This document shows positions 1 to 41,302 of a stretch of 41,302 nucleotides of DNA, piece after piece. Below the pieces are notes generated by a model. The model was not told where the DNA came from and ran no database searches. It was given only the letters and a program-made list of their open reading frames with translations. Numbering within the stretch: the stretch's first letter is position 1; the number at the start of each line of letters is the position of its first letter. The position numbers and the translations under genes are program-made. The stretch comes from Paludibacteraceae bacterium (GTDB lineage: Bacteria > Bacteroidota > Bacteroidia > Bacteroidales > Paludibacteraceae). The stretch covers positions 1 through 41,302 of the forward strand of contig JAFRNH010000002.1 in the NCBI GenBank assembly GCA_017430235.1. The letters run 5' to 3'.

Positions 1-293
1 CTATCTTGGTCGCTTATAACGCCACCATTTAAGACAGAATCGCCTAATCCCAAGACCTTACGCCGCGTGGTGTCAGGTTCTTCACTACGTTGCGAATAAG
101 AATTGTAATGATAGTGGGAACCAAACCTCATGCCATCTTGGCTGGGCAATACTATATATTCATATTTGTTGCTAACCCTGTAGAGCGGTGCATTACAAAA
201 TCCCCATACCATACGCAAATAGACTTCGAGGACGATTGCTATACCAACTATTATCACAACAAACACATATTTTTTTACTTCATTGTGATGCAT
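1..293 (-). CDS. SGNH/GDSL-type hydrolase, 5' part only (runs off left edge)
   Basis: This frame reads leftwards from an ATG at 293 and stays open for 97 codons to the window edge, so only the N-terminus is present. An in-frame TAG directly precedes the ATG, which fixes the start. The protein has a basic start, one hydrophobic helix at about residues 9-23, and a short periplasmic-looking stretch leading to LGLGDSVLNGG near residue 85. The GDS triad is block I of the SGNH/GDSL esterase superfamily, where Ser is the nucleophile. Related membrane-anchored SGNH proteins are common in Bacteroidales polysaccharide loci, where they may add or remove O-acetyl groups. It starts 44 nt after the preceding glycosyltransferase, so it is probably the next gene of the same operon. 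The exact substrate and the rest of the catalytic residues cannot be seen. Confidence 0.72.
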   Translation of the reverse strand, partial: MHHNEVKKYVFVVIIVGIAIVLEVYLRMVWGFCNAPLYRVSNKYEYIVLPSQDGMRFGSHYHYNSYSQRSEEPDTTRRKVLGLGDSVLNGGVISDQD

Positions 294-337
294 CTACACC
301 AAAAGTCTTGAATAACATAAGTAAATGGATAGAGAGG

Positions 338-1408
338 TCATTCATATTTCGATATTTTTTTGAAAACATATTCCATCCTCTCAATGTATTTCCATTCCGT
401 AAAATCATTAACAATTTGCTTATAATTAGACTCACATGTATTAGCCAAATAATTTCGGTCAGTCCAGCATTGATTCAAGTAAGATGCAATCAGATCAATG
501 TTTATGTTTGATTTATCACATATAAGTCCATTACTTTCGGTAACAATATCTTGAATACCAGCATGATTTGTTGTTACAACAAGCATTGCATTACCCATGC
601 CCTCTAATATAGAAATAGGCTGACCTTCTTTGGGATATGTTGTCAACAGTATGAAAATATTCCCGTTTTCCAACATTTTTTTCTTTTTTTCGCCATAAAC
701 AGCTCCATGGTATCTGACATTGGGCAATGAAGAGGACACATCACGAAAATACGCTTCTTCCTTTTCATCAAAAAAAAGGCCAGCGAAATGGAAACAAAAT
801 CGATCCTTGTATCCATCATCAATCATTTTCTTCGCAATAGACAAAACCTCACGATAGCCTTTTGTCCTTATAAAATTGCTCAAATATACAACGTTTAAGC
901 AATCATCGGAATGCAATTTATCTATCTTATCTTTTATTGAACCTGGCACAAATTCATTATCAACACAATTAGGCACAACTACAATTTTTTTTGAATCTAA
1001 AAATTCCTCAAATTGATTACGCAATGTATCTCCAAGTACAATTGCAGTATCAACATTTTTTATGGCCTTTGCATTTAACCAACGTTGTAAACGTCCACAT
1101 CGTTCCATCAAAGAACGGAACCCACCTCCATGAAGATGAATGATGCATTTTTTCCTCTTCATCCTTATCAAGAACAAGAAGAAAACGTCTCGTAAATTTC
1201 CAACTTTTGATTGTGATATGGTGAAGTAAAACATTTCCGTTTTACTGTGTAATATTTGCAAAATCGGAACGAATACTTTTCCTGCATTGATATCAATTTT
1301 ATCGAAATGGAACTGATGGGCAAGCCGAGAATTGTAAAGAGTATCAACAGCTTTTGCAAGTCCATGCATTGGCGGGGGAAACTGGGCAAGAAAAGTGATA
1401 TGAGGCAT
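338..1408 (-). CDS. Glycosyltransferase family 4
   Basis: A 356-aa protein with the two-domain GT-B plan. The N-terminal half has the FPPPMHGLAKAVD loop that in GT4 enzymes contacts the acceptor. The C-terminal half has KEGQPISILEGMGNAM followed by a TNHAGIQDIV segment, the usual nucleotide-sugar site with the EX7E-type glutamates. No signal peptide or membrane helix is evident, so it should act at the cytoplasmic face of the membrane, adding one sugar to a lipid-linked repeat unit. The donor sugar and linkage cannot be predicted. It lies between another GT4 gene (152-nt gap) and the SGNH gene. The DNA is clearly AT-rich compared with the housekeeping genes at the right end, as is usual for exchanged capsule cassettes. 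Confidence 0.87.
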   Translation of the reverse strand: MPHITFLAQFPPPMHGLAKAVDTLYNSRLAHQFHFDKIDINAGKVFVPILQILHSKTEMFYFTISQSKVGNLRDVFFLFLIRMKRKKCIIHLHGGGFRSLMERCGRLQRWLNAKAIKNVDTAIVLGDTLRNQFEEFLDSKKIVVVPNCVDNEFVPGSIKDKIDKLHSDDCLNVVYLSNFIRTKGYREVLSIAKKMIDDGYKDRFCFHFAGLFFDEKEEAYFRDVSSSLPNVRYHGAVYGEKKKKMLENGNIFILLTTYPKEGQPISILEGMGNAMLVVTTNHAGIQDIVTESNGLICDKSNINIDLIASYLNQCWTDRNYLANTCESNYKQIVNDFTEWKYIERMEYVFKKISKYE

Positions 1409-1478
1409 AAACTATTTGTTTTTTTATTCAATTAAATACGTCCAACTCTTAATTTGAACTTTCAAATCACAATTAGAA

Positions 1479-1486
1479 CAAAATTA
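1479..1486 (-). promoter_or_regulatory. Possible internal promoter -7 box
   Basis: On the minus strand this reads TAATTTTG, a match to the Bacteroidota TAnnTTTG box, about 70 nt before the ATG of the downstream GT4 gene in the largest gap of this part of the operon. No convincing TTG-type -33 element is seen at the right distance and the region is very AT-rich, so a chance match is quite possible. Confidence 0.22.
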
Positions 1487-1560
1487 CAAATAAAATCATC
1501 ACATAAAATTTCTGAATTTATTTTTCTTATTTCATTCAACGAATTTCAAGATCATCCTAC

Positions 1561-2637
1561 TTATTTAAAAAGAAAAAGTGCATTATCAACCATATTAGAC
1601 ATTGTTAATTTTGTGCGAACATATTGTCGTGCATTATTGCCTAAGCGGACTATTTCACCTGTGGACATCGATTGAACCTTTTTCTCCAACTCCTCAACGC
1701 TATTTACGATTACAGAATTATAATTATCTATCAAATAGGAATACTCTACACACTGCAACACACATTCTGATCGCTTAAATGTCAATATAGGTTTACCATA
1801 CGCCATTGCTTCCACAACAGATAAGCCAACCCACCCAGGCTGATAATAAACATCAGCCATCGTGAACAATTCATGTTTCTTAGTCACATCATATATAGCG
1901 CCAAAATCGTATACATTTTTAAATCTAGAAAAATCAGGTTTATTTTTCCCTTCACCAATTATTATATAAGCATACTTGTCAGAATCTAATCTTTTTATTG
2001 TATCTATTAACAAATCAGTTCGTCTATAATCAGACTCAAATCGTGCGCAATAGATAAAAACAATTGGTTCTTTTATATTATATTTGTTTTTCAATACATC
2101 TTTGGTTTCTAATGGCTCATACGATAGAACTTTATCCACACCAGAAAATGTATTACATAAAGCTACAATTTTCTTTTTTGGGAATATCTCTTTCCATTGA
2201 TTATATTCTTTCTCCGTATATAACCATACTCCGTCAGAAAATTTAATCATCATTTTTAACTTCCAATCTGGATTTTTTTCTTCTGCAAGATAACGTTTCA
2301 CCGATATTCCTTGGCCCCATAATATTATTTTTCTTCTATGTATCCTTTTAGTAAGAAGTAAAAGCCATGTTGTAAGATGTGCAATATGCAACATTAACAC
2401 AAGCGTATCATATTTTTTACCAAATAAATTTCGAATTGAATACCACAAAAAACCACCTATTTTTTTGTTTTTTATATATATAACACTATCATTTTCTTTT
2501 ATATCAAACCCCTGTTTTTTGGCGGCTTCAGGTGAATTATATATATATACATCAAGTTTTTCCACTTGATTGCTTAACGAAGAAAAAAATTCCTCTCTAT
2601 AATGAGGAACTTCTGGTTGTAATATTGCAACTTTCAT
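1561..2637 (-). CDS. Glycosyltransferase family 4 (GT1/GT4-like)
   Basis: A 358-aa GT-B protein. It opens with MKVAILQPEVPHYREEFF, a start typical of GT4 enzymes that bind an acceptor near the N-terminus. The C-terminal donor domain has IYCARFESDYRRTDLLIDTI, an IIIGEGKNKP strand and YYQPGWVGLSVVEAMAYGKPIL, which holds the conserved glutamate of the nucleotide-binding site. It is likely a cytoplasmic-face enzyme of repeat-unit assembly; the sugar is unknown. Its ATG overlaps the stop codon of the polymerase gene in an ATGA arrangement, which suggests translational coupling. Its base composition is AT-rich like the neighbouring cassette genes. Confidence 0.87.
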   Translation of the reverse strand: MKVAILQPEVPHYREEFFSSLSNQVEKLDVYIYNSPEAAKKQGFDIKENDSVIYIKNKKIGGFLWYSIRNLFGKKYDTLVLMLHIAHLTTWLLLLTKRIHRRKIILWGQGISVKRYLAEEKNPDWKLKMMIKFSDGVWLYTEKEYNQWKEIFPKKKIVALCNTFSGVDKVLSYEPLETKDVLKNKYNIKEPIVFIYCARFESDYRRTDLLIDTIKRLDSDKYAYIIIGEGKNKPDFSRFKNVYDFGAIYDVTKKHELFTMADVYYQPGWVGLSVVEAMAYGKPILTFKRSECVLQCVEYSYLIDNYNSVIVNSVEELEKKVQSMSTGEIVRLGNNARQYVRTKLTMSNMVDNALFLFK

Positions 2638-3857
2638 AAATCATCAGCTTTTTCTATGTTTGTCACCGAACATTTTAATACATATAACAACAGACATATA
2701 GGTATCCATTTATGAAAAGTATATGGATTACCTGAATTTAAGCAACTTACAATATTTCTTAAAGATAAGACAGAAACAAAAAACACAATGACTTCTTGTT
2801 TATTACTAATATTAGATTTGAAAATATATTTTAAAGGGAAATAAATAACATAAAAAGTAAAGAAACACAAACCGACAATCCCCATATCTCTAAATGACTG
2901 TAAAATTGGCTGATCTATTTGCTGCATATTACCATTGCCTATAATATAATTTAACACAGTAAAATTCTTGATCTCTTCCAATGCTTTTTGTCGATATTTA
3001 TACCTCTCAAAAGCAGAACCTGTCATATCCGTATGTGTTCCATATATCATATCATTTAAACCATACAACACATTATCTATTCTATCTGTATATAAATGAC
3101 TATAATTAGACAAAAAGACAAAAATTGAGACTACTATAAATATCAATACAATCCATTTTTTATACTTATCATTAATACTAGTCTCTCTTTGCATATATTT
3201 ATACACTACTATAAGAAAAGCAATAATAGCAACGACCAATGCTGTTCTTTTGGTAGAAATTAACAATATATACATATCAAACAACGCAGAAAAAATCATT
3301 AACAAGAAGACATGTATATTTTTTCTTGCATTATTACCCACAACCACAACACAACATACAATAAAATTATTTAAAACAATATCCGTGGTAACCATTTCAT
3401 CAAGAATTCTATCACTATCGTTTGTTATTAATCCGTTTTGAAACGAATAAAAGGCAATCAATGATCCGATGATAGTGATAACATAACTATAAATAATAAG
3501 ATGTTTATAATCTATTTCAACAGTAATAAGCAATAAGGTAAAAGCTAATGATGCAACAAACAAATTAAACATATAATTCAAATTAGCAAAACTAAATTCA
3601 CTCATATATATGTAGAGAGAGATTATAAGTTGTAATGCGATTATACGTTTTAAGTGTTTACAATAATTCTGATTAACCGGCAAGCCATTCCGTGAAATAT
3701 TTAACATTAACAGTATCAAACAAATAACAAACACGATATTAGACCAACCACTATTTGAAACAAAATAGTTAAGGAACATACCTATTGTCGAGCCTCCAGC
3801 TATTAACAAAGAAATAGCTAAATAAAAAAACTCTTTTCTCAACGATATTCGACTCAT
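2634..3857 (-). CDS. Wzy-like O-antigen/capsule polymerase, multipass membrane protein
   Basis: A 407-aa, very hydrophobic protein with roughly ten predicted membrane helices starting near residue 12. A larger hydrophilic loop lies at about residues 255-310 (the NYSHLYTDRIDNVLYGLNDM area and onwards). This layout, and its place between glycosyltransferases in a locus with a flippase, fit Wzy or O-antigen-ligase-like polymerases that join lipid-linked repeat units in the periplasm. Such proteins diverge greatly in sequence, so the call rests on topology and context. Confirmation would need a Wzy_C or O-antigen polymerase profile hit. The stop codon overlaps the start of the next GT4 gene by 4 nt. 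It is among the most AT-rich genes in the window. Confidence 0.75.
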   Translation of the reverse strand: MSRISLRKEFFYLAISLLIAGGSTIGMFLNYFVSNSGWSNIVFVICLILLMLNISRNGLPVNQNYCKHLKRIIALQLIISLYIYMSEFSFANLNYMFNLFVASLAFTLLLITVEIDYKHLIIYSYVITIIGSLIAFYSFQNGLITNDSDRILDEMVTTDIVLNNFIVCCVVVVGNNARKNIHVFLLMIFSALFDMYILLISTKRTALVVAIIAFLIVVYKYMQRETSINDKYKKWIVLIFIVVSIFVFLSNYSHLYTDRIDNVLYGLNDMIYGTHTDMTGSAFERYKYRQKALEEIKNFTVLNYIIGNGNMQQIDQPILQSFRDMGIVGLCFFTFYVIYFPLKYIFKSNISNKQEVIVFFVSVLSLRNIVSCLNSGNPYTFHKWIPICLLLYVLKCSVTNIEKADDL

Positions 3858-3968
3858 ACTTTTTCTATTATAACTTTCTTATATGATCCAACAGTATATC
3901 AACCATCTAGTTATATTATATACTCACCATTCAATTTTTTTGCCAAAACATCTGTGTTCATCCCATAT

Positions 3969-5153
3969 TTAGATTTTTTCTAATTCACATAAAACATCAT
4001 AATGTCGCTGACAATTACATTTGTCTCTAATATGGAAAAATGAATCTGCTCTTTTTTTATAAATATCATTCATCGTCCAATTATTACCGACAATTTGTTT
4101 CATTTCTTGAACTAAAAAATTCTCGTTTTTGACAATAGGGCCAAACCCATCTGACGAATAATTAAAATAACCTTCCTTATAATGATTTCTCCTATATAGA
4201 TCATAATCAAATTGGAAATATATGATTGGTTTATATTGATAAGCAAAATCAAAATATATACTACTAAAATCTGTTATGAGTGCACTACATTCGCAAATTA
4301 GTTTTTGTAAATCACACGTATCATTGTTATATATTTTAATTCTTTTATTTGCAAAACCATCAAATAGCGTTTTCCATGTTTTTATATGAGGATGTAAAAA
4401 ATATATTAGTTCTATATCATTTTCTTCAAGGAAACTATACAATTCTACAGATGTAAGAAACGAAGATATTGACCTAAAATAAAGGGTTGATTTAATATCA
4501 TTATTATTTTCTAAATACATTCTCCATGTTGGCATATATAGAATTTTTTTTGTCGTTGCACAATTAATTAAATGATCGTATCTACATAATCCTAAATATT
4601 TAACTTCGTTGTTCTTATATCCATAATTTTCCGAAATATATTTCCACTCAGGATATGCACCACACACAAAAACATCTGCATTTAATTTTGTTTTTATTCC
4701 TTGAGTCATATAATCTTTTATAATACCATGCTGAAGAAAAACTCTTTTACTTTGAGGGGGAAACACGTTGCGCATAAGCAAATAACAATATGAATTAGGG
4801 CAACATATACCCCATCCCGTGTCACAACAAATACTTGCATGGAAATAATAAAACCAATGTTTTATTGAACCATATTCAACAGTTTCGCACAAATCTTTTA
4901 CTCTAGAATAATCGTGTGAATTCTGTTTAATTGCATATATAATCCGAATCTCAGGATGATTTTTGCTAATCCATTTACACAGATAATATCCATTATCCCT
5001 AGCTTCTGTTGGTCTTTCTGTGATTAACCAACATTGTTCTTTATGGCAAAAGAATTTTACATACAAATTTATTGGTATGTATTTAAAAGTCAAATCTATA
5101 ATTGTTTCAACAAAGGATAATGAAAATATCATTTTGAATTTATTTCCCACCAT
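3969..5153 (-). CDS. CDP-glycerol:glycerophosphotransferase family protein
   Basis: A 394-aa protein matching the TagB/TagF-like family, which transfers glycerol-phosphate or ribitol-phosphate from CDP-activated donors. The visible signature is the C-terminal donor domain: FLQHGIIKDY at about residue 140, LYMPTWRMYL near 207, IYFLHPHIK near 250, and ITDFSSIYFDFAYQYKPII near 293. Two conserved histidines (in QHG and HPH) are thought to be catalytic in the family. No CDP-glycerol synthesis gene is in the window, so the donor is unknown; it would have to come from elsewhere on the chromosome or beyond the left edge. The gene starts 9 nt after the GT2 stop and is followed by a 111-nt gap before wzy. 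The product may decorate the glycan with an alditol phosphate. Confidence 0.85.
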   Translation of the reverse strand: MVGNKFKMIFSLSFVETIIDLTFKYIPINLYVKFFCHKEQCWLITERPTEARDNGYYLCKWISKNHPEIRIIYAIKQNSHDYSRVKDLCETVEYGSIKHWFYYFHASICCDTGWGICCPNSYCYLLMRNVFPPQSKRVFLQHGIIKDYMTQGIKTKLNADVFVCGAYPEWKYISENYGYKNNEVKYLGLCRYDHLINCATTKKILYMPTWRMYLENNNDIKSTLYFRSISSFLTSVELYSFLEENDIELIYFLHPHIKTWKTLFDGFANKRIKIYNNDTCDLQKLICECSALITDFSSIYFDFAYQYKPIIYFQFDYDLYRRNHYKEGYFNYSSDGFGPIVKNENFLVQEMKQIVGNNWTMNDIYKKRADSFFHIRDKCNCQRHYDVLCELEKI

Positions 5154-5162
5154 TATTCAAAG

Positions 5163-6116
5163 TCATTTTTGCACATTCAATATGGAATGTTTCACATTAT
5201 ACAAAAATCTCATTATAGAATATAATCCGATTGAAGACGGCATTACAAGCATATAACCCCTTAAATCATCTAAGGGATTTATGTGTTTAAGAAGAGGGAA
5301 ACAATGCATGGCAAATTGAAACGAAGAATCTTTATTTCTCCAGAAATTTCTCAGAGCTATACGCATAGAAAACACTCTTTTAAATACTTTCTCAGCAGGC
5401 AATCCTTTTAGTGATTTTACAAACATGTCAAACATTAATTTGTCTTTTTCAAATGAACCATTTATAGCAGAAGACAAACTGTTGGGGTTTTCGTTCTTAA
5501 TATAATGATAAAATGCTTTATTACAATACGTTACTTTAATTTTATTTTTCAAAAAAGAAGCAATAACATATAAGTCTTCACAGAAGGAAATTTCCGTAGG
5601 AAATATAACTTTGTATTCTGAATAGAGTTCTCTCTTTATTAGTTTATTCCAACAACAACCATTTAATTTACTAAATAGTTCACAAAGTACTTGTTGATTA
5701 TCCTCGGATGTCGGACATTGAGTCTTATATTTAACATGTCCGCATTGATGCAGGAAATAGTCACAAAATACAATATCTGCATTAGATTCTATTGCTTTTA
5801 AGTATAATTCCTTAAGCATATTAGATTCAATCCAATCGTCAGAATCCACATGAATTGTATATTCACCTTTTGCATTTACTATGCCTAGGTTTCTTGCACT
5901 ACTAACTCCTTCATTTTTTTTATGAAATACACGAATTCGATTATCGTTTCTAGCATATTCATCGCAGATATCACCACTTTTATCTGGGCTCCCATCATCT
6001 ATTAATAGCACTTCAAAATCAGTAAAAGTCTGAGATAATATGCTATTAATACAACGTTTAATATATGCTTCCGCTTTGTAGACAGGAACAATTATAGATA
6101 TCTTTGGACTATTCAT
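5163..6116 (-). CDS. Glycosyltransferase family 2
   Basis: A 317-aa GT-A fold enzyme. The N-terminus has the standard ISIIVPVYKAEAYIKRCINS start, LLIDDGSPDKSG at about residues 37-48, EGVSSARNLGI near 70, and the metal-binding DSDDW near 92, equivalent to the DXD motif. The C-terminal third has basic, aromatic segments but no clear membrane helix. It should use a UDP- or GDP-sugar with inversion, building the repeat unit on the lipid carrier. Its start overlaps the end of the pyruvyl transferase gene by 8 nt, so the two are probably made together. Sugar and linkage are not predictable. Confidence 0.92.
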   Translation of the reverse strand: MNSPKISIIVPVYKAEAYIKRCINSILSQTFTDFEVLLIDDGSPDKSGDICDEYARNDNRIRVFHKKNEGVSSARNLGIVNAKGEYTIHVDSDDWIESNMLKELYLKAIESNADIVFCDYFLHQCGHVKYKTQCPTSEDNQQVLCELFSKLNGCCWNKLIKRELYSEYKVIFPTEISFCEDLYVIASFLKNKIKVTYCNKAFYHYIKNENPNSLSSAINGSFEKDKLMFDMFVKSLKGLPAEKVFKRVFSMRIALRNFWRNKDSSFQFAMHCFPLLKHINPLDDLRGYMLVMPSSIGLYSIMRFLYNVKHSILNVQK

Positions 6117-7236
6117 TCAATGCATTTCTTAAAAAATTCATAGATTGAAGTTGAAGTTTTTCTATGACAATATCTGTGTCATCATAAGAAATCTCTTTTG
6201 TTTTTTCATTATAGTCTAAACTGCTGTATAAAAGCCTAGATTCTTGGCCTACCATCTTTAATAAAGATTCAAATCTTGAAAGACCTCTACTCTTATTTCC
6301 CAACACAAGAAATGGTTTGTGAAAAATCAAAGAGAAAACACAAGCATGGAAACTATCTGTTACGACAAACTCAGCATCCATAAATCCACGAATCCATGTT
6401 TCAACAGAAGGTTTTATCTTTTTTTCGATAGGAAGATTATCTCCCTGTATAGAATTAACATAAAATGGCTCAAGATTTCTTTCTTCTGCTATTTTGCTAA
6501 CAAGTGAATCAAATTCGTTCGATTTATCTAAACAATAAACCAAAAGAGAACCTGTGCTATGTGGTGTATCTGATTTAACAAGACATTCATAATCTTTTTT
6601 CCCCAATAATAATGTGGGATCACACAGTTGTATTGCATGCACTCCAAAATATTCATTACATAAAGAAATCCCCGATTCTTCCCTAACTGATATTGCATCA
6701 AACTTACGAATCAATTCTTTGCATTGTTTTGTCTTTTTAGAAGAGTATTCCCACGAATCCGTTCCAAAAGAAGGCGCATATGCAATTCTCTTTACATTCC
6801 ACCCATCTGTGAAATTCAAGAATGCATTCGATATGCCCTCTTTAAATTGTTTCTCAAAATATCGGGGTCTCCATACTTGATCACTACCGACAATAAAAGC
6901 ATCATAATCAGAAGACAAAATATCCGAAAACTTGTCTATTAGATGTATGTTTAGATATTCTTCACAAAAGCGAAAAGTATGTTGGAATATTATTGGATTA
7001 ATACGATTTCGATATCTCTCCGTAAAAACACGAATATTACGATTCTTAAAAATTTTTTTAATAAGTCTAACTCCAAGCCTTGGAATCAAGCCCAAATATA
7101 TTTCTTTTTCTTTATGCTTCTTGGCTATGATATGAACCTCATGTCCGCAACGGTTTAGTACTTCCTGCAGTGCATAAGATTGAAGTATTCCTCCGTAATT
7201 TTGACCCGGATTAAGCGAAAGTATTCCTATCTTCAT
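6109..7236 (-). CDS. Polysaccharide pyruvyl transferase family protein
   Basis: A 375-aa protein with the CsaB-like pattern: MKIGILSLNPGQNYGGILQSYAL at the N-terminus, DAFIVGSDQVWRP at about residues 108-120, and FVVTDSFHACVFSLIFHKPF near 290. Family members transfer pyruvate from phosphoenolpyruvate to form a ketal on a sugar, which gives the glycan negative charge. Many Bacteroidales members stand next to an F420-hydrogenase-beta-like gene, as here, and their real chemistry is not settled. The ATG shares 4 nt with the stop of that upstream gene. Pyruvylation is therefore the family-based guess, not a demonstrated role. Confidence 0.87.
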   Translation of the reverse strand: MKIGILSLNPGQNYGGILQSYALQEVLNRCGHEVHIIAKKHKEKEIYLGLIPRLGVRLIKKIFKNRNIRVFTERYRNRINPIIFQHTFRFCEEYLNIHLIDKFSDILSSDYDAFIVGSDQVWRPRYFEKQFKEGISNAFLNFTDGWNVKRIAYAPSFGTDSWEYSSKKTKQCKELIRKFDAISVREESGISLCNEYFGVHAIQLCDPTLLLGKKDYECLVKSDTPHSTGSLLVYCLDKSNEFDSLVSKIAEERNLEPFYVNSIQGDNLPIEKKIKPSVETWIRGFMDAEFVVTDSFHACVFSLIFHKPFLVLGNKSRGLSRFESLLKMVGQESRLLYSSLDYNEKTKEISYDDTDIVIEKLQLQSMNFLRNALNE

Positions 7237-8360
7237 ATCAAGCTTCTTAAATATCTATATAATCTTTTTACTATAGATGGTTTTGTTTTGTTCAATAAAG
7301 ATTGAATGTTATTCAAACCGTCGTTATGATATTGTTGCCAAAATGGAGTAATAAATTTATTCTTCACCACGTTTTTTTCAATCGATGGGTTGTGGATGAA
7401 GGCATCTTCGTAGTTTGTCTGTTTCTTAGGTATATCACAAGAATCCAGCAATTGTTGTCCTTGACAGGATTGCACAAGGATTAGTGAGGTTCCTCTATCA
7501 TCATCCCAATCAGGATCATTTATTCCCCAATAATCCGCTATGGTTAAATCACTTCCACTCTTACCTGATTTTGCAGGACATGTGTGACACGAAGGCCGTA
7601 GGCAAAAGTCTTTCAGAAAAAGCTGCATGAATAGATTTTGTCTATAGGGTTCATTCACAAAAGGATTTCCTTCCTGTCCACTGATCTTTACGCTATAATT
7701 CTTCCACCCAGTAGATTTCACCCTGAATTTGACACTTGTTATTTGTTCAATCTTGTTTGAGGTAACGCTACGAAGGTAATCTCGCCATACCAAAGGGCTG
7801 GGCACTCCATGACATACCACATCCACGGTGAGCAGATTACCGTACTCTTTTCCTAAGAATCGTCTCAAACCTGCGATCTGGCAGGGTGTGCCCGTGTACA
7901 TAACCTTACGTCCTTGTGATAGAAAGGCCTTGGCTTGTTGGAAAGTTTCACCCACATTACTCTGTACATATTTGGAGCCACGAAAGGGTGCCAAACCATC
8001 TTTTGTTTCCGTATAGTCGTGAACAACTTCCCACTGCTCGTTAAAACGTGCACCGAAGACCACACCGCCTTTGTCAAGAATAAATTCCGCCAGCATCGTG
8101 AATATGCCTCCAGAAGAACTTTCTCTACGAATCTCCTCGTTGGGATTGATGGCCGCATAGACATTCAACGGTTTGTGCGCTTGTTCTGTGTGCAATATTG
8201 GACAGACTTTTTCGCATTTCCCGCATTCAATGCATTTTGAAGCGTCAATTCGCGGATACAAAAAGCCTTCGGAATTTTCCGTCATCGTGATTGCGGATTT
8301 CACGCAAACAGAATAACATGCCGAGCAACCAGTACAAGAAGTTAACGAAGTGATTTTCAT
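7233..8360 (-). CDS. Coenzyme F420 hydrogenase/dehydrogenase beta-subunit-like iron-sulfur protein
   Basis: A 375-aa protein. Two ferredoxin-type [4Fe-4S] sites lie at the N-terminus: CTGCSACYSVC at about residues 9-19 and CIECGKCEKVCP near 43-54. A FrhB-like domain follows, with SSSGGIFTMLAEFIL near 81, YTGTPCQIAGLRRFLG near 155 and VVCHGVPSPLVW near 180. A further cysteine group (CLRPSCHTCP) is near 252. Proteins of this family occur in many Bacteroidales glycan loci although these bacteria do not make F420, so the cofactor is more likely a flavin and the role may be a redox step on a sugar or its lipid-linked form; that is inference. It is coupled by 4-nt overlaps to the genes on both sides. 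Its 5' two-thirds is less AT-rich than the glycosyltransferases. Confidence 0.88.
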   Translation of the reverse strand: MKITSLTSCTGCSACYSVCVKSAITMTENSEGFLYPRIDASKCIECGKCEKVCPILHTEQAHKPLNVYAAINPNEEIRRESSSGGIFTMLAEFILDKGGVVFGARFNEQWEVVHDYTETKDGLAPFRGSKYVQSNVGETFQQAKAFLSQGRKVMYTGTPCQIAGLRRFLGKEYGNLLTVDVVCHGVPSPLVWRDYLRSVTSNKIEQITSVKFRVKSTGWKNYSVKISGQEGNPFVNEPYRQNLFMQLFLKDFCLRPSCHTCPAKSGKSGSDLTIADYWGINDPDWDDDRGTSLILVQSCQGQQLLDSCDIPKKQTNYEDAFIHNPSIEKNVVKNKFITPFWQQYHNDGLNNIQSLLNKTKPSIVKRLYRYLRSLI

Positions 8361-9583
8361 TTACCCTTAAGACGTTTTACGATTTTCTCTCCGAGTACTT
8401 TTTTCGCAATTCGTTTAGCCAAAGTAACTGATTTACTTGGGGAAAGATACAGCCATGCTATAAACAATGAGGGAACGTTTTTTTTGTTTTTGCGGGCAAA
8501 ATCTACGTTATCCTTTGCAAAAGGGTCTATATTGTACATCAACCTTTGACGACACTTGTATTTGAAACTATGTTTTTTATAAACATCAATATCGAAAACT
8601 TCTGCAAAATCTGTAAGTTTATCCATGCTTTCTAATGCCATAAGTGTACGCATACACTTCGGACAACAACTACAATTTTTAGCGGTTGTATATCCGTTAT
8701 CGCCTTTCACACAAACATTTAGAAACTTTTGTGCCGGTGCATAATCTGATATTTGTACAGTTTTTTCTGTTCTCAAATATTGTTCTCCATCAGGGATAAT
8801 ATCCAAATTGTCTGTGGATAATAATGGTAATATATAAGGATCAGAAAATGCCGCTATATCAAAATTTTTATAATTGTTTGCATTTTCAAAATAGGAAATT
8901 CCTGATGACAAATAGTACTTGAAACATATTTTCTGAATGCTTAAAATCCCAGAAACAAGCGTGATAGTATCAGTCTTTTCATGTCCAAATTTTTCATGAA
9001 AAGCATGAACATTAGAATCTATCGGAATGAACGGAATATTTAAACTATCAGGGAAAACCTTACAGTATTCATATCGGTTCTTGAATTTTATGATAGTGTC
9101 GGGATTGTCAAATCTGCCATGACTTCCCACATTAAAGAAAAATAATGTATTTATCTTGTAATCAACATCTTTCTCATTAGCATAGTATTCAACAAAAGTA
9201 GAAAATGAATCTACTCCCGCTGAAAAACCAGTTCCTATGCGAGTGCCCGTTTTCGTTACTATCCCATAGTTCTCGATTTTGATGTCTACATCTGATAGTT
9301 CACAAGAAAATGCAAGTAAAACTTTGTTAACGTAGGTGGTGATGTTTTTAAATAGCTTTTTTGAAACAGCTCCACGTATGACGATATTTTCTTTGTAATA
9401 CATTGCAGGATAAAGTATTGCAACAAGAAATGCATCATACACTTCATCGGTAAAAACATCACCGAACGACAACGGGGCTGAAAACCACATTGTTTTTTCT
9501 GAAAAAGAATCACTTTTGCAATCACAAATAAGTTTTGAATCAGTATCAGTTTTTTCGATTCGGATATTCGAGAGTTCTATCAT
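8357..9583 (-). CDS. PP-loop ATPase-like protein with QueC-like cysteine motif, function unknown
   Basis: A 408-aa protein without a signal peptide. At residues 119-126 it has GFSAGVDS, a match to the SGGxDS pyrophosphate-binding loop of N-type ATP pyrophosphatases (QueC, NAD synthetase, argininosuccinate synthase, TilS). At residues 291-310 it has C291 plus C304, C306, C307 and C310, resembling the zinc site in the C-terminal part of QueC. The N-terminal ~110 residues look like an extra domain and the C-terminal 60 are strongly basic. PP-loop enzymes adenylate an acid or amide before amination or thiolation, so it may form an amide or thio group on a glycan building block; that is inference. 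It overlaps its neighbours wzx and the iron-sulfur gene by 4 nt each. It is not a normal queC because of its length and extra domains. Confidence 0.7.
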   Translation of the reverse strand: MIELSNIRIEKTDTDSKLICDCKSDSFSEKTMWFSAPLSFGDVFTDEVYDAFLVAILYPAMYYKENIVIRGAVSKKLFKNITTYVNKVLLAFSCELSDVDIKIENYGIVTKTGTRIGTGFSAGVDSFSTFVEYYANEKDVDYKINTLFFFNVGSHGRFDNPDTIIKFKNRYEYCKVFPDSLNIPFIPIDSNVHAFHEKFGHEKTDTITLVSGILSIQKICFKYYLSSGISYFENANNYKNFDIAAFSDPYILPLLSTDNLDIIPDGEQYLRTEKTVQISDYAPAQKFLNVCVKGDNGYTTAKNCSCCPKCMRTLMALESMDKLTDFAEVFDIDVYKKHSFKYKCRQRLMYNIDPFAKDNVDFARKNKKNVPSLFIAWLYLSPSKSVTLAKRIAKKVLGEKIVKRLKGK

Positions 9584-11112
9584 TTTGAACTATTATTAGA
9601 TGGTTTTATTTTTTTTCTAACAATATTAATAATACTTTGTCTTTCCATGCGTGTAAGACCTAAAAAATAAATAATAAATGCCGCAAAAAAGACTTTTATG
9701 GATATGTCTAAAATGAATGTTGCCATTGTTTCTTTTGAAAGATTCAGATAATAATTTGCAACCACGAGAATTGCCGTTATCAAAATTACGCGTATAAAAA
9801 CAGCATTAAAAATAGCCTTTATACTAAATCCCTCCACACGTTTTAAAAAGCCTAAACGGACAAACACCAAACCTAACATCAAAATAATTCCAATTACATA
9901 AATTGTATACGGTTGGCAACCATACCTGAGTGCTAAATATGATAATGGTAAGTTTAGGATAACAACAACGCCGATAATTGCTTGATACAAAGCAATCTTA
10001 CCCGTTGCCTGATTTACGGTTGCCATAGGCAGAGATATTGATTCAACCAATGTTTCAATAAAAAGCAATCGCACAAAAACAACAGTATATTCGGGTACAT
10101 TTTTAAGCCATAAAGTCAAAATATAATCCAAATTGCTGAATAGAGGAAATACCGCAATCAATATAAGGAAATATGACGTTTTGCAGCCCCAAAAAACAAT
10201 TTTCCATAATTCATCATAGTTTTTTGCTGCATATTGTTTTACGATTTGAGGTTTTACCGCCTGCATGAAATTTCCAGAAAAAGAAGTTACCGCACTTCTA
10301 ATTTGATTTGCAATACCTTGTGCGGCATTTACAACAGTGCCAAAAAACAAATTTATAACGATTGACACTCCCTGGTTTTTTAGTACAGTTGAAGCGTGTC
10401 CAAACAAATTCCATCCGCTGTAACTGACTATTTCTTTAAAAAGAGCTTTATCCTTGACAAACTGAAATCTACATTCGACATAATGTTTTCTACAATAAAC
10501 TCTGTAGATAGCGGTGATTATGAAAGATACAGCCATTAACAGGAATCCATATAAAACAAGTTTGTCAAAAAGCAAAACTTGCAACAAAAAGACGATTGCG
10601 AATTTCAAAACGGCTTCCACAATGCTCACGTAAGCGTAAATGTTCATATTTTCGTGAGCGATAATGCTTGCCATATAGGGCGTTGTGATAAGTGTCAAAA
10701 GGAACGACACCACAGTTGCTTGATATATCCAAATCGCAGCAGACAATCTTTCTGGTGAAATGACGAGTTTGTTCATCACGAACCACAATCCAACGGTCTC
10801 AGCCAAGACGACAATCACTACCGCCAAAAGCACGTATATTTGGAACGTTACACTAAATGTGGTTTTTAAGTGTTCGTAATCTTGTTTCCCTAAATCAAAT
10901 GCGAAATATCTTTGGCTTGCAGTCGCCATTGCACCGGATAAAAAACCAAACATTGTAACAACACCAGCAACGACATTATATGTTCCGTAATCCTCCGCGC
11001 CCAAAACATTCAAGACAATGCGAACTGTGTACAAAGACACTAGCATTATCAGGATTTGACGGAAATAGAGTAGCAAGGTGTTTTTCGCTATACGCGAAGT
11101 AGATGAGGACAT
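9580..11112 (-). CDS. Wzx-type polysaccharide flippase (MOP superfamily)
   Basis: A 510-aa integral membrane protein with about 12-14 predicted helices. The N-terminus TLLLYFRQILIMLVSLYTVRIVLNVLGAEDYGTYNVVAG is the usual opening of Wzx/RfbX proteins (read here as a pattern over residues 13-50). The protein would flip undecaprenyl-linked repeat units to the periplasm for the Wzy polymerase encoded downstream. It is the first cassette gene after the inserted ATPase/RloB module; 399 nt of repeat-rich DNA separate it from rloB. A transcript reading through from gmd, or a promoter in the repeat region, would be needed to express it; none is obvious. The stop overlaps the start of the PP-loop gene by 4 nt. 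Confidence 0.92.
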   Translation of the reverse strand: MSSSTSRIAKNTLLLYFRQILIMLVSLYTVRIVLNVLGAEDYGTYNVVAGVVTMFGFLSGAMATASQRYFAFDLGKQDYEHLKTTFSVTFQIYVLLAVVIVVLAETVGLWFVMNKLVISPERLSAAIWIYQATVVSFLLTLITTPYMASIIAHENMNIYAYVSIVEAVLKFAIVFLLQVLLFDKLVLYGFLLMAVSFIITAIYRVYCRKHYVECRFQFVKDKALFKEIVSYSGWNLFGHASTVLKNQGVSIVINLFFGTVVNAAQGIANQIRSAVTSFSGNFMQAVKPQIVKQYAAKNYDELWKIVFWGCKTSYFLILIAVFPLFSNLDYILTLWLKNVPEYTVVFVRLLFIETLVESISLPMATVNQATGKIALYQAIIGVVVILNLPLSYLALRYGCQPYTIYVIGIILMLGLVFVRLGFLKRVEGFSIKAIFNAVFIRVILITAILVVANYYLNLSKETMATFILDISIKVFFAAFIIYFLGLTRMERQSIINIVRKKIKPSNNSSK

Positions 11113-11511
11113 CTGGTTTTTGATTTAATTATTATTGTTTCGCCCCTACAGGGCTTCGGTCACGCTCGTCATTCTACCAGGGGTTCACGCCCCTGTCTAT
11201 GATATGGCGCCCTTACAGGGTTTTCAATAAGGTTTTAGGGTTATATATGTCTTTCAACTGTGGCATGCACCATCACGTTGCGGAACATTGTCACGGCTCA
11301 TGTGGATGCGCGAATGACGGTATGGAGGCCACATCACCATGGGCGAATTGCCATTCGCCCCTACGTACGGGCGAATAGCAATTCGCCCCCTTCTGCGCAT
11401 CATACGTTAGGGTGCCATTCCAATACGTACGGGCGAATTACACCCATGGGAACCCACGGCGGTGCTATAGGCTATATTTGTTTGGGGCTTTTCAGTCCAG
11501 CTGAAGTATGA
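11113..11511. repeat. Repeat island A, between wzx and the RloB-like gene
   Basis: This 399-nt gap has no credible gene. It holds GC-rich repeats in an otherwise AT-rich neighbourhood. From the left: a GCCC-ctaca-GGGC palindrome near 11142-11154; a CAGGGG-ttcacg-CCCCTG hairpin at 11178-11195; two complete REP-like hairpins at 11341-11360 and 11369-11388; a half copy at 11431-11438; and at 11448-11490 the left copy of the 43-nt repeat that also occurs on the far side of the ATPase gene. The small plus-strand frame covering 11260-11511 is made of repeat DNA and is not a gene. Confidence 0.85.
11448..11490 (+). repeat. 43-nt direct repeat, left copy
   Basis: It begins GGGAACCCACGGCGGTGCT and ends TGTTTGGGGCTT in the R copy or the same with one change in this one. 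The match to 13623-13665 is 39 of 43 positions in the same orientation; the differences are ATA versus TCT in the middle and one T/C. The two copies bracket the RloB and ATPase genes. Confidence 0.85.
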
Positions 11512-12174
11512 TCATGATTTTCGTTTCACATCAATATTTAGACCTTCAAACAATTTATACATCTCTGACACGCTTTCTTGTTGGCATGTCTCGATGTCAA
11601 AGGATTTTAATCGTCTGAAATCAATCTTTTGCATGTATGGCAACAACCTTTCAAAAAGATCTGGCTTGCCTAAATAATTCTGTTTGCTTTTGTTATACTT
11701 TTCAAACAAACCTCCTCCAACATCAAATTTACGTAAGACTGGAAGCAACTCGGTTTCATATTGTGCAAAATATCTATTCGACTCTGGCTGCTGATGCAAA
11801 TAGAACCAATATTCAAGACATGGATTGTTGACAATCACAGTCAGTTTGTCTTTCCACCGATTATCGGTTATCGCTTTATGATAGAACTGTTTGAACTTTT
11901 GCAAAACACTGTTCTTTACCTTTGCTTCTTTGTTCTCCTTCTGAATGCTATCAAAATCTATTATCCAGAAGATATGTTCATATCCTTTTGCTATCGCTTC
12001 TTTTACCAATTCGAATTGTTTGCTTATCGAATGACATGACAATTCTGGTTGAAACCTGATTTTTAAATCATAATGCTTCTTCAACAGTTCAACATACCAT
12101 TGTTCCGTTTCGCCATCAGCAATCAAGACATAACCACCTGCTTGTAGTTCTTTTTTTATTTTTCTACGAGCCAT
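11512..12174 (-). CDS. RloB-like protein (TOPRIM-type nuclease candidate), AbiLii-like
   Basis: A 220-aa protein of the RloB family, originally named for genes linked to type I restriction loci. The start has a hydrophobic strand followed by ADGETEQWYVELL at residues 19-31, whose glutamates match the TOPRIM-like acidic strand, and FWIIDFDS at residues 69-76 supplies the D-x-D pair. Such folds are metal-dependent nuclease or primase-type centres. Its ATG overlaps the stop of the upstream ATPase gene by one base (TAATG), so the two are co-translated. An ATPase plus RloB pair is the layout of the AbiL abortive-infection system (AbiLi and AbiLii) of lactococci and of many RloAB pairs. Defence is inferred from that family link; no activity is shown. 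A polysaccharide role is unlikely. Confidence 0.85.
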   Translation of the reverse strand: MARRKIKKELQAGGYVLIADGETEQWYVELLKKHYDLKIRFQPELSCHSISKQFELVKEAIAKGYEHIFWIIDFDSIQKENKEAKVKNSVLQKFKQFYHKAITDNRWKDKLTVIVNNPCLEYWFYLHQQPESNRYFAQYETELLPVLRKFDVGGGLFEKYNKSKQNYLGKPDLFERLLPYMQKIDFRRLKSFDIETCQQESVSEMYKLFEGLNIDVKRKS

Positions 12175-13508
12175 TATCCTTCCACGTAAAATAACAAATC
12201 ATTGGAATTTTTTGGTACTCCACCCAACTTGCCAACGCTATAAGCATTATAAATACTTGTTGTGTCTCTGATCACAGAACTATCAAAATCCGCAAAAGAG
12301 TACATTTCGGTAGATCCATCATTTCGCTTATTCGCTATCCACAATGCATCTTTGCGAAGTAAATGTTTTTTTTGCAAAAATTCTCGATTGTGAGTTGTAA
12401 ACAGCAATTGTGACCTTTTGACATTCTTTAGGAATGATACGATAAACGCTTCATATAATTCAGGATGCAATGACATATCTAGCTCGTCGATCATCATGAA
12501 CAATCCCTCAGAATCGGACAAATGCAATAGTATTCCCATTAATCCGAAATAACGCATCGTACCCTCTGATTCAAGTCTATCCGGCAAAACGAACTCTGCT
12601 TGGTCCGTTTTATGTTTAATCATTATTTTAGGAATGTCGCCGTCACTTACTACATCCTCCCCATCAACATTTATTGTCCACTCACGCTCCTCAACGTATG
12701 AATTCAATATTCCTTGTAGAAAATCATTGACTGAGCCCTTTTCTTCAATCGAGATGTCAGAGATGTTGAAGTCCGCTCTTTTCAAAGCATTCACCATTGC
12801 TTGGGTCTTAATCGATTTATTATCAATATAATCCGCCGCAATCATATACAAAGGAGTTTGTGGCGGAAGTAACATATCCAATTTATAACCAAACCAATCG
12901 CAAGAGTTTCTTAACGCAGGTATGTCCGCACTGATTTTCGAAAAACCAGCAAGCACTGTCTCGTTCGACAATGTAAGAATGCTTAATTGTTTCTGTATCA
13001 AAGGATCAACCTTTTGTTCTTTATCGAATACAATGTTCGGAATACGTTTTTCCTTATCCGTTGTGCGTTTATACACATTTTTACTTTTTTTTGCCGTCAG
13101 ATATGGATATTCGTTCAGTTCTTCGTATACAATCGCATTAGCGTTGAACTCCAACTTATAATTGTATTTGGTCTGTTCCGAAATAAAGTTCATTTCCATT
13201 GCCGCCTTTCCTGTATAATCCATTCCGAACGGAATAAATTTCAATGGAATATTCTTTTCAGTTTGTATCTTCAAGGCAATGAATTTCATATGATTCAAAG
13301 CTTTCAGAAGATTTGATTTTCCCGAAGCATTTGCCCCATATATCATTCCTATTTTCAACAAGTTCAGTGGTTTCTTTTTAGGATTCTTGTCAGGAACAGA
13401 AATGAAATAATAATCTTCCAAACCTTTAACTTTCGTATCGGGTTCAAACGATAGAGTCTGTCGATCTCTAAAAGAGAGGAAATTTTCAACTGTAAAATCT
13501 ACCAGCAT
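12174..13508 (-). CDS. AAA/ABC-type ATPase, RloA/AbiLi-like
   Basis: A 444-aa ATPase of the AAA_15/AAA_21 type, related to SMC/OLD-like heads. It starts with DFTVENFLSFRDRQTLSF, typical of this family. Walker A is GANASGKS at residues 58-65; an ABC-like signature region lies at LESEGTMRYFGL near 312-323; Walker B is FMMIDELDMSLHP at 337-349; the H-loop is TTHN at 371-374. It would sense a trigger and control the RloB partner, which follows with a one-base overlap. A TATTTTTG box lies about 27 nt before the ATG. The pair is set between gmd and wzx with repeat islands on both sides, which suggests it came in as a unit. Family assignment is firm; the anti-phage role is inferred from AbiL and other ATPase-TOPRIM systems. 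Confidence 0.88.
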   Translation of the reverse strand: MLVDFTVENFLSFRDRQTLSFEPDTKVKGLEDYYFISVPDKNPKKKPLNLLKIGMIYGANASGKSNLLKALNHMKFIALKIQTEKNIPLKFIPFGMDYTGKAAMEMNFISEQTKYNYKLEFNANAIVYEELNEYPYLTAKKSKNVYKRTTDKEKRIPNIVFDKEQKVDPLIQKQLSILTLSNETVLAGFSKISADIPALRNSCDWFGYKLDMLLPPQTPLYMIAADYIDNKSIKTQAMVNALKRADFNISDISIEEKGSVNDFLQGILNSYVEEREWTINVDGEDVVSDGDIPKIMIKHKTDQAEFVLPDRLESEGTMRYFGLMGILLHLSDSEGLFMMIDELDMSLHPELYEAFIVSFLKNVKRSQLLFTTHNREFLQKKHLLRKDALWIANKRNDGSTEMYSFADFDSSVIRDTTSIYNAYSVGKLGGVPKNSNDLLFYVEG

Positions 13509-13534
13509 AGAATACTATTTTTGTATGCGAATTG

Positions 13535-13542
13535 CAAAAATA
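13535..13542 (-). promoter_or_regulatory. Promoter -7 box of the ATPase/RloB pair
   Basis: On the minus strand this reads TATTTTTG, a full TAnnTTTG match, 26 nt before the ATG at 13508. It lies inside the bracketing 43-nt repeats, so the module carries its own start site. The -33 element is weak. Confidence 0.5.
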
Positions 13543-13578
13543 GCAATTTCTACAATTCTAAACCACTAAAAATATACG

Positions 13579-13844
13579 TTAATTTGTAAACAACTTACAT
13601 TTTACATAGATTTTGCATCCACGGGAACCCACGGCGGTGCTTCTGGCTATATCTGTTTGGGGCTTCATAACGGACGCGGCACGCCACGTCCCTGGGGCGA
13701 ATGGCAATGGGGCGAATGGCAATTCGCCCCTACGGGCATTTTCCCCCGAATATGGCGCATATTGTATGGGCGAATGGCAATTCGCCCCTACGGGCATTTT
13801 CCCCAAATATGGCGCATGTTGTACGGGCGAATGGCATTCGCCCA
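13579..13844. repeat. Repeat island B, between the ATPase gene and gmd
   Basis: The 336-nt gap between the two genes holds the ATPase promoter at its left end and then repeat DNA. This includes the right copy of the 43-nt repeat, a GGACG/CGTCC hairpin near 13673-13691, a half REP copy at 13694-13708 and complete REP hairpins at 13709-13730, 13768-13788 and 13825-13843. The first two REP copies are each followed by CTACGGGCATTTTCCCC and a TATGGCGCAT stretch, giving a tandem unit of about 58 nt. The last hairpin ends one base before the gmd stop codon. Open frames here on both strands are translations of the repeats, not genes. Confidence 0.85.
13623..13665 (+). repeat. 43-nt direct repeat, right copy
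   Basis: Same orientation as the copy at 11448-11490, 39 of 43 identical, offset by 2175 bp. Together they frame the two-gene ATPase/RloB module and its promoter box. Confidence 0.85.
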
Positions 13845-14981
13845 TTATAACACCACCCCTTTTTCCAAATATTCCGCCAAATTCGTACGAACCGTAGAGG
13901 CTACACTATCGGCTGCCACTTTCTGCATATCATACTTCACCATGATCTCTACCAACTGGTCGAACGTGGTGGTCTGTGGATTCCATCCTAACTTGGTCTT
14001 CGCCTTCGTTGGGTCTCCCCATAGGTTCACCACATCCGTTGGTCGATAGAAGTCTTCCGATACTTCAATCAACACCTTGCCGACCAACGTCTCCGATGGC
14101 TTCACACCTACAATAGGGTGATGAACCGATACACAAACGCCCTTCTCATACAATCCCTCTCCTTCAAACTTCAACTCTATGCCGGCTGCTTTGAAGGCTT
14201 GATAGGCAAACTCTCGTACGGAGTGCTGAACACCCGTCGCTATCACAAAATCCTCGGGTTTCTCCTGCTGCAAAATCAACCACATGCACTCTACATAATC
14301 CTTGGCATAGCCCCAATCTCGCAACGAGGACATATTACCCAAGAAGAGTTTCTCTTGCTTGCCCTGCGCTATACGTGCTGCCGCCAAGGTAATCTTGCGT
14401 GTCACAAAGGTCTCGCCTCGTCGCTCACTCTCATGATTGAACAGAATACCTGAACAACAATACATATTGTACGCCTCACGATACTCCTTCACAATCCAAT
14501 AGCCATACAGCTTCGCCACCGCATAGGGAGAATAGGGGTGGAATGGCGTGTTCTCATTCTGTGGCACCTCCTCCACCTTACCATACAACTCCGACGTGGA
14601 GGCTTGATAGATGCGACAGGTATGCTCCAAACCACAGGCCCTGACTGCCTCCAACACCCTCAAGACACCCACGGCATCTACATCGGCTGTGAACTCAGGC
14701 GAGTCGAACGATACCTGCACGTGACTCTGCGCAGCTAAGTTATATATCTCTGTGGGCTTTACCTTCCCCACCAATTTTACCATCGACATCGAATCGGTCA
14801 TGTCTGCATAATGCAGGTGGAAACAAGGCGTTCCCTCCAAATGAGCGATCCTCTCTCTGTAATCAACAGAACTACGGCGAATCACACCGTGTACTTCATA
14901 CCCTTTTGCTAACAAGAACTCTGACAGGAAACTGCCGTCCTGACCGGTTACCCCAGTGATGAGTGCAATGTCTTTTGACAT
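13845..14981 (-). CDS. gmd: GDP-mannose 4,6-dehydratase
   Basis: A 378-aa extended short-chain dehydrogenase. The NADP-binding loop is [16 protein letters not shown] at residues 9-24, followed by VIRRSS; the catalytic Y-x-x-x-K is in [12 protein letters not shown] near 149-160; [18 protein letters not shown] near 178-195 is specific to Gmd. It converts GDP-D-mannose to GDP-4-keto-6-deoxy-D-mannose, the branch point to GDP-L-fucose, and its partner GDP-L-fucose synthase is encoded about 2 kb upstream. Length and motifs are normal. It follows the PHP phosphatase gene by 53 nt, with a small stem-loop between them. Base composition is nearer to the housekeeping genes than to the AT-rich cassette, so it probably belongs to the more conserved, upstream part of the operon. 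Confidence 0.96.
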
Positions 14982-14999
14982 ATATATTTTAATTTTAGG

Positions 15000-15021
15000 T
15001 GGGTTCTATATTATCAACCCA
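15000..15021. promoter_or_regulatory. Stem-loop between phosphatase gene and gmd
   Basis: TGGGTT and AACCCA form a perfect 6-bp stem around a 10-nt AT-rich loop, just before gmd. Similar small stem-loops with a GGTGRGTTCTATA core lie before upxY. It has no T-run and is not a normal terminator. Confidence 0.4.
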
Positions 15022-15034
15022 TTATTCATACATT

Positions 15035-15727
15035 TTATTTCAGAATCAAATTCAACCGCTTCGAAATCTTTGCATTCGGCATCAGCATGCGAGGTGAATG
15101 GATATCACTTCCATGCATATCATAAAAGCCCATCTTCAGCATCCACTCCGCCTTCTTACGTGCCGTCTTGCCATACACATCCACCAGCGAACCGAGGTTC
15201 AACTGGAAACGGATACCTTTGTTTTTCAGCTCTTTATAATCTTTCTCGTCCATATAGGTGTAGCGCTCCGGATGTGCCAACACCGGGAAGTAGCCCTTGC
15301 TCTGTATCTCCTCCAGCAACTTCTCAAAGTCACTAGGCGGATTGAAATAGGAGGTCTCGACCAACAACTGATCGCCCGCCTCACCCAAAGGCAGTAAATC
15401 ATTCGTCTCCAAACGGGTGACGAAAAGCGTATCCATCATATACTCAGCCGCCAAGTGAAGACATACGGAACCTTGATATGCCGCCTGCAACTCGTCGAAC
15501 CGACGTCGTAAATCTTCAGTTGTGTTGGGCATATCCTCCATGATATGAGGGGTGCACCATAAATCGCTGACCCCCATCTGCTCAAACGAGCTAAGTATAG
15601 ACAAAGAGACCTTCAGCTCCCTCACACCGTCATCCACACCCGGCAATATATGCGAGTGATAATCGGTGCTTCCCTCCAATAAAAGGGGACTCCACAAAGG
15701 AACTTTTTTAAAAATGTCTAAAAACAT
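15035..15727 (-). CDS. PHP-type protein-tyrosine phosphatase, CpsB/CapC/YwqE family
   Basis: A 230-aa metal-dependent phosphatase. DYHSHILPGVDDGV near residues 19-32 holds the HxH metal ligands; WCTPHIMEDMP and LAHPERYTYM give further metal ligands; GSDIH is near the end. In Gram-positive capsule loci this family dephosphorylates the tyrosine kinase that controls chain length; in Bacteroidales loci the partner is a Wzc-like kinase, which is not in this window. I start at MFLDIFKK (15727): the frame extends upstream to an ATG at 15751, but those eight residues (MAIRPNNN) are encoded mostly by a REP-like repeat and are unlikely to be native. It lies between upxY and gmd. Confidence 0.88.
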   Translation of the reverse strand: MFLDIFKKVPLWSPLLLEGSTDYHSHILPGVDDGVRELKVSLSILSSFEQMGVSDLWCTPHIMEDMPNTTEDLRRRFDELQAAYQGSVCLHLAAEYMMDTLFVTRLETNDLLPLGEAGDQLLVETSYFNPPSDFEKLLEEIQSKGYFPVLAHPERYTYMDEKDYKELKNKGIRFQLNLGSLVDVYGKTARKKAEWMLKMGFYDMHGSDIHSPRMLMPNAKISKRLNLILK

Positions 15728-15731
15728 ATTG

Positions 15732-15920
15732 TTGTTGGGGCGAATTGCCATTCGCCCATGGTGAATTAACCACCGGCGTTTGTTGGGGGCGAATGCAATT
15801 CGCCCCTACACGTCCTCGGTGAACCTACCTTCAACGTTTGTTTGTTGGGGCGAATTGCTATTCGCCCATGGTAAATTAACCACCGATGTTTGTTGGGGGC
15901 GAATGCAATTCGCCCCTACA
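15732..15920. repeat. Repeat island C: 79-nt unit duplicated with 110-nt period
   Basis: Two units at about 15732-15810 and 15842-15920 differ at only three positions. Each carries two REP-like hairpins: 15737-15757 and 15786-15806 in the first, 15847-15867 and 15896-15916 in the second. The upxY stop codon (TAG, complement of 15916-15918) is formed from repeat bases, and the other end meets the 5' side of the phosphatase gene. The whole gap between these two operon genes therefore consists of repeat DNA. Confidence 0.88.
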
Positions 15921-16440
15921 GGCGTTCCAAAAACGCTTGTGGGATGTAGGAGGTGACCACCACCGCCACACCCTCGATGGCGACAATCAATCGCTTGCGT
16001 CCTTTTATGCGACGCACATATCCTTCGGCGCCTTTAAACATTCCATCGATCACTCGAACACGATCGCCAATGCGATAGTCGAAAGAGGGATCGAGCAACT
16101 CAAGTCCTTTATCTTTGGCTGATGTCACCAACATAAAGGCGTTCATCTCATGTTCAGGAATCGGTTGTGGTTGTTTTGTCTCTATATGTGAATAAACTTG
16201 AAATTTATCACCAAAGGTGGACTTCAATGTGCTAAAATAGGAAACAGCACATCGTATAAAAATCAAAGAAGGAATAAGTGGACGTTCAGTATAGGTGGGA
16301 AGACCCTCCTTGGTCGTCTCCGCCACGTGCATGGGGATATAATATTGTATGTTGTCGTTCACCAAAAAAGGAATCATTGCAGGTACTCTATCATAAAAGA
16401 CCTTCACAGCGTACCAAAACTCTTTATTTACATCAATCAT
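15916..16440 (-). CDS. UpxY-family transcription antiterminator (NusG paralog)
   Basis: A 174-aa NusG-like protein. The N-terminal NGN-type domain starts with EFWYAVKVFYDRVPAMIPFL and includes RPLIPSLIFIRC near residues 52-63; the C-terminal KOW-type domain has YRIGDRVRVIDGMFKGAEGYV near 122-142. In Bacteroides, each capsule locus begins with its own UpxY, which binds elongating RNA polymerase in the leader and lets it read through the long operon. This gene is in that first position and has a leader of about 295 nt. The paired UpxZ gene that usually follows, which silences other loci, is absent; repeats and the phosphatase gene follow instead. A REP-like repeat supplies the stop codon. Confidence 0.93.
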   Translation of the reverse strand: MIDVNKEFWYAVKVFYDRVPAMIPFLVNDNIQYYIPMHVAETTKEGLPTYTERPLIPSLIFIRCAVSYFSTLKSTFGDKFQVYSHIETKQPQPIPEHEMNAFMLVTSAKDKGLELLDPSFDYRIGDRVRVIDGMFKGAEGYVRRIKGRKRLIVAIEGVAVVVTSYIPQAFLERL

Positions 16441-16740
16441 TCCTTTTCTTATTTTGCAATTATACTTTTTGGGGTGAGTTCTATAAATTCACCATTTATA
16501 CGAAATCAATATAAATTGAGGGTTCGATAATGACCCGTTCAAAGTGAAACACGTCTCTCTCTCCCTCATGTCCTAAAAACTTTTGCAGTTTCGGCACAAA
16601 GCACATAGAGTCTGTTCGTCTATATTATTCTGACACCTTAATAATCAAGATAACACCTCGAATCATCGGAAAATACACGACCACGCATACTTCACCCCCT
16701 TCAACTCTGATCAGTTAGGAACCTCACCATCTAATCGGCA
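16441..16740 (-). promoter_or_regulatory. 5' leader of the capsule operon
   Basis: This is the stretch between the inferred start site (about 16734) and the upxY ATG, with no gene in it. Read on the minus strand it can form several small stem-loops: AAACT-gcaaa-AGTTT (16577-16591), GGGT-type at about 16519-16535, and GGTGA-n11-TCACC at 16473-16493, some 33 nt before the ATG. UpxY proteins act on such leaders, so these are candidate recognition or pause elements. I saw no flanking inverted repeats of the kind that invert Bacteroides fragilis capsule promoters. Confidence 0.5.
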
Positions 16741-16777
16741 CAAAGATATAGAATAAATCAAAAAAAACATCAAAAAG
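16741..16777 (-). promoter_or_regulatory. Capsule operon promoter
   Basis: On the minus strand there is a -33 type CTTTTTG (complement of 16771-16777), 22 nt, then TATCTTTG (complement of 16741-16748), a full match to the Bacteroidota -7 box. The predicted start is near 16734, on the upxY side, and the promoter follows the end of fcl. Confidence 0.6.
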
Positions 16778-16804
16778 AAAACAAAAAATTTCAGCTATTT
16801 CCTT

Positions 16805-16830
16805 CTCTTTCTCATCGAACGAGACAAGAG
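16805..16830 (-). terminator. Possible terminator of the fcl unit
   Basis: CTCTTTCTC and GAGAcAAGAG pair as a 9-bp stem with one bulged base and a 7-nt loop. On the minus strand a T-rich stretch follows about 15 nt later. It lies between fcl and the capsule promoter, the place expected for a terminator, but the T-run is not adjacent. Confidence 0.35.
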
Positions 16831-16919
16831 GGTATCAACCGCTTATAATTATTTCTTTTTCAACTATTTATCTTTTATTTAGACCGACATCATCAAGGCA
16901 GTGACAAGCTTATACAATT

Positions 16920-17861
16920 CTACCGCTCGGCACGCATTGGATTCTCTAAGAAGTCCTTGTAAGCCAGACGGATACCATCCTTCAATTCCACCTTGTACTT
17001 CCAGCCCAGTTTCTCGGCTTTAGACACATCCAATAGTTTGCGTGGTGTACCGTTCGGACGAGAGGTATCCCACTTGATAGCTCCCTTGTAACCTACCACG
17101 TCGGCCACCATCTCGGTCAACTCTTTGATGGTCAGTTCTTTTCCCGTACCTGCATTGACGGTTTCATTGCCGCTATAGTTGTTCATCAGGAAGACACAGA
17201 GATTAGCCAAATCGTCGACATACAAGAACTCACGTAATGGAGAGCCATCACCCCAGCAGGTCACCTCCGCAACACCTGCCTCCTTAGCTTCGTGGAAGCG
17301 ACGGATCAAGGCTGGGAGCACGTGACTGTGCTCTGGATGGTAGTTGTCGTTCGGGCCATAGAGGTTGGTCGGCATCACAGAGATATAATCGGTGCCATAT
17401 TGGCGGTTGAGGAACTCGCAATATTTCAAGCCACTGATCTTGGCCAAGGCATAGGCCTCGTTGGTCTTCTCCAAGGCAGAGGTGAGCAAGCAAGATTCAG
17501 GCATAGGCTGAGGAGCCATGCGCGGATAGATACAGGAGGAACCTAAGAACTCCAGTTTCTTGCAGCCATTCTTCCATGCTGCATGGATCACATTCATCTC
17601 CAACATCATGTTGTCGTACATAAAATCAGCCAATGCCGACTGGTTGGCAATGATACCGCCCACCTTGGCAGCTGCTAAAAAGACATACTCCGGTTTCTCT
17701 GCCGCAAAGAATGCCTCCACCTGATCCTGACGAATCAGATCCAACTCCTTGTGAGTACGGGTGATGATGTTGGTATACCCCTGACGCTGCAATTCGCGTA
17801 CGATGGCCGAGCCCACCATGCCACGGTGACCCGCCACATAAATCTTACTGTTCTTCTCCAT
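16920..17861 (-). CDS. fcl: GDP-L-fucose synthase
   Basis: A 313-aa extended short-chain dehydrogenase. The NADP site is [12 protein letters not shown] at residues 10-21; [17 protein letters not shown] near 106-122 holds the catalytic Ser and Cys region; Y-x-x-x-K is in [12 protein letters not shown] near 136; [27 protein letters not shown] is the Fcl hallmark (read as a pattern near 166-192). It epimerises and reduces GDP-4-keto-6-deoxymannose to GDP-L-fucose, completing the step begun by Gmd. It is not inside the capsule operon: it stands upstream of the capsule promoter and 48 nt after the small basic protein gene, so it may be read with the Smr unit. Fucose could therefore also serve protein glycosylation. 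Confidence 0.96.
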
Positions 17862-17908
17862 TTTATCTATTCTTTTTTTCGTTTTCTTATCATTTAATCA
17901 AAGCACAA

Positions 17909-18046
17909 CTATGGCTGTGGTTTATCACCATTGTTCTTCAGTTTGGCACGCAGCTGACGAATCTCACGGATGCGTTTCTGCGCCTCCCACTTCTTTTTCT
18001 TCGCTTCATACGTCTCCTGACGTCTTTCCAAATAGTTGTCTGCCAT
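17909..18046 (-). CDS. Small basic helical protein, unknown function
   Basis: A 45-aa protein starting MADNYLERRQETYEAKKKKW and continuing with alternating Arg/Lys and Glu, predicted fully helical with a proline-rich tail. The ATG at 18046 is chosen because it lies 7 nt after the stop of the Smr-domain gene; the longer frame upstream overlaps that gene and has no better start. The position and coding character (highly charged, with no odd codons) support a real gene. I do not recognise a defined family. High charge suggests nucleic-acid or ribosome contact, which is only a guess. It probably shares a transcript with the Smr gene and perhaps fcl. Confidence 0.65.
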   Translation of the reverse strand: MADNYLERRQETYEAKKKKWEAQKRIREIRQLRAKLKNNGDKPQP

Positions 18047-18053
18047 AGCTATC

Positions 18054-19103
18054 TCATCTGATGGTGACCATAGTAGCCCCATAACCATACTCTTGGAACG
18101 AGGCATCCTGCACATAGCAAGTTGAATATTTGATTTTCAACTGTTTCAAAATCTCCTTGCGTAAGACACCATTTCCTTTTCCGTGAATAAAGACGATCTT
18201 CTGACCTTTGGATTTCGCATTCTCTGCCATCACACGGTTGAAGACATCCAACTGATACTGAAGCATATCGGCAGGAGCCATGCCGTTGGTGTTATCCAAT
18301 AGTTGGTTGATATGAAGATCCTTCACGATGATCTCCGGTTGTTTCTGTTTTTTAGAGATTTTAGCAGGGAAGGAGGTCTCTTTCTGTTGAAGGAGGTGTT
18401 CCAACTCATCCTCAGTGGCTACGGCATTGACTGGCATATCATTTTGAACAACGGGACAGATCAAAGCCAGTTCGTCGAAGTAATCATTCTCGACGAAGCT
18501 ATGCAGCTTATAGAATTTCACGGCGTTCAGCTTGATTTGCACGTCGTAAGCCGGTTTCAGCGTATAGGTACGTTTCTGTTTCAAGGCCAATGCTTGGACG
18601 CGCAGTTGTTCCCAATCATTCAGGTCGTTGCGATCCACCTCTTGGAGCAGGATCTTGGTGTTAGGCTGAATGAAGCCCACCGCCTTGCTGACAAACTTCG
18701 TACCCACCATGACGGCAATGTTATAAGCTAAATAGTAGTTGCTATCATTAACCAAGAAGGCATCGAAATTAGTGGACGAAAGCATCTTCTCATTCTGAGG
18801 CAAGAAGGCCAAGAGGAGGTTCATCGACTCCCCTTCAGGAGTCTCCTCCTGCGGCACGTATGAAGCATCTTCTTGTTTCTCCTTCTCAACGAAATCATCC
18901 AAGGTCTGAATCTCTTTTTCCTTTTCTTTGGTTTGTGTATGAACGGTTGTCTCCGTCTCCACGATAACACATTCACGAGCGAGGGTTGGCACATCAAAGC
19001 CATCCTCATCGGTCACCAAGACCAATTCACGGTTGATAATCTTCGTCACCGTGCCACCACCCGTTGCGTTTAAGAAACGCACTCTATCACCTACTTTTAC
19101 CAT
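18054..19103 (-). CDS. DUF2027 and Smr-domain protein (MutS2-like C-terminus)
   Basis: A 349-aa protein. The N-terminus (residues 1-50) is an SH3-like VKVGDRVRFLNATGGGTVTKI segment; a DUF2027-type beta-rich middle (about 95-240) follows an acidic linker; a short LHINQLLDN motif lies near 265; and the C-terminal Smr domain has IVFIHGKGNGVLRKEILKQL near 305-324, with the conserved H-G-K-G-x-G-x-L. Smr domains are nucleases or RNA/DNA-binding units seen in MutS2. This architecture is typical of Bacteroidales; its cellular role is not established. A TATTTTTG box lies about 19 nt before the ATG. Confidence 0.88.
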   Translation of the reverse strand: MVKVGDRVRFLNATGGGTVTKIINRELVLVTDEDGFDVPTLARECVIVETETTVHTQTKEKEKEIQTLDDFVEKEKQEDASYVPQEETPEGESMNLLLAFLPQNEKMLSSTNFDAFLVNDSNYYLAYNIAVMVGTKFVSKAVGFIQPNTKILLQEVDRNDLNDWEQLRVQALALKQKRTYTLKPAYDVQIKLNAVKFYKLHSFVENDYFDELALICPVVQNDMPVNAVATEDELEHLLQQKETSFPAKISKKQKQPEIIVKDLHINQLLDNTNGMAPADMLQYQLDVFNRVMAENAKSKGQKIVFIHGKGNGVLRKEILKQLKIKYSTCYVQDASFQEYGYGATMVTIR

Positions 19104-19121
19104 AGCAATTCAAATTTTGCA

Positions 19122-19129
19122 CAAAAATA
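19122..19129 (-). promoter_or_regulatory. Promoter -7 box of the Smr-domain gene
   Basis: Reads TATTTTTG on the minus strand, full TAnnTTTG match, 19 nt before the ATG, which would give a very short leader. The -33 region is poor. Confidence 0.42.
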
Positions 19130-19138
19130 CAGAAATTT

Positions 19139-19345
19139 TCAAAAAATACGGGCAGATGGTCGCAAATCCAAGCATTTTTGCATAATCAGCAATGGGGCGA
19201 ATGACCGCAAATCCAAGCATTTTTGCATAATCAGCAATGGGGCGAATGGCCGCAAATCCAAGCATTTTTGCATAATCAACAATGGGGCGAATGGCAATTC
19301 GCCCCTACCGTACGGGCGAATTGCTATTCGCCCTTCTTCAAACAA
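19139..19345. repeat. Repeat island D: three 45-nt tandem units plus two REP-like hairpins
   Basis: Most of the 344-nt gap between the divergent Smr and queA genes. Units at 19161-19205, 19206-19250 and 19251-19295 are nearly identical; each begins CGCAAATCCAAGCATTTTTG and ends with the first half of a REP copy. The last unit runs into a complete hairpin at 19284-19305, and another follows at 19314-19333. A minus-strand open frame across the island is periodic and made of repeat translation; it is not a gene. Confidence 0.9.
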
Positions 19346-19389
19346 GGAAATCTATATTTCACATATAAAAACCATCCTTCCATCTATAA

Positions 19390-19424
19390 TTGCGCAATGA
19401 TTCAGATTCTTTTTTATATCTTTG
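19390..19424 (+). promoter_or_regulatory. queA promoter
   Basis: TATCTTTG at 19417-19424 is a full -7 box, with a TTG at 19390-19392 about 24 nt upstream. The ATG of queA is at 19448. Confidence 0.55.
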
Positions 19425-19447
19425 CAATGTAATTAAGGATAAACAAC

Positions 19448-20665
19448 ATGCAAAGACCACAGGATATTGCCATTGAGGATTTCACCTACGAGCTTCCAGA
19501 TGAGCGCATAGCGAAATTCCCAATAGAGAAAAGAGACGAGTCAAAGTTGTTGCTCTACGATAAGGCAAACATTACGCATACCGTTTTCAAGAACTTGGCA
19601 GAGCAATTAAGTGAGGGTGATTTGTTGATATGCAACAACACAAAGGTGATTCAAGCTCGTCTTCTGTTTCAAAAAGAGACAGGTGCACATATCGAGGTCT
19701 TTTGTTTAGAGCCCATCCAGCCACACGATTATGTGCTGACCTTTCAAACAAATCACGAATGTACGTGGAAATGTATGATTGGCAATGCCAGTAAGTGGAA
19801 ACAGGATATTATCTTAGAGAAGCGAGTGGTGGTGGATGGCAAAGAGATCATTTTCAAAGCTGAACGAGGAGAATCGGTGGGAAACACCTATTACGTACGT
19901 TTCTTCTGGGAGGACGAAAACATCAACTTCGCCTCTATCCTCGATGCATTCGGAGTATTACCCATACCACCCTATCTGCATCGGGAAACAGTGGAGCGAG
20001 ACAAGGTGACCTACCAAACCGTCTACTCCAAAATCAAAGGCTCGGTGGCCGCACCTACGGCAGGGCTTCACTTCACACCTGAAGTATTCGACTCCCTACA
20101 CAAAAAGGGTATCGACTGCGAAGAGGTGACACTACATGTGGGTGCAGGTACGTTCCAGCCTGTCAAGTCAGAGACGATTGGCGGACATCAGATGCACTCC
20201 GAATGGATCTGCGTACACCGATCAGTGATCGAGAAGATTCGGAAAGCAGGTCAGGTAGTGGCCGTCGGAACCACCTCCGTACGCACCTTGGAGAGTCTCT
20301 ATTACATTGGCTGTCAGTTGGCAGAGAACAACCAATTAGAGGAACGGGAGTTAACGGTGACACAATGGATGCCTTACGAAAAAGCGTATCACCTCACTAC
20401 AGAGGAGTCGCTCGACAGCATCCTGCGATATATGGAGCACAACCACTTGGAGACCATCTCGGCCAACACACAGATTATCATTGTGCCGGGATACCAGTTT
20501 CACCTCGTCAAAGCTATCATCACCAATTTTCACCAACCGCAAAGCACACTGCTACTGCTCATCTCGGCATTCGTGGGCGATGATTGGAAACGAATTTATG
20601 AGTACGCCATGAAAAATGATTTTCGATTTTTAAGTTACGGAGACAGTTCTTTATTAAAAAAATAA
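19448..20665 (+). CDS. queA: S-adenosylmethionine:tRNA ribosyltransferase-isomerase
   Basis: A 405-aa enzyme of queuosine synthesis; it moves the ribosyl part of SAM onto preQ1 in the wobble position of tRNAs with GUN anticodons, giving epoxyqueuosine. Family signatures: DFTYELPDERIAKFP near residues 11-25, LLICNNTKVIQARL near 58-71, GSVAAPTAGLHFTPE near 198-212, HVGAGTFQPVK near 229, and TNFHQPQSTLLLLISAF near 360-376. Bacteroidota forms carry an extra internal segment and are longer than the E. coli protein (about 356 aa), so 405 is normal. The gene has its own promoter and is followed 25 nt later by a lipoprotein gene with no evident functional link. Confidence 0.97.
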   Translation: MQRPQDIAIEDFTYELPDERIAKFPIEKRDESKLLLYDKANITHTVFKNLAEQLSEGDLLICNNTKVIQARLLFQKETGAHIEVFCLEPIQPHDYVLTFQTNHECTWKCMIGNASKWKQDIILEKRVVVDGKEIIFKAERGESVGNTYYVRFFWEDENINFASILDAFGVLPIPPYLHRETVERDKVTYQTVYSKIKGSVAAPTAGLHFTPEVFDSLHKKGIDCEEVTLHVGAGTFQPVKSETIGGHQMHSEWICVHRSVIEKIRKAGQVVAVGTTSVRTLESLYYIGCQLAENNQLEERELTVTQWMPYEKAYHLTTEESLDSILRYMEHNHLETISANTQIIIVPGYQFHLVKAIITNFHQPQSTLLLLISAFVGDDWKRIYEYAMKNDFRFLSYGDSSLLKK

Positions 20666-20690
20666 TATTAACACTTAATAAATTAGCAGT

Positions 20691-21215
20691 ATGAAAACAA
20701 AAAAAGCTTTACTATTTTTATTGTCATGTATGATGATTATTCCGTTCATGGCAAGTTGCACAATTGAGGGTGAGAGCGATGACGATGACACCCAAGACAT
20801 ATATACCAACTCAATCATAATCGATGGCAAAAGCTATACGATTGATCGTGCAGAATGTTCTGGATATCCTAAGACAAAACTAAAATTAAGTTGTTCTGGG
20901 TCGGTAGAATTGACAATGACGAAATCAGGTGATCCAGTACCTTATGGCATAGAATACAATCTTTTGACAGACAGTGACTGGAGCATTGACATCAAAGAGA
21001 CCACAAGTAATGGCAAGAGCTACAAATACCACTATGCATCTTCCAACTCATACCACATCGCAGATGGTACTCAGACCTACTGGGCTACACCTAAAGTGGC
21101 AAAGATGAAGATTGAAGATGAGGATATTTACACCATGTACGATTTGAACCTTGATTTAGGTGCATACAACGATCCTAAGGGTGTGGTAAGAGTACACTAC
21201 GTTCATTCAAAATAA
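20691..21215 (+). CDS. Small lipoprotein, unknown function
   Basis: A 174-aa protein with a lipoprotein signal: basic start, hydrophobic stretch, and a lipobox ending MASC, so Cys23 is the acylation site. The mature start TIEGESDDDD is acidic, which resembles the lipoprotein export signal that sends Bacteroidota lipoproteins to the cell surface; surface display is inferred. The rest is beta-rich with many Ser/Thr/Tyr and no recognised motif. It stands between queA and a T9SS adhesin locus, with a hairpin at 21257-21281 after it, so it might end the queA transcript. It could be an accessory of the large surface protein, but position is the only hint. Confidence 0.78.
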   Translation: MKTKKALLFLLSCMMIIPFMASCTIEGESDDDDTQDIYTNSIIIDGKSYTIDRAECSGYPKTKLKLSCSGSVELTMTKSGDPVPYGIEYNLLTDSDWSIDIKETTSNGKSYKYHYASSNSYHIADGTQTYWATPKVAKMKIEDEDIYTMYDLNLDLGAYNDPKGVVRVHYVHSK

Positions 21216-21256
21216 GAAACATAAAAACATTTGACTTCGTACATTCATAAACATAC

Positions 21257-21281
21257 GGTGGGTTCTTTTTCAGAGCCCACC
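21257..21281 (+). terminator. Hairpin after the lipoprotein gene
   Basis: GGTGGGTTC-tttttca-GAGCCCACC makes a 9-bp stem with one G-T pair. It lacks a strong T-run, so it may be a weak terminator or an RNA 3'-end stabiliser. Confidence 0.5.
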
Positions 21282-21322
21282 ATATTACATTTTCGGAAAA
21301 CACTTTTATTTGATTTAATTTC

Positions 21323-24300
21323 ATGACAAGACTCAAATTACGACTCCTTTCGTTATTAGGATTCTTATGCATTTGGATAAATGCACATTCAGAAGGCGTT
21401 CTAATTTTTGAGATATCGGATGCACAGAACAAACCTGTCACCGATCTTCAAATAGAAATCTCGCAAAATGGCACGCTTTACAAAACGTACACCACCGATG
21501 CGAGTGGTCGTTTGGTTGATCCATTCATACCTGCTGGCGACTACAGCTACTCGTTCAAATTCGGTGATTTAAGTCAGGGCGCATTCTCTGTAAAAGATGG
21601 TGATTACTCATGGATCAACCTTGATTACAGATTATGGACCATCAGTTTCAAAGACGATGAAGGCAAACCACTAGTCAACAAAAAAGCAACCATCTACACA
21701 GTGGCAGAAGATGGCACCGAGACACTGGTTAGTGAAAAGATGTCGGACGAGGCAGGAAACACCGAATTCCTTGTCCCTGAAGGCAACTACAAATACTCCA
21801 CTTTCAAAGGCACAGGCTACCAACAAGTAAAAGATGAAAACATCAACACCGCCGTTGAGGTTACCAGTGGAGAGATTACACACCAAACTCATTTCTGTTT
21901 TATCAATGACAAGAAAGAGAACCTCACCATTTTTGCCAAAGACATTATGGTGACGCACATTGCACCGGACAGTATCTATCGGTTCGGTTCCGTGGATGCA
22001 CACAGTCATACCATCTCTCACGGATATTTCTTATATAACACTACGGAGTCATACGTATCCTGTCCTGCAGGAACCTACAGTTGCTCCGTGGAAACACAAG
22101 ATTATGGTACGGTCGTAGACACCTTTGTGGTTGATGACAATGATCCTCTTACCAACAACATTATCTACCTCGTCTTACCTACCCTACCCGACACATCCAA
22201 AAAACAAGAAGAGACGTTCACCTTGGAAACATCTGATTCAGCCACGGCTGCCACTCCATACGAGCTGACCGTAATGGTGCGATTGGATGATGGAACCGAG
22301 ATGCCTATCGAGAATGCGCTTTCCAACCTACTCGTATCCGACGATTATTCACAAGAATCGGGCTATCAATTCACCGACGGGTCAGGAAAGGCTACTTGGT
22401 ATGTGGCTGAAGGCACCTATGACATCGCCATTGTGAACGATACGCTTAAAAAGATACAAGTCGTAAGCGACACCACAGTATACATAAACATTAGCGACTT
22501 CGCCAAAGTCTATTTCGATTTTTATATAGAAGACAAGAAATTCAATCCTGCCTCCGTAAGCGAAATACTCAACTGGTTCTCTGGTAATGAGTCTCGTACC
22601 TTCTCCTATTATGGAGAGATAAAAAAAGAGAGCAGCGACATTTTCGTTTTCTGCTATGACAAACCAATCATTTTACCTCGCGGTAATTTTGCCTATTCTT
22701 TATACATGAATGAGAAAGATTACCACCGTAGTTTCATCAAAGATTATACGATACGAGCAAATGACACAGCGATACACAACAAAATCACGCTACAGCCTTT
22801 CTACACAGTCAACATTGTGATGCTAGACAACAATGGTGCCAATTTTGAATCAAGGCAGTATGTCGAGATGATTCAATTCGGATACAAATCCAAACTGGTA
22901 ACGGATAGCTTAGGATTCTACTCAGGTCGTCATATTACAGGCGATTATACGTTCATCGCCTTTGAAGATACGCAAAGTATCACACTCACCAGCGACACCA
23001 CACTCTACTTCCATCCTAAGTCTCTTATCTCACAAAAAGTAAAATTCCAATTCCTACATGATGGAAAGCTAGTCTATCCACAAATCATGAACATGGATAT
23101 TTACACAAGTGAGGATAAGCCTTACGCTAAGACCGTCTCTCACCTATATGAAGAGTACAACGGCAACAATAACGTATGGGTCTTCGACGAACCAACCATT
23201 TGCGAGCCTAATGACTATTACATTGAGTATATCTTGAAGGATTACCTCTTCGATGGAACATTCCAACTTAACTTTAACATATCTCCATCCATCAATCCAG
23301 ACACTACCATCTATATAGTGGTACCTGTTAAGCGTTCGGTGACCATCACCATCAAAGATGCCAACCTCGATTTGGTGACAGGTGTGTTTGGAAACATCTA
23401 TAAGTATGATGAGAATGGTGAATTACTCACATCAACCGATTACGACAGCGACTCTCACGCTGGATTAAGAACCAATTCAGATGGTAAACTCATCGACCAC
23501 CTTGTTCCCGGTCGTTACCAACTCAGAATCTTGGATATCGTCAGAGACTTTATCGTTAAAGATTATGATCTGAACTTCGAAATCATTTCGGGTACCAAGA
23601 TGTATGATGTGAAATACATTGTTATGTATGAGACAAGCAGAAAGCCAGCCGACAACCTCATGTTGGAAGTAACCAAAGAGGGTCAATTCTACAACACCAC
23701 ATATACTGATCAAGATGGTAAAGTGGAGATATTCTGCGAGGAGGGCGACTACGCTTACTTCCTACACTACGATGAGGGTTACAATGGTTCTTACCATCTA
23801 ACAAAAGACACCACCATCTATCTATACATCAAAGATCCTGTAAAGATCGGATCGATGGATATCCTTGGTTGTGCCTGCATGACGCACAACGACTCTATTC
23901 CGCTCAGCGTCAACTTCACACCTGCTGATGCAACTTTGAAAGAGATCGATTGGTCGGTCGACAATGAAGTCATCGCACACGTCACCAGCGATGGTGTCTT
24001 AGTCACTCACGACGTCACACAAGATGGTTTCATCGCCATCACAGCAACCAGCAAAGATGGAAGCGGCGTGAAAGTGACCAGAACCTTCTTCGTGGGCAAT
24101 GGCAACTGTGGACCAGATCAGAAATTGCACTATCAAAACACTTCGGATACAGACATTCCGTTGGTTAGCGATAGCATAAGTCTATACATCACTGCAGAGG
24201 GCGTGGACAACTTCACTCACGTGTATGTTTATCAGTCATCCACCGACTCTATCAAGTGGACTACCTTAGCTGGTCCGACAACAGACACTGCAGTGGTCAT

Positions 24301-25927
24301 CAATGCCACCAGCTTCCGCTCTGATGTCTACTTCAGAGCTCTCATAGCTAATTCAGAAGAAGATGCTAAACAATTTATGAAGGACGGCACTTCCGATTGT
24401 GGAAGCAACAAAATCACCAATCTCCTTTCATTGAGATTGAACAAATTGATTCCTAATCAATGGCCAGACTCCATCTGTTCTACAAAGAAAAAGGTGACCT
24501 ACTCTATCAACAAAGAGAAGATCGGAACCATCGCCGAAGGTTACCAATTGGTATGGTGGTCTAAACTTGCGGACGATGAAGACTACAAGCGACTTGAATT
24601 CGACGGAGCAGACTCCATCACACTCAAGGCAAAACCTAACATGAGTGTCAAAGCCTCTCTTCAGAAAGGCGACACCGTTGCTTTAACATACGAAGGAACT
24701 CTCTTCGTGGAGGTAGATCCAACCTTTACTCTACAATCAAGTAAAGATACCGTATGTCGCAACGATGAGGTGACATTAACTGCCACTCAACTCACAGGCG
24801 AGGAAGGCAAATACATTTGGAGCAACGGAATGACCGACAGTTCCATTACCGTTCAAGTTGATGCAGAACGTTACGCCGTTCGTTTGGAGCCACGCTATGG
24901 CTTATGTAAGGCTAAGACAGACACCATACAGTTGACCATCGACGAGCCAATCGACTTTGAATTGGCACTAGACAAAGAGGTGATATGTGCAAGCGACAGC
25001 AACGGTATCACACTCTCTATCCTCTCAAACCAAGAATTGGGTCTTATCGCATGGGATGACAGCACATCAGCAGACACTCTCCATGTGACACCAAAAGAGA
25101 ATGGCACACGTACGGCAACCGTTCAGTCTATCTTCAACAAATGTCCATCCGTGACAAAAGAGATTGCGTACCAAGTACGTCAACCACTCGCAGTCACTAT
25201 CAGTACAGACAAGGATGACATCTGTCAGGAAGGAGCCGACTCCGTCACAGTTACCGCAGAAGCCCTCTCAGGAAAAGCTGAATCTTACATCTGGTGGGAC
25301 GGAAAGAAGACCACCGAGAACGAACGTACCTTCAAGCCACAGTCCGACACGGAAGTATGGGTTTATATCTCAGACAACGTTTGTCCTGATTCAGAGAAAG
25401 ACTCCATCAACATCACAGTGGCCAAACCTGCCACCATCCAATTATCTTCTACCAACAAGATATTTGAATATGGTTCAGACATCAATCTATTGGCTGACAC
25501 CTCTTCTGTAGTCAGAGGTCCATACTCATGGTACTATATCGATGCAGAAGGCGACAAACATTTGATGACAATCAGTGATGAGTTGAGTTTTGCCGATATG
25601 CCAAACCAAGATGTCACCTATCAGGTAGTGGCAGATAACGGAGCATGTTCACAAATCGAGAGTAACTTCATAAAAGTTGCTTTGGTAGACAACATCGTGA
25701 TACCAACCGTCTTCACTCCATACACTGTAGATGGTGAGAACGATGACTTCATGCCAGGCTATACAGTGATTATCTACAACCGCTACGGAGACATCGTATG
25801 TAACTCCAGCAACGGTTGGGACGGATACTACAAAGGCGTGCTTGCCGATCCAGGCGTCTACATCTACGTTTTGACGTTGAGAGACGGACGAGTGGTGAAA
25901 GGTACAATTGAAATATTCAGAAAATAA
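21323..25927 (+). CDS. Giant T9SS-exported surface protein with type B C-terminal sorting domain
   Basis: A 1534-aa protein with a Sec signal (about residues 1-23, cleavage likely near AHS). Residues 25-840 hold a series of transthyretin/SpaA-like modules, each with a 'DASGR..P.G.Y.Y' style pattern such as YTTDASGRLVDPFIPAGDYS; next a Big_2-like Ig domain (845-925, PADATLKEIDWSVDNEVI); then Ig/PKD-like modules with paired cysteines (1139-1450). The last 80 residues (IVIPTVFTPYTVDGENDDF ... YNRYGDIV ... GVYIYVLTLRDGR) are the gliding-motility-associated (CHU_C) type B sorting domain, which directs passage through the type IX secretion system. It is likely a surface adhesin or stalk. The next two genes, an OmpA-family protein and a PorP/SprF protein, are the usual partners. 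No catalytic domain was seen. Confidence 0.9.
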   Translation: MTRLKLRLLSLLGFLCIWINAHSEGVLIFEISDAQNKPVTDLQIEISQNGTLYKTYTTDASGRLVDPFIPAGDYSYSFKFGDLSQGAFSVKDGDYSWINLDYRLWTISFKDDEGKPLVNKKATIYTVAEDGTETLVSEKMSDEAGNTEFLVPEGNYKYSTFKGTGYQQVKDENINTAVEVTSGEITHQTHFCFINDKKENLTIFAKDIMVTHIAPDSIYRFGSVDAHSHTISHGYFLYNTTESYVSCPAGTYSCSVETQDYGTVVDTFVVDDNDPLTNNIIYLVLPTLPDTSKKQEETFTLETSDSATAATPYELTVMVRLDDGTEMPIENALSNLLVSDDYSQESGYQFTDGSGKATWYVAEGTYDIAIVNDTLKKIQVVSDTTVYINISDFAKVYFDFYIEDKKFNPASVSEILNWFSGNESRTFSYYGEIKKESSDIFVFCYDKPIILPRGNFAYSLYMNEKDYHRSFIKDYTIRANDTAIHNKITLQPFYTVNIVMLDNNGANFESRQYVEMIQFGYKSKLVTDSLGFYSGRHITGDYTFIAFEDTQSITLTSDTTLYFHPKSLISQKVKFQFLHDGKLVYPQIMNMDIYTSEDKPYAKTVSHLYEEYNGNNNVWVFDEPTICEPNDYYIEYILKDYLFDGTFQLNFNISPSINPDTTIYIVVPVKRSVTITIKDANLDLVTGVFGNIYKYDENGELLTSTDYDSDSHAGLRTNSDGKLIDHLVPGRYQLRILDIVRDFIVKDYDLNFEIISGTKMYDVKYIVMYETSRKPADNLMLEVTKEGQFYNTTYTDQDGKVEIFCEEGDYAYFLHYDEGYNGSYHLTKDTTIYLYIKDPVKIGSMDILGCACMTHNDSIPLSVNFTPADATLKEIDWSVDNEVIAHVTSDGVLVTHDVTQDGFIAITATSKDGSGVKVTRTFFVGNGNCGPDQKLHYQNTSDTDIPLVSDSISLYITAEGVDNFTHVYVYQSSTDSIKWTTLAGPTTDTAVVINATSFRSDVYFRALIANSEEDAKQFMKDGTSDCGSNKITNLLSLRLNKLIPNQWPDSICSTKKKVTYSINKEKIGTIAEGYQLVWWSKLADDEDYKRLEFDGADSITLKAKPNMSVKASLQKGDTVALTYEGTLFVEVDPTFTLQSSKDTVCRNDEVTLTATQLTGEEGKYIWSNGMTDSSITVQVDAERYAVRLEPRYGLCKAKTDTIQLTIDEPIDFELALDKEVICASDSNGITLSILSNQELGLIAWDDSTSADTLHVTPKENGTRTATVQSIFNKCPSVTKEIAYQVRQPLAVTISTDKDDICQEGADSVTVTAEALSGKAESYIWWDGKKTTENERTFKPQSDTEVWVYISDNVCPDSEKDSINITVAKPATIQLSSTNKIFEYGSDINLLADTSSVVRGPYSWYYIDAEGDKHLMTISDELSFADMPNQDVTYQVVADNGACSQIESNFIKVALVDNIVIPTVFTPYTVDGENDDFMPGYTVIIYNRYGDIVCNSSNGWDGYYKGVLADPGVYIYVLTLRDGRVVKGTIEIFRK

Positions 25928-25946
25928 TTAAGGAGGGATTACAATA

Positions 25947-27386
25947 ATGAAAAAGTTATTATTCACCCTATTTGCCATAGGAGCAATTATCAATTCCTTG
26001 GAGGGATATTGCCACCAAACGACCAATTTCACTGGCACGAAAAACGTGAGTGAAAAGGAACTGATCTCTAAATACAAGGATGGCAAGGTGCTACTCGTCA
26101 GAAACGATAGCACATTCATTGCCGACATCGATGAGTATGGTCAAATTCAGAACCTCACCTATACAGATGATTTGAAGAAGATCGTCAGAGATGGTCAGGT
26201 ATCATACGGTTCCAAGAGCGGTTCGCTCTACTACACACAATCTGGCAAACTCTTCACTGCAAAACAGAAGAAGAACGGTCAGTGGGTAGAAGATAAATAC
26301 ATCGAAATACCAGGTTTCAATGTGAAACGCGACAAGTACAGAGGTTCCGTCTTGGCCTATGCCAACTGGCGCTACATGCCAGAGGATTCCATCGTCATTC
26401 TCAATCCCGCATTGAACGAGGATGAGACAGTGATGTACTTCGCTTCCAATTTGAGAAGCAAGAAGGGACTCGACATCTGGAAAGTGGAGAAACTAGCAGA
26501 CAATGTGTGGGGAAATCCACAAAGAATGGGTACGAATGTCAATTCAGAGAGTGACGAAAACTATCCATTCGTAACAGAAGATGGCAACCTCACTTTCGCA
26601 TCCAACCGCAAGGTGGGCAATGCAGTACCCGACAGTGGGAAATACAACATCTACACACTCGACCCTAAGAAGGACAAGAAACCAGAGTTGCTGGTACTAG
26701 AGACGAAAAAGGTGGAAGTTCCCGTTGTAACAGAACCTGTTCAGCCAAAGCAGGACAGTACCCTTGCAAAGGAAGTCGATGGCGTATCATCCGCTACGAC
26801 ACCAGCAAACAAAGAGATTGCACAGAACAATCAAGAGCCTGCTAAATCATCCGTAGTTGAGCAACCAGAAAAAGTGGTTGCACCAGCAGAGGAGAAGAAG
26901 GAGGAGATGAACCGTAAGATTGAAAAGGCATTGAGTCAACCAGTAGTCTTTTCATCGACCGACTTCATCGAACCAGCAAGCAATGTGAATCAGAAGTTGG
27001 AAGAGCATCCAGACACAGTGATTAAGATCTCTAAGAACGTGCTTGGAACACACGAGATGCGTATCTTCTATTTCGAATTTGACAAGGGTATACCGAACGG
27101 TACCTACAAAGAAGATTTGGAAATTGTATTGGATTTCATCAATGCTTATCCAGACAGTAAATTCCTATTGGTGGGTCACACAGACGAGCGTGGAACCATC
27201 GAGTACAACGACGCTCTTTCACAGAAAAGAGCTGAGTGGGTCTACTTTAACCTATTGTTAAGAGGAATTAAGCCAGAGCGCTTGCAAATGCGTGCAGATG
27301 GCGAACATCATCCAATTATCAAAAATGCCAAAACGGAAGAGGATCATCAAAAGAACCGCCGTGTGGAAATTTACAAGTTGAATTAA
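25947..27386 (+). CDS. OmpA-family protein with PD40-like repeats (SprE/PorE-like architecture)
   Basis: A 479-aa protein with an N-terminal signal (to about residue 23). Residues 145-235 have PD40/WD40-like beta-propeller motifs (DETVMYFASNLRSKKGLDIW and NLTFASNRK...YNIYTLD). A low-complexity Pro/Lys/Glu linker at 240-340 would span the periplasm or outer-membrane gap. An OmpA C-terminal domain at 369-479 has LLVGHTDERGTIEYNDALS and RRVEIYKLN, the Asp and Arg that bind diaminopimelate in peptidoglycan. It starts 19 nt after the adhesin gene and ends 14 nt before the PorP/SprF gene. By analogy with the SprB locus of Flavobacterium it may anchor the exported adhesin to the cell wall; this is inference. 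Confidence 0.9.
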   Translation: MKKLLFTLFAIGAIINSLEGYCHQTTNFTGTKNVSEKELISKYKDGKVLLVRNDSTFIADIDEYGQIQNLTYTDDLKKIVRDGQVSYGSKSGSLYYTQSGKLFTAKQKKNGQWVEDKYIEIPGFNVKRDKYRGSVLAYANWRYMPEDSIVILNPALNEDETVMYFASNLRSKKGLDIWKVEKLADNVWGNPQRMGTNVNSESDENYPFVTEDGNLTFASNRKVGNAVPDSGKYNIYTLDPKKDKKPELLVLETKKVEVPVVTEPVQPKQDSTLAKEVDGVSSATTPANKEIAQNNQEPAKSSVVEQPEKVVAPAEEKKEEMNRKIEKALSQPVVFSSTDFIEPASNVNQKLEEHPDTVIKISKNVLGTHEMRIFYFEFDKGIPNGTYKEDLEIVLDFINAYPDSKFLLVGHTDERGTIEYNDALSQKRAEWVYFNLLLRGIKPERLQMRADGEHHPIIKNAKTEEDHQKNRRVEIYKLN

Positions 27387-27400
27387 GATTTGATTAGAGT

Positions 27401-28321
27401 ATGATTAGAACAATGAAAAATAAGATCGTTTTCAAATTAATAGCCGTGTTGTGTGGCGCACTATTGTGCCTCAACACTGCACAAGCCCAACAAGACTTGT
27501 TGCTTTCCCAACAATTGTTCTCCCGTATCAATGTGAACCCAGCAGGAACAGGTAACAATGAGAAGTTTGATTTATTCGTATTGGGCAGATTTCAATGGGT
27601 GGGGGTTGACAACGGACCTAAGGTGGGTCTGATGAACTTCACCGCCTATAGCGAAAGATTCAAATCCAGCGCAGGTATCACCCTCTTTCACGACCACCTA
27701 GGTATCGGACACAGCACCACCAACGTGCAAGCTGTTTACTCCTATCACTTGGATATCACAGAGAAATATATCCTCTCACTGGGACTCTCCGGTGGTGTTA
27801 ACTTCGGTTACTTCAATCCGCAAAACAACATCTTGCGCGACGAGACGGAATACTCCGACCCCGACACCTACGTACAAGAGAAGACCACTGAGGTGAAACC
27901 CGATCTGAACTTCGGTTTCGAGTTCACCTCCAAGCATTGGATGGTGGGTGCATCTTGCACACACTTGCTAAATGATAGTTCCACCACCTTCAAAGCAGGT
28001 CGTCACTTCTATGTATACGGACGTGGATTCATCCCTGTTTCTGAGCACTTCGACGTAGCTCCTGCCCTCGCCTTCATGCACAAAAAGAAGGTCAACGCAT
28101 TGGAGGTCAACGCCATGGCATTCTACAACCGCTTTATCTGGGGCGGTGTCACTTGGAAGCCAGACTTGTCCAACCCAACGGAGATGTCGATGATGGCATT
28201 CACCTTGGGTATCGAATGGAACGAACTAATTCGTGTGGGTTACACCTACAACCTCAACTTAGGCAAATACAACAACTTGCCTTCCAACACACACGAGATA
28301 CTGCTTTCGGTACAGTTCTAA
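27401..28321 (+). CDS. PorP/SprF family T9SS outer-membrane protein
   Basis: A 306-aa protein with a signal ending in AQAQQ, then LLLSQQLFSRINVNPAGTG, the hallmark opening of PorP/SprF proteins. The remainder is a set of amphipathic beta strands, ending in a phenylalanine (LLSVQF) as usual for outer-membrane barrels. In Flavobacterium, type B sorting domains need a matching SprF-like protein for secretion and attachment, and the genes are adjacent, as in this locus. This one is therefore likely dedicated to the 1534-aa protein two genes upstream. Translation could also begin at the second Met (27413). The strong hairpin that follows closes the operon. Confidence 0.92.
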   Translation: MIRTMKNKIVFKLIAVLCGALLCLNTAQAQQDLLLSQQLFSRINVNPAGTGNNEKFDLFVLGRFQWVGVDNGPKVGLMNFTAYSERFKSSAGITLFHDHLGIGHSTTNVQAVYSYHLDITEKYILSLGLSGGVNFGYFNPQNNILRDETEYSDPDTYVQEKTTEVKPDLNFGFEFTSKHWMVGASCTHLLNDSSTTFKAGRHFYVYGRGFIPVSEHFDVAPALAFMHKKKVNALEVNAMAFYNRFIWGGVTWKPDLSNPTEMSMMAFTLGIEWNELIRVGYTYNLNLGKYNNLPSNTHEILLSVQF

Positions 28322-28340
28322 AAGGATAGAAACCAATAAT

Positions 28341-28377
28341 CGAGGGGGCATCAAGATTGAGTCTTGATGCCCCCTCG
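28341..28377. terminator. Strong bidirectional terminator
   Basis: A perfect 16-bp stem (CGAGGGGGCATCAAGA with its complement) around a 5-nt loop, between the converging porP-like gene and the small lipoprotein gene. It is the most stable hairpin I noticed in the window outside the REP islands. Confidence 0.85.
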
Positions 28378-28397
28378 CTATAGATTATAGAGAAGTA

Positions 28398-28859
28398 TCA
28401 TTCTTCCTTATACGGATGCAACTTAGCATATTCGTAGTCTTCTTCGGTGATGACGTAACGGCATACATATACGTCAGGCGCTTTTTCCTCCTTTGTATAA
28501 CATTGAGGACGATCTATCATGCAAAGATGTTCCAAATTAGGCTTGCACAAACAAGTTATTGTATCTTCAAACACAAGGAAAACACGTCCATACCAAAAGG
28601 GTTCAATTTCACCTGCGATACCATTAGTTTCCCCTATTCGGACAATACTATCCGATGGATAAAGCGTGAAAATTTCCATACTCGGATCATCTTCACCTTT
28701 CAAAATATGATGATACACAATGTCTACCTTCTTCGAAGTGCCATTTGTAATAACAAATGTGTAGTCTCCAACTGTCACCTTATCGACGTCTTCTTCTCCA
28801 CAGGAAAATAGCAAGAGAGAGAAAAAACATGTAATAAAACAAAATTTTAATTTATCCAT
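28398..28859 (-). CDS. Small lipoprotein, intact paralog of the fragment at 30723-30998
   Basis: A 153-aa protein with a lipoprotein signal ending LLFSC (Cys20), followed by GEEDVDK, acidic enough to suggest surface export. The rest is beta-rich with several cysteines (LCKPNLEHLC, PQCYTK) and ends RYVITEEDYEYAKLHPYKEE. That ending is shared with a truncated copy 2.3 kb away, with 63 of 64 nt identical at the 3' end. The first 13 nt overlap the end of the zincin-motif lipoprotein gene, so the two are probably one operon. The function is unknown; pairing with the putative protease suggests a partner or inhibitor, but nothing in the sequence proves that. Confidence 0.75.
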   Translation of the reverse strand: MDKLKFCFITCFFSLLLFSCGEEDVDKVTVGDYTFVITNGTSKKVDIVYHHILKGEDDPSMEIFTLYPSDSIVRIGETNGIAGEIEPFWYGRVFLVFEDTITCLCKPNLEHLCMIDRPQCYTKEEKAPDVYVCRYVITEEDYEYAKLHPYKEE

Positions 28860-30487
28860 TTTTCTTTATATAATTTTAAAAATTTATTAATCTGATTAAC
28901 TGTCACATTTTCAGGACGATTATTTTTCATAAAGGTTTCCACATCTACATAATTTTTCATTAAAACAAGTTTACCGTCTATCAATGGTAATGTATAACCA
29001 GATACCTCATCATCTGGAGTTCCGCTATTATACCTACTTTGATTATCATCATCTACCATATCGACAAACAGCGGAGAATAAATTAAAGATCTGTTAACTT
29101 CAGGCCATTTCTGCTCGGATTTTTTGTCATTCCAATAATCCATCAGATATGAGGACGCTCTTAATTTTCGATATTCATTTAATGACAAATACCATTCTAC
29201 TGCAACCGCCCAACTATCTTTTATGAATGCGCTTGTATTATCGTAATCACTTTTACTCATACGACAAGCATGAGAGGCATGTGCCAATTCATGCAAAGTA
29301 GTAGAAAACACAAGACTTACAGGTGAAATTCTTTCTTTAATCACTCCGTTCTCTTTAATAAAGCTTTTCTCATAAATTTTAATCGCAGAGAATATCCAAC
29401 TCCATGTGCGAACAATAGAAGGATCCGTGGAACCCAAAGAATATCCTTCTGGATCACGTCCTGTCTGATATGAAATCTTCAAACTTTTGCTTGGACGTAC
29501 TAACCCGCAACAATCACCATAGTAATATTTATACAATGCACGATGGATGGCAGAATAATGCAAAGATTTCTGCGTACCCGTCCCAATATTCAAATTCCAT
29601 CTGCCTTTCTGGTTCGGACCATGGTAATAGGCCTGTGTACCATCATCACGAATATCCCACATGTCACGCTCCCACTCTATACTGTATTCCACACTCGTCC
29701 GCTTGTCATCAAACGTGACGTTACCATTCACATCCGTGTAGTGGTATGCCTTCAAAAAGGAAAAGTAACGAATACGTACCTTCACTCCCTGAATAGGAAT
29801 ATATTTTTCCATAAGATCATCGTATGCCTTGATAGTAGCAGCTGGAGTCCACTTCGAGCGCAGAGTAGCCTTACCGATACCCGTTTGAATCAATGCTTCC
29901 TGCACCAACATTTTCCAAGTAAATTTTGTAGAATTTGTCGACCTAAGCTGATTATCACTTACAGAGATATCCTCTCTATCAATGTTCTCATCTAGAATAT
30001 ATAGTTCTTCGAGTATCTCATACGTAATACCCAAATCCTTTAAATTATACTCCACTGGCACCACCGTATACTGCCATGTAATAGCCCCTTGGGGTAACGA
30101 TGGATCATGATAAGAATCTCCCTCCGTCAGTTTCCGATCCAACGGATAAGGATCCAAATCCAACGTCTTATCAGCAACCAAACGCTCATATTCTGTTGTA
30201 TCAAGTGGCAAGAAACGCACATATAGATGCGTCGGTTCTAAAATAATTTTACTTCTAAGTCCCGACCGTGTCGATAGCGAATCTATAGACCGCTGCATAT
30301 TACGAAGCAAGAATGGACTCTCGACCTTTTCGCCAACAATGATTTCTCCATTACTAGTCTGTTGTTTTTGAACTGATTCACTCAACACCTCTGCTTTCTC
30401 ACAAGAGGAAATAACAACAAGGAAGAAGATATCACATAAATAAAACAACTTCCACAAACATTTTTTTTTACCTTTAAGAAATAACAT
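28847..30487 (-). CDS. Lipoprotein with zincin HExxH motif, putative metallopeptidase
   Basis: A 546-aa protein counted from the ATG at 30487; a GTG at 30508 in the same frame is possible but gives a poorer signal. The signal ends VVISSC, so Cys28 (about) is acylated. The middle contains IQGVKVRIRYFSFLKAYHYTDVNGNVTFDD, which resembles a carboxypeptidase-regulatory beta module and is cited here as a region near 240-270. TLHELAHASH at about 397-406 is an HExxH zinc motif, with a possible third ligand (Glu in VAVEWYLSLNEY) some 25 residues later. I do not recognise the family by name. It would sit in the outer membrane. The small lipoprotein gene follows with a 13-nt overlap, and a truncated paralog of that gene lies upstream. 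Confidence 0.75.
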   Translation of the reverse strand: MLFLKGKKKCLWKLFYLCDIFFLVVISSCEKAEVLSESVQKQQTSNGEIIVGEKVESPFLLRNMQRSIDSLSTRSGLRSKIILEPTHLYVRFLPLDTTEYERLVADKTLDLDPYPLDRKLTEGDSYHDPSLPQGAITWQYTVVPVEYNLKDLGITYEILEELYILDENIDREDISVSDNQLRSTNSTKFTWKMLVQEALIQTGIGKATLRSKWTPAATIKAYDDLMEKYIPIQGVKVRIRYFSFLKAYHYTDVNGNVTFDDKRTSVEYSIEWERDMWDIRDDGTQAYYHGPNQKGRWNLNIGTGTQKSLHYSAIHRALYKYYYGDCCGLVRPSKSLKISYQTGRDPEGYSLGSTDPSIVRTWSWIFSAIKIYEKSFIKENGVIKERISPVSLVFSTTLHELAHASHACRMSKSDYDNTSAFIKDSWAVAVEWYLSLNEYRKLRASSYLMDYWNDKKSEQKWPEVNRSLIYSPLFVDMVDDDNQSRYNSGTPDDEVSGYTLPLIDGKLVLMKNYVDVETFMKNNRPENVTVNQINKFLKLYKEKWIN

Positions 30488-30722
30488 AATCTTTAATTTG
30501 GAATACACTCAGTTACCTTTTTATAAATAAATTGAACATCAAAACGTTTCATATATTATGTCACATCAAGAAAATCATTTAATTACCATTATAAGTAAAA
30601 AACGACAGACTTTGCTAAATTACAAATAAATTTTCAAAAGGCAACATCTTTCTGAGAAATTTCATTCAATTACAGAAAAAGGAACCCAAAACAAGTCCTA
30701 CTAATTTGCCAATCGAACCACA

Positions 30723-30998
30723 TCATTCTTCCTTATACGAATGCAACTTAGCATATTCGTAGTCTTCTTCGGTGATGACGTAACGAAATTCATAATGGCA
30801 GTTCGGATATTCTGAAATTACATTCAACTTGTAATTCCTATCAAGAGCTATCATCTCATGATTCCTGTTTAATACGCAATCATATTTAACTGAATCATCG
30901 AATATCAGATATACCACTTTATCATTATACAAATCATACATGGTTGAATAAGAACCTTCCCCATTCTTGTGGTAAATTACACTATCATATCACATAAA
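30723..30998 (-). pseudogene. 5'-truncated paralog of the small lipoprotein gene
   Basis: The frame is open from just after the stop codon of the ChrA-type gene (TGA at 30990-30992 region) to a TGA at 30723, about 90 codons. There is no signal peptide; the first Met is internal (30941). The protein aligns with the C-terminal half of the intact paralog: DSVIYHKNGEG...YNDKVVYLIFDDSV against SDSIVRIGETNG...YGRVFLVFEDTI, and the same final 19 residues apart from one Pro/Ser change. The 3' 64 nt (30722-30785) match 28397-28460 with one difference, while the upstream part has diverged widely. The 5' half seems lost by a deletion that ends at the ChrA gene. Confidence 0.75.
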
Positions 30999-31529
30999 CA
31001 AAACGCCAAGAAGAGCTGAACCGGCAATCAGCCACATTGGGTTGACTTTAAAGAAATGCAATGCCACAAAAGAGACAACAAAGATGATTACCGACAAATT
31101 ATGTTCTCCCCATCCAAAATCAGAGAAGTTCTCTTTATTCATCAACATCAAGGCTGCCGCCAAAATCAAGCCACCCAAAACGGGACGCAAGCCTGACATG
31201 ATGTACTGCACATAACGGTTATCCTTATTTTTAAATAAAAATCGAATCACTAGATACATCAAAAAAACGGATGGCAAACAGAGCGACACGGTTGCCACAA
31301 TAGCACCAGGAACACCTGCTACGGAGTAACCCACATAGGTAGCAGTATTGATGGAGACGGGTCCGGGAGTCATCTGCGAGATAGCCAGCATATCGGAAAA
31401 CTCCGTGATGGTCATCCAATTAAAATGGTCCACCACCTCAAACTGAATCAGTGAAAGCATGGCATATCCACCACCGAACCCCAAGAGTCCGATTTTAAAG
31501 AAGACATATAACAACTGAAGGAAAACCAT
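30990..31529 (-). CDS. ChrA-type transporter half, second gene
   Basis: A 179-aa membrane protein of the short-chain chromate ion transporter (CHR) family. Signature GFGGGYAMLSLIQFEVVD lies near residues 17-34 and SQMTPGPVSINTATYVGY near 51-68, followed by four or five more helices. Short CHR proteins work as pairs of homologous halves; the partner is encoded 3 nt upstream. Chromate export is shown only for some members, and in gut bacteria the natural substrate is uncertain. The 3' end meets the lipoprotein pseudogene without any gap, marking a rearrangement joint. Confidence 0.9.
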   Translation of the reverse strand: MVFLQLLYVFFKIGLLGFGGGYAMLSLIQFEVVDHFNWMTITEFSDMLAISQMTPGPVSINTATYVGYSVAGVPGAIVATVSLCLPSVFLMYLVIRFLFKNKDNRYVQYIMSGLRPVLGGLILAAALMLMNKENFSDFGWGEHNLSVIIFVVSFVALHFFKVNPMWLIAGSALLGVLFM

Positions 31530-31532
31530 ACG

Positions 31533-32084
31533 TTACACTTTATTCATTTTACGATACATATAGATACCATACAACACGGCACCCACACAGACCACCAATA
31601 TCACCAGAATCGGAGAAACCTTAAACCGCCAAATCAGGATGGCAGAAACCAACGGAATCCATATCTTCTTCCACCCCATGCTGTTCTGCTTGATCAGGCG
31701 AACAGCCGGAGCCAATATCAACGCCACCACACAAGGACGGATGCCCTTGAAGATACGTTCAACCACCTCATTATCCTTTATCTCCGTAAAAAACATGGCA
31801 ATCAACAAAATCGCAACAAACGATGGCAGTGCGGCACCCAACGCCGAAAAGATGGCTCCCTTTTTCCCCCGCAACTTATACCCCACATACAAAGCCGTAT
31901 TGATGGCAAAGACGCCAGGCAAGGACTGTACCACAGCAATCAAATCCCAAAATTCCTCCTTCGACATATACTTACGCTTATCGACAATGGCTATCTCCAC
32001 CATCGAAAGCATAGCATAGCCACCACCCAACGTGAAGGCTCCTATCTGAAAAAAAATTTTGAATAACTCGATTAAACGAACCAT
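31533..32084 (-). CDS. ChrA-type transporter half, first gene
   Basis: A 183-aa membrane protein of the CHR family, homologous to the next gene: TLGGGYAMLSMVEIAIVD near residues 17-34 and VQSLPGVFAINTALYVGY near 50-67. The start is ATG at 32084 (MVRLIELFK); the frame extends five codons upstream to a TTG, which is less likely. The ATG is preceded by a TATCTTTG box at 32105-32112, so this is the first gene of a two-gene operon. The two halves probably form a heterodimeric anion transporter. Confidence 0.9.
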   Translation of the reverse strand: MVRLIELFKIFFQIGAFTLGGGYAMLSMVEIAIVDKRKYMSKEEFWDLIAVVQSLPGVFAINTALYVGYKLRGKKGAIFSALGAALPSFVAILLIAMFFTEIKDNEVVERIFKGIRPCVVALILAPAVRLIKQNSMGWKKIWIPLVSAILIWRFKVSPILVILVVCVGAVLYGIYMYRKMNKV

Positions 32085-32104
32085 ATCTGTAATTATCAAT
32101 AATG

Positions 32105-32112
32105 CAAAGATA
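32105..32112 (-). promoter_or_regulatory. Promoter -7 box of the ChrA-type pair
   Basis: TATCTTTG on the minus strand, 20 nt before the ATG, full TAnnTTTG match. It is back to back with the tRNA promoter. Confidence 0.5.
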
Positions 32113-32141
32113 AAAAAAAATATAATTTTTAATCCGAAAAG

Positions 32142-32173
32142 TTTTGGTTATATCGAAATATTGCGTACCTTTG
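32142..32173 (+). promoter_or_regulatory. tRNA-Lys promoter
   Basis: TTTTGG at 32142-32147, 18 nt, then TACCTTTG at 32166-32173, a full -7 match, about 32 nt before the tRNA. Confidence 0.6.
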
Positions 32174-32205
32174 CAACGCTTTTGAGAAATAAAGCAACCA
32201 AGGGA

Positions 32206-32278
32206 GAGCTAGTAGCTCAGCAGGTAGAGCACATCCCTTTTAAGGATGGGGTCTTGGGTTCGAGCCCCAACTGGCTCA
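32206..32278 (+). tRNA. tRNA-Lys (anticodon TTT)
   Basis: A 73-nt cloverleaf. The 7-bp acceptor stem pairs GAGCTAG with CTGGCTC (one T-G pair) and the discriminator base is A. The D stem is GCTC/GAGC, the anticodon stem CATCC/GGATG with loop CTTTTAA, and the T arm has GGTTCGAGCC. The 3' CCA is not encoded. The gene is single, with its own promoter and terminator. Confidence 0.96.
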
Positions 32279-32281
32279 CAG

Positions 32282-32311
32282 AAGCGACCAAGGAAACTTG
32301 GCCGCTTTTTT
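32282..32311 (+). terminator. Terminator after tRNA-Lys
   Basis: AAGCG-a-CCAAG, loop GAAA, CTTGG-c-CGCTT with one mismatch, running into six Ts: a standard intrinsic terminator 4 nt after the tRNA. Confidence 0.85.
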
Positions 32312-32414
32312 AGTTAATGCGAAGAGGATAAGACTGGCTCTATGCACCACCATTCGCAGCGGTGCAACTGTCACACCTTCATGCAGTAAAACTCATTTCA
32401 AAACTTTTACAGAC

Positions 32415-33482
32415 ATGACACTACTTATCATAGCGTTAATCGCCACATTAGGGATCTCCTTTCTATGTTCATTGCTGGAGGCGACCCTCTATTCGACGAC
32501 AAGCTCCTATATTGAGTCATTGCCACAGGATCAAAAAGGTGTTGCAAATTTAAAAGATTTGAAAACCAACATTGAGAAAGCCATTGCCGCCATACTCTCC
32601 CTCAACACCATTGCCAACACAGCTGGAGCTGCCGCCGTTGGCGCACAAACCATGGAAGTATTCGGCAACGCCTATTTTGGTGTTTGTTCTGCTGTTCTGA
32701 CCATCTTAGTTTTGATCTGTTCGGAAATCATCCCAAAGACCATTGGTTCCTCCTATTGGAGAGAACTTTGCATACCTGCAGGATTCATTATCCGAGGCAT
32801 CTACTATCTATGCTACCCATTGGTGGTCATGTCACGTTTTCTCACACGCCTATTCACTCGCAAACAGACACAAACCGTCAGTCGTGAAGAGGTGGCAGCC
32901 CTCACCAACATAGGCGAGCGAGAGGGTGTCTTCAAAAAGAACGAAAGTATCATCATCAACAACCTCGTGAAGATGGAAAAGGTGAAGGTACACTCCATCA
33001 TGACTCCCCGCACCGTTGTTTTGGCAGCACAAGAGGATATGACACTGGCAGAGTTCTTCCGCGACAAGAAATTCCTCACCTACTCCAGAATCCCCATCTA
33101 CACAAATGATTTTGATGATATTACAGGTTTCGTGCTGAAAACAGACATTTTGTTTCACCTCGCCAACGGAGAGGATCAGATTAAGCTGAAAGAGATCAAA
33201 AGAGACATCATGGTGTGCTACGAAAACACCTCCATCACAAAATTTTACGATCTAATGGTGGCTAGAAAAGAGCAAATTGCCCTTGTCATCGACGAATATG
33301 GAGGAATGGACGGCATCATCACACTGGAAGATGTGATAGAAACAATCCTTGGGTTAGAAATAACAGACGAATTAGACAATCAAACAGATATGCAAGCCTT
33401 TGCCAAAGCCTTATGGCAGAAAAGAGCCGCACAATTAGACTATGCAGAGGTTGAAGAAGAAAAGGAGACTAATCCTTCTTGA
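32415..33482 (+). CDS. CNNM (DUF21) and CBS-pair membrane protein, HlyC/CorC-like
   Basis: A 355-aa protein. I start at the ATG at 32415 (MTLLIIALIATLGISFLCSLLEA), since upstream codons in frame run back into the tRNA terminator and look non-coding. Residues 1-165 form the DUF21/CNNM transmembrane domain with the SLLEATLYS and SEIIPKTIGSSYW motifs. Residues 195-330 form a CBS pair (VHSIMTPRTVV near 195; LVIDEYGGMDGIITLEDVIETILG near 290-313). The C-terminal CorC_HlyC (transporter-associated) domain found in longer homologs is absent; the protein ends in a short acidic tail. Members are linked to Mg2+ or Co2+ transport. The 3' end overlaps the convergent 102-aa gene by 14 nt. Confidence 0.92.
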   Translation: MTLLIIALIATLGISFLCSLLEATLYSTTSSYIESLPQDQKGVANLKDLKTNIEKAIAAILSLNTIANTAGAAAVGAQTMEVFGNAYFGVCSAVLTILVLICSEIIPKTIGSSYWRELCIPAGFIIRGIYYLCYPLVVMSRFLTRLFTRKQTQTVSREEVAALTNIGEREGVFKKNESIIINNLVKMEKVKVHSIMTPRTVVLAAQEDMTLAEFFRDKKFLTYSRIPIYTNDFDDITGFVLKTDILFHLANGEDQIKLKEIKRDIMVCYENTSITKFYDLMVARKEQIALVIDEYGGMDGIITLEDVIETILGLEITDELDNQTDMQAFAKALWQKRAAQLDYAEVEEEKETNPS

Positions 33483-33777
33483 TCGAATCCTTATAATTTT
33501 TACCTCCAATAGAGACAGAAGATAGTGCGTCTTGAATCAGACACATAGCTTCTGCCAACTTCTCATCAGCCACAGTCAGACGATTTACTAAATCTTTTGT
33601 CGCCACAACAGCATTGGGAGTCTGACTATCCGAGATAGGCATGCTCTGCAACAACTCCACACATGGTTTGATGCGCTTTGCGTCAAACGACAAGCAATCA
33701 TACGTAGACTGTACACTACGAATCAACATCTCAACGTTCTTAATAACAGAAGTATCGTTTTTTGTATTCTTCTCCAT
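33469..33777 (-). CDS. Small hypothetical protein
   Basis: A 102-aa soluble protein, predicted helical (three or four helices, for example NVEMLIRSVQSTYDCL and AVVATKDLVNRL) without signal or membrane segments. I do not recognise the family. Support for it being real: plausible amino-acid composition, ATG start, and no competing gene over most of its length. It converges with the CNNM gene (14-nt overlap at the 3' ends) and diverges from the TauE/SafE gene, with 129 nt between the starts. No function is suggested by the context. Confidence 0.6.
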   Translation of the reverse strand: MEKNTKNDTSVIKNVEMLIRSVQSTYDCLSFDAKRIKPCVELLQSMPISDSQTPNAVVATKDLVNRLTVADEKLAEAMCLIQDALSSVSIGGKNYKDSIKKD

Positions 33778-33872
33778 GTCTATTCCAATTAGTGCTAAAT
33801 TTGTTGGTAAAAGTAAGACTATTTTTTATGAAAACAAAAGAAAAAATGAGGCTTATTTTCATACGTAATCAT

Positions 33873-33880
33873 TAATTTTG
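33873..33880 (+). promoter_or_regulatory. Promoter -7 box of the TauE/SafE gene
   Basis: TAATTTTG, a full TAnnTTTG match, 26 nt before the GTG start. Confidence 0.45.
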
Positions 33881-33906
33881 CATGAAGAATTTAACTTGCA
33901 AAAGAA

Positions 33907-34635
33907 GTGGACACAACCATCATCATATTACTAATCCTTTTTTGCACCGGCGCCAGTTTCGTACAGCGCGTTTGTGGTTTCGGTTTCGGTATTTTCATCA
34001 TGACCATGCTTCCCTATCTCATGCCATCCTATGGTGAGGCCACCACGCTCTCAGGCATGTTGTCTGCTGCACAATCAGTCTACATTTTATTCACACATTA
34101 CAAGTATATAAACTGGAAGCGTCTCATTCCTATCACCATCACCTTTCTGATTGTCTCCTTCTTCGCGATTGGTTATGTGGCAAATGCATCGGAGTCGCAT
34201 TTGAAACTACTATTGGGTATCATTCTTATTCTTATAGGGTTCTACTTCCTCTTTATCAACGGACACATACAGGTAAAACCCACTCTTCGCTTGCAAATCT
34301 CGATGGGTAGCATTAGTGGTGTCATGGGTGGATTATTTGGCATGCAAGGACCTCCTGCCGTACTCTACTTCTTAGCATCAGAAAAGGGAAAAGAGGAATA
34401 TTTAGCTATGGCGCAGACCTATTTCCTAATTGGCAATGTTGCCATGACCCTCTTTCGTGCACACCATGGATTCCTGACACACTTTGTTTGCATCAGTTGG
34501 CTATATGCCCTTATTGGGGTCGTACTCGGAAGCATATTGGGCAAGATTATCTTCGACAAGATATCAGCCGAAACGCTTCGAGAAATCGTCTATGTCTACA
34601 TGATTATCAGCGGAATCGTTGCCATTAGTTCCTAA
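33907..34635 (+). CDS. TauE/SafE-family permease
   Basis: A 242-aa membrane protein with about eight helices. Family signs: SFVQRVCGFGFGIFIMTMLPYL near residues 18-39 (given as a region), and GVMGGLFGMQGPPAVLYFLAS near 138-158, the second-half repeat with the G-x-G/PP motif. Members carry sulfite, taurine, sulfoacetate or other organic anions; the substrate here is unknown. The start codon is GTG at 33907, since the nearby ATG at 33882 is out of frame and a -7 box lies just upstream. It is a single-gene unit that faces the rseP gene. Confidence 0.88.
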   Translation: MDTTIIILLILFCTGASFVQRVCGFGFGIFIMTMLPYLMPSYGEATTLSGMLSAAQSVYILFTHYKYINWKRLIPITITFLIVSFFAIGYVANASESHLKLLLGIILILIGFYFLFINGHIQVKPTLRLQISMGSISGVMGGLFGMQGPPAVLYFLASEKGKEEYLAMAQTYFLIGNVAMTLFRAHHGFLTHFVCISWLYALIGVVLGSILGKIIFDKISAETLREIVYVYMIISGIVAISS

Positions 34636-34661
34636 CGACTCATCACTGAGCACCCACTCCA

Positions 34662-35993
34662 TCAGAGTGCCCGATGAATATCATTCAGGTTGGCATACAG
34701 TATCAAAGCGAACAAAAGGACCATTCCGATGATTTGTGCCTTCACCATCACATTCTGACTTGGCTTTTTCTTCGTGATCACCTCATAAGCCAAAAACATC
34801 ACATGACCTCCATCCAACGCTGGAATAGGGAGAATATTCATAAAGGCTAAAATCAGCGATAAAAAGGCTGTGATTTCCCAAAATATACGAGCATTAAACG
34901 GATATGGGAACAAACTTCCAATAGTGACGAAACCTCCTATATTCTTTGCTCCGGCAGGAGTGAAGACATATTTCATATCGCCCACATAATTGAACAATCT
35001 ACCAAATCCTTTTTCCACACCCACAGAAATAGATTCAAAAAATCCATAAGTTACTGTCTCATATTTGAAAAAAGAGCCAGGTCCCCTCATAGCCACACCA
35101 ATCTTACCATCAGCATCCGGTGTAACAACGAGATGTCCCAGAGTATTTTTTCGCCTTACGGTAATAGAGATAGGAACATTCTTATTCTTATTGAACATGG
35201 CAATCAAACTAAAGACATCTGATTTTCTTACAGAATCTTGAAATGAGGTGTCGATATATGAGACTACACGGTCACCCTTCAACAAACCTGCTCTCATCGC
35301 GCGAGAATCAGGCATGACGCTATCCACTTCGAATGGATAATTAATTCCCAAAAACATTGAGTTTGACTCTATAATCTTCTCCGCAAAATCTTCCGGCATT
35401 TGAATCGCCGTTTCTACGCCATCACGCAACACCCATACTGTCTTGGCTTCCAACAAAGCATGCATCGACTCATCATCCAATCTAACCAGCTCCTTCGAAT
35501 CCGTGCGTAAAAGGATATCTCCATTTCGGAAACCAATGCTCTGTGCATACTCATTAAACGCCATACCATCCGTCATGTTCTTAAACGGAATATAGGTTTC
35601 TCCATAGTGGAAGGCAATCATAAAATAGATAAACAGAGCCAAAATGAAGTTAAAAACAACACCCATAACCATGATCAACAGGCGTTGCCATGCTGGTTTC
35701 GTTCGAAACTCCCAAGGCTGTGGATCCCTCTTCATCTGTTCTTGGTCGAGCGACTCATCTATCATGCCCGCCAACTTCACATATCCACCCAAAGGCAGCC
35801 AGCCTATACCATATTCTGTATCACTCTTCTTCGATTTATGCTTAAACAGAGTAAATCCTGGATTAAAGAACAAATAAAATTTCTCAACTCTCACCTTGAA
35901 TAGCTTAGCCATCAAGAAATGGCCAAATTCATGGAAAACTACCAGAATGGTCAGACTCAAGAGAAACTGAAGGATAACAACCAACGTTGACAT
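34662..35993 (-). CDS. rseP: RIP metalloprotease, site-2 protease
   Basis: A 443-aa intramembrane zinc protease. HEFGH lies at residues 21-25 in the first helix; PDZ-like segments are in the middle (about 120-300, e.g. NYPFEVDSVMPDSRAMRAGLLKGD as a region near 220-243); the second catalytic motif is NILPIPALDGGHVMFLAYE near 388-406, with the metal-binding Asp. It cuts anti-sigma factors or leftover signal peptides inside the membrane. It is the last gene of a minus-strand series after dxr, an order common in Bacteroidales and many other bacteria. The dxr-rseP gap has two small stem-loops. Confidence 0.95.
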   Translation of the reverse strand: MSTLVVILQFLLSLTILVVFHEFGHFLMAKLFKVRVEKFYLFFNPGFTLFKHKSKKSDTEYGIGWLPLGGYVKLAGMIDESLDQEQMKRDPQPWEFRTKPAWQRLLIMVMGVVFNFILALFIYFMIAFHYGETYIPFKNMTDGMAFNEYAQSIGFRNGDILLRTDSKELVRLDDESMHALLEAKTVWVLRDGVETAIQMPEDFAEKIIESNSMFLGINYPFEVDSVMPDSRAMRAGLLKGDRVVSYIDTSFQDSVRKSDVFSLIAMFNKNKNVPISITVRRKNTLGHLVVTPDADGKIGVAMRGPGSFFKYETVTYGFFESISVGVEKGFGRLFNYVGDMKYVFTPAGAKNIGGFVTIGSLFPYPFNARIFWEITAFLSLILAFMNILPIPALDGGHVMFLAYEVITKKKPSQNVMVKAQIIGMVLLFALILYANLNDIHRAL

Positions 35994-36018
35994 ATATAAA
36001 GATATTTATAATTTATAG

Positions 36019-36074
36019 TGGATAATACAACAAAATCCACACGTATACTATTTAAATGGTGAATTTATAAATCA
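36019..36074. promoter_or_regulatory. Two small stem-loops between dxr and rseP
   Basis: GTGGAT...ATCCAC (about 36018-36040) and GTGA...TCAC (about 36059-36074) lie in the 78-nt gap. Their sequence recalls the stem-loops before upxY and gmd (shared AAATGGTGAATTTATA, 16 nt, opposite orientation at 16483-16499). Neither has a T-run. Confidence 0.3.
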
Positions 36075-37232
36075 CTTATATTTTAATGACGTTTCAACAG
36101 CCTTACGACGGGCCAAATCATCTGTTTTGACATAATCTTCGTAAGTCGGTTTGGCGATGAAAGGAACCGAAGCCATCGTCTCCTCAATCACATCCGACAT
36201 CTGCAAGAAACCTAACTCCTCATGCAAGAATTTTGCCACCGCCACCTCGTTGGCTGCATTCAAGATGCATGGCATATTACCTCCTTTATCCATTGCGGCA
36301 TACGCAAAAGCCAGGTTACGGAAAACCTCCAAATCAGGTTTCTCGAAAGTCATCGTCTGATGGGTAAAGAAATCGAGACGTGGATAGTTATTCTGTAATC
36401 TCTGCGGGTAGCCAAACGCATATTGGATAGGCAACTTCATATCTGGCAATCCCAACTGAGCTTTGATGGAGCCATCCTGAAACTGAACCATGGAGTGGAT
36501 CAGTGACTGAGGATGAACCACCGCTTCAATCTGTGATGCCTTTACATTAAACAACCACTTTGCCTCTATCACCTCGAAGCCCTTGTTCATCATTGAAGCT
36601 GAATCGATGGTAATCTTGGCACCCATCGACCAGTTCGGATGCTTCAAGGCATCTGCTGGCGTAACATGTTCCAAAAAGGCACGGTCTTTGCCTCGGAAAG
36701 GTCCACCTGAAGCAGTTAACAATATCTTCTCAATAGGCGACAACTCGCCTGCCAAGCACTGGAACACAGCAGAGTGTTCCGAATCGACAGGAAGAATAGC
36801 CACTTTATTTTCAGTAGCCAAGCGACAGATTAAATCACCTGCCACCACCAATGTTTCCTTATTAGCCAACGCAATGGTCTTGTGCGCTTTTATCGCTTTT
36901 ATGGTAGGATATAATCCTGCATAACCAACCATTGCCGTCAAGACGATGTCAATGGGTTCCGACTCCACAACATCAGCTATCGACTGAGACCCAGCGAAGA
37001 CCTTGATAGGCAGGTCAGCCAATGCCTCTTTCACCTCCTGATACTTGGTTTCATTTGCCACCACCACCATCTCAGGTTGGAACTTGCGAGCTTGTTCAAT
37101 CAACAAAGCTGCGTTATTATTGGCAGTAAGGGCATAGACCTCGAACAAGGAAGGATTTTCCTCTATCACTTCAAGAGCTTGAGTTCCAATAGAACCTGTG
37201 GAACCTAATATAGCAATTTGTTTTTTCTTCAT
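36072..37232 (-). CDS. dxr: 1-deoxy-D-xylulose 5-phosphate reductoisomerase
   Basis: A 386-aa enzyme of the MEP isoprenoid pathway that makes 2-C-methylerythritol 4-phosphate with NADPH. Signatures: ILGSTGSIGTQALEVI at residues 7-22, ALANKETLVVAG near 120, LPVDSEHSAVFQCL near 145, TASGGPFRG near 172, and ITIDSASMMNKGFEVIEAKWLF near 205-226 (region). I use ATG 37232 (MKKKQIAILG); the open frame starts at a TTG eight codons earlier. It lies between the LytM-domain gene and rseP and is likely co-transcribed with them. Confidence 0.97.
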   Translation of the reverse strand: MKKKQIAILGSTGSIGTQALEVIEENPSLFEVYALTANNNAALLIEQARKFQPEMVVVANETKYQEVKEALADLPIKVFAGSQSIADVVESEPIDIVLTAMVGYAGLYPTIKAIKAHKTIALANKETLVVAGDLICRLATENKVAILPVDSEHSAVFQCLAGELSPIEKILLTASGGPFRGKDRAFLEHVTPADALKHPNWSMGAKITIDSASMMNKGFEVIEAKWLFNVKASQIEAVVHPQSLIHSMVQFQDGSIKAQLGLPDMKLPIQYAFGYPQRLQNNYPRLDFFTHQTMTFEKPDLEVFRNLAFAYAAMDKGGNMPCILNAANEVAVAKFLHEELGFLQMSDVIEETMASVPFIAKPTYEDYVKTDDLARRKAVETSLKYK

Positions 37233-37281
37233 ATTCTTCAACAACAAAGAACCCAATTATACCAAAGTTCGGACAAAGCGA

Positions 37282-38136
37282 CTAAAACATGATGAACACT
37301 TGCGGATCCATCGACATACCATCCTTCCACAACTGGAATTCAAAATAGCAATCATCGTTAGAACGGAACGTGGTAAGAGCTTGTCCAGCATGTACCTTTT
37401 CCCCGACAGTCTGCATATATGGCTGACGAGTTTTATAGACTGATATGATATTATCCGAATGTTGGATGGTCATAATGTAAATATTGTTCAGCGAATATTC
37501 GCAAGAGATGACAACGCCATCCAAAATAGAGACCACATTTGAGTTGTGTTCCGCCATCATCGTGACACCATATATCTTCAGATGCGGGTTATAAGATTCC
37601 AAAACGCGTCCTTTAGCAGGTTGTTGCATCAAGTGATTGATCGACTCCTGCTGCGTGTGCATACCGATAGCAGTGGATACAATCTCCTCCGCCTCAAACG
37701 AGTCGCGGAAAGCCAGTTCACGTTCTGACGGACCTGAAAGTTGACTCTTTGCCACAATGCGCAATGAGTCAGCACTCACAACAGAATCCACAGGGATCTC
37801 GCCTGCCACGATAGAACGCAAAGCAGCTACGTACTTCGTCTGCAAGCTTACTTGTTCAGATATGGAATCCACCACTAAAGAATTAAGCGTCAGTTGTTTT
37901 CTCAGATTAACATTTTCAGTATACCCTGGCAAGAAACCTCTCATTGGTGTATTGATAATCAAGAAAGCAATCAAGAAGAAATAGAGGACCGCCACCATAA
38001 ATCCGACGGCGATGACAGACAATTTGGAAAGTCTGATTCTCCAAATCTCCTCCAGCGTATTTTCATTTAGAATTGCCAGCTTATACTTAAACCGCAACCT
38101 TTGTATAAAGGACTTCAAATTCGACAAATTTCCCAT
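37282..38136 (-). CDS. M23/LytM-domain protein with degenerate active site
   Basis: A 284-aa protein with one membrane helix at about residues 40-62, a coiled-coil-prone stretch (75-115) and a C-terminal LytM fold (about 170-284, including ILDGVVISC, VGEKVHAGQAL and a final DPQVFIM). In active M23 peptidases, zinc is held by H-x-G-x-D, and by the HxH of HLHFE. Here the first site reads HLKIY, so Asp is missing, the usual 'T-x-Y-x-H' reads SVYKTR, and the last site reads CYFEF without His. It is therefore probably not a peptidase but a regulator or scaffold, as with EnvC- and NlpD-type proteins. Its stop is 3 nt after the upstream methyltransferase region, so it is in one operon with spoU and dxr. 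Confidence 0.85.
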   Translation of the reverse strand: MGNLSNLKSFIQRLRFKYKLAILNENTLEEIWRIRLSKLSVIAVGFMVAVLYFFLIAFLIINTPMRGFLPGYTENVNLRKQLTLNSLVVDSISEQVSLQTKYVAALRSIVAGEIPVDSVVSADSLRIVAKSQLSGPSERELAFRDSFEAEEIVSTAIGMHTQQESINHLMQQPAKGRVLESYNPHLKIYGVTMMAEHNSNVVSILDGVVISCEYSLNNIYIMTIQHSDNIISVYKTRQPYMQTVGEKVHAGQALTTFRSNDDCYFEFQLWKDGMSMDPQVFIMF

Positions 38137-38138
38137 GC

Positions 38139-38903
38139 TTATCTATTTATTCTACGTCTAAACTCAGAGCAAACGATAGCCGTTGCCACAGCAACATTCA
38201 ACGATTCCGATGTGTCTCTACTCTGAGGGAAATTAGGTATGTATAATTTCCTATCGACATATTTTTTTACAACCGAAGAGATGCCATTTCCCTCATTCCC
38301 CATCACAATAATGCCGGAAGAAGTCAGGGTCTCTTCATATATATTATCACCTTCTAAGAAAGTTCCATAAACAGGAACTCCCTTCAAACTCATCAACAGT
38401 TTCTCCAAATCAAGATAATGGACACGCACACGAGCCAAAGCTCCCATGGTTGCTTGAACCACCTTAGGATTAAAGACATCCACCGTCTCTTTTGAACAAA
38501 TAACATTTTCTATGCCAAACCAATCGGCTATACGGATAATCGTACCCAGATTTCCAGGATCCTGAACGGTATCCAACATCAGAGACAACTGACTACCCAA
38601 AGTCTTATAGTCCAAATGATAGGTAGGCTTTTTAAAAAGAGCCACTACCGATTGTGGAGCACACAAAGCGGAGACTTTCTTCAGTCCCTCTTTCGTAACC
38701 TCCTGAACAGCATCTGCTTTGATGCTTTTATGTGCAGACAAATAATCTGACGTGGCAATCAATAGTGTACAATGAAATGTGTTGAGTAGATCATCCACTA
38801 ATTTAGGACCCTCTGCAAAGAACAAACCAGACTCATCTCTCTCCTTCTTCCTGTTCAGAGAGGTAATCAGTTTTATTGTGTTCTTACTCAACGCTTCCAT
38901 CAT
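38139..38903 (-). CDS. SpoU/TrmH-family RNA 2'-O-methyltransferase
   Basis: A 254-aa SPOUT enzyme. An N-terminal substrate-binding domain (about 1-95) is followed by the knotted SAM-binding domain with DTVQDPGNLGTIIRIADWFG near 114-133, GIIVMGNEGNGIS near 195-207 and IPNFPQSRDTSESLNVAVATAIV near 217-239 (region). It methylates a ribose of rRNA or tRNA; which position cannot be told. The ATG directly follows the stop codon of the preceding DUF4827 gene (TAGATG). It probably starts at the first of two Mets. Confidence 0.94.
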   Translation of the reverse strand: MMEALSKNTIKLITSLNRKKERDESGLFFAEGPKLVDDLLNTFHCTLLIATSDYLSAHKSIKADAVQEVTKEGLKKVSALCAPQSVVALFKKPTYHLDYKTLGSQLSLMLDTVQDPGNLGTIIRIADWFGIENVICSKETVDVFNPKVVQATMGALARVRVHYLDLEKLLMSLKGVPVYGTFLEGDNIYEETLTSSGIIVMGNEGNGISSVVKKYVDRKLYIPNFPQSRDTSESLNVAVATAIVCSEFRRRINR

Positions 38904-39518
38904 CTACTCCAATCCTACCAACCAAATATCATAATACATCGGTCTGTGCTCTTCCGCATCCGAGCGTTTTCCGCCCTTAACCGTTGTCAACGAACCGTTA
39001 GCAAGACCGAATGGGATGATTATCTGACAATGTCCGCCTACCCGAAGGTTGCGCACCGCATTTTGAAATGCCATTCCATAGCTATATCCAGTGGATGGCT
39101 TTTGAACCAAAGTGAATGAAAGAGGATCTGGCGACACAGCTGATGTGCAATCATAAATCAAGGTTCCATCCAATGTATAGCCCTTATACCTCACATAAGC
39201 TCTCCAATTGGTTTCAGGTTCTCTACCCGTTCCCAACTCCACTTGGTGATAGTACAAGCCAGACAAATCTCCTGTCTCGTATTTATAAAACAATCTTTTC
39301 TGACCATCCATCCACTCCGACGTACCCGTAGGCAGAGAGGTGGTAACTGATATATTCTTTCCTTTGATAAAAGACTCTATGGCATCTTCCTCTTCTTCCA
39401 ACCAATCGGAATATGTCTTCCCTGAGTCTTTACAAGAAAAGAGTGATAGCACACATGCAAGGATTAACAATCCTCTTTTTACTTCTTTAAAACGATTCAT
39501 TTTGTTTATCATATTCAT
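38904..39518 (-). CDS. DUF4827-type lipoprotein, FKBP-like
   Basis: A 204-aa protein with a signal ending VLSLFSC, then KDSGKTYSDWLEEEEDAIESF. The body has an FKBP-like layout (GRE...NWRAYVRYKGYTLDGTLIYD; GYSYGMAFQNAVRNLRVGGHC; IIPFGLANG), typical of the Bacteroidales DUF4827 family. Key aromatic residues of true peptidyl-prolyl isomerases are partly absent, so enzyme activity is uncertain. The start ATG at 39518 forms an ATGA overlap with the stop of the neighbouring FKBP lipoprotein; a second Met (39500) could also serve. It should sit in the periplasm, anchored in a membrane, perhaps as a folding helper. Confidence 0.85.
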   Translation of the reverse strand: MNMINKMNRFKEVKRGLLILACVLSLFSCKDSGKTYSDWLEEEEDAIESFIKGKNISVTTSLPTGTSEWMDGQKRLFYKYETGDLSGLYYHQVELGTGREPETNWRAYVRYKGYTLDGTLIYDCTSAVSPDPLSFTLVQKPSTGYSYGMAFQNAVRNLRVGGHCQIIIPFGLANGSLTTVKGGKRSDAEEHRPMYYDIWLVGLE

Positions 39519-40051
39519 CTATCTCTTTTTACTTCTATAACGGTGATTGTACACTCAATCGGTGTCCACGAAGGAATACATTTAGGTACGCCAATCACAC
39601 CATAAGCAAGGAAGGAGGGCATCACAAAAACACCGCTTCCTGATTGCTTCAACAGCGACAAAGCCTCTCGATAACCACGCTCTATTTCACAATGCTCCAA
39701 GTTTTCCGTTTTAACCACATCCGTCAGTTTATCACACGTACTTCCATCCAATAGTTTCACCGAATAACGGTAGGTCACCTGATCTGTCATAGAGATGGAA
39801 TCTCCTTCTCCTTGATTGGTAATATAATAACGCAATCCACTCTTCGTTGTTGTGAATGGGATGGACAAAGAATCTATATAAGCACGAATCAAACTGTCTT
39901 CGATGGCGGCAAACTCCTTATTCATTTCAATCAGACTCTCCGTAGGATCATCTTTGGGCAACTTGTTGTAAGGAATCTGCGGAGCGGGATCTTGACAAGA
40001 GGCCAACAAGCCTAGACACACACTCAATATATAACACAACTTTTTTATCAT
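39515..40051 (-). CDS. FKBP-type peptidyl-prolyl isomerase lipoprotein
   Basis: A 178-aa lipoprotein counted from ATG 40051 (MIKKLCYILSVCLGLLASC), whose ATGA overlap with the NrnA-like gene supports this start rather than the longer frame to 40087. After the Cys comes a linker, then an FKBP domain with TTTKSGLRYYITNQGEGDSI, VTYRYSVKLLDGSTCDKL, GYREALSLLKQSGSGVFVMPSFLAYG and IECTITVIEV (regions over about 75-175). It should speed proline isomerisation in folding exported proteins. It is tightly coupled with the DUF4827 lipoprotein and the phosphoesterase gene, the normal Bacteroidales order. Confidence 0.92.
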   Translation of the reverse strand: MIKKLCYILSVCLGLLASCQDPAPQIPYNKLPKDDPTESLIEMNKEFAAIEDSLIRAYIDSLSIPFTTTKSGLRYYITNQGEGDSISMTDQVTYRYSVKLLDGSTCDKLTDVVKTENLEHCEIERGYREALSLLKQSGSGVFVMPSFLAYGVIGVPKCIPSWTPIECTITVIEVKRDR

Positions 40052-41100
40052 ATACTCAACTGACGATCTCTTTCTGCAATCATACACTCAGCCAATGTGG
40101 GCAACTTCTCTTCAAAAATACGAACGGCCTCGTCCATTGAGACATACAACTGACCACCCGCCGCATTCTTATGTCCACCGCCCGTAAAATATTCAGCGGC
40201 AAACTCATTTACTGGCACGTCACCCTGCGAACGGAAAGACATGCGGATCTTCTCCTCATCCTCCTTAAACAATGCAGTGAAGATAATACCCTTGATAGAC
40301 AATGGCATATTAACAAATCCCTCTGCATCACCTGGTTTATAGTTGTATCGATCCAACTCCTCCTTGGTCAGACACATCAGAGCTGCACCATACTCAGGAT
40401 AGATCTTCATCTTATTGGTGAGCATATAACCCATCAAACGGAATCTACTCTCCGAATAGTTGTCGTATACACGACGGTGTATCTCATCCTTATCCACACC
40501 CTTCTTGATTAACTCAGATACAATGGAATAGATCTCCGATTGATTTGAATTAAAGGAGAAAGAGCCCGTATCGGTCATTAATCCTACGAATATACACTCG
40601 GCACACTCCTTCGTCATATCCGTAAAATAACCCATTCGGCAAATTAAACGGAAAACCATCTCAGCCGTCGATGTCATCTCCGGATAAGAAATCACAATGT
40701 CAGCGAAACTACCGGGATCTATGTGATGGTCCACCAACACTTTACGAGCAGGGGCATCTGCCACACAAAAAGCCATATCCCCTATTCTCTTCAACACATT
40801 AAAGTCCAATGCAATGATTAATTCGGTTTTCTTAATAATTTCATCCGCTTTTTCTTTCTCTTCAGCGTAAACAAGGATGTCCTTAGCTCCCGGCATCCAT
40901 CCGAAATAATCAGGATATGCCGTAGGGACAATGACCTTCACCCTTTTGTCTAATGTTCCTAGAAAATTGGCAAATGCCAATGATGAACCAATAGCGTCAC
41001 CATCAGGAGAGATGTGAGAAACGATTACGATGTCATTCGCAGAATCTATCTCTTCTTTCGCTGCTTGGATCAATTCTTCTTTGATAATCTTTGATATCAT
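40048..41100 (-). CDS. DHH-family phosphoesterase, NrnA-like oligoribonuclease/pAp phosphatase
   Basis: A 350-aa protein. The DHH domain has VSHISPDGDAIGSSLAFANF near residues 28-47, LIALDFNVLKRIG near 94-106 and VDHHIDPG near 122-129 with the DHH triad; FVGLMTDTGSFSFN near 170 is another metal motif. The C-terminal DHHA1 domain has GGGHKNAAGGQL near 310-321. NrnA enzymes degrade 2-5 nt RNAs and dephosphorylate 3'-phosphoadenosine 5'-phosphate. It follows the putative comEC gene by 28 nt and overlaps the FKBP gene by 4 nt. All motifs are intact. Confidence 0.94.
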   Translation of the reverse strand: MISKIIKEELIQAAKEEIDSANDIVIVSHISPDGDAIGSSLAFANFLGTLDKRVKVIVPTAYPDYFGWMPGAKDILVYAEEKEKADEIIKKTELIIALDFNVLKRIGDMAFCVADAPARKVLVDHHIDPGSFADIVISYPEMTSTAEMVFRLICRMGYFTDMTKECAECIFVGLMTDTGSFSFNSNQSEIYSIVSELIKKGVDKDEIHRRVYDNYSESRFRLMGYMLTNKMKIYPEYGAALMCLTKEELDRYNYKPGDAEGFVNMPLSIKGIIFTALFKEDEEKIRMSFRSQGDVPVNEFAAEYFTGGGHKNAAGGQLYVSMDEAVRIFEEKLPTLAECMIAERDRQLSI

Positions 41101-41128
41101 ACTCTTCTTCTATATTTAGGCCGTAAAG

Positions 41129-41302
41129 TTACAAAAAAAATTTGTATATCGACTGATATACGGAGTAAACAAACACAACAATCAAGAATGAAAATATGCG
41201 CAAAAATGTTTTCTTCTGAACATACATTGCTAACAGACTTAATAACATGCCAACAAGCACTAAATCAAGTATTTCGAATCTTACATTGGAACAAACGATT
41301 CC
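41129..41302 (-). CDS. C-terminal end of a membrane protein, probably ComEC/Rec2
   Basis: The minus strand is open from the right edge of the window to a TAA at 41129-41131, giving the last 57 residues. They contain two hydrophobic helices separated by a short basic turn (LDLVLVGMLLSLLAMYVQKKTFLRIFSFLIVVFVYSVYQ, given as a region). In Bacteroidales the gene just before nrnA is usually comEC, a DNA-uptake channel protein, and such a hydrophobic tail fits Bacteroidota forms. The name therefore rests mainly on gene order. Confidence 0.5.
   Translation of the reverse strand, partial: GIVCSNVRFEILDLVLVGMLLSLLAMYVQKKTFLRIFSFLIVVFVYSVYQSIYKFFL

What the first reader, a model, noticed from the sequence alone, without database searches (positions are those of the whole stretch)
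11448..13665. AbiL/RloAB-like defence pair set inside a capsule operon between 43-nt direct repeats
The ATPase and RloB genes have no place in glycan synthesis, carry their own promoter box, overlap as TAATG, and sit between gmd and wzx. Direct repeats at 11448-11490 and 13623-13665 (39/43 identical, same orientation) bracket the unit. That looks like a cassette gained or lost by recombination between intergenic repeats, without any transposase or integrase. Capsule loci as landing sites for defence genes would link two phage-resistance layers (receptor masking and abortive infection), and repeat-mediated excision could switch the unit off.
Basis: partly seen in the sequence, partly recalled or inferred. 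Interest (0 to 1): 0.72.

Follow-up and report, generated by a model that had tools for sequence, protein, structure and literature searches.

The report
Swappable defence slot in capsule operons
A small probable phage-defence gene pair sits inside a bacterium's capsule operon at a spot where related species carry other defence-like genes or none, usually with short palindromic repeats at the seams, so capsule and defence genes appear to be exchanged at one place.

Summary
In detail: an AbiL-type pair (PADLOC AbiLi 2.7e-73, AbiLii 4.4e-13) lies between gmd and wzx of a capsule operon, with 39/43 direct repeats on both sides. The interpretation needs correcting. The 43-nt repeats are copies of a genus-wide dispersed two-hairpin element (525 copies in 15 of 16 genomes), hardly closer to each other (33/37) than to copies in relatives (up to 32/37). 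Cassette exchange itself is supported. In G003, whose gmd is 98% identical, the slot holds a Schlafen-AlbA_2 gene, and homology stops at REP palindromes on both sides. Two congeners carry AbiL at different places of a shared locus; a third shares one flank without it. AbiLi identities conflict with those of queA. Eight of 10 readable slots hold defence-like genes (5 of 10 by strict labels), always co-oriented; 0 of 73 other capsule proteins scanned match PADLOC at 1e-7. REPs lie in 9 of the 10 slots, but one slot has none, and REPs also occur elsewhere without such cargo. Excision as an off-switch is unsupported. Best reading: a defence slot in capsule operons, mostly REP-seamed; new in combination, made of known parts. 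Phage defence and recombination were not tested; no structure was obtained.

The parts
12174..13508 (-). AbiLi / RloA-like ABC-type ATPase (444 aa), probable sensor/regulator subunit
   Evidence: PADLOC AbiLi 2.7e-73; Pfam AAA_21 2.4e-27, AAA_15 1.5e-10; GANASGK P-loop and IDE invariant in 8 of 8 aligned homologues
11512..12174 (-). AbiLii / RloB protein (220 aa), probable TOPRIM-like effector
   Evidence: PADLOC AbiLii 4.4e-13; Pfam RloB 5.6e-16; D73, E121, W123, H127 invariant and E20, G21, E24 at 90% or more in 24 homologues
13535..13542 (-). TATTTTTG (TAnnTTTG, the Bacteroidota -7 box, recalled), 26 nt before the AbiLi ATG
   Evidence: box present in 5 of 5 close AbiLi copies, window included
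11438..11490 (+). left direct repeat (R1 element; the model match runs 11451-11501)
   Evidence: R1 model E=1e-10
13613..13665 (+). right direct repeat (R1 element, second hairpin lost; model match 13626-13668)
   Evidence: R1 model E=2.5e-4; 18/19 match at the equivalent place in G003
11341..11438 (.). left REP array GGGCGAATNGCNATTCGCCC; homology with G003 stops at 11438, half-way through a palindrome
13694..13843 (.). right REP array; homology with G003 resumes at 13821, at a REP-like half next to gmd
13845..14981 (-). gmd, conserved right flank of the slot
   Evidence: TIGR01472 8.1e-151; 98% identical in G003
9580..11112 (-). wzx flippase, left flank of the slot
   Evidence: Pfam Polysacc_synt 9.5e-13
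15035..15751 (-). CpsB/CapC-like capsule protein
   Evidence: Pfam 3.8e-33
15916..16440 (-). NusG-like (UpxY-type) antiterminator near the head of the operon
   Evidence: Pfam NusG 1.8e-8; the name UpxY is recalled

Best explanation
The feature is an AbiL abortive-infection pair occupying an exchangeable accessory slot inside a capsule operon. In 9 of 10 slots examined in the genus the slot carries dispersed palindromic repeats; in the window these are a REP, with a likely RAYT gene elsewhere in the genome, and the genus-specific two-hairpin element R1, of which the 43-nt repeats are copies. Shown by comparison: different cargo, or none, occupies equivalent slots in related species; the seams in the one closely matching pair lie at REP palindromes; the cargo does not follow the relationship of the species. 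Inferred: incoming DNA recombines at repeats or short homologies in these spacers (ordinary homologous recombination, or RAYT-assisted single-strand joining), swapping small cassettes without breaking the operon, because the cargo is co-oriented and has its own promoter. Also inferred, from family knowledge: AbiLi is an ATPase that senses infection and controls RloB, a TOPRIM-like nuclease or toxin that stops the infected cell.
For: G003 shares fcl, NusG-like, CpsB and gmd (99.7, 93, 90, 98% aa) and has a SLFN_AlbA_2 gene plus a broken AlbA_2/Fic-like remnant in the gmd-wzx slot; homology ends at window 11438 inside a REP palindrome and resumes at 13821 at a REP-like half. G009 and G011 AbiL blocks are 93.5% identical over 2620 bp including REP flanks, against 86% over 6271 bp of the adjacent locus, and lie on opposite sides of a homologous glycosyltransferase pair. 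G006 shares the right flank of G009 (94.4% over 5375 bp) with REPs and no AbiL. AbiLi is 82 and 80% identical to two genomes of genus g4 but 67% to congeners, whereas queA is 66% and 80%. In a second EPS locus of the same genome REPs bracket PDC-S27 (1.9e-191) and a PDC-M64-like pair; G003 has an AlbA_2 gene there. 8 of 10 slots hold defence-like cargo, 8 of 8 co-oriented, against 0 of 73 non-slot capsule proteins with a PADLOC match at 1e-7. In the EPS-locus stretches of seven species (about 42-66 kb each) all 27 sites of the other REP (GACGCA..TGCGTC) lie in the slot, in six species. 8 of 21 GGGCGAAT REPs of the own genome lie in this window, 0.32 expected by length. Direct repeats bracket cargo in four slots: window, G003 (106 nt, 103/106), G011 (about 127 nt) and G010 (136/149 columns, a copy of the flippase start).
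Against: Three of the 8 cargo-bearing slots were found through AbiL and two through the REP search. Without the AbiL-found ones it is 5 of 7; if SLFN_AlbA_2 and the P-loop-only QatA match are not counted it is 5 of 10, or 2 of 7. PDC families are candidates by name. G010's slot has no copy of either REP. REPs also fill window spacers without cargo (15738-15932, 19285-19333), 12 of 37 sites in G003 lie outside its two capsule loci, and none of the 8 in G014 is in a capsule locus seen here; of the nine non-capsule, non-RAYT stretches fetched for REP sites, seven show no defence-like gene by eye. Breakpoints are resolved in one close pair. The glycosyltransferase pair of G009/G011 is only 68 and 56% identical. 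Slots of G001, G010 and G011 carry PDDEXK_2 genes, a family named 'nuclease family transposase', so the exchange may not be enzyme-free. All comparisons are between species, partly between metagenome bins. No phage or recombination test; no structure.
Confidence: 0.66

Rival explanations
1. Passive REPs: capsule loci recombine often through conserved flanking genes, wide spacers tolerate both cargo and REP copies, and the repeats play no part in the exchange.
For: REPs also occupy cargo-free spacers in the window; G010's slot holds cargo without either REP; G004 has REPs but no defence cargo; 12 of 37 REPs in G003 lie outside its two capsule loci; no experiment links REPs to crossover.
Against: Both seams against G003 fall at REP sequences; the exchanged G009/G011 block ends in REP arrays; 27 of 27 sites of the other REP in the fetched EPS loci lie in the slot.
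Confidence: 0.38
2. One reading: the two 43-nt repeats are the ends of a discrete AbiL cassette that is excised or inserted by recombination between them, switching defence off.
For: In this genome the only two copies at 3 mismatches or fewer bracket AbiL; RecA-independent loss between short direct repeats is reported in E. coli (PMC5426353, abstract).
Against: The repeats are dispersed elements and no closer to each other (33/37) than about the best copies in relatives (32/37); an R1 match lies at the gmd-side place in G003 with other cargo; no single-repeat empty allele was found.
Confidence: 0.08
3. The pair belongs functionally to the capsule operon (for instance control of surface glycan synthesis) rather than to phage defence.
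For: Of the 5 copies at 67% identity or more, window included, 3 are in capsule or EPS loci, co-oriented.
Against: The other two (G018, G371) share a non-capsule place; other slots hold unrelated defence-like families; relatives occur on viral contigs (73 loci) and plasmids (166 records).
Confidence: 0.07

Closest known systems
AbiL of Lactococcus lactis (AbiLi/AbiLii)
   Same: Two-gene operon of an AAA/ABC ATPase and an RloB-type protein; both genes match the PADLOC models. PMC10440598 (passages) calls AbiLii a TOPRIM_OLD toxic effector of a plasmid-encoded system.
   Different: Divergent, and in a capsule operon. In PMC3985639 (passages) L. lactis AbiLii was not toxic in E. coli; F. nucleatum AbiLii was, but its AbiLi did not counteract it, so a simple toxin-antitoxin model may not hold.
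PARIS (AriA/AriB)
   Same: ATPase paired with a small Toprim nuclease; the window ATPase matches an AriA model at 4.7e-30. AriB cleaves tRNA (PMC12409363, abstract).
   Different: The partner is RloB; no AriB match was listed.
REP sequences beside E. coli O157 antigen clusters (PMC3158064, passages)
   Same: Intergenic REPs near a surface-polysaccharide cluster coincide with some junctions of sequence similarity; the authors only speculate that REPs drive exchange.
   Different: There REPs lie in regions flanking the cluster; here they bracket defence-like cargo inside the operon, in Bacteroidales.
RAYT/REPtron systems, TnpAREP subclass 2.4 (PMC6006769, passages and one section)
   Same: A Y1_Tnp gene with NHFH, WQ and YIDNNP motifs with REPs on both sides, some copies with GTAG or CTAC feet.
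   Different: Association with defence cargo is not mentioned in the parts read.
Defence islands and hotspots (E. coli, P. aeruginosa)
   Same: Conserved flanks with exchangeable defence cargo (general idea; P. aeruginosa paper PMC10250203 seen in a listing only).
   Different: Position inside a capsule operon; no integrase recognised in the window slot. The words capsule, capsular, O-antigen and polysaccharide do not occur in the E. coli island paper (PMC10121019).

Membership tests
AbiL abortive infection system | AbiLi ATPase profile | tested here: met
   PDLC02335 2.7e-73, 244.9 bits
AbiL abortive infection system | AbiLii/RloB partner profile | tested here: met
   PDLC02337 4.4e-13; PF13707 59.7 bits over a 31.5 cut-off
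AbiL abortive infection system | two-gene overlapping operon | tested here: met
   one-base overlap at 12174; pair also adjacent in L071-L079 (9 of 9 loci)
AbiL abortive infection system | TOPRIM-type fold of the effector | tested here: inconclusive
   acidic residues conserved; HHpred relation to OLD_TOPRIM reported by others (PMC10440598, passages); no meaningful PDB match by sequence; structure job never ran
AbiL abortive infection system | stops phage by killing or arresting the infected cell | not testable with these tools
   needs plating assays
PARIS | AriB partner | tested here: not met
   the partner matches RloB only in Pfam and AbiLii only in PADLOC at 1e-3
Transposon or integrative island | transposase or integrase inside the unit | tested here: not met
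   between the repeats the ORFs of 100 aa or more are the two genes and one antisense ORF of 109 aa at 12987, the last not taken as a gene
REP (repetitive extragenic palindrome) | short palindromes dispersed between genes | tested here: met
   21 sites in the own genome, present in 3 of 16 genus genomes, 0 for the reversed control pattern
REP (repetitive extragenic palindrome) | cognate RAYT gene flanked by REPs | tested here: met
   Y1_Tnp at G000:C36:362-628, just over the Pfam cut-off, REPs at 44, 72, 239, 267, 920, 1057 of that contig; a 79% homologue beside the EPS locus of G003
REP (repetitive extragenic palindrome) | mobilised by the RAYT | not testable with these tools
   needs a cleavage or excision assay
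Invertible (phase-variable) capsule promoter | inverted repeats around the operon promoter | tested here: inconclusive
   one 18-nt pair, 78% complementary, upstream of the NusG-like gene; none upstream of fcl (17862-18053); most other pairs in the five spacers are REP copies

The most novel reading that the evidence does not exclude
In this Bacteroidales genus, RAYT/REP repeats help make capsule operons into docking sites that need no integrase: small defence cassettes are joined at REP/R1 hairpins, so that surface antigen and intracellular immunity are exchanged and expressed as one co-transferred, co-transcribed phage-resistance package.
Probability: 0.27. Interest if true: 0.82.

Novelty: new variant of a known kind. 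Interest (0 to 1): 0.62.

Why it matters
Capsule loci of Bacteroidales are highly variable between strains and capsule is an early barrier to phage (general knowledge). If a fixed position inside these operons also trades intracellular defence systems, one recombination event could change both layers. This gives a testable route by which defence genes may move without an integrase, a place to look for unknown defence families (slot genes), and a possible role for RAYT/REP elements.

Tried and rejected
Rejected: the 43-nt repeats as a private att-like pair. Rejected: PARIS (no AriB-type partner). No support found for a recent phage or plasmid source of this cassette: plasmids and phages hold only relatives under 60% identity (166 and 8 records), and the exact R1 pattern tried was absent from viral contigs. 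Led nowhere: the single genome-contig scan gave one locus, a Paludibacteraceae MAG; viral contigs gave 73 AbiLi-related loci at 22-37%, used only for the RloB alignment. Solved-structure searches gave nothing useful for RloB and two weak hits for AbiLi, one a retron PtuA. Rfam found one tRNA in the window. Literature: ten searches showed, in the rows listed, no paper on defence cassettes in REP-bounded slots of capsule operons; some searches matched far more papers than were listed (3,125) and the library lacks most subscription journals, so this is weak evidence of absence. In PMC3090145 (passages) phage insertions between the regulatory genes and the PS genes of a P. distasonis capsule locus are mentioned, a partial precedent for the position.

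The statement that all slots carry REPs was wrong for G010.

Not assessed: G001's slot (REPs and an Rpn-type PDDEXK_2 gene, then the contig ends); capsule loci of G002, G005, G007, G008, G012 (no comparable slot recognised in the stretches fetched), G013 and G014 (no CpsB match). G003's second slot is counted although the contig ends just beyond it. In the PADLOC control 73 full-length non-slot ORFs were scanned: 13 of the window, 42 of G010, 9 of G015, 9 of G004. Left out: end-truncated ORFs, a few small ORFs, a second PDDEXK_2 gene downstream in G004 (L178:13215-14234), and the upstream parts of the G015 and G004 loci.
Full report
What was checked. The window is contig C54 of a 2.71 Mb, 111-contig genome, 88% complete. 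The one named hit to its AbiLi is a Paludibacteraceae MAG from water-buffalo reticulum (80% identity), with the contig length of G018's contig, so the family is probably Paludibacteraceae (Bacteroidales). The operon reads fcl, a NusG-like gene, CpsB/CapC, gmd, the pair, wzx, then glycan genes, on the minus strand (the name fcl is recalled for an epimerase-family gene). The pair is AbiL-type: AbiLi 2.7e-73 and AbiLii 4.4e-13 in PADLOC, RloB 5.6e-16 in Pfam. The repeats are real: 39/43, extending to 46/53, none in 100 shuffles.

What the 43-nt repeats are. In the own genome only these two copies match at up to 3 mismatches, with degenerate copies on C4 and C81. In 358 genomes of the family the core pattern occurs in 11, all of the same genus. 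Eighteen copies from relatives, without the window copies, align as two hairpins; 92.8% of cells pair, against 89.9% in shuffles of the 3' letters and 22-58% when the partner is slid by 1-3 columns; only one pair shows changes on both sides. The resulting model R1 finds the window copies at 1e-10 and 2.5e-4 and 525 copies in 15 of 16 genus genomes at E of 0.01 or less, up to 84 in one, 6 in the own genome; 150 candidates per genome were scored, so counts may be low, and E-values are rough. Over 37 nt the two window copies agree at 33, and single copies in relatives agree with one of them at up to 32, so they are not a private pair. The right copy has lost its second hairpin and abuts another repeat.

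The second repeat. Outside the R1 copies on both sides lie palindromes GGGCGAATNGCNATTCGCCC. The own genome has 21 at up to one mismatch, on three contigs: 8 in this window, 7 around a Y1_Tnp gene on C36, 6 on C78. By length 0.32 would be expected in the window (binomial 5e-10; copies occur in pairs, so this overstates independence). Only 3 of 16 genus genomes have this palindrome: 25 of 37 sites in G003 lie in its two capsule loci and 12 elsewhere; the 8 sites of G014 are not in a capsule locus seen here. The C36 gene, just over its Pfam cut-off, carries NHFH, WQ and YIDNNP, the motifs listed for TnpAREP subclass 2.4 in PMC6006769 (passages), whose REPs can carry GT[AG]G and C[TC]AC feet (one section). 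G003 has a 79% homologue between REPs beside its second EPS locus.

Same slot, other cargo. G003, with queA 94% identical, has the orthologous locus: fcl 99.7%, NusG-like 93%, CpsB 90%, gmd 98%. Between gmd and the flippase region it carries, instead of AbiL, a SLFN_AlbA_2/HATPase_c_4 protein (PF04326 1.5e-21) and a broken AlbA_2/Fic-like piece, the latter between 106-nt direct repeats (103/106), followed by a remnant of the same wzx start. Homology with the window runs from 10964 to 11438, stopping inside the palindrome after GGGCGAAT, and resumes at 13821 at another REP-like half beside gmd. An 18/19 match to the right R1 copy lies at the equivalent place in G003 (score 31 against at most 22 in 300 shuffles; R1 model 0.0088), so that repeat probably belongs to the slot rather than to AbiL.

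Other loci of the genus. In an exopolysaccharide locus shared by several species, the place after a conserved pair of glycosyltransferases holds: AbiL in G009 (after two further glycosyltransferase genes); an Rpn-type PDDEXK_2 gene, AbiL and PDC-S73 (2.5e-131) in G011; Rpn and a KAP NTPase (QatA model 2.2e-17, P-loop part only) in G010; an OCD gene, SocA/Panacea and DUF3990 (PDC-M13B 1.2e-44) in G015; only an OCD gene in G004; no cargo in G006. G009 and G011 AbiL blocks are 93.5% identical over 2620 bp, REP arrays included, while the adjacent locus is 86%; the block lies after a second glycosyltransferase pair in G009 and before its homologue (68 and 56% aa) in G011, so each appears empty at the other's site. 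G006 matches G009 at 94.4% over 5375 bp on the right side, with REPs and without AbiL; its left neighbour differs, so it is a one-sided empty allele. In the fetched EPS-locus stretches of seven species (about 42-66 kb each) the palindrome GACGCA..TGCGTC occurs at 27 sites, all in the slot: G009 8, G011 6, G015 5, G001 4, G004 2, G006 2, and none anywhere in G010. In G010 the KAP gene is instead bracketed by direct copies of the start of the flippase gene (136 of 149 columns).

A second locus of the own genome. On C78, REPs bracket PDC-S27 (1.9e-191) and a pair matching PDC-M64 models beside Wza/Wzc genes; G003 has another SLFN_AlbA_2 gene in that place, the contig ending just beyond. In all, 8 of 10 slots hold defence-like genes: window, G003 (two), C78, G009, G010, G011, G015; not G004 and G006. 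Three were found through AbiL and two through REPs. Without the AbiL-found ones it is 5 of 7. If SLFN_AlbA_2 and the P-loop-only QatA match are not counted as defence, it is 5 of 10, or 2 of 7. In 8 of 8 the cargo is on the strand of the capsule operon. As a control, 0 of 73 non-slot capsule proteins from four loci match any PADLOC family at 1e-7.

Movement of AbiL. AbiLi of the window is 82% and 80% identical to G371 and G018 of another genus but 67% to congeners G009 and G011; queA shows the opposite, 66% for the first two and 80% for the last two. In G371 and G018 the pair lies at a shared non-capsule position, so the capsule association is frequent (3 of the 5 copies at 67% or more, window included) but not obligatory. 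Of 358 family genomes 11 have AbiLi at 1e-60 or better, the own genome included.

How it probably works. Shown: gene content, slot, repeats, alternative cargo, promoter-like box. Inferred from family knowledge: AbiLi is an ATPase sensor, RloB a TOPRIM-like effector. The RloB alignment keeps E20, G21, E24, D73, E121, W123 and H127. PMC10440598 (passages) relates RloB to OLD TOPRIM; in PMC3985639 (passages) L. lactis AbiLii was not toxic in E. coli, while an F. nucleatum AbiLii was, and its AbiLi did not neutralise it. Inferred: exchange by recombination at REP/R1 or other short homologies in the spacers. The precedent read is PMC3158064 (passages), where REPs coincide with some junctions beside O157 antigen clusters. 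PDDEXK_2 (Rpn-type) genes in three slots may also promote recombination (family role recalled). The off-switch idea has only a general precedent (PMC5426353, abstract) and no evidence here.

Verdict. AbiL and REPs are known; a mostly REP-seamed slot for defence cassettes inside capsule operons did not appear in the rows listed by my ten searches of an incomplete library. New variant of a known kind. The chief weaknesses are inter-species comparison, few resolved breakpoints, weak labels for some cargo, one slot without REPs, REPs elsewhere without cargo, and no functional test.

Noticed in passing
L257 (G000:C78) 3306-6312: A second EPS locus of the same genome holds PDC-S27 (1.9e-191) and a PDC-M64-like HTH pair between REP arrays; the G003 equivalent holds a SLFN_AlbA_2 gene.
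   Followed up: yes
L258 (G000:C36) 293-2748: The probable RAYT gene with REPs around it lies about 1.4 kb from a SocA/Panacea antitoxin gene; in G003 the corresponding region, with a 79% RAYT homologue, runs straight into the EPS locus.
   Followed up: partly
L182 1810-1953 and L175 4006-4154 (G010): The KAP NTPase gene is bracketed by direct copies of the start of a flippase gene and its upstream DNA (136 of 149 columns), with no REP there.
   Followed up: partly
L078 (G000:C92) 779-6561: A further RloAB-type pair sits beside an AAA_15/OLD-TOPRIM protein and a UvrD helicase, which resembles Gabija (name recalled; Pfam only).
   Followed up: no
L077 (G000:C76) 872-2761: A third RloAB-type pair (33% to the window AbiLi; AbiLii model 3.6e-21).
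   Followed up: no
L267 (G014:C103) 4054-7065: Three REPs lie about 1.1 kb from a gene pair of an AAA ATPase (PDC-M29A 1.1e-53) and a 190-aa partner without a match, outside any capsule locus seen.
   Followed up: no
window 28397-28469 and 30722-30794: 73-nt direct repeat, 95% identical, 2325 nt apart, around ORFs 28398-28859 and 28847-30508 (the latter without a Pfam match); perhaps a partial gene duplication.
   Followed up: no
window 19150-19293: Three tandem 45-nt units ending in REP halves, next to a REP pair upstream of queA.
   Followed up: no
L156 (G003) 12880-13056: Remnant of the 5' end of the window's wzx beside an unrelated glycan gene: the capsule side of the slot has recombined too.
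   Followed up: partly
L073 (G011) 9341-9467 and 11513-11642: About 127-nt direct repeat carrying a REP and part of the AbiL upstream region on both sides of AbiL; the second copy lies upstream of PDC-S73.
   Followed up: partly
L037 (G000:C4) 3040-3096 and 4556-4605: Two R1 copies in direct orientation bracket a single acyltransferase-like gene (gene name by eye).
   Followed up: no
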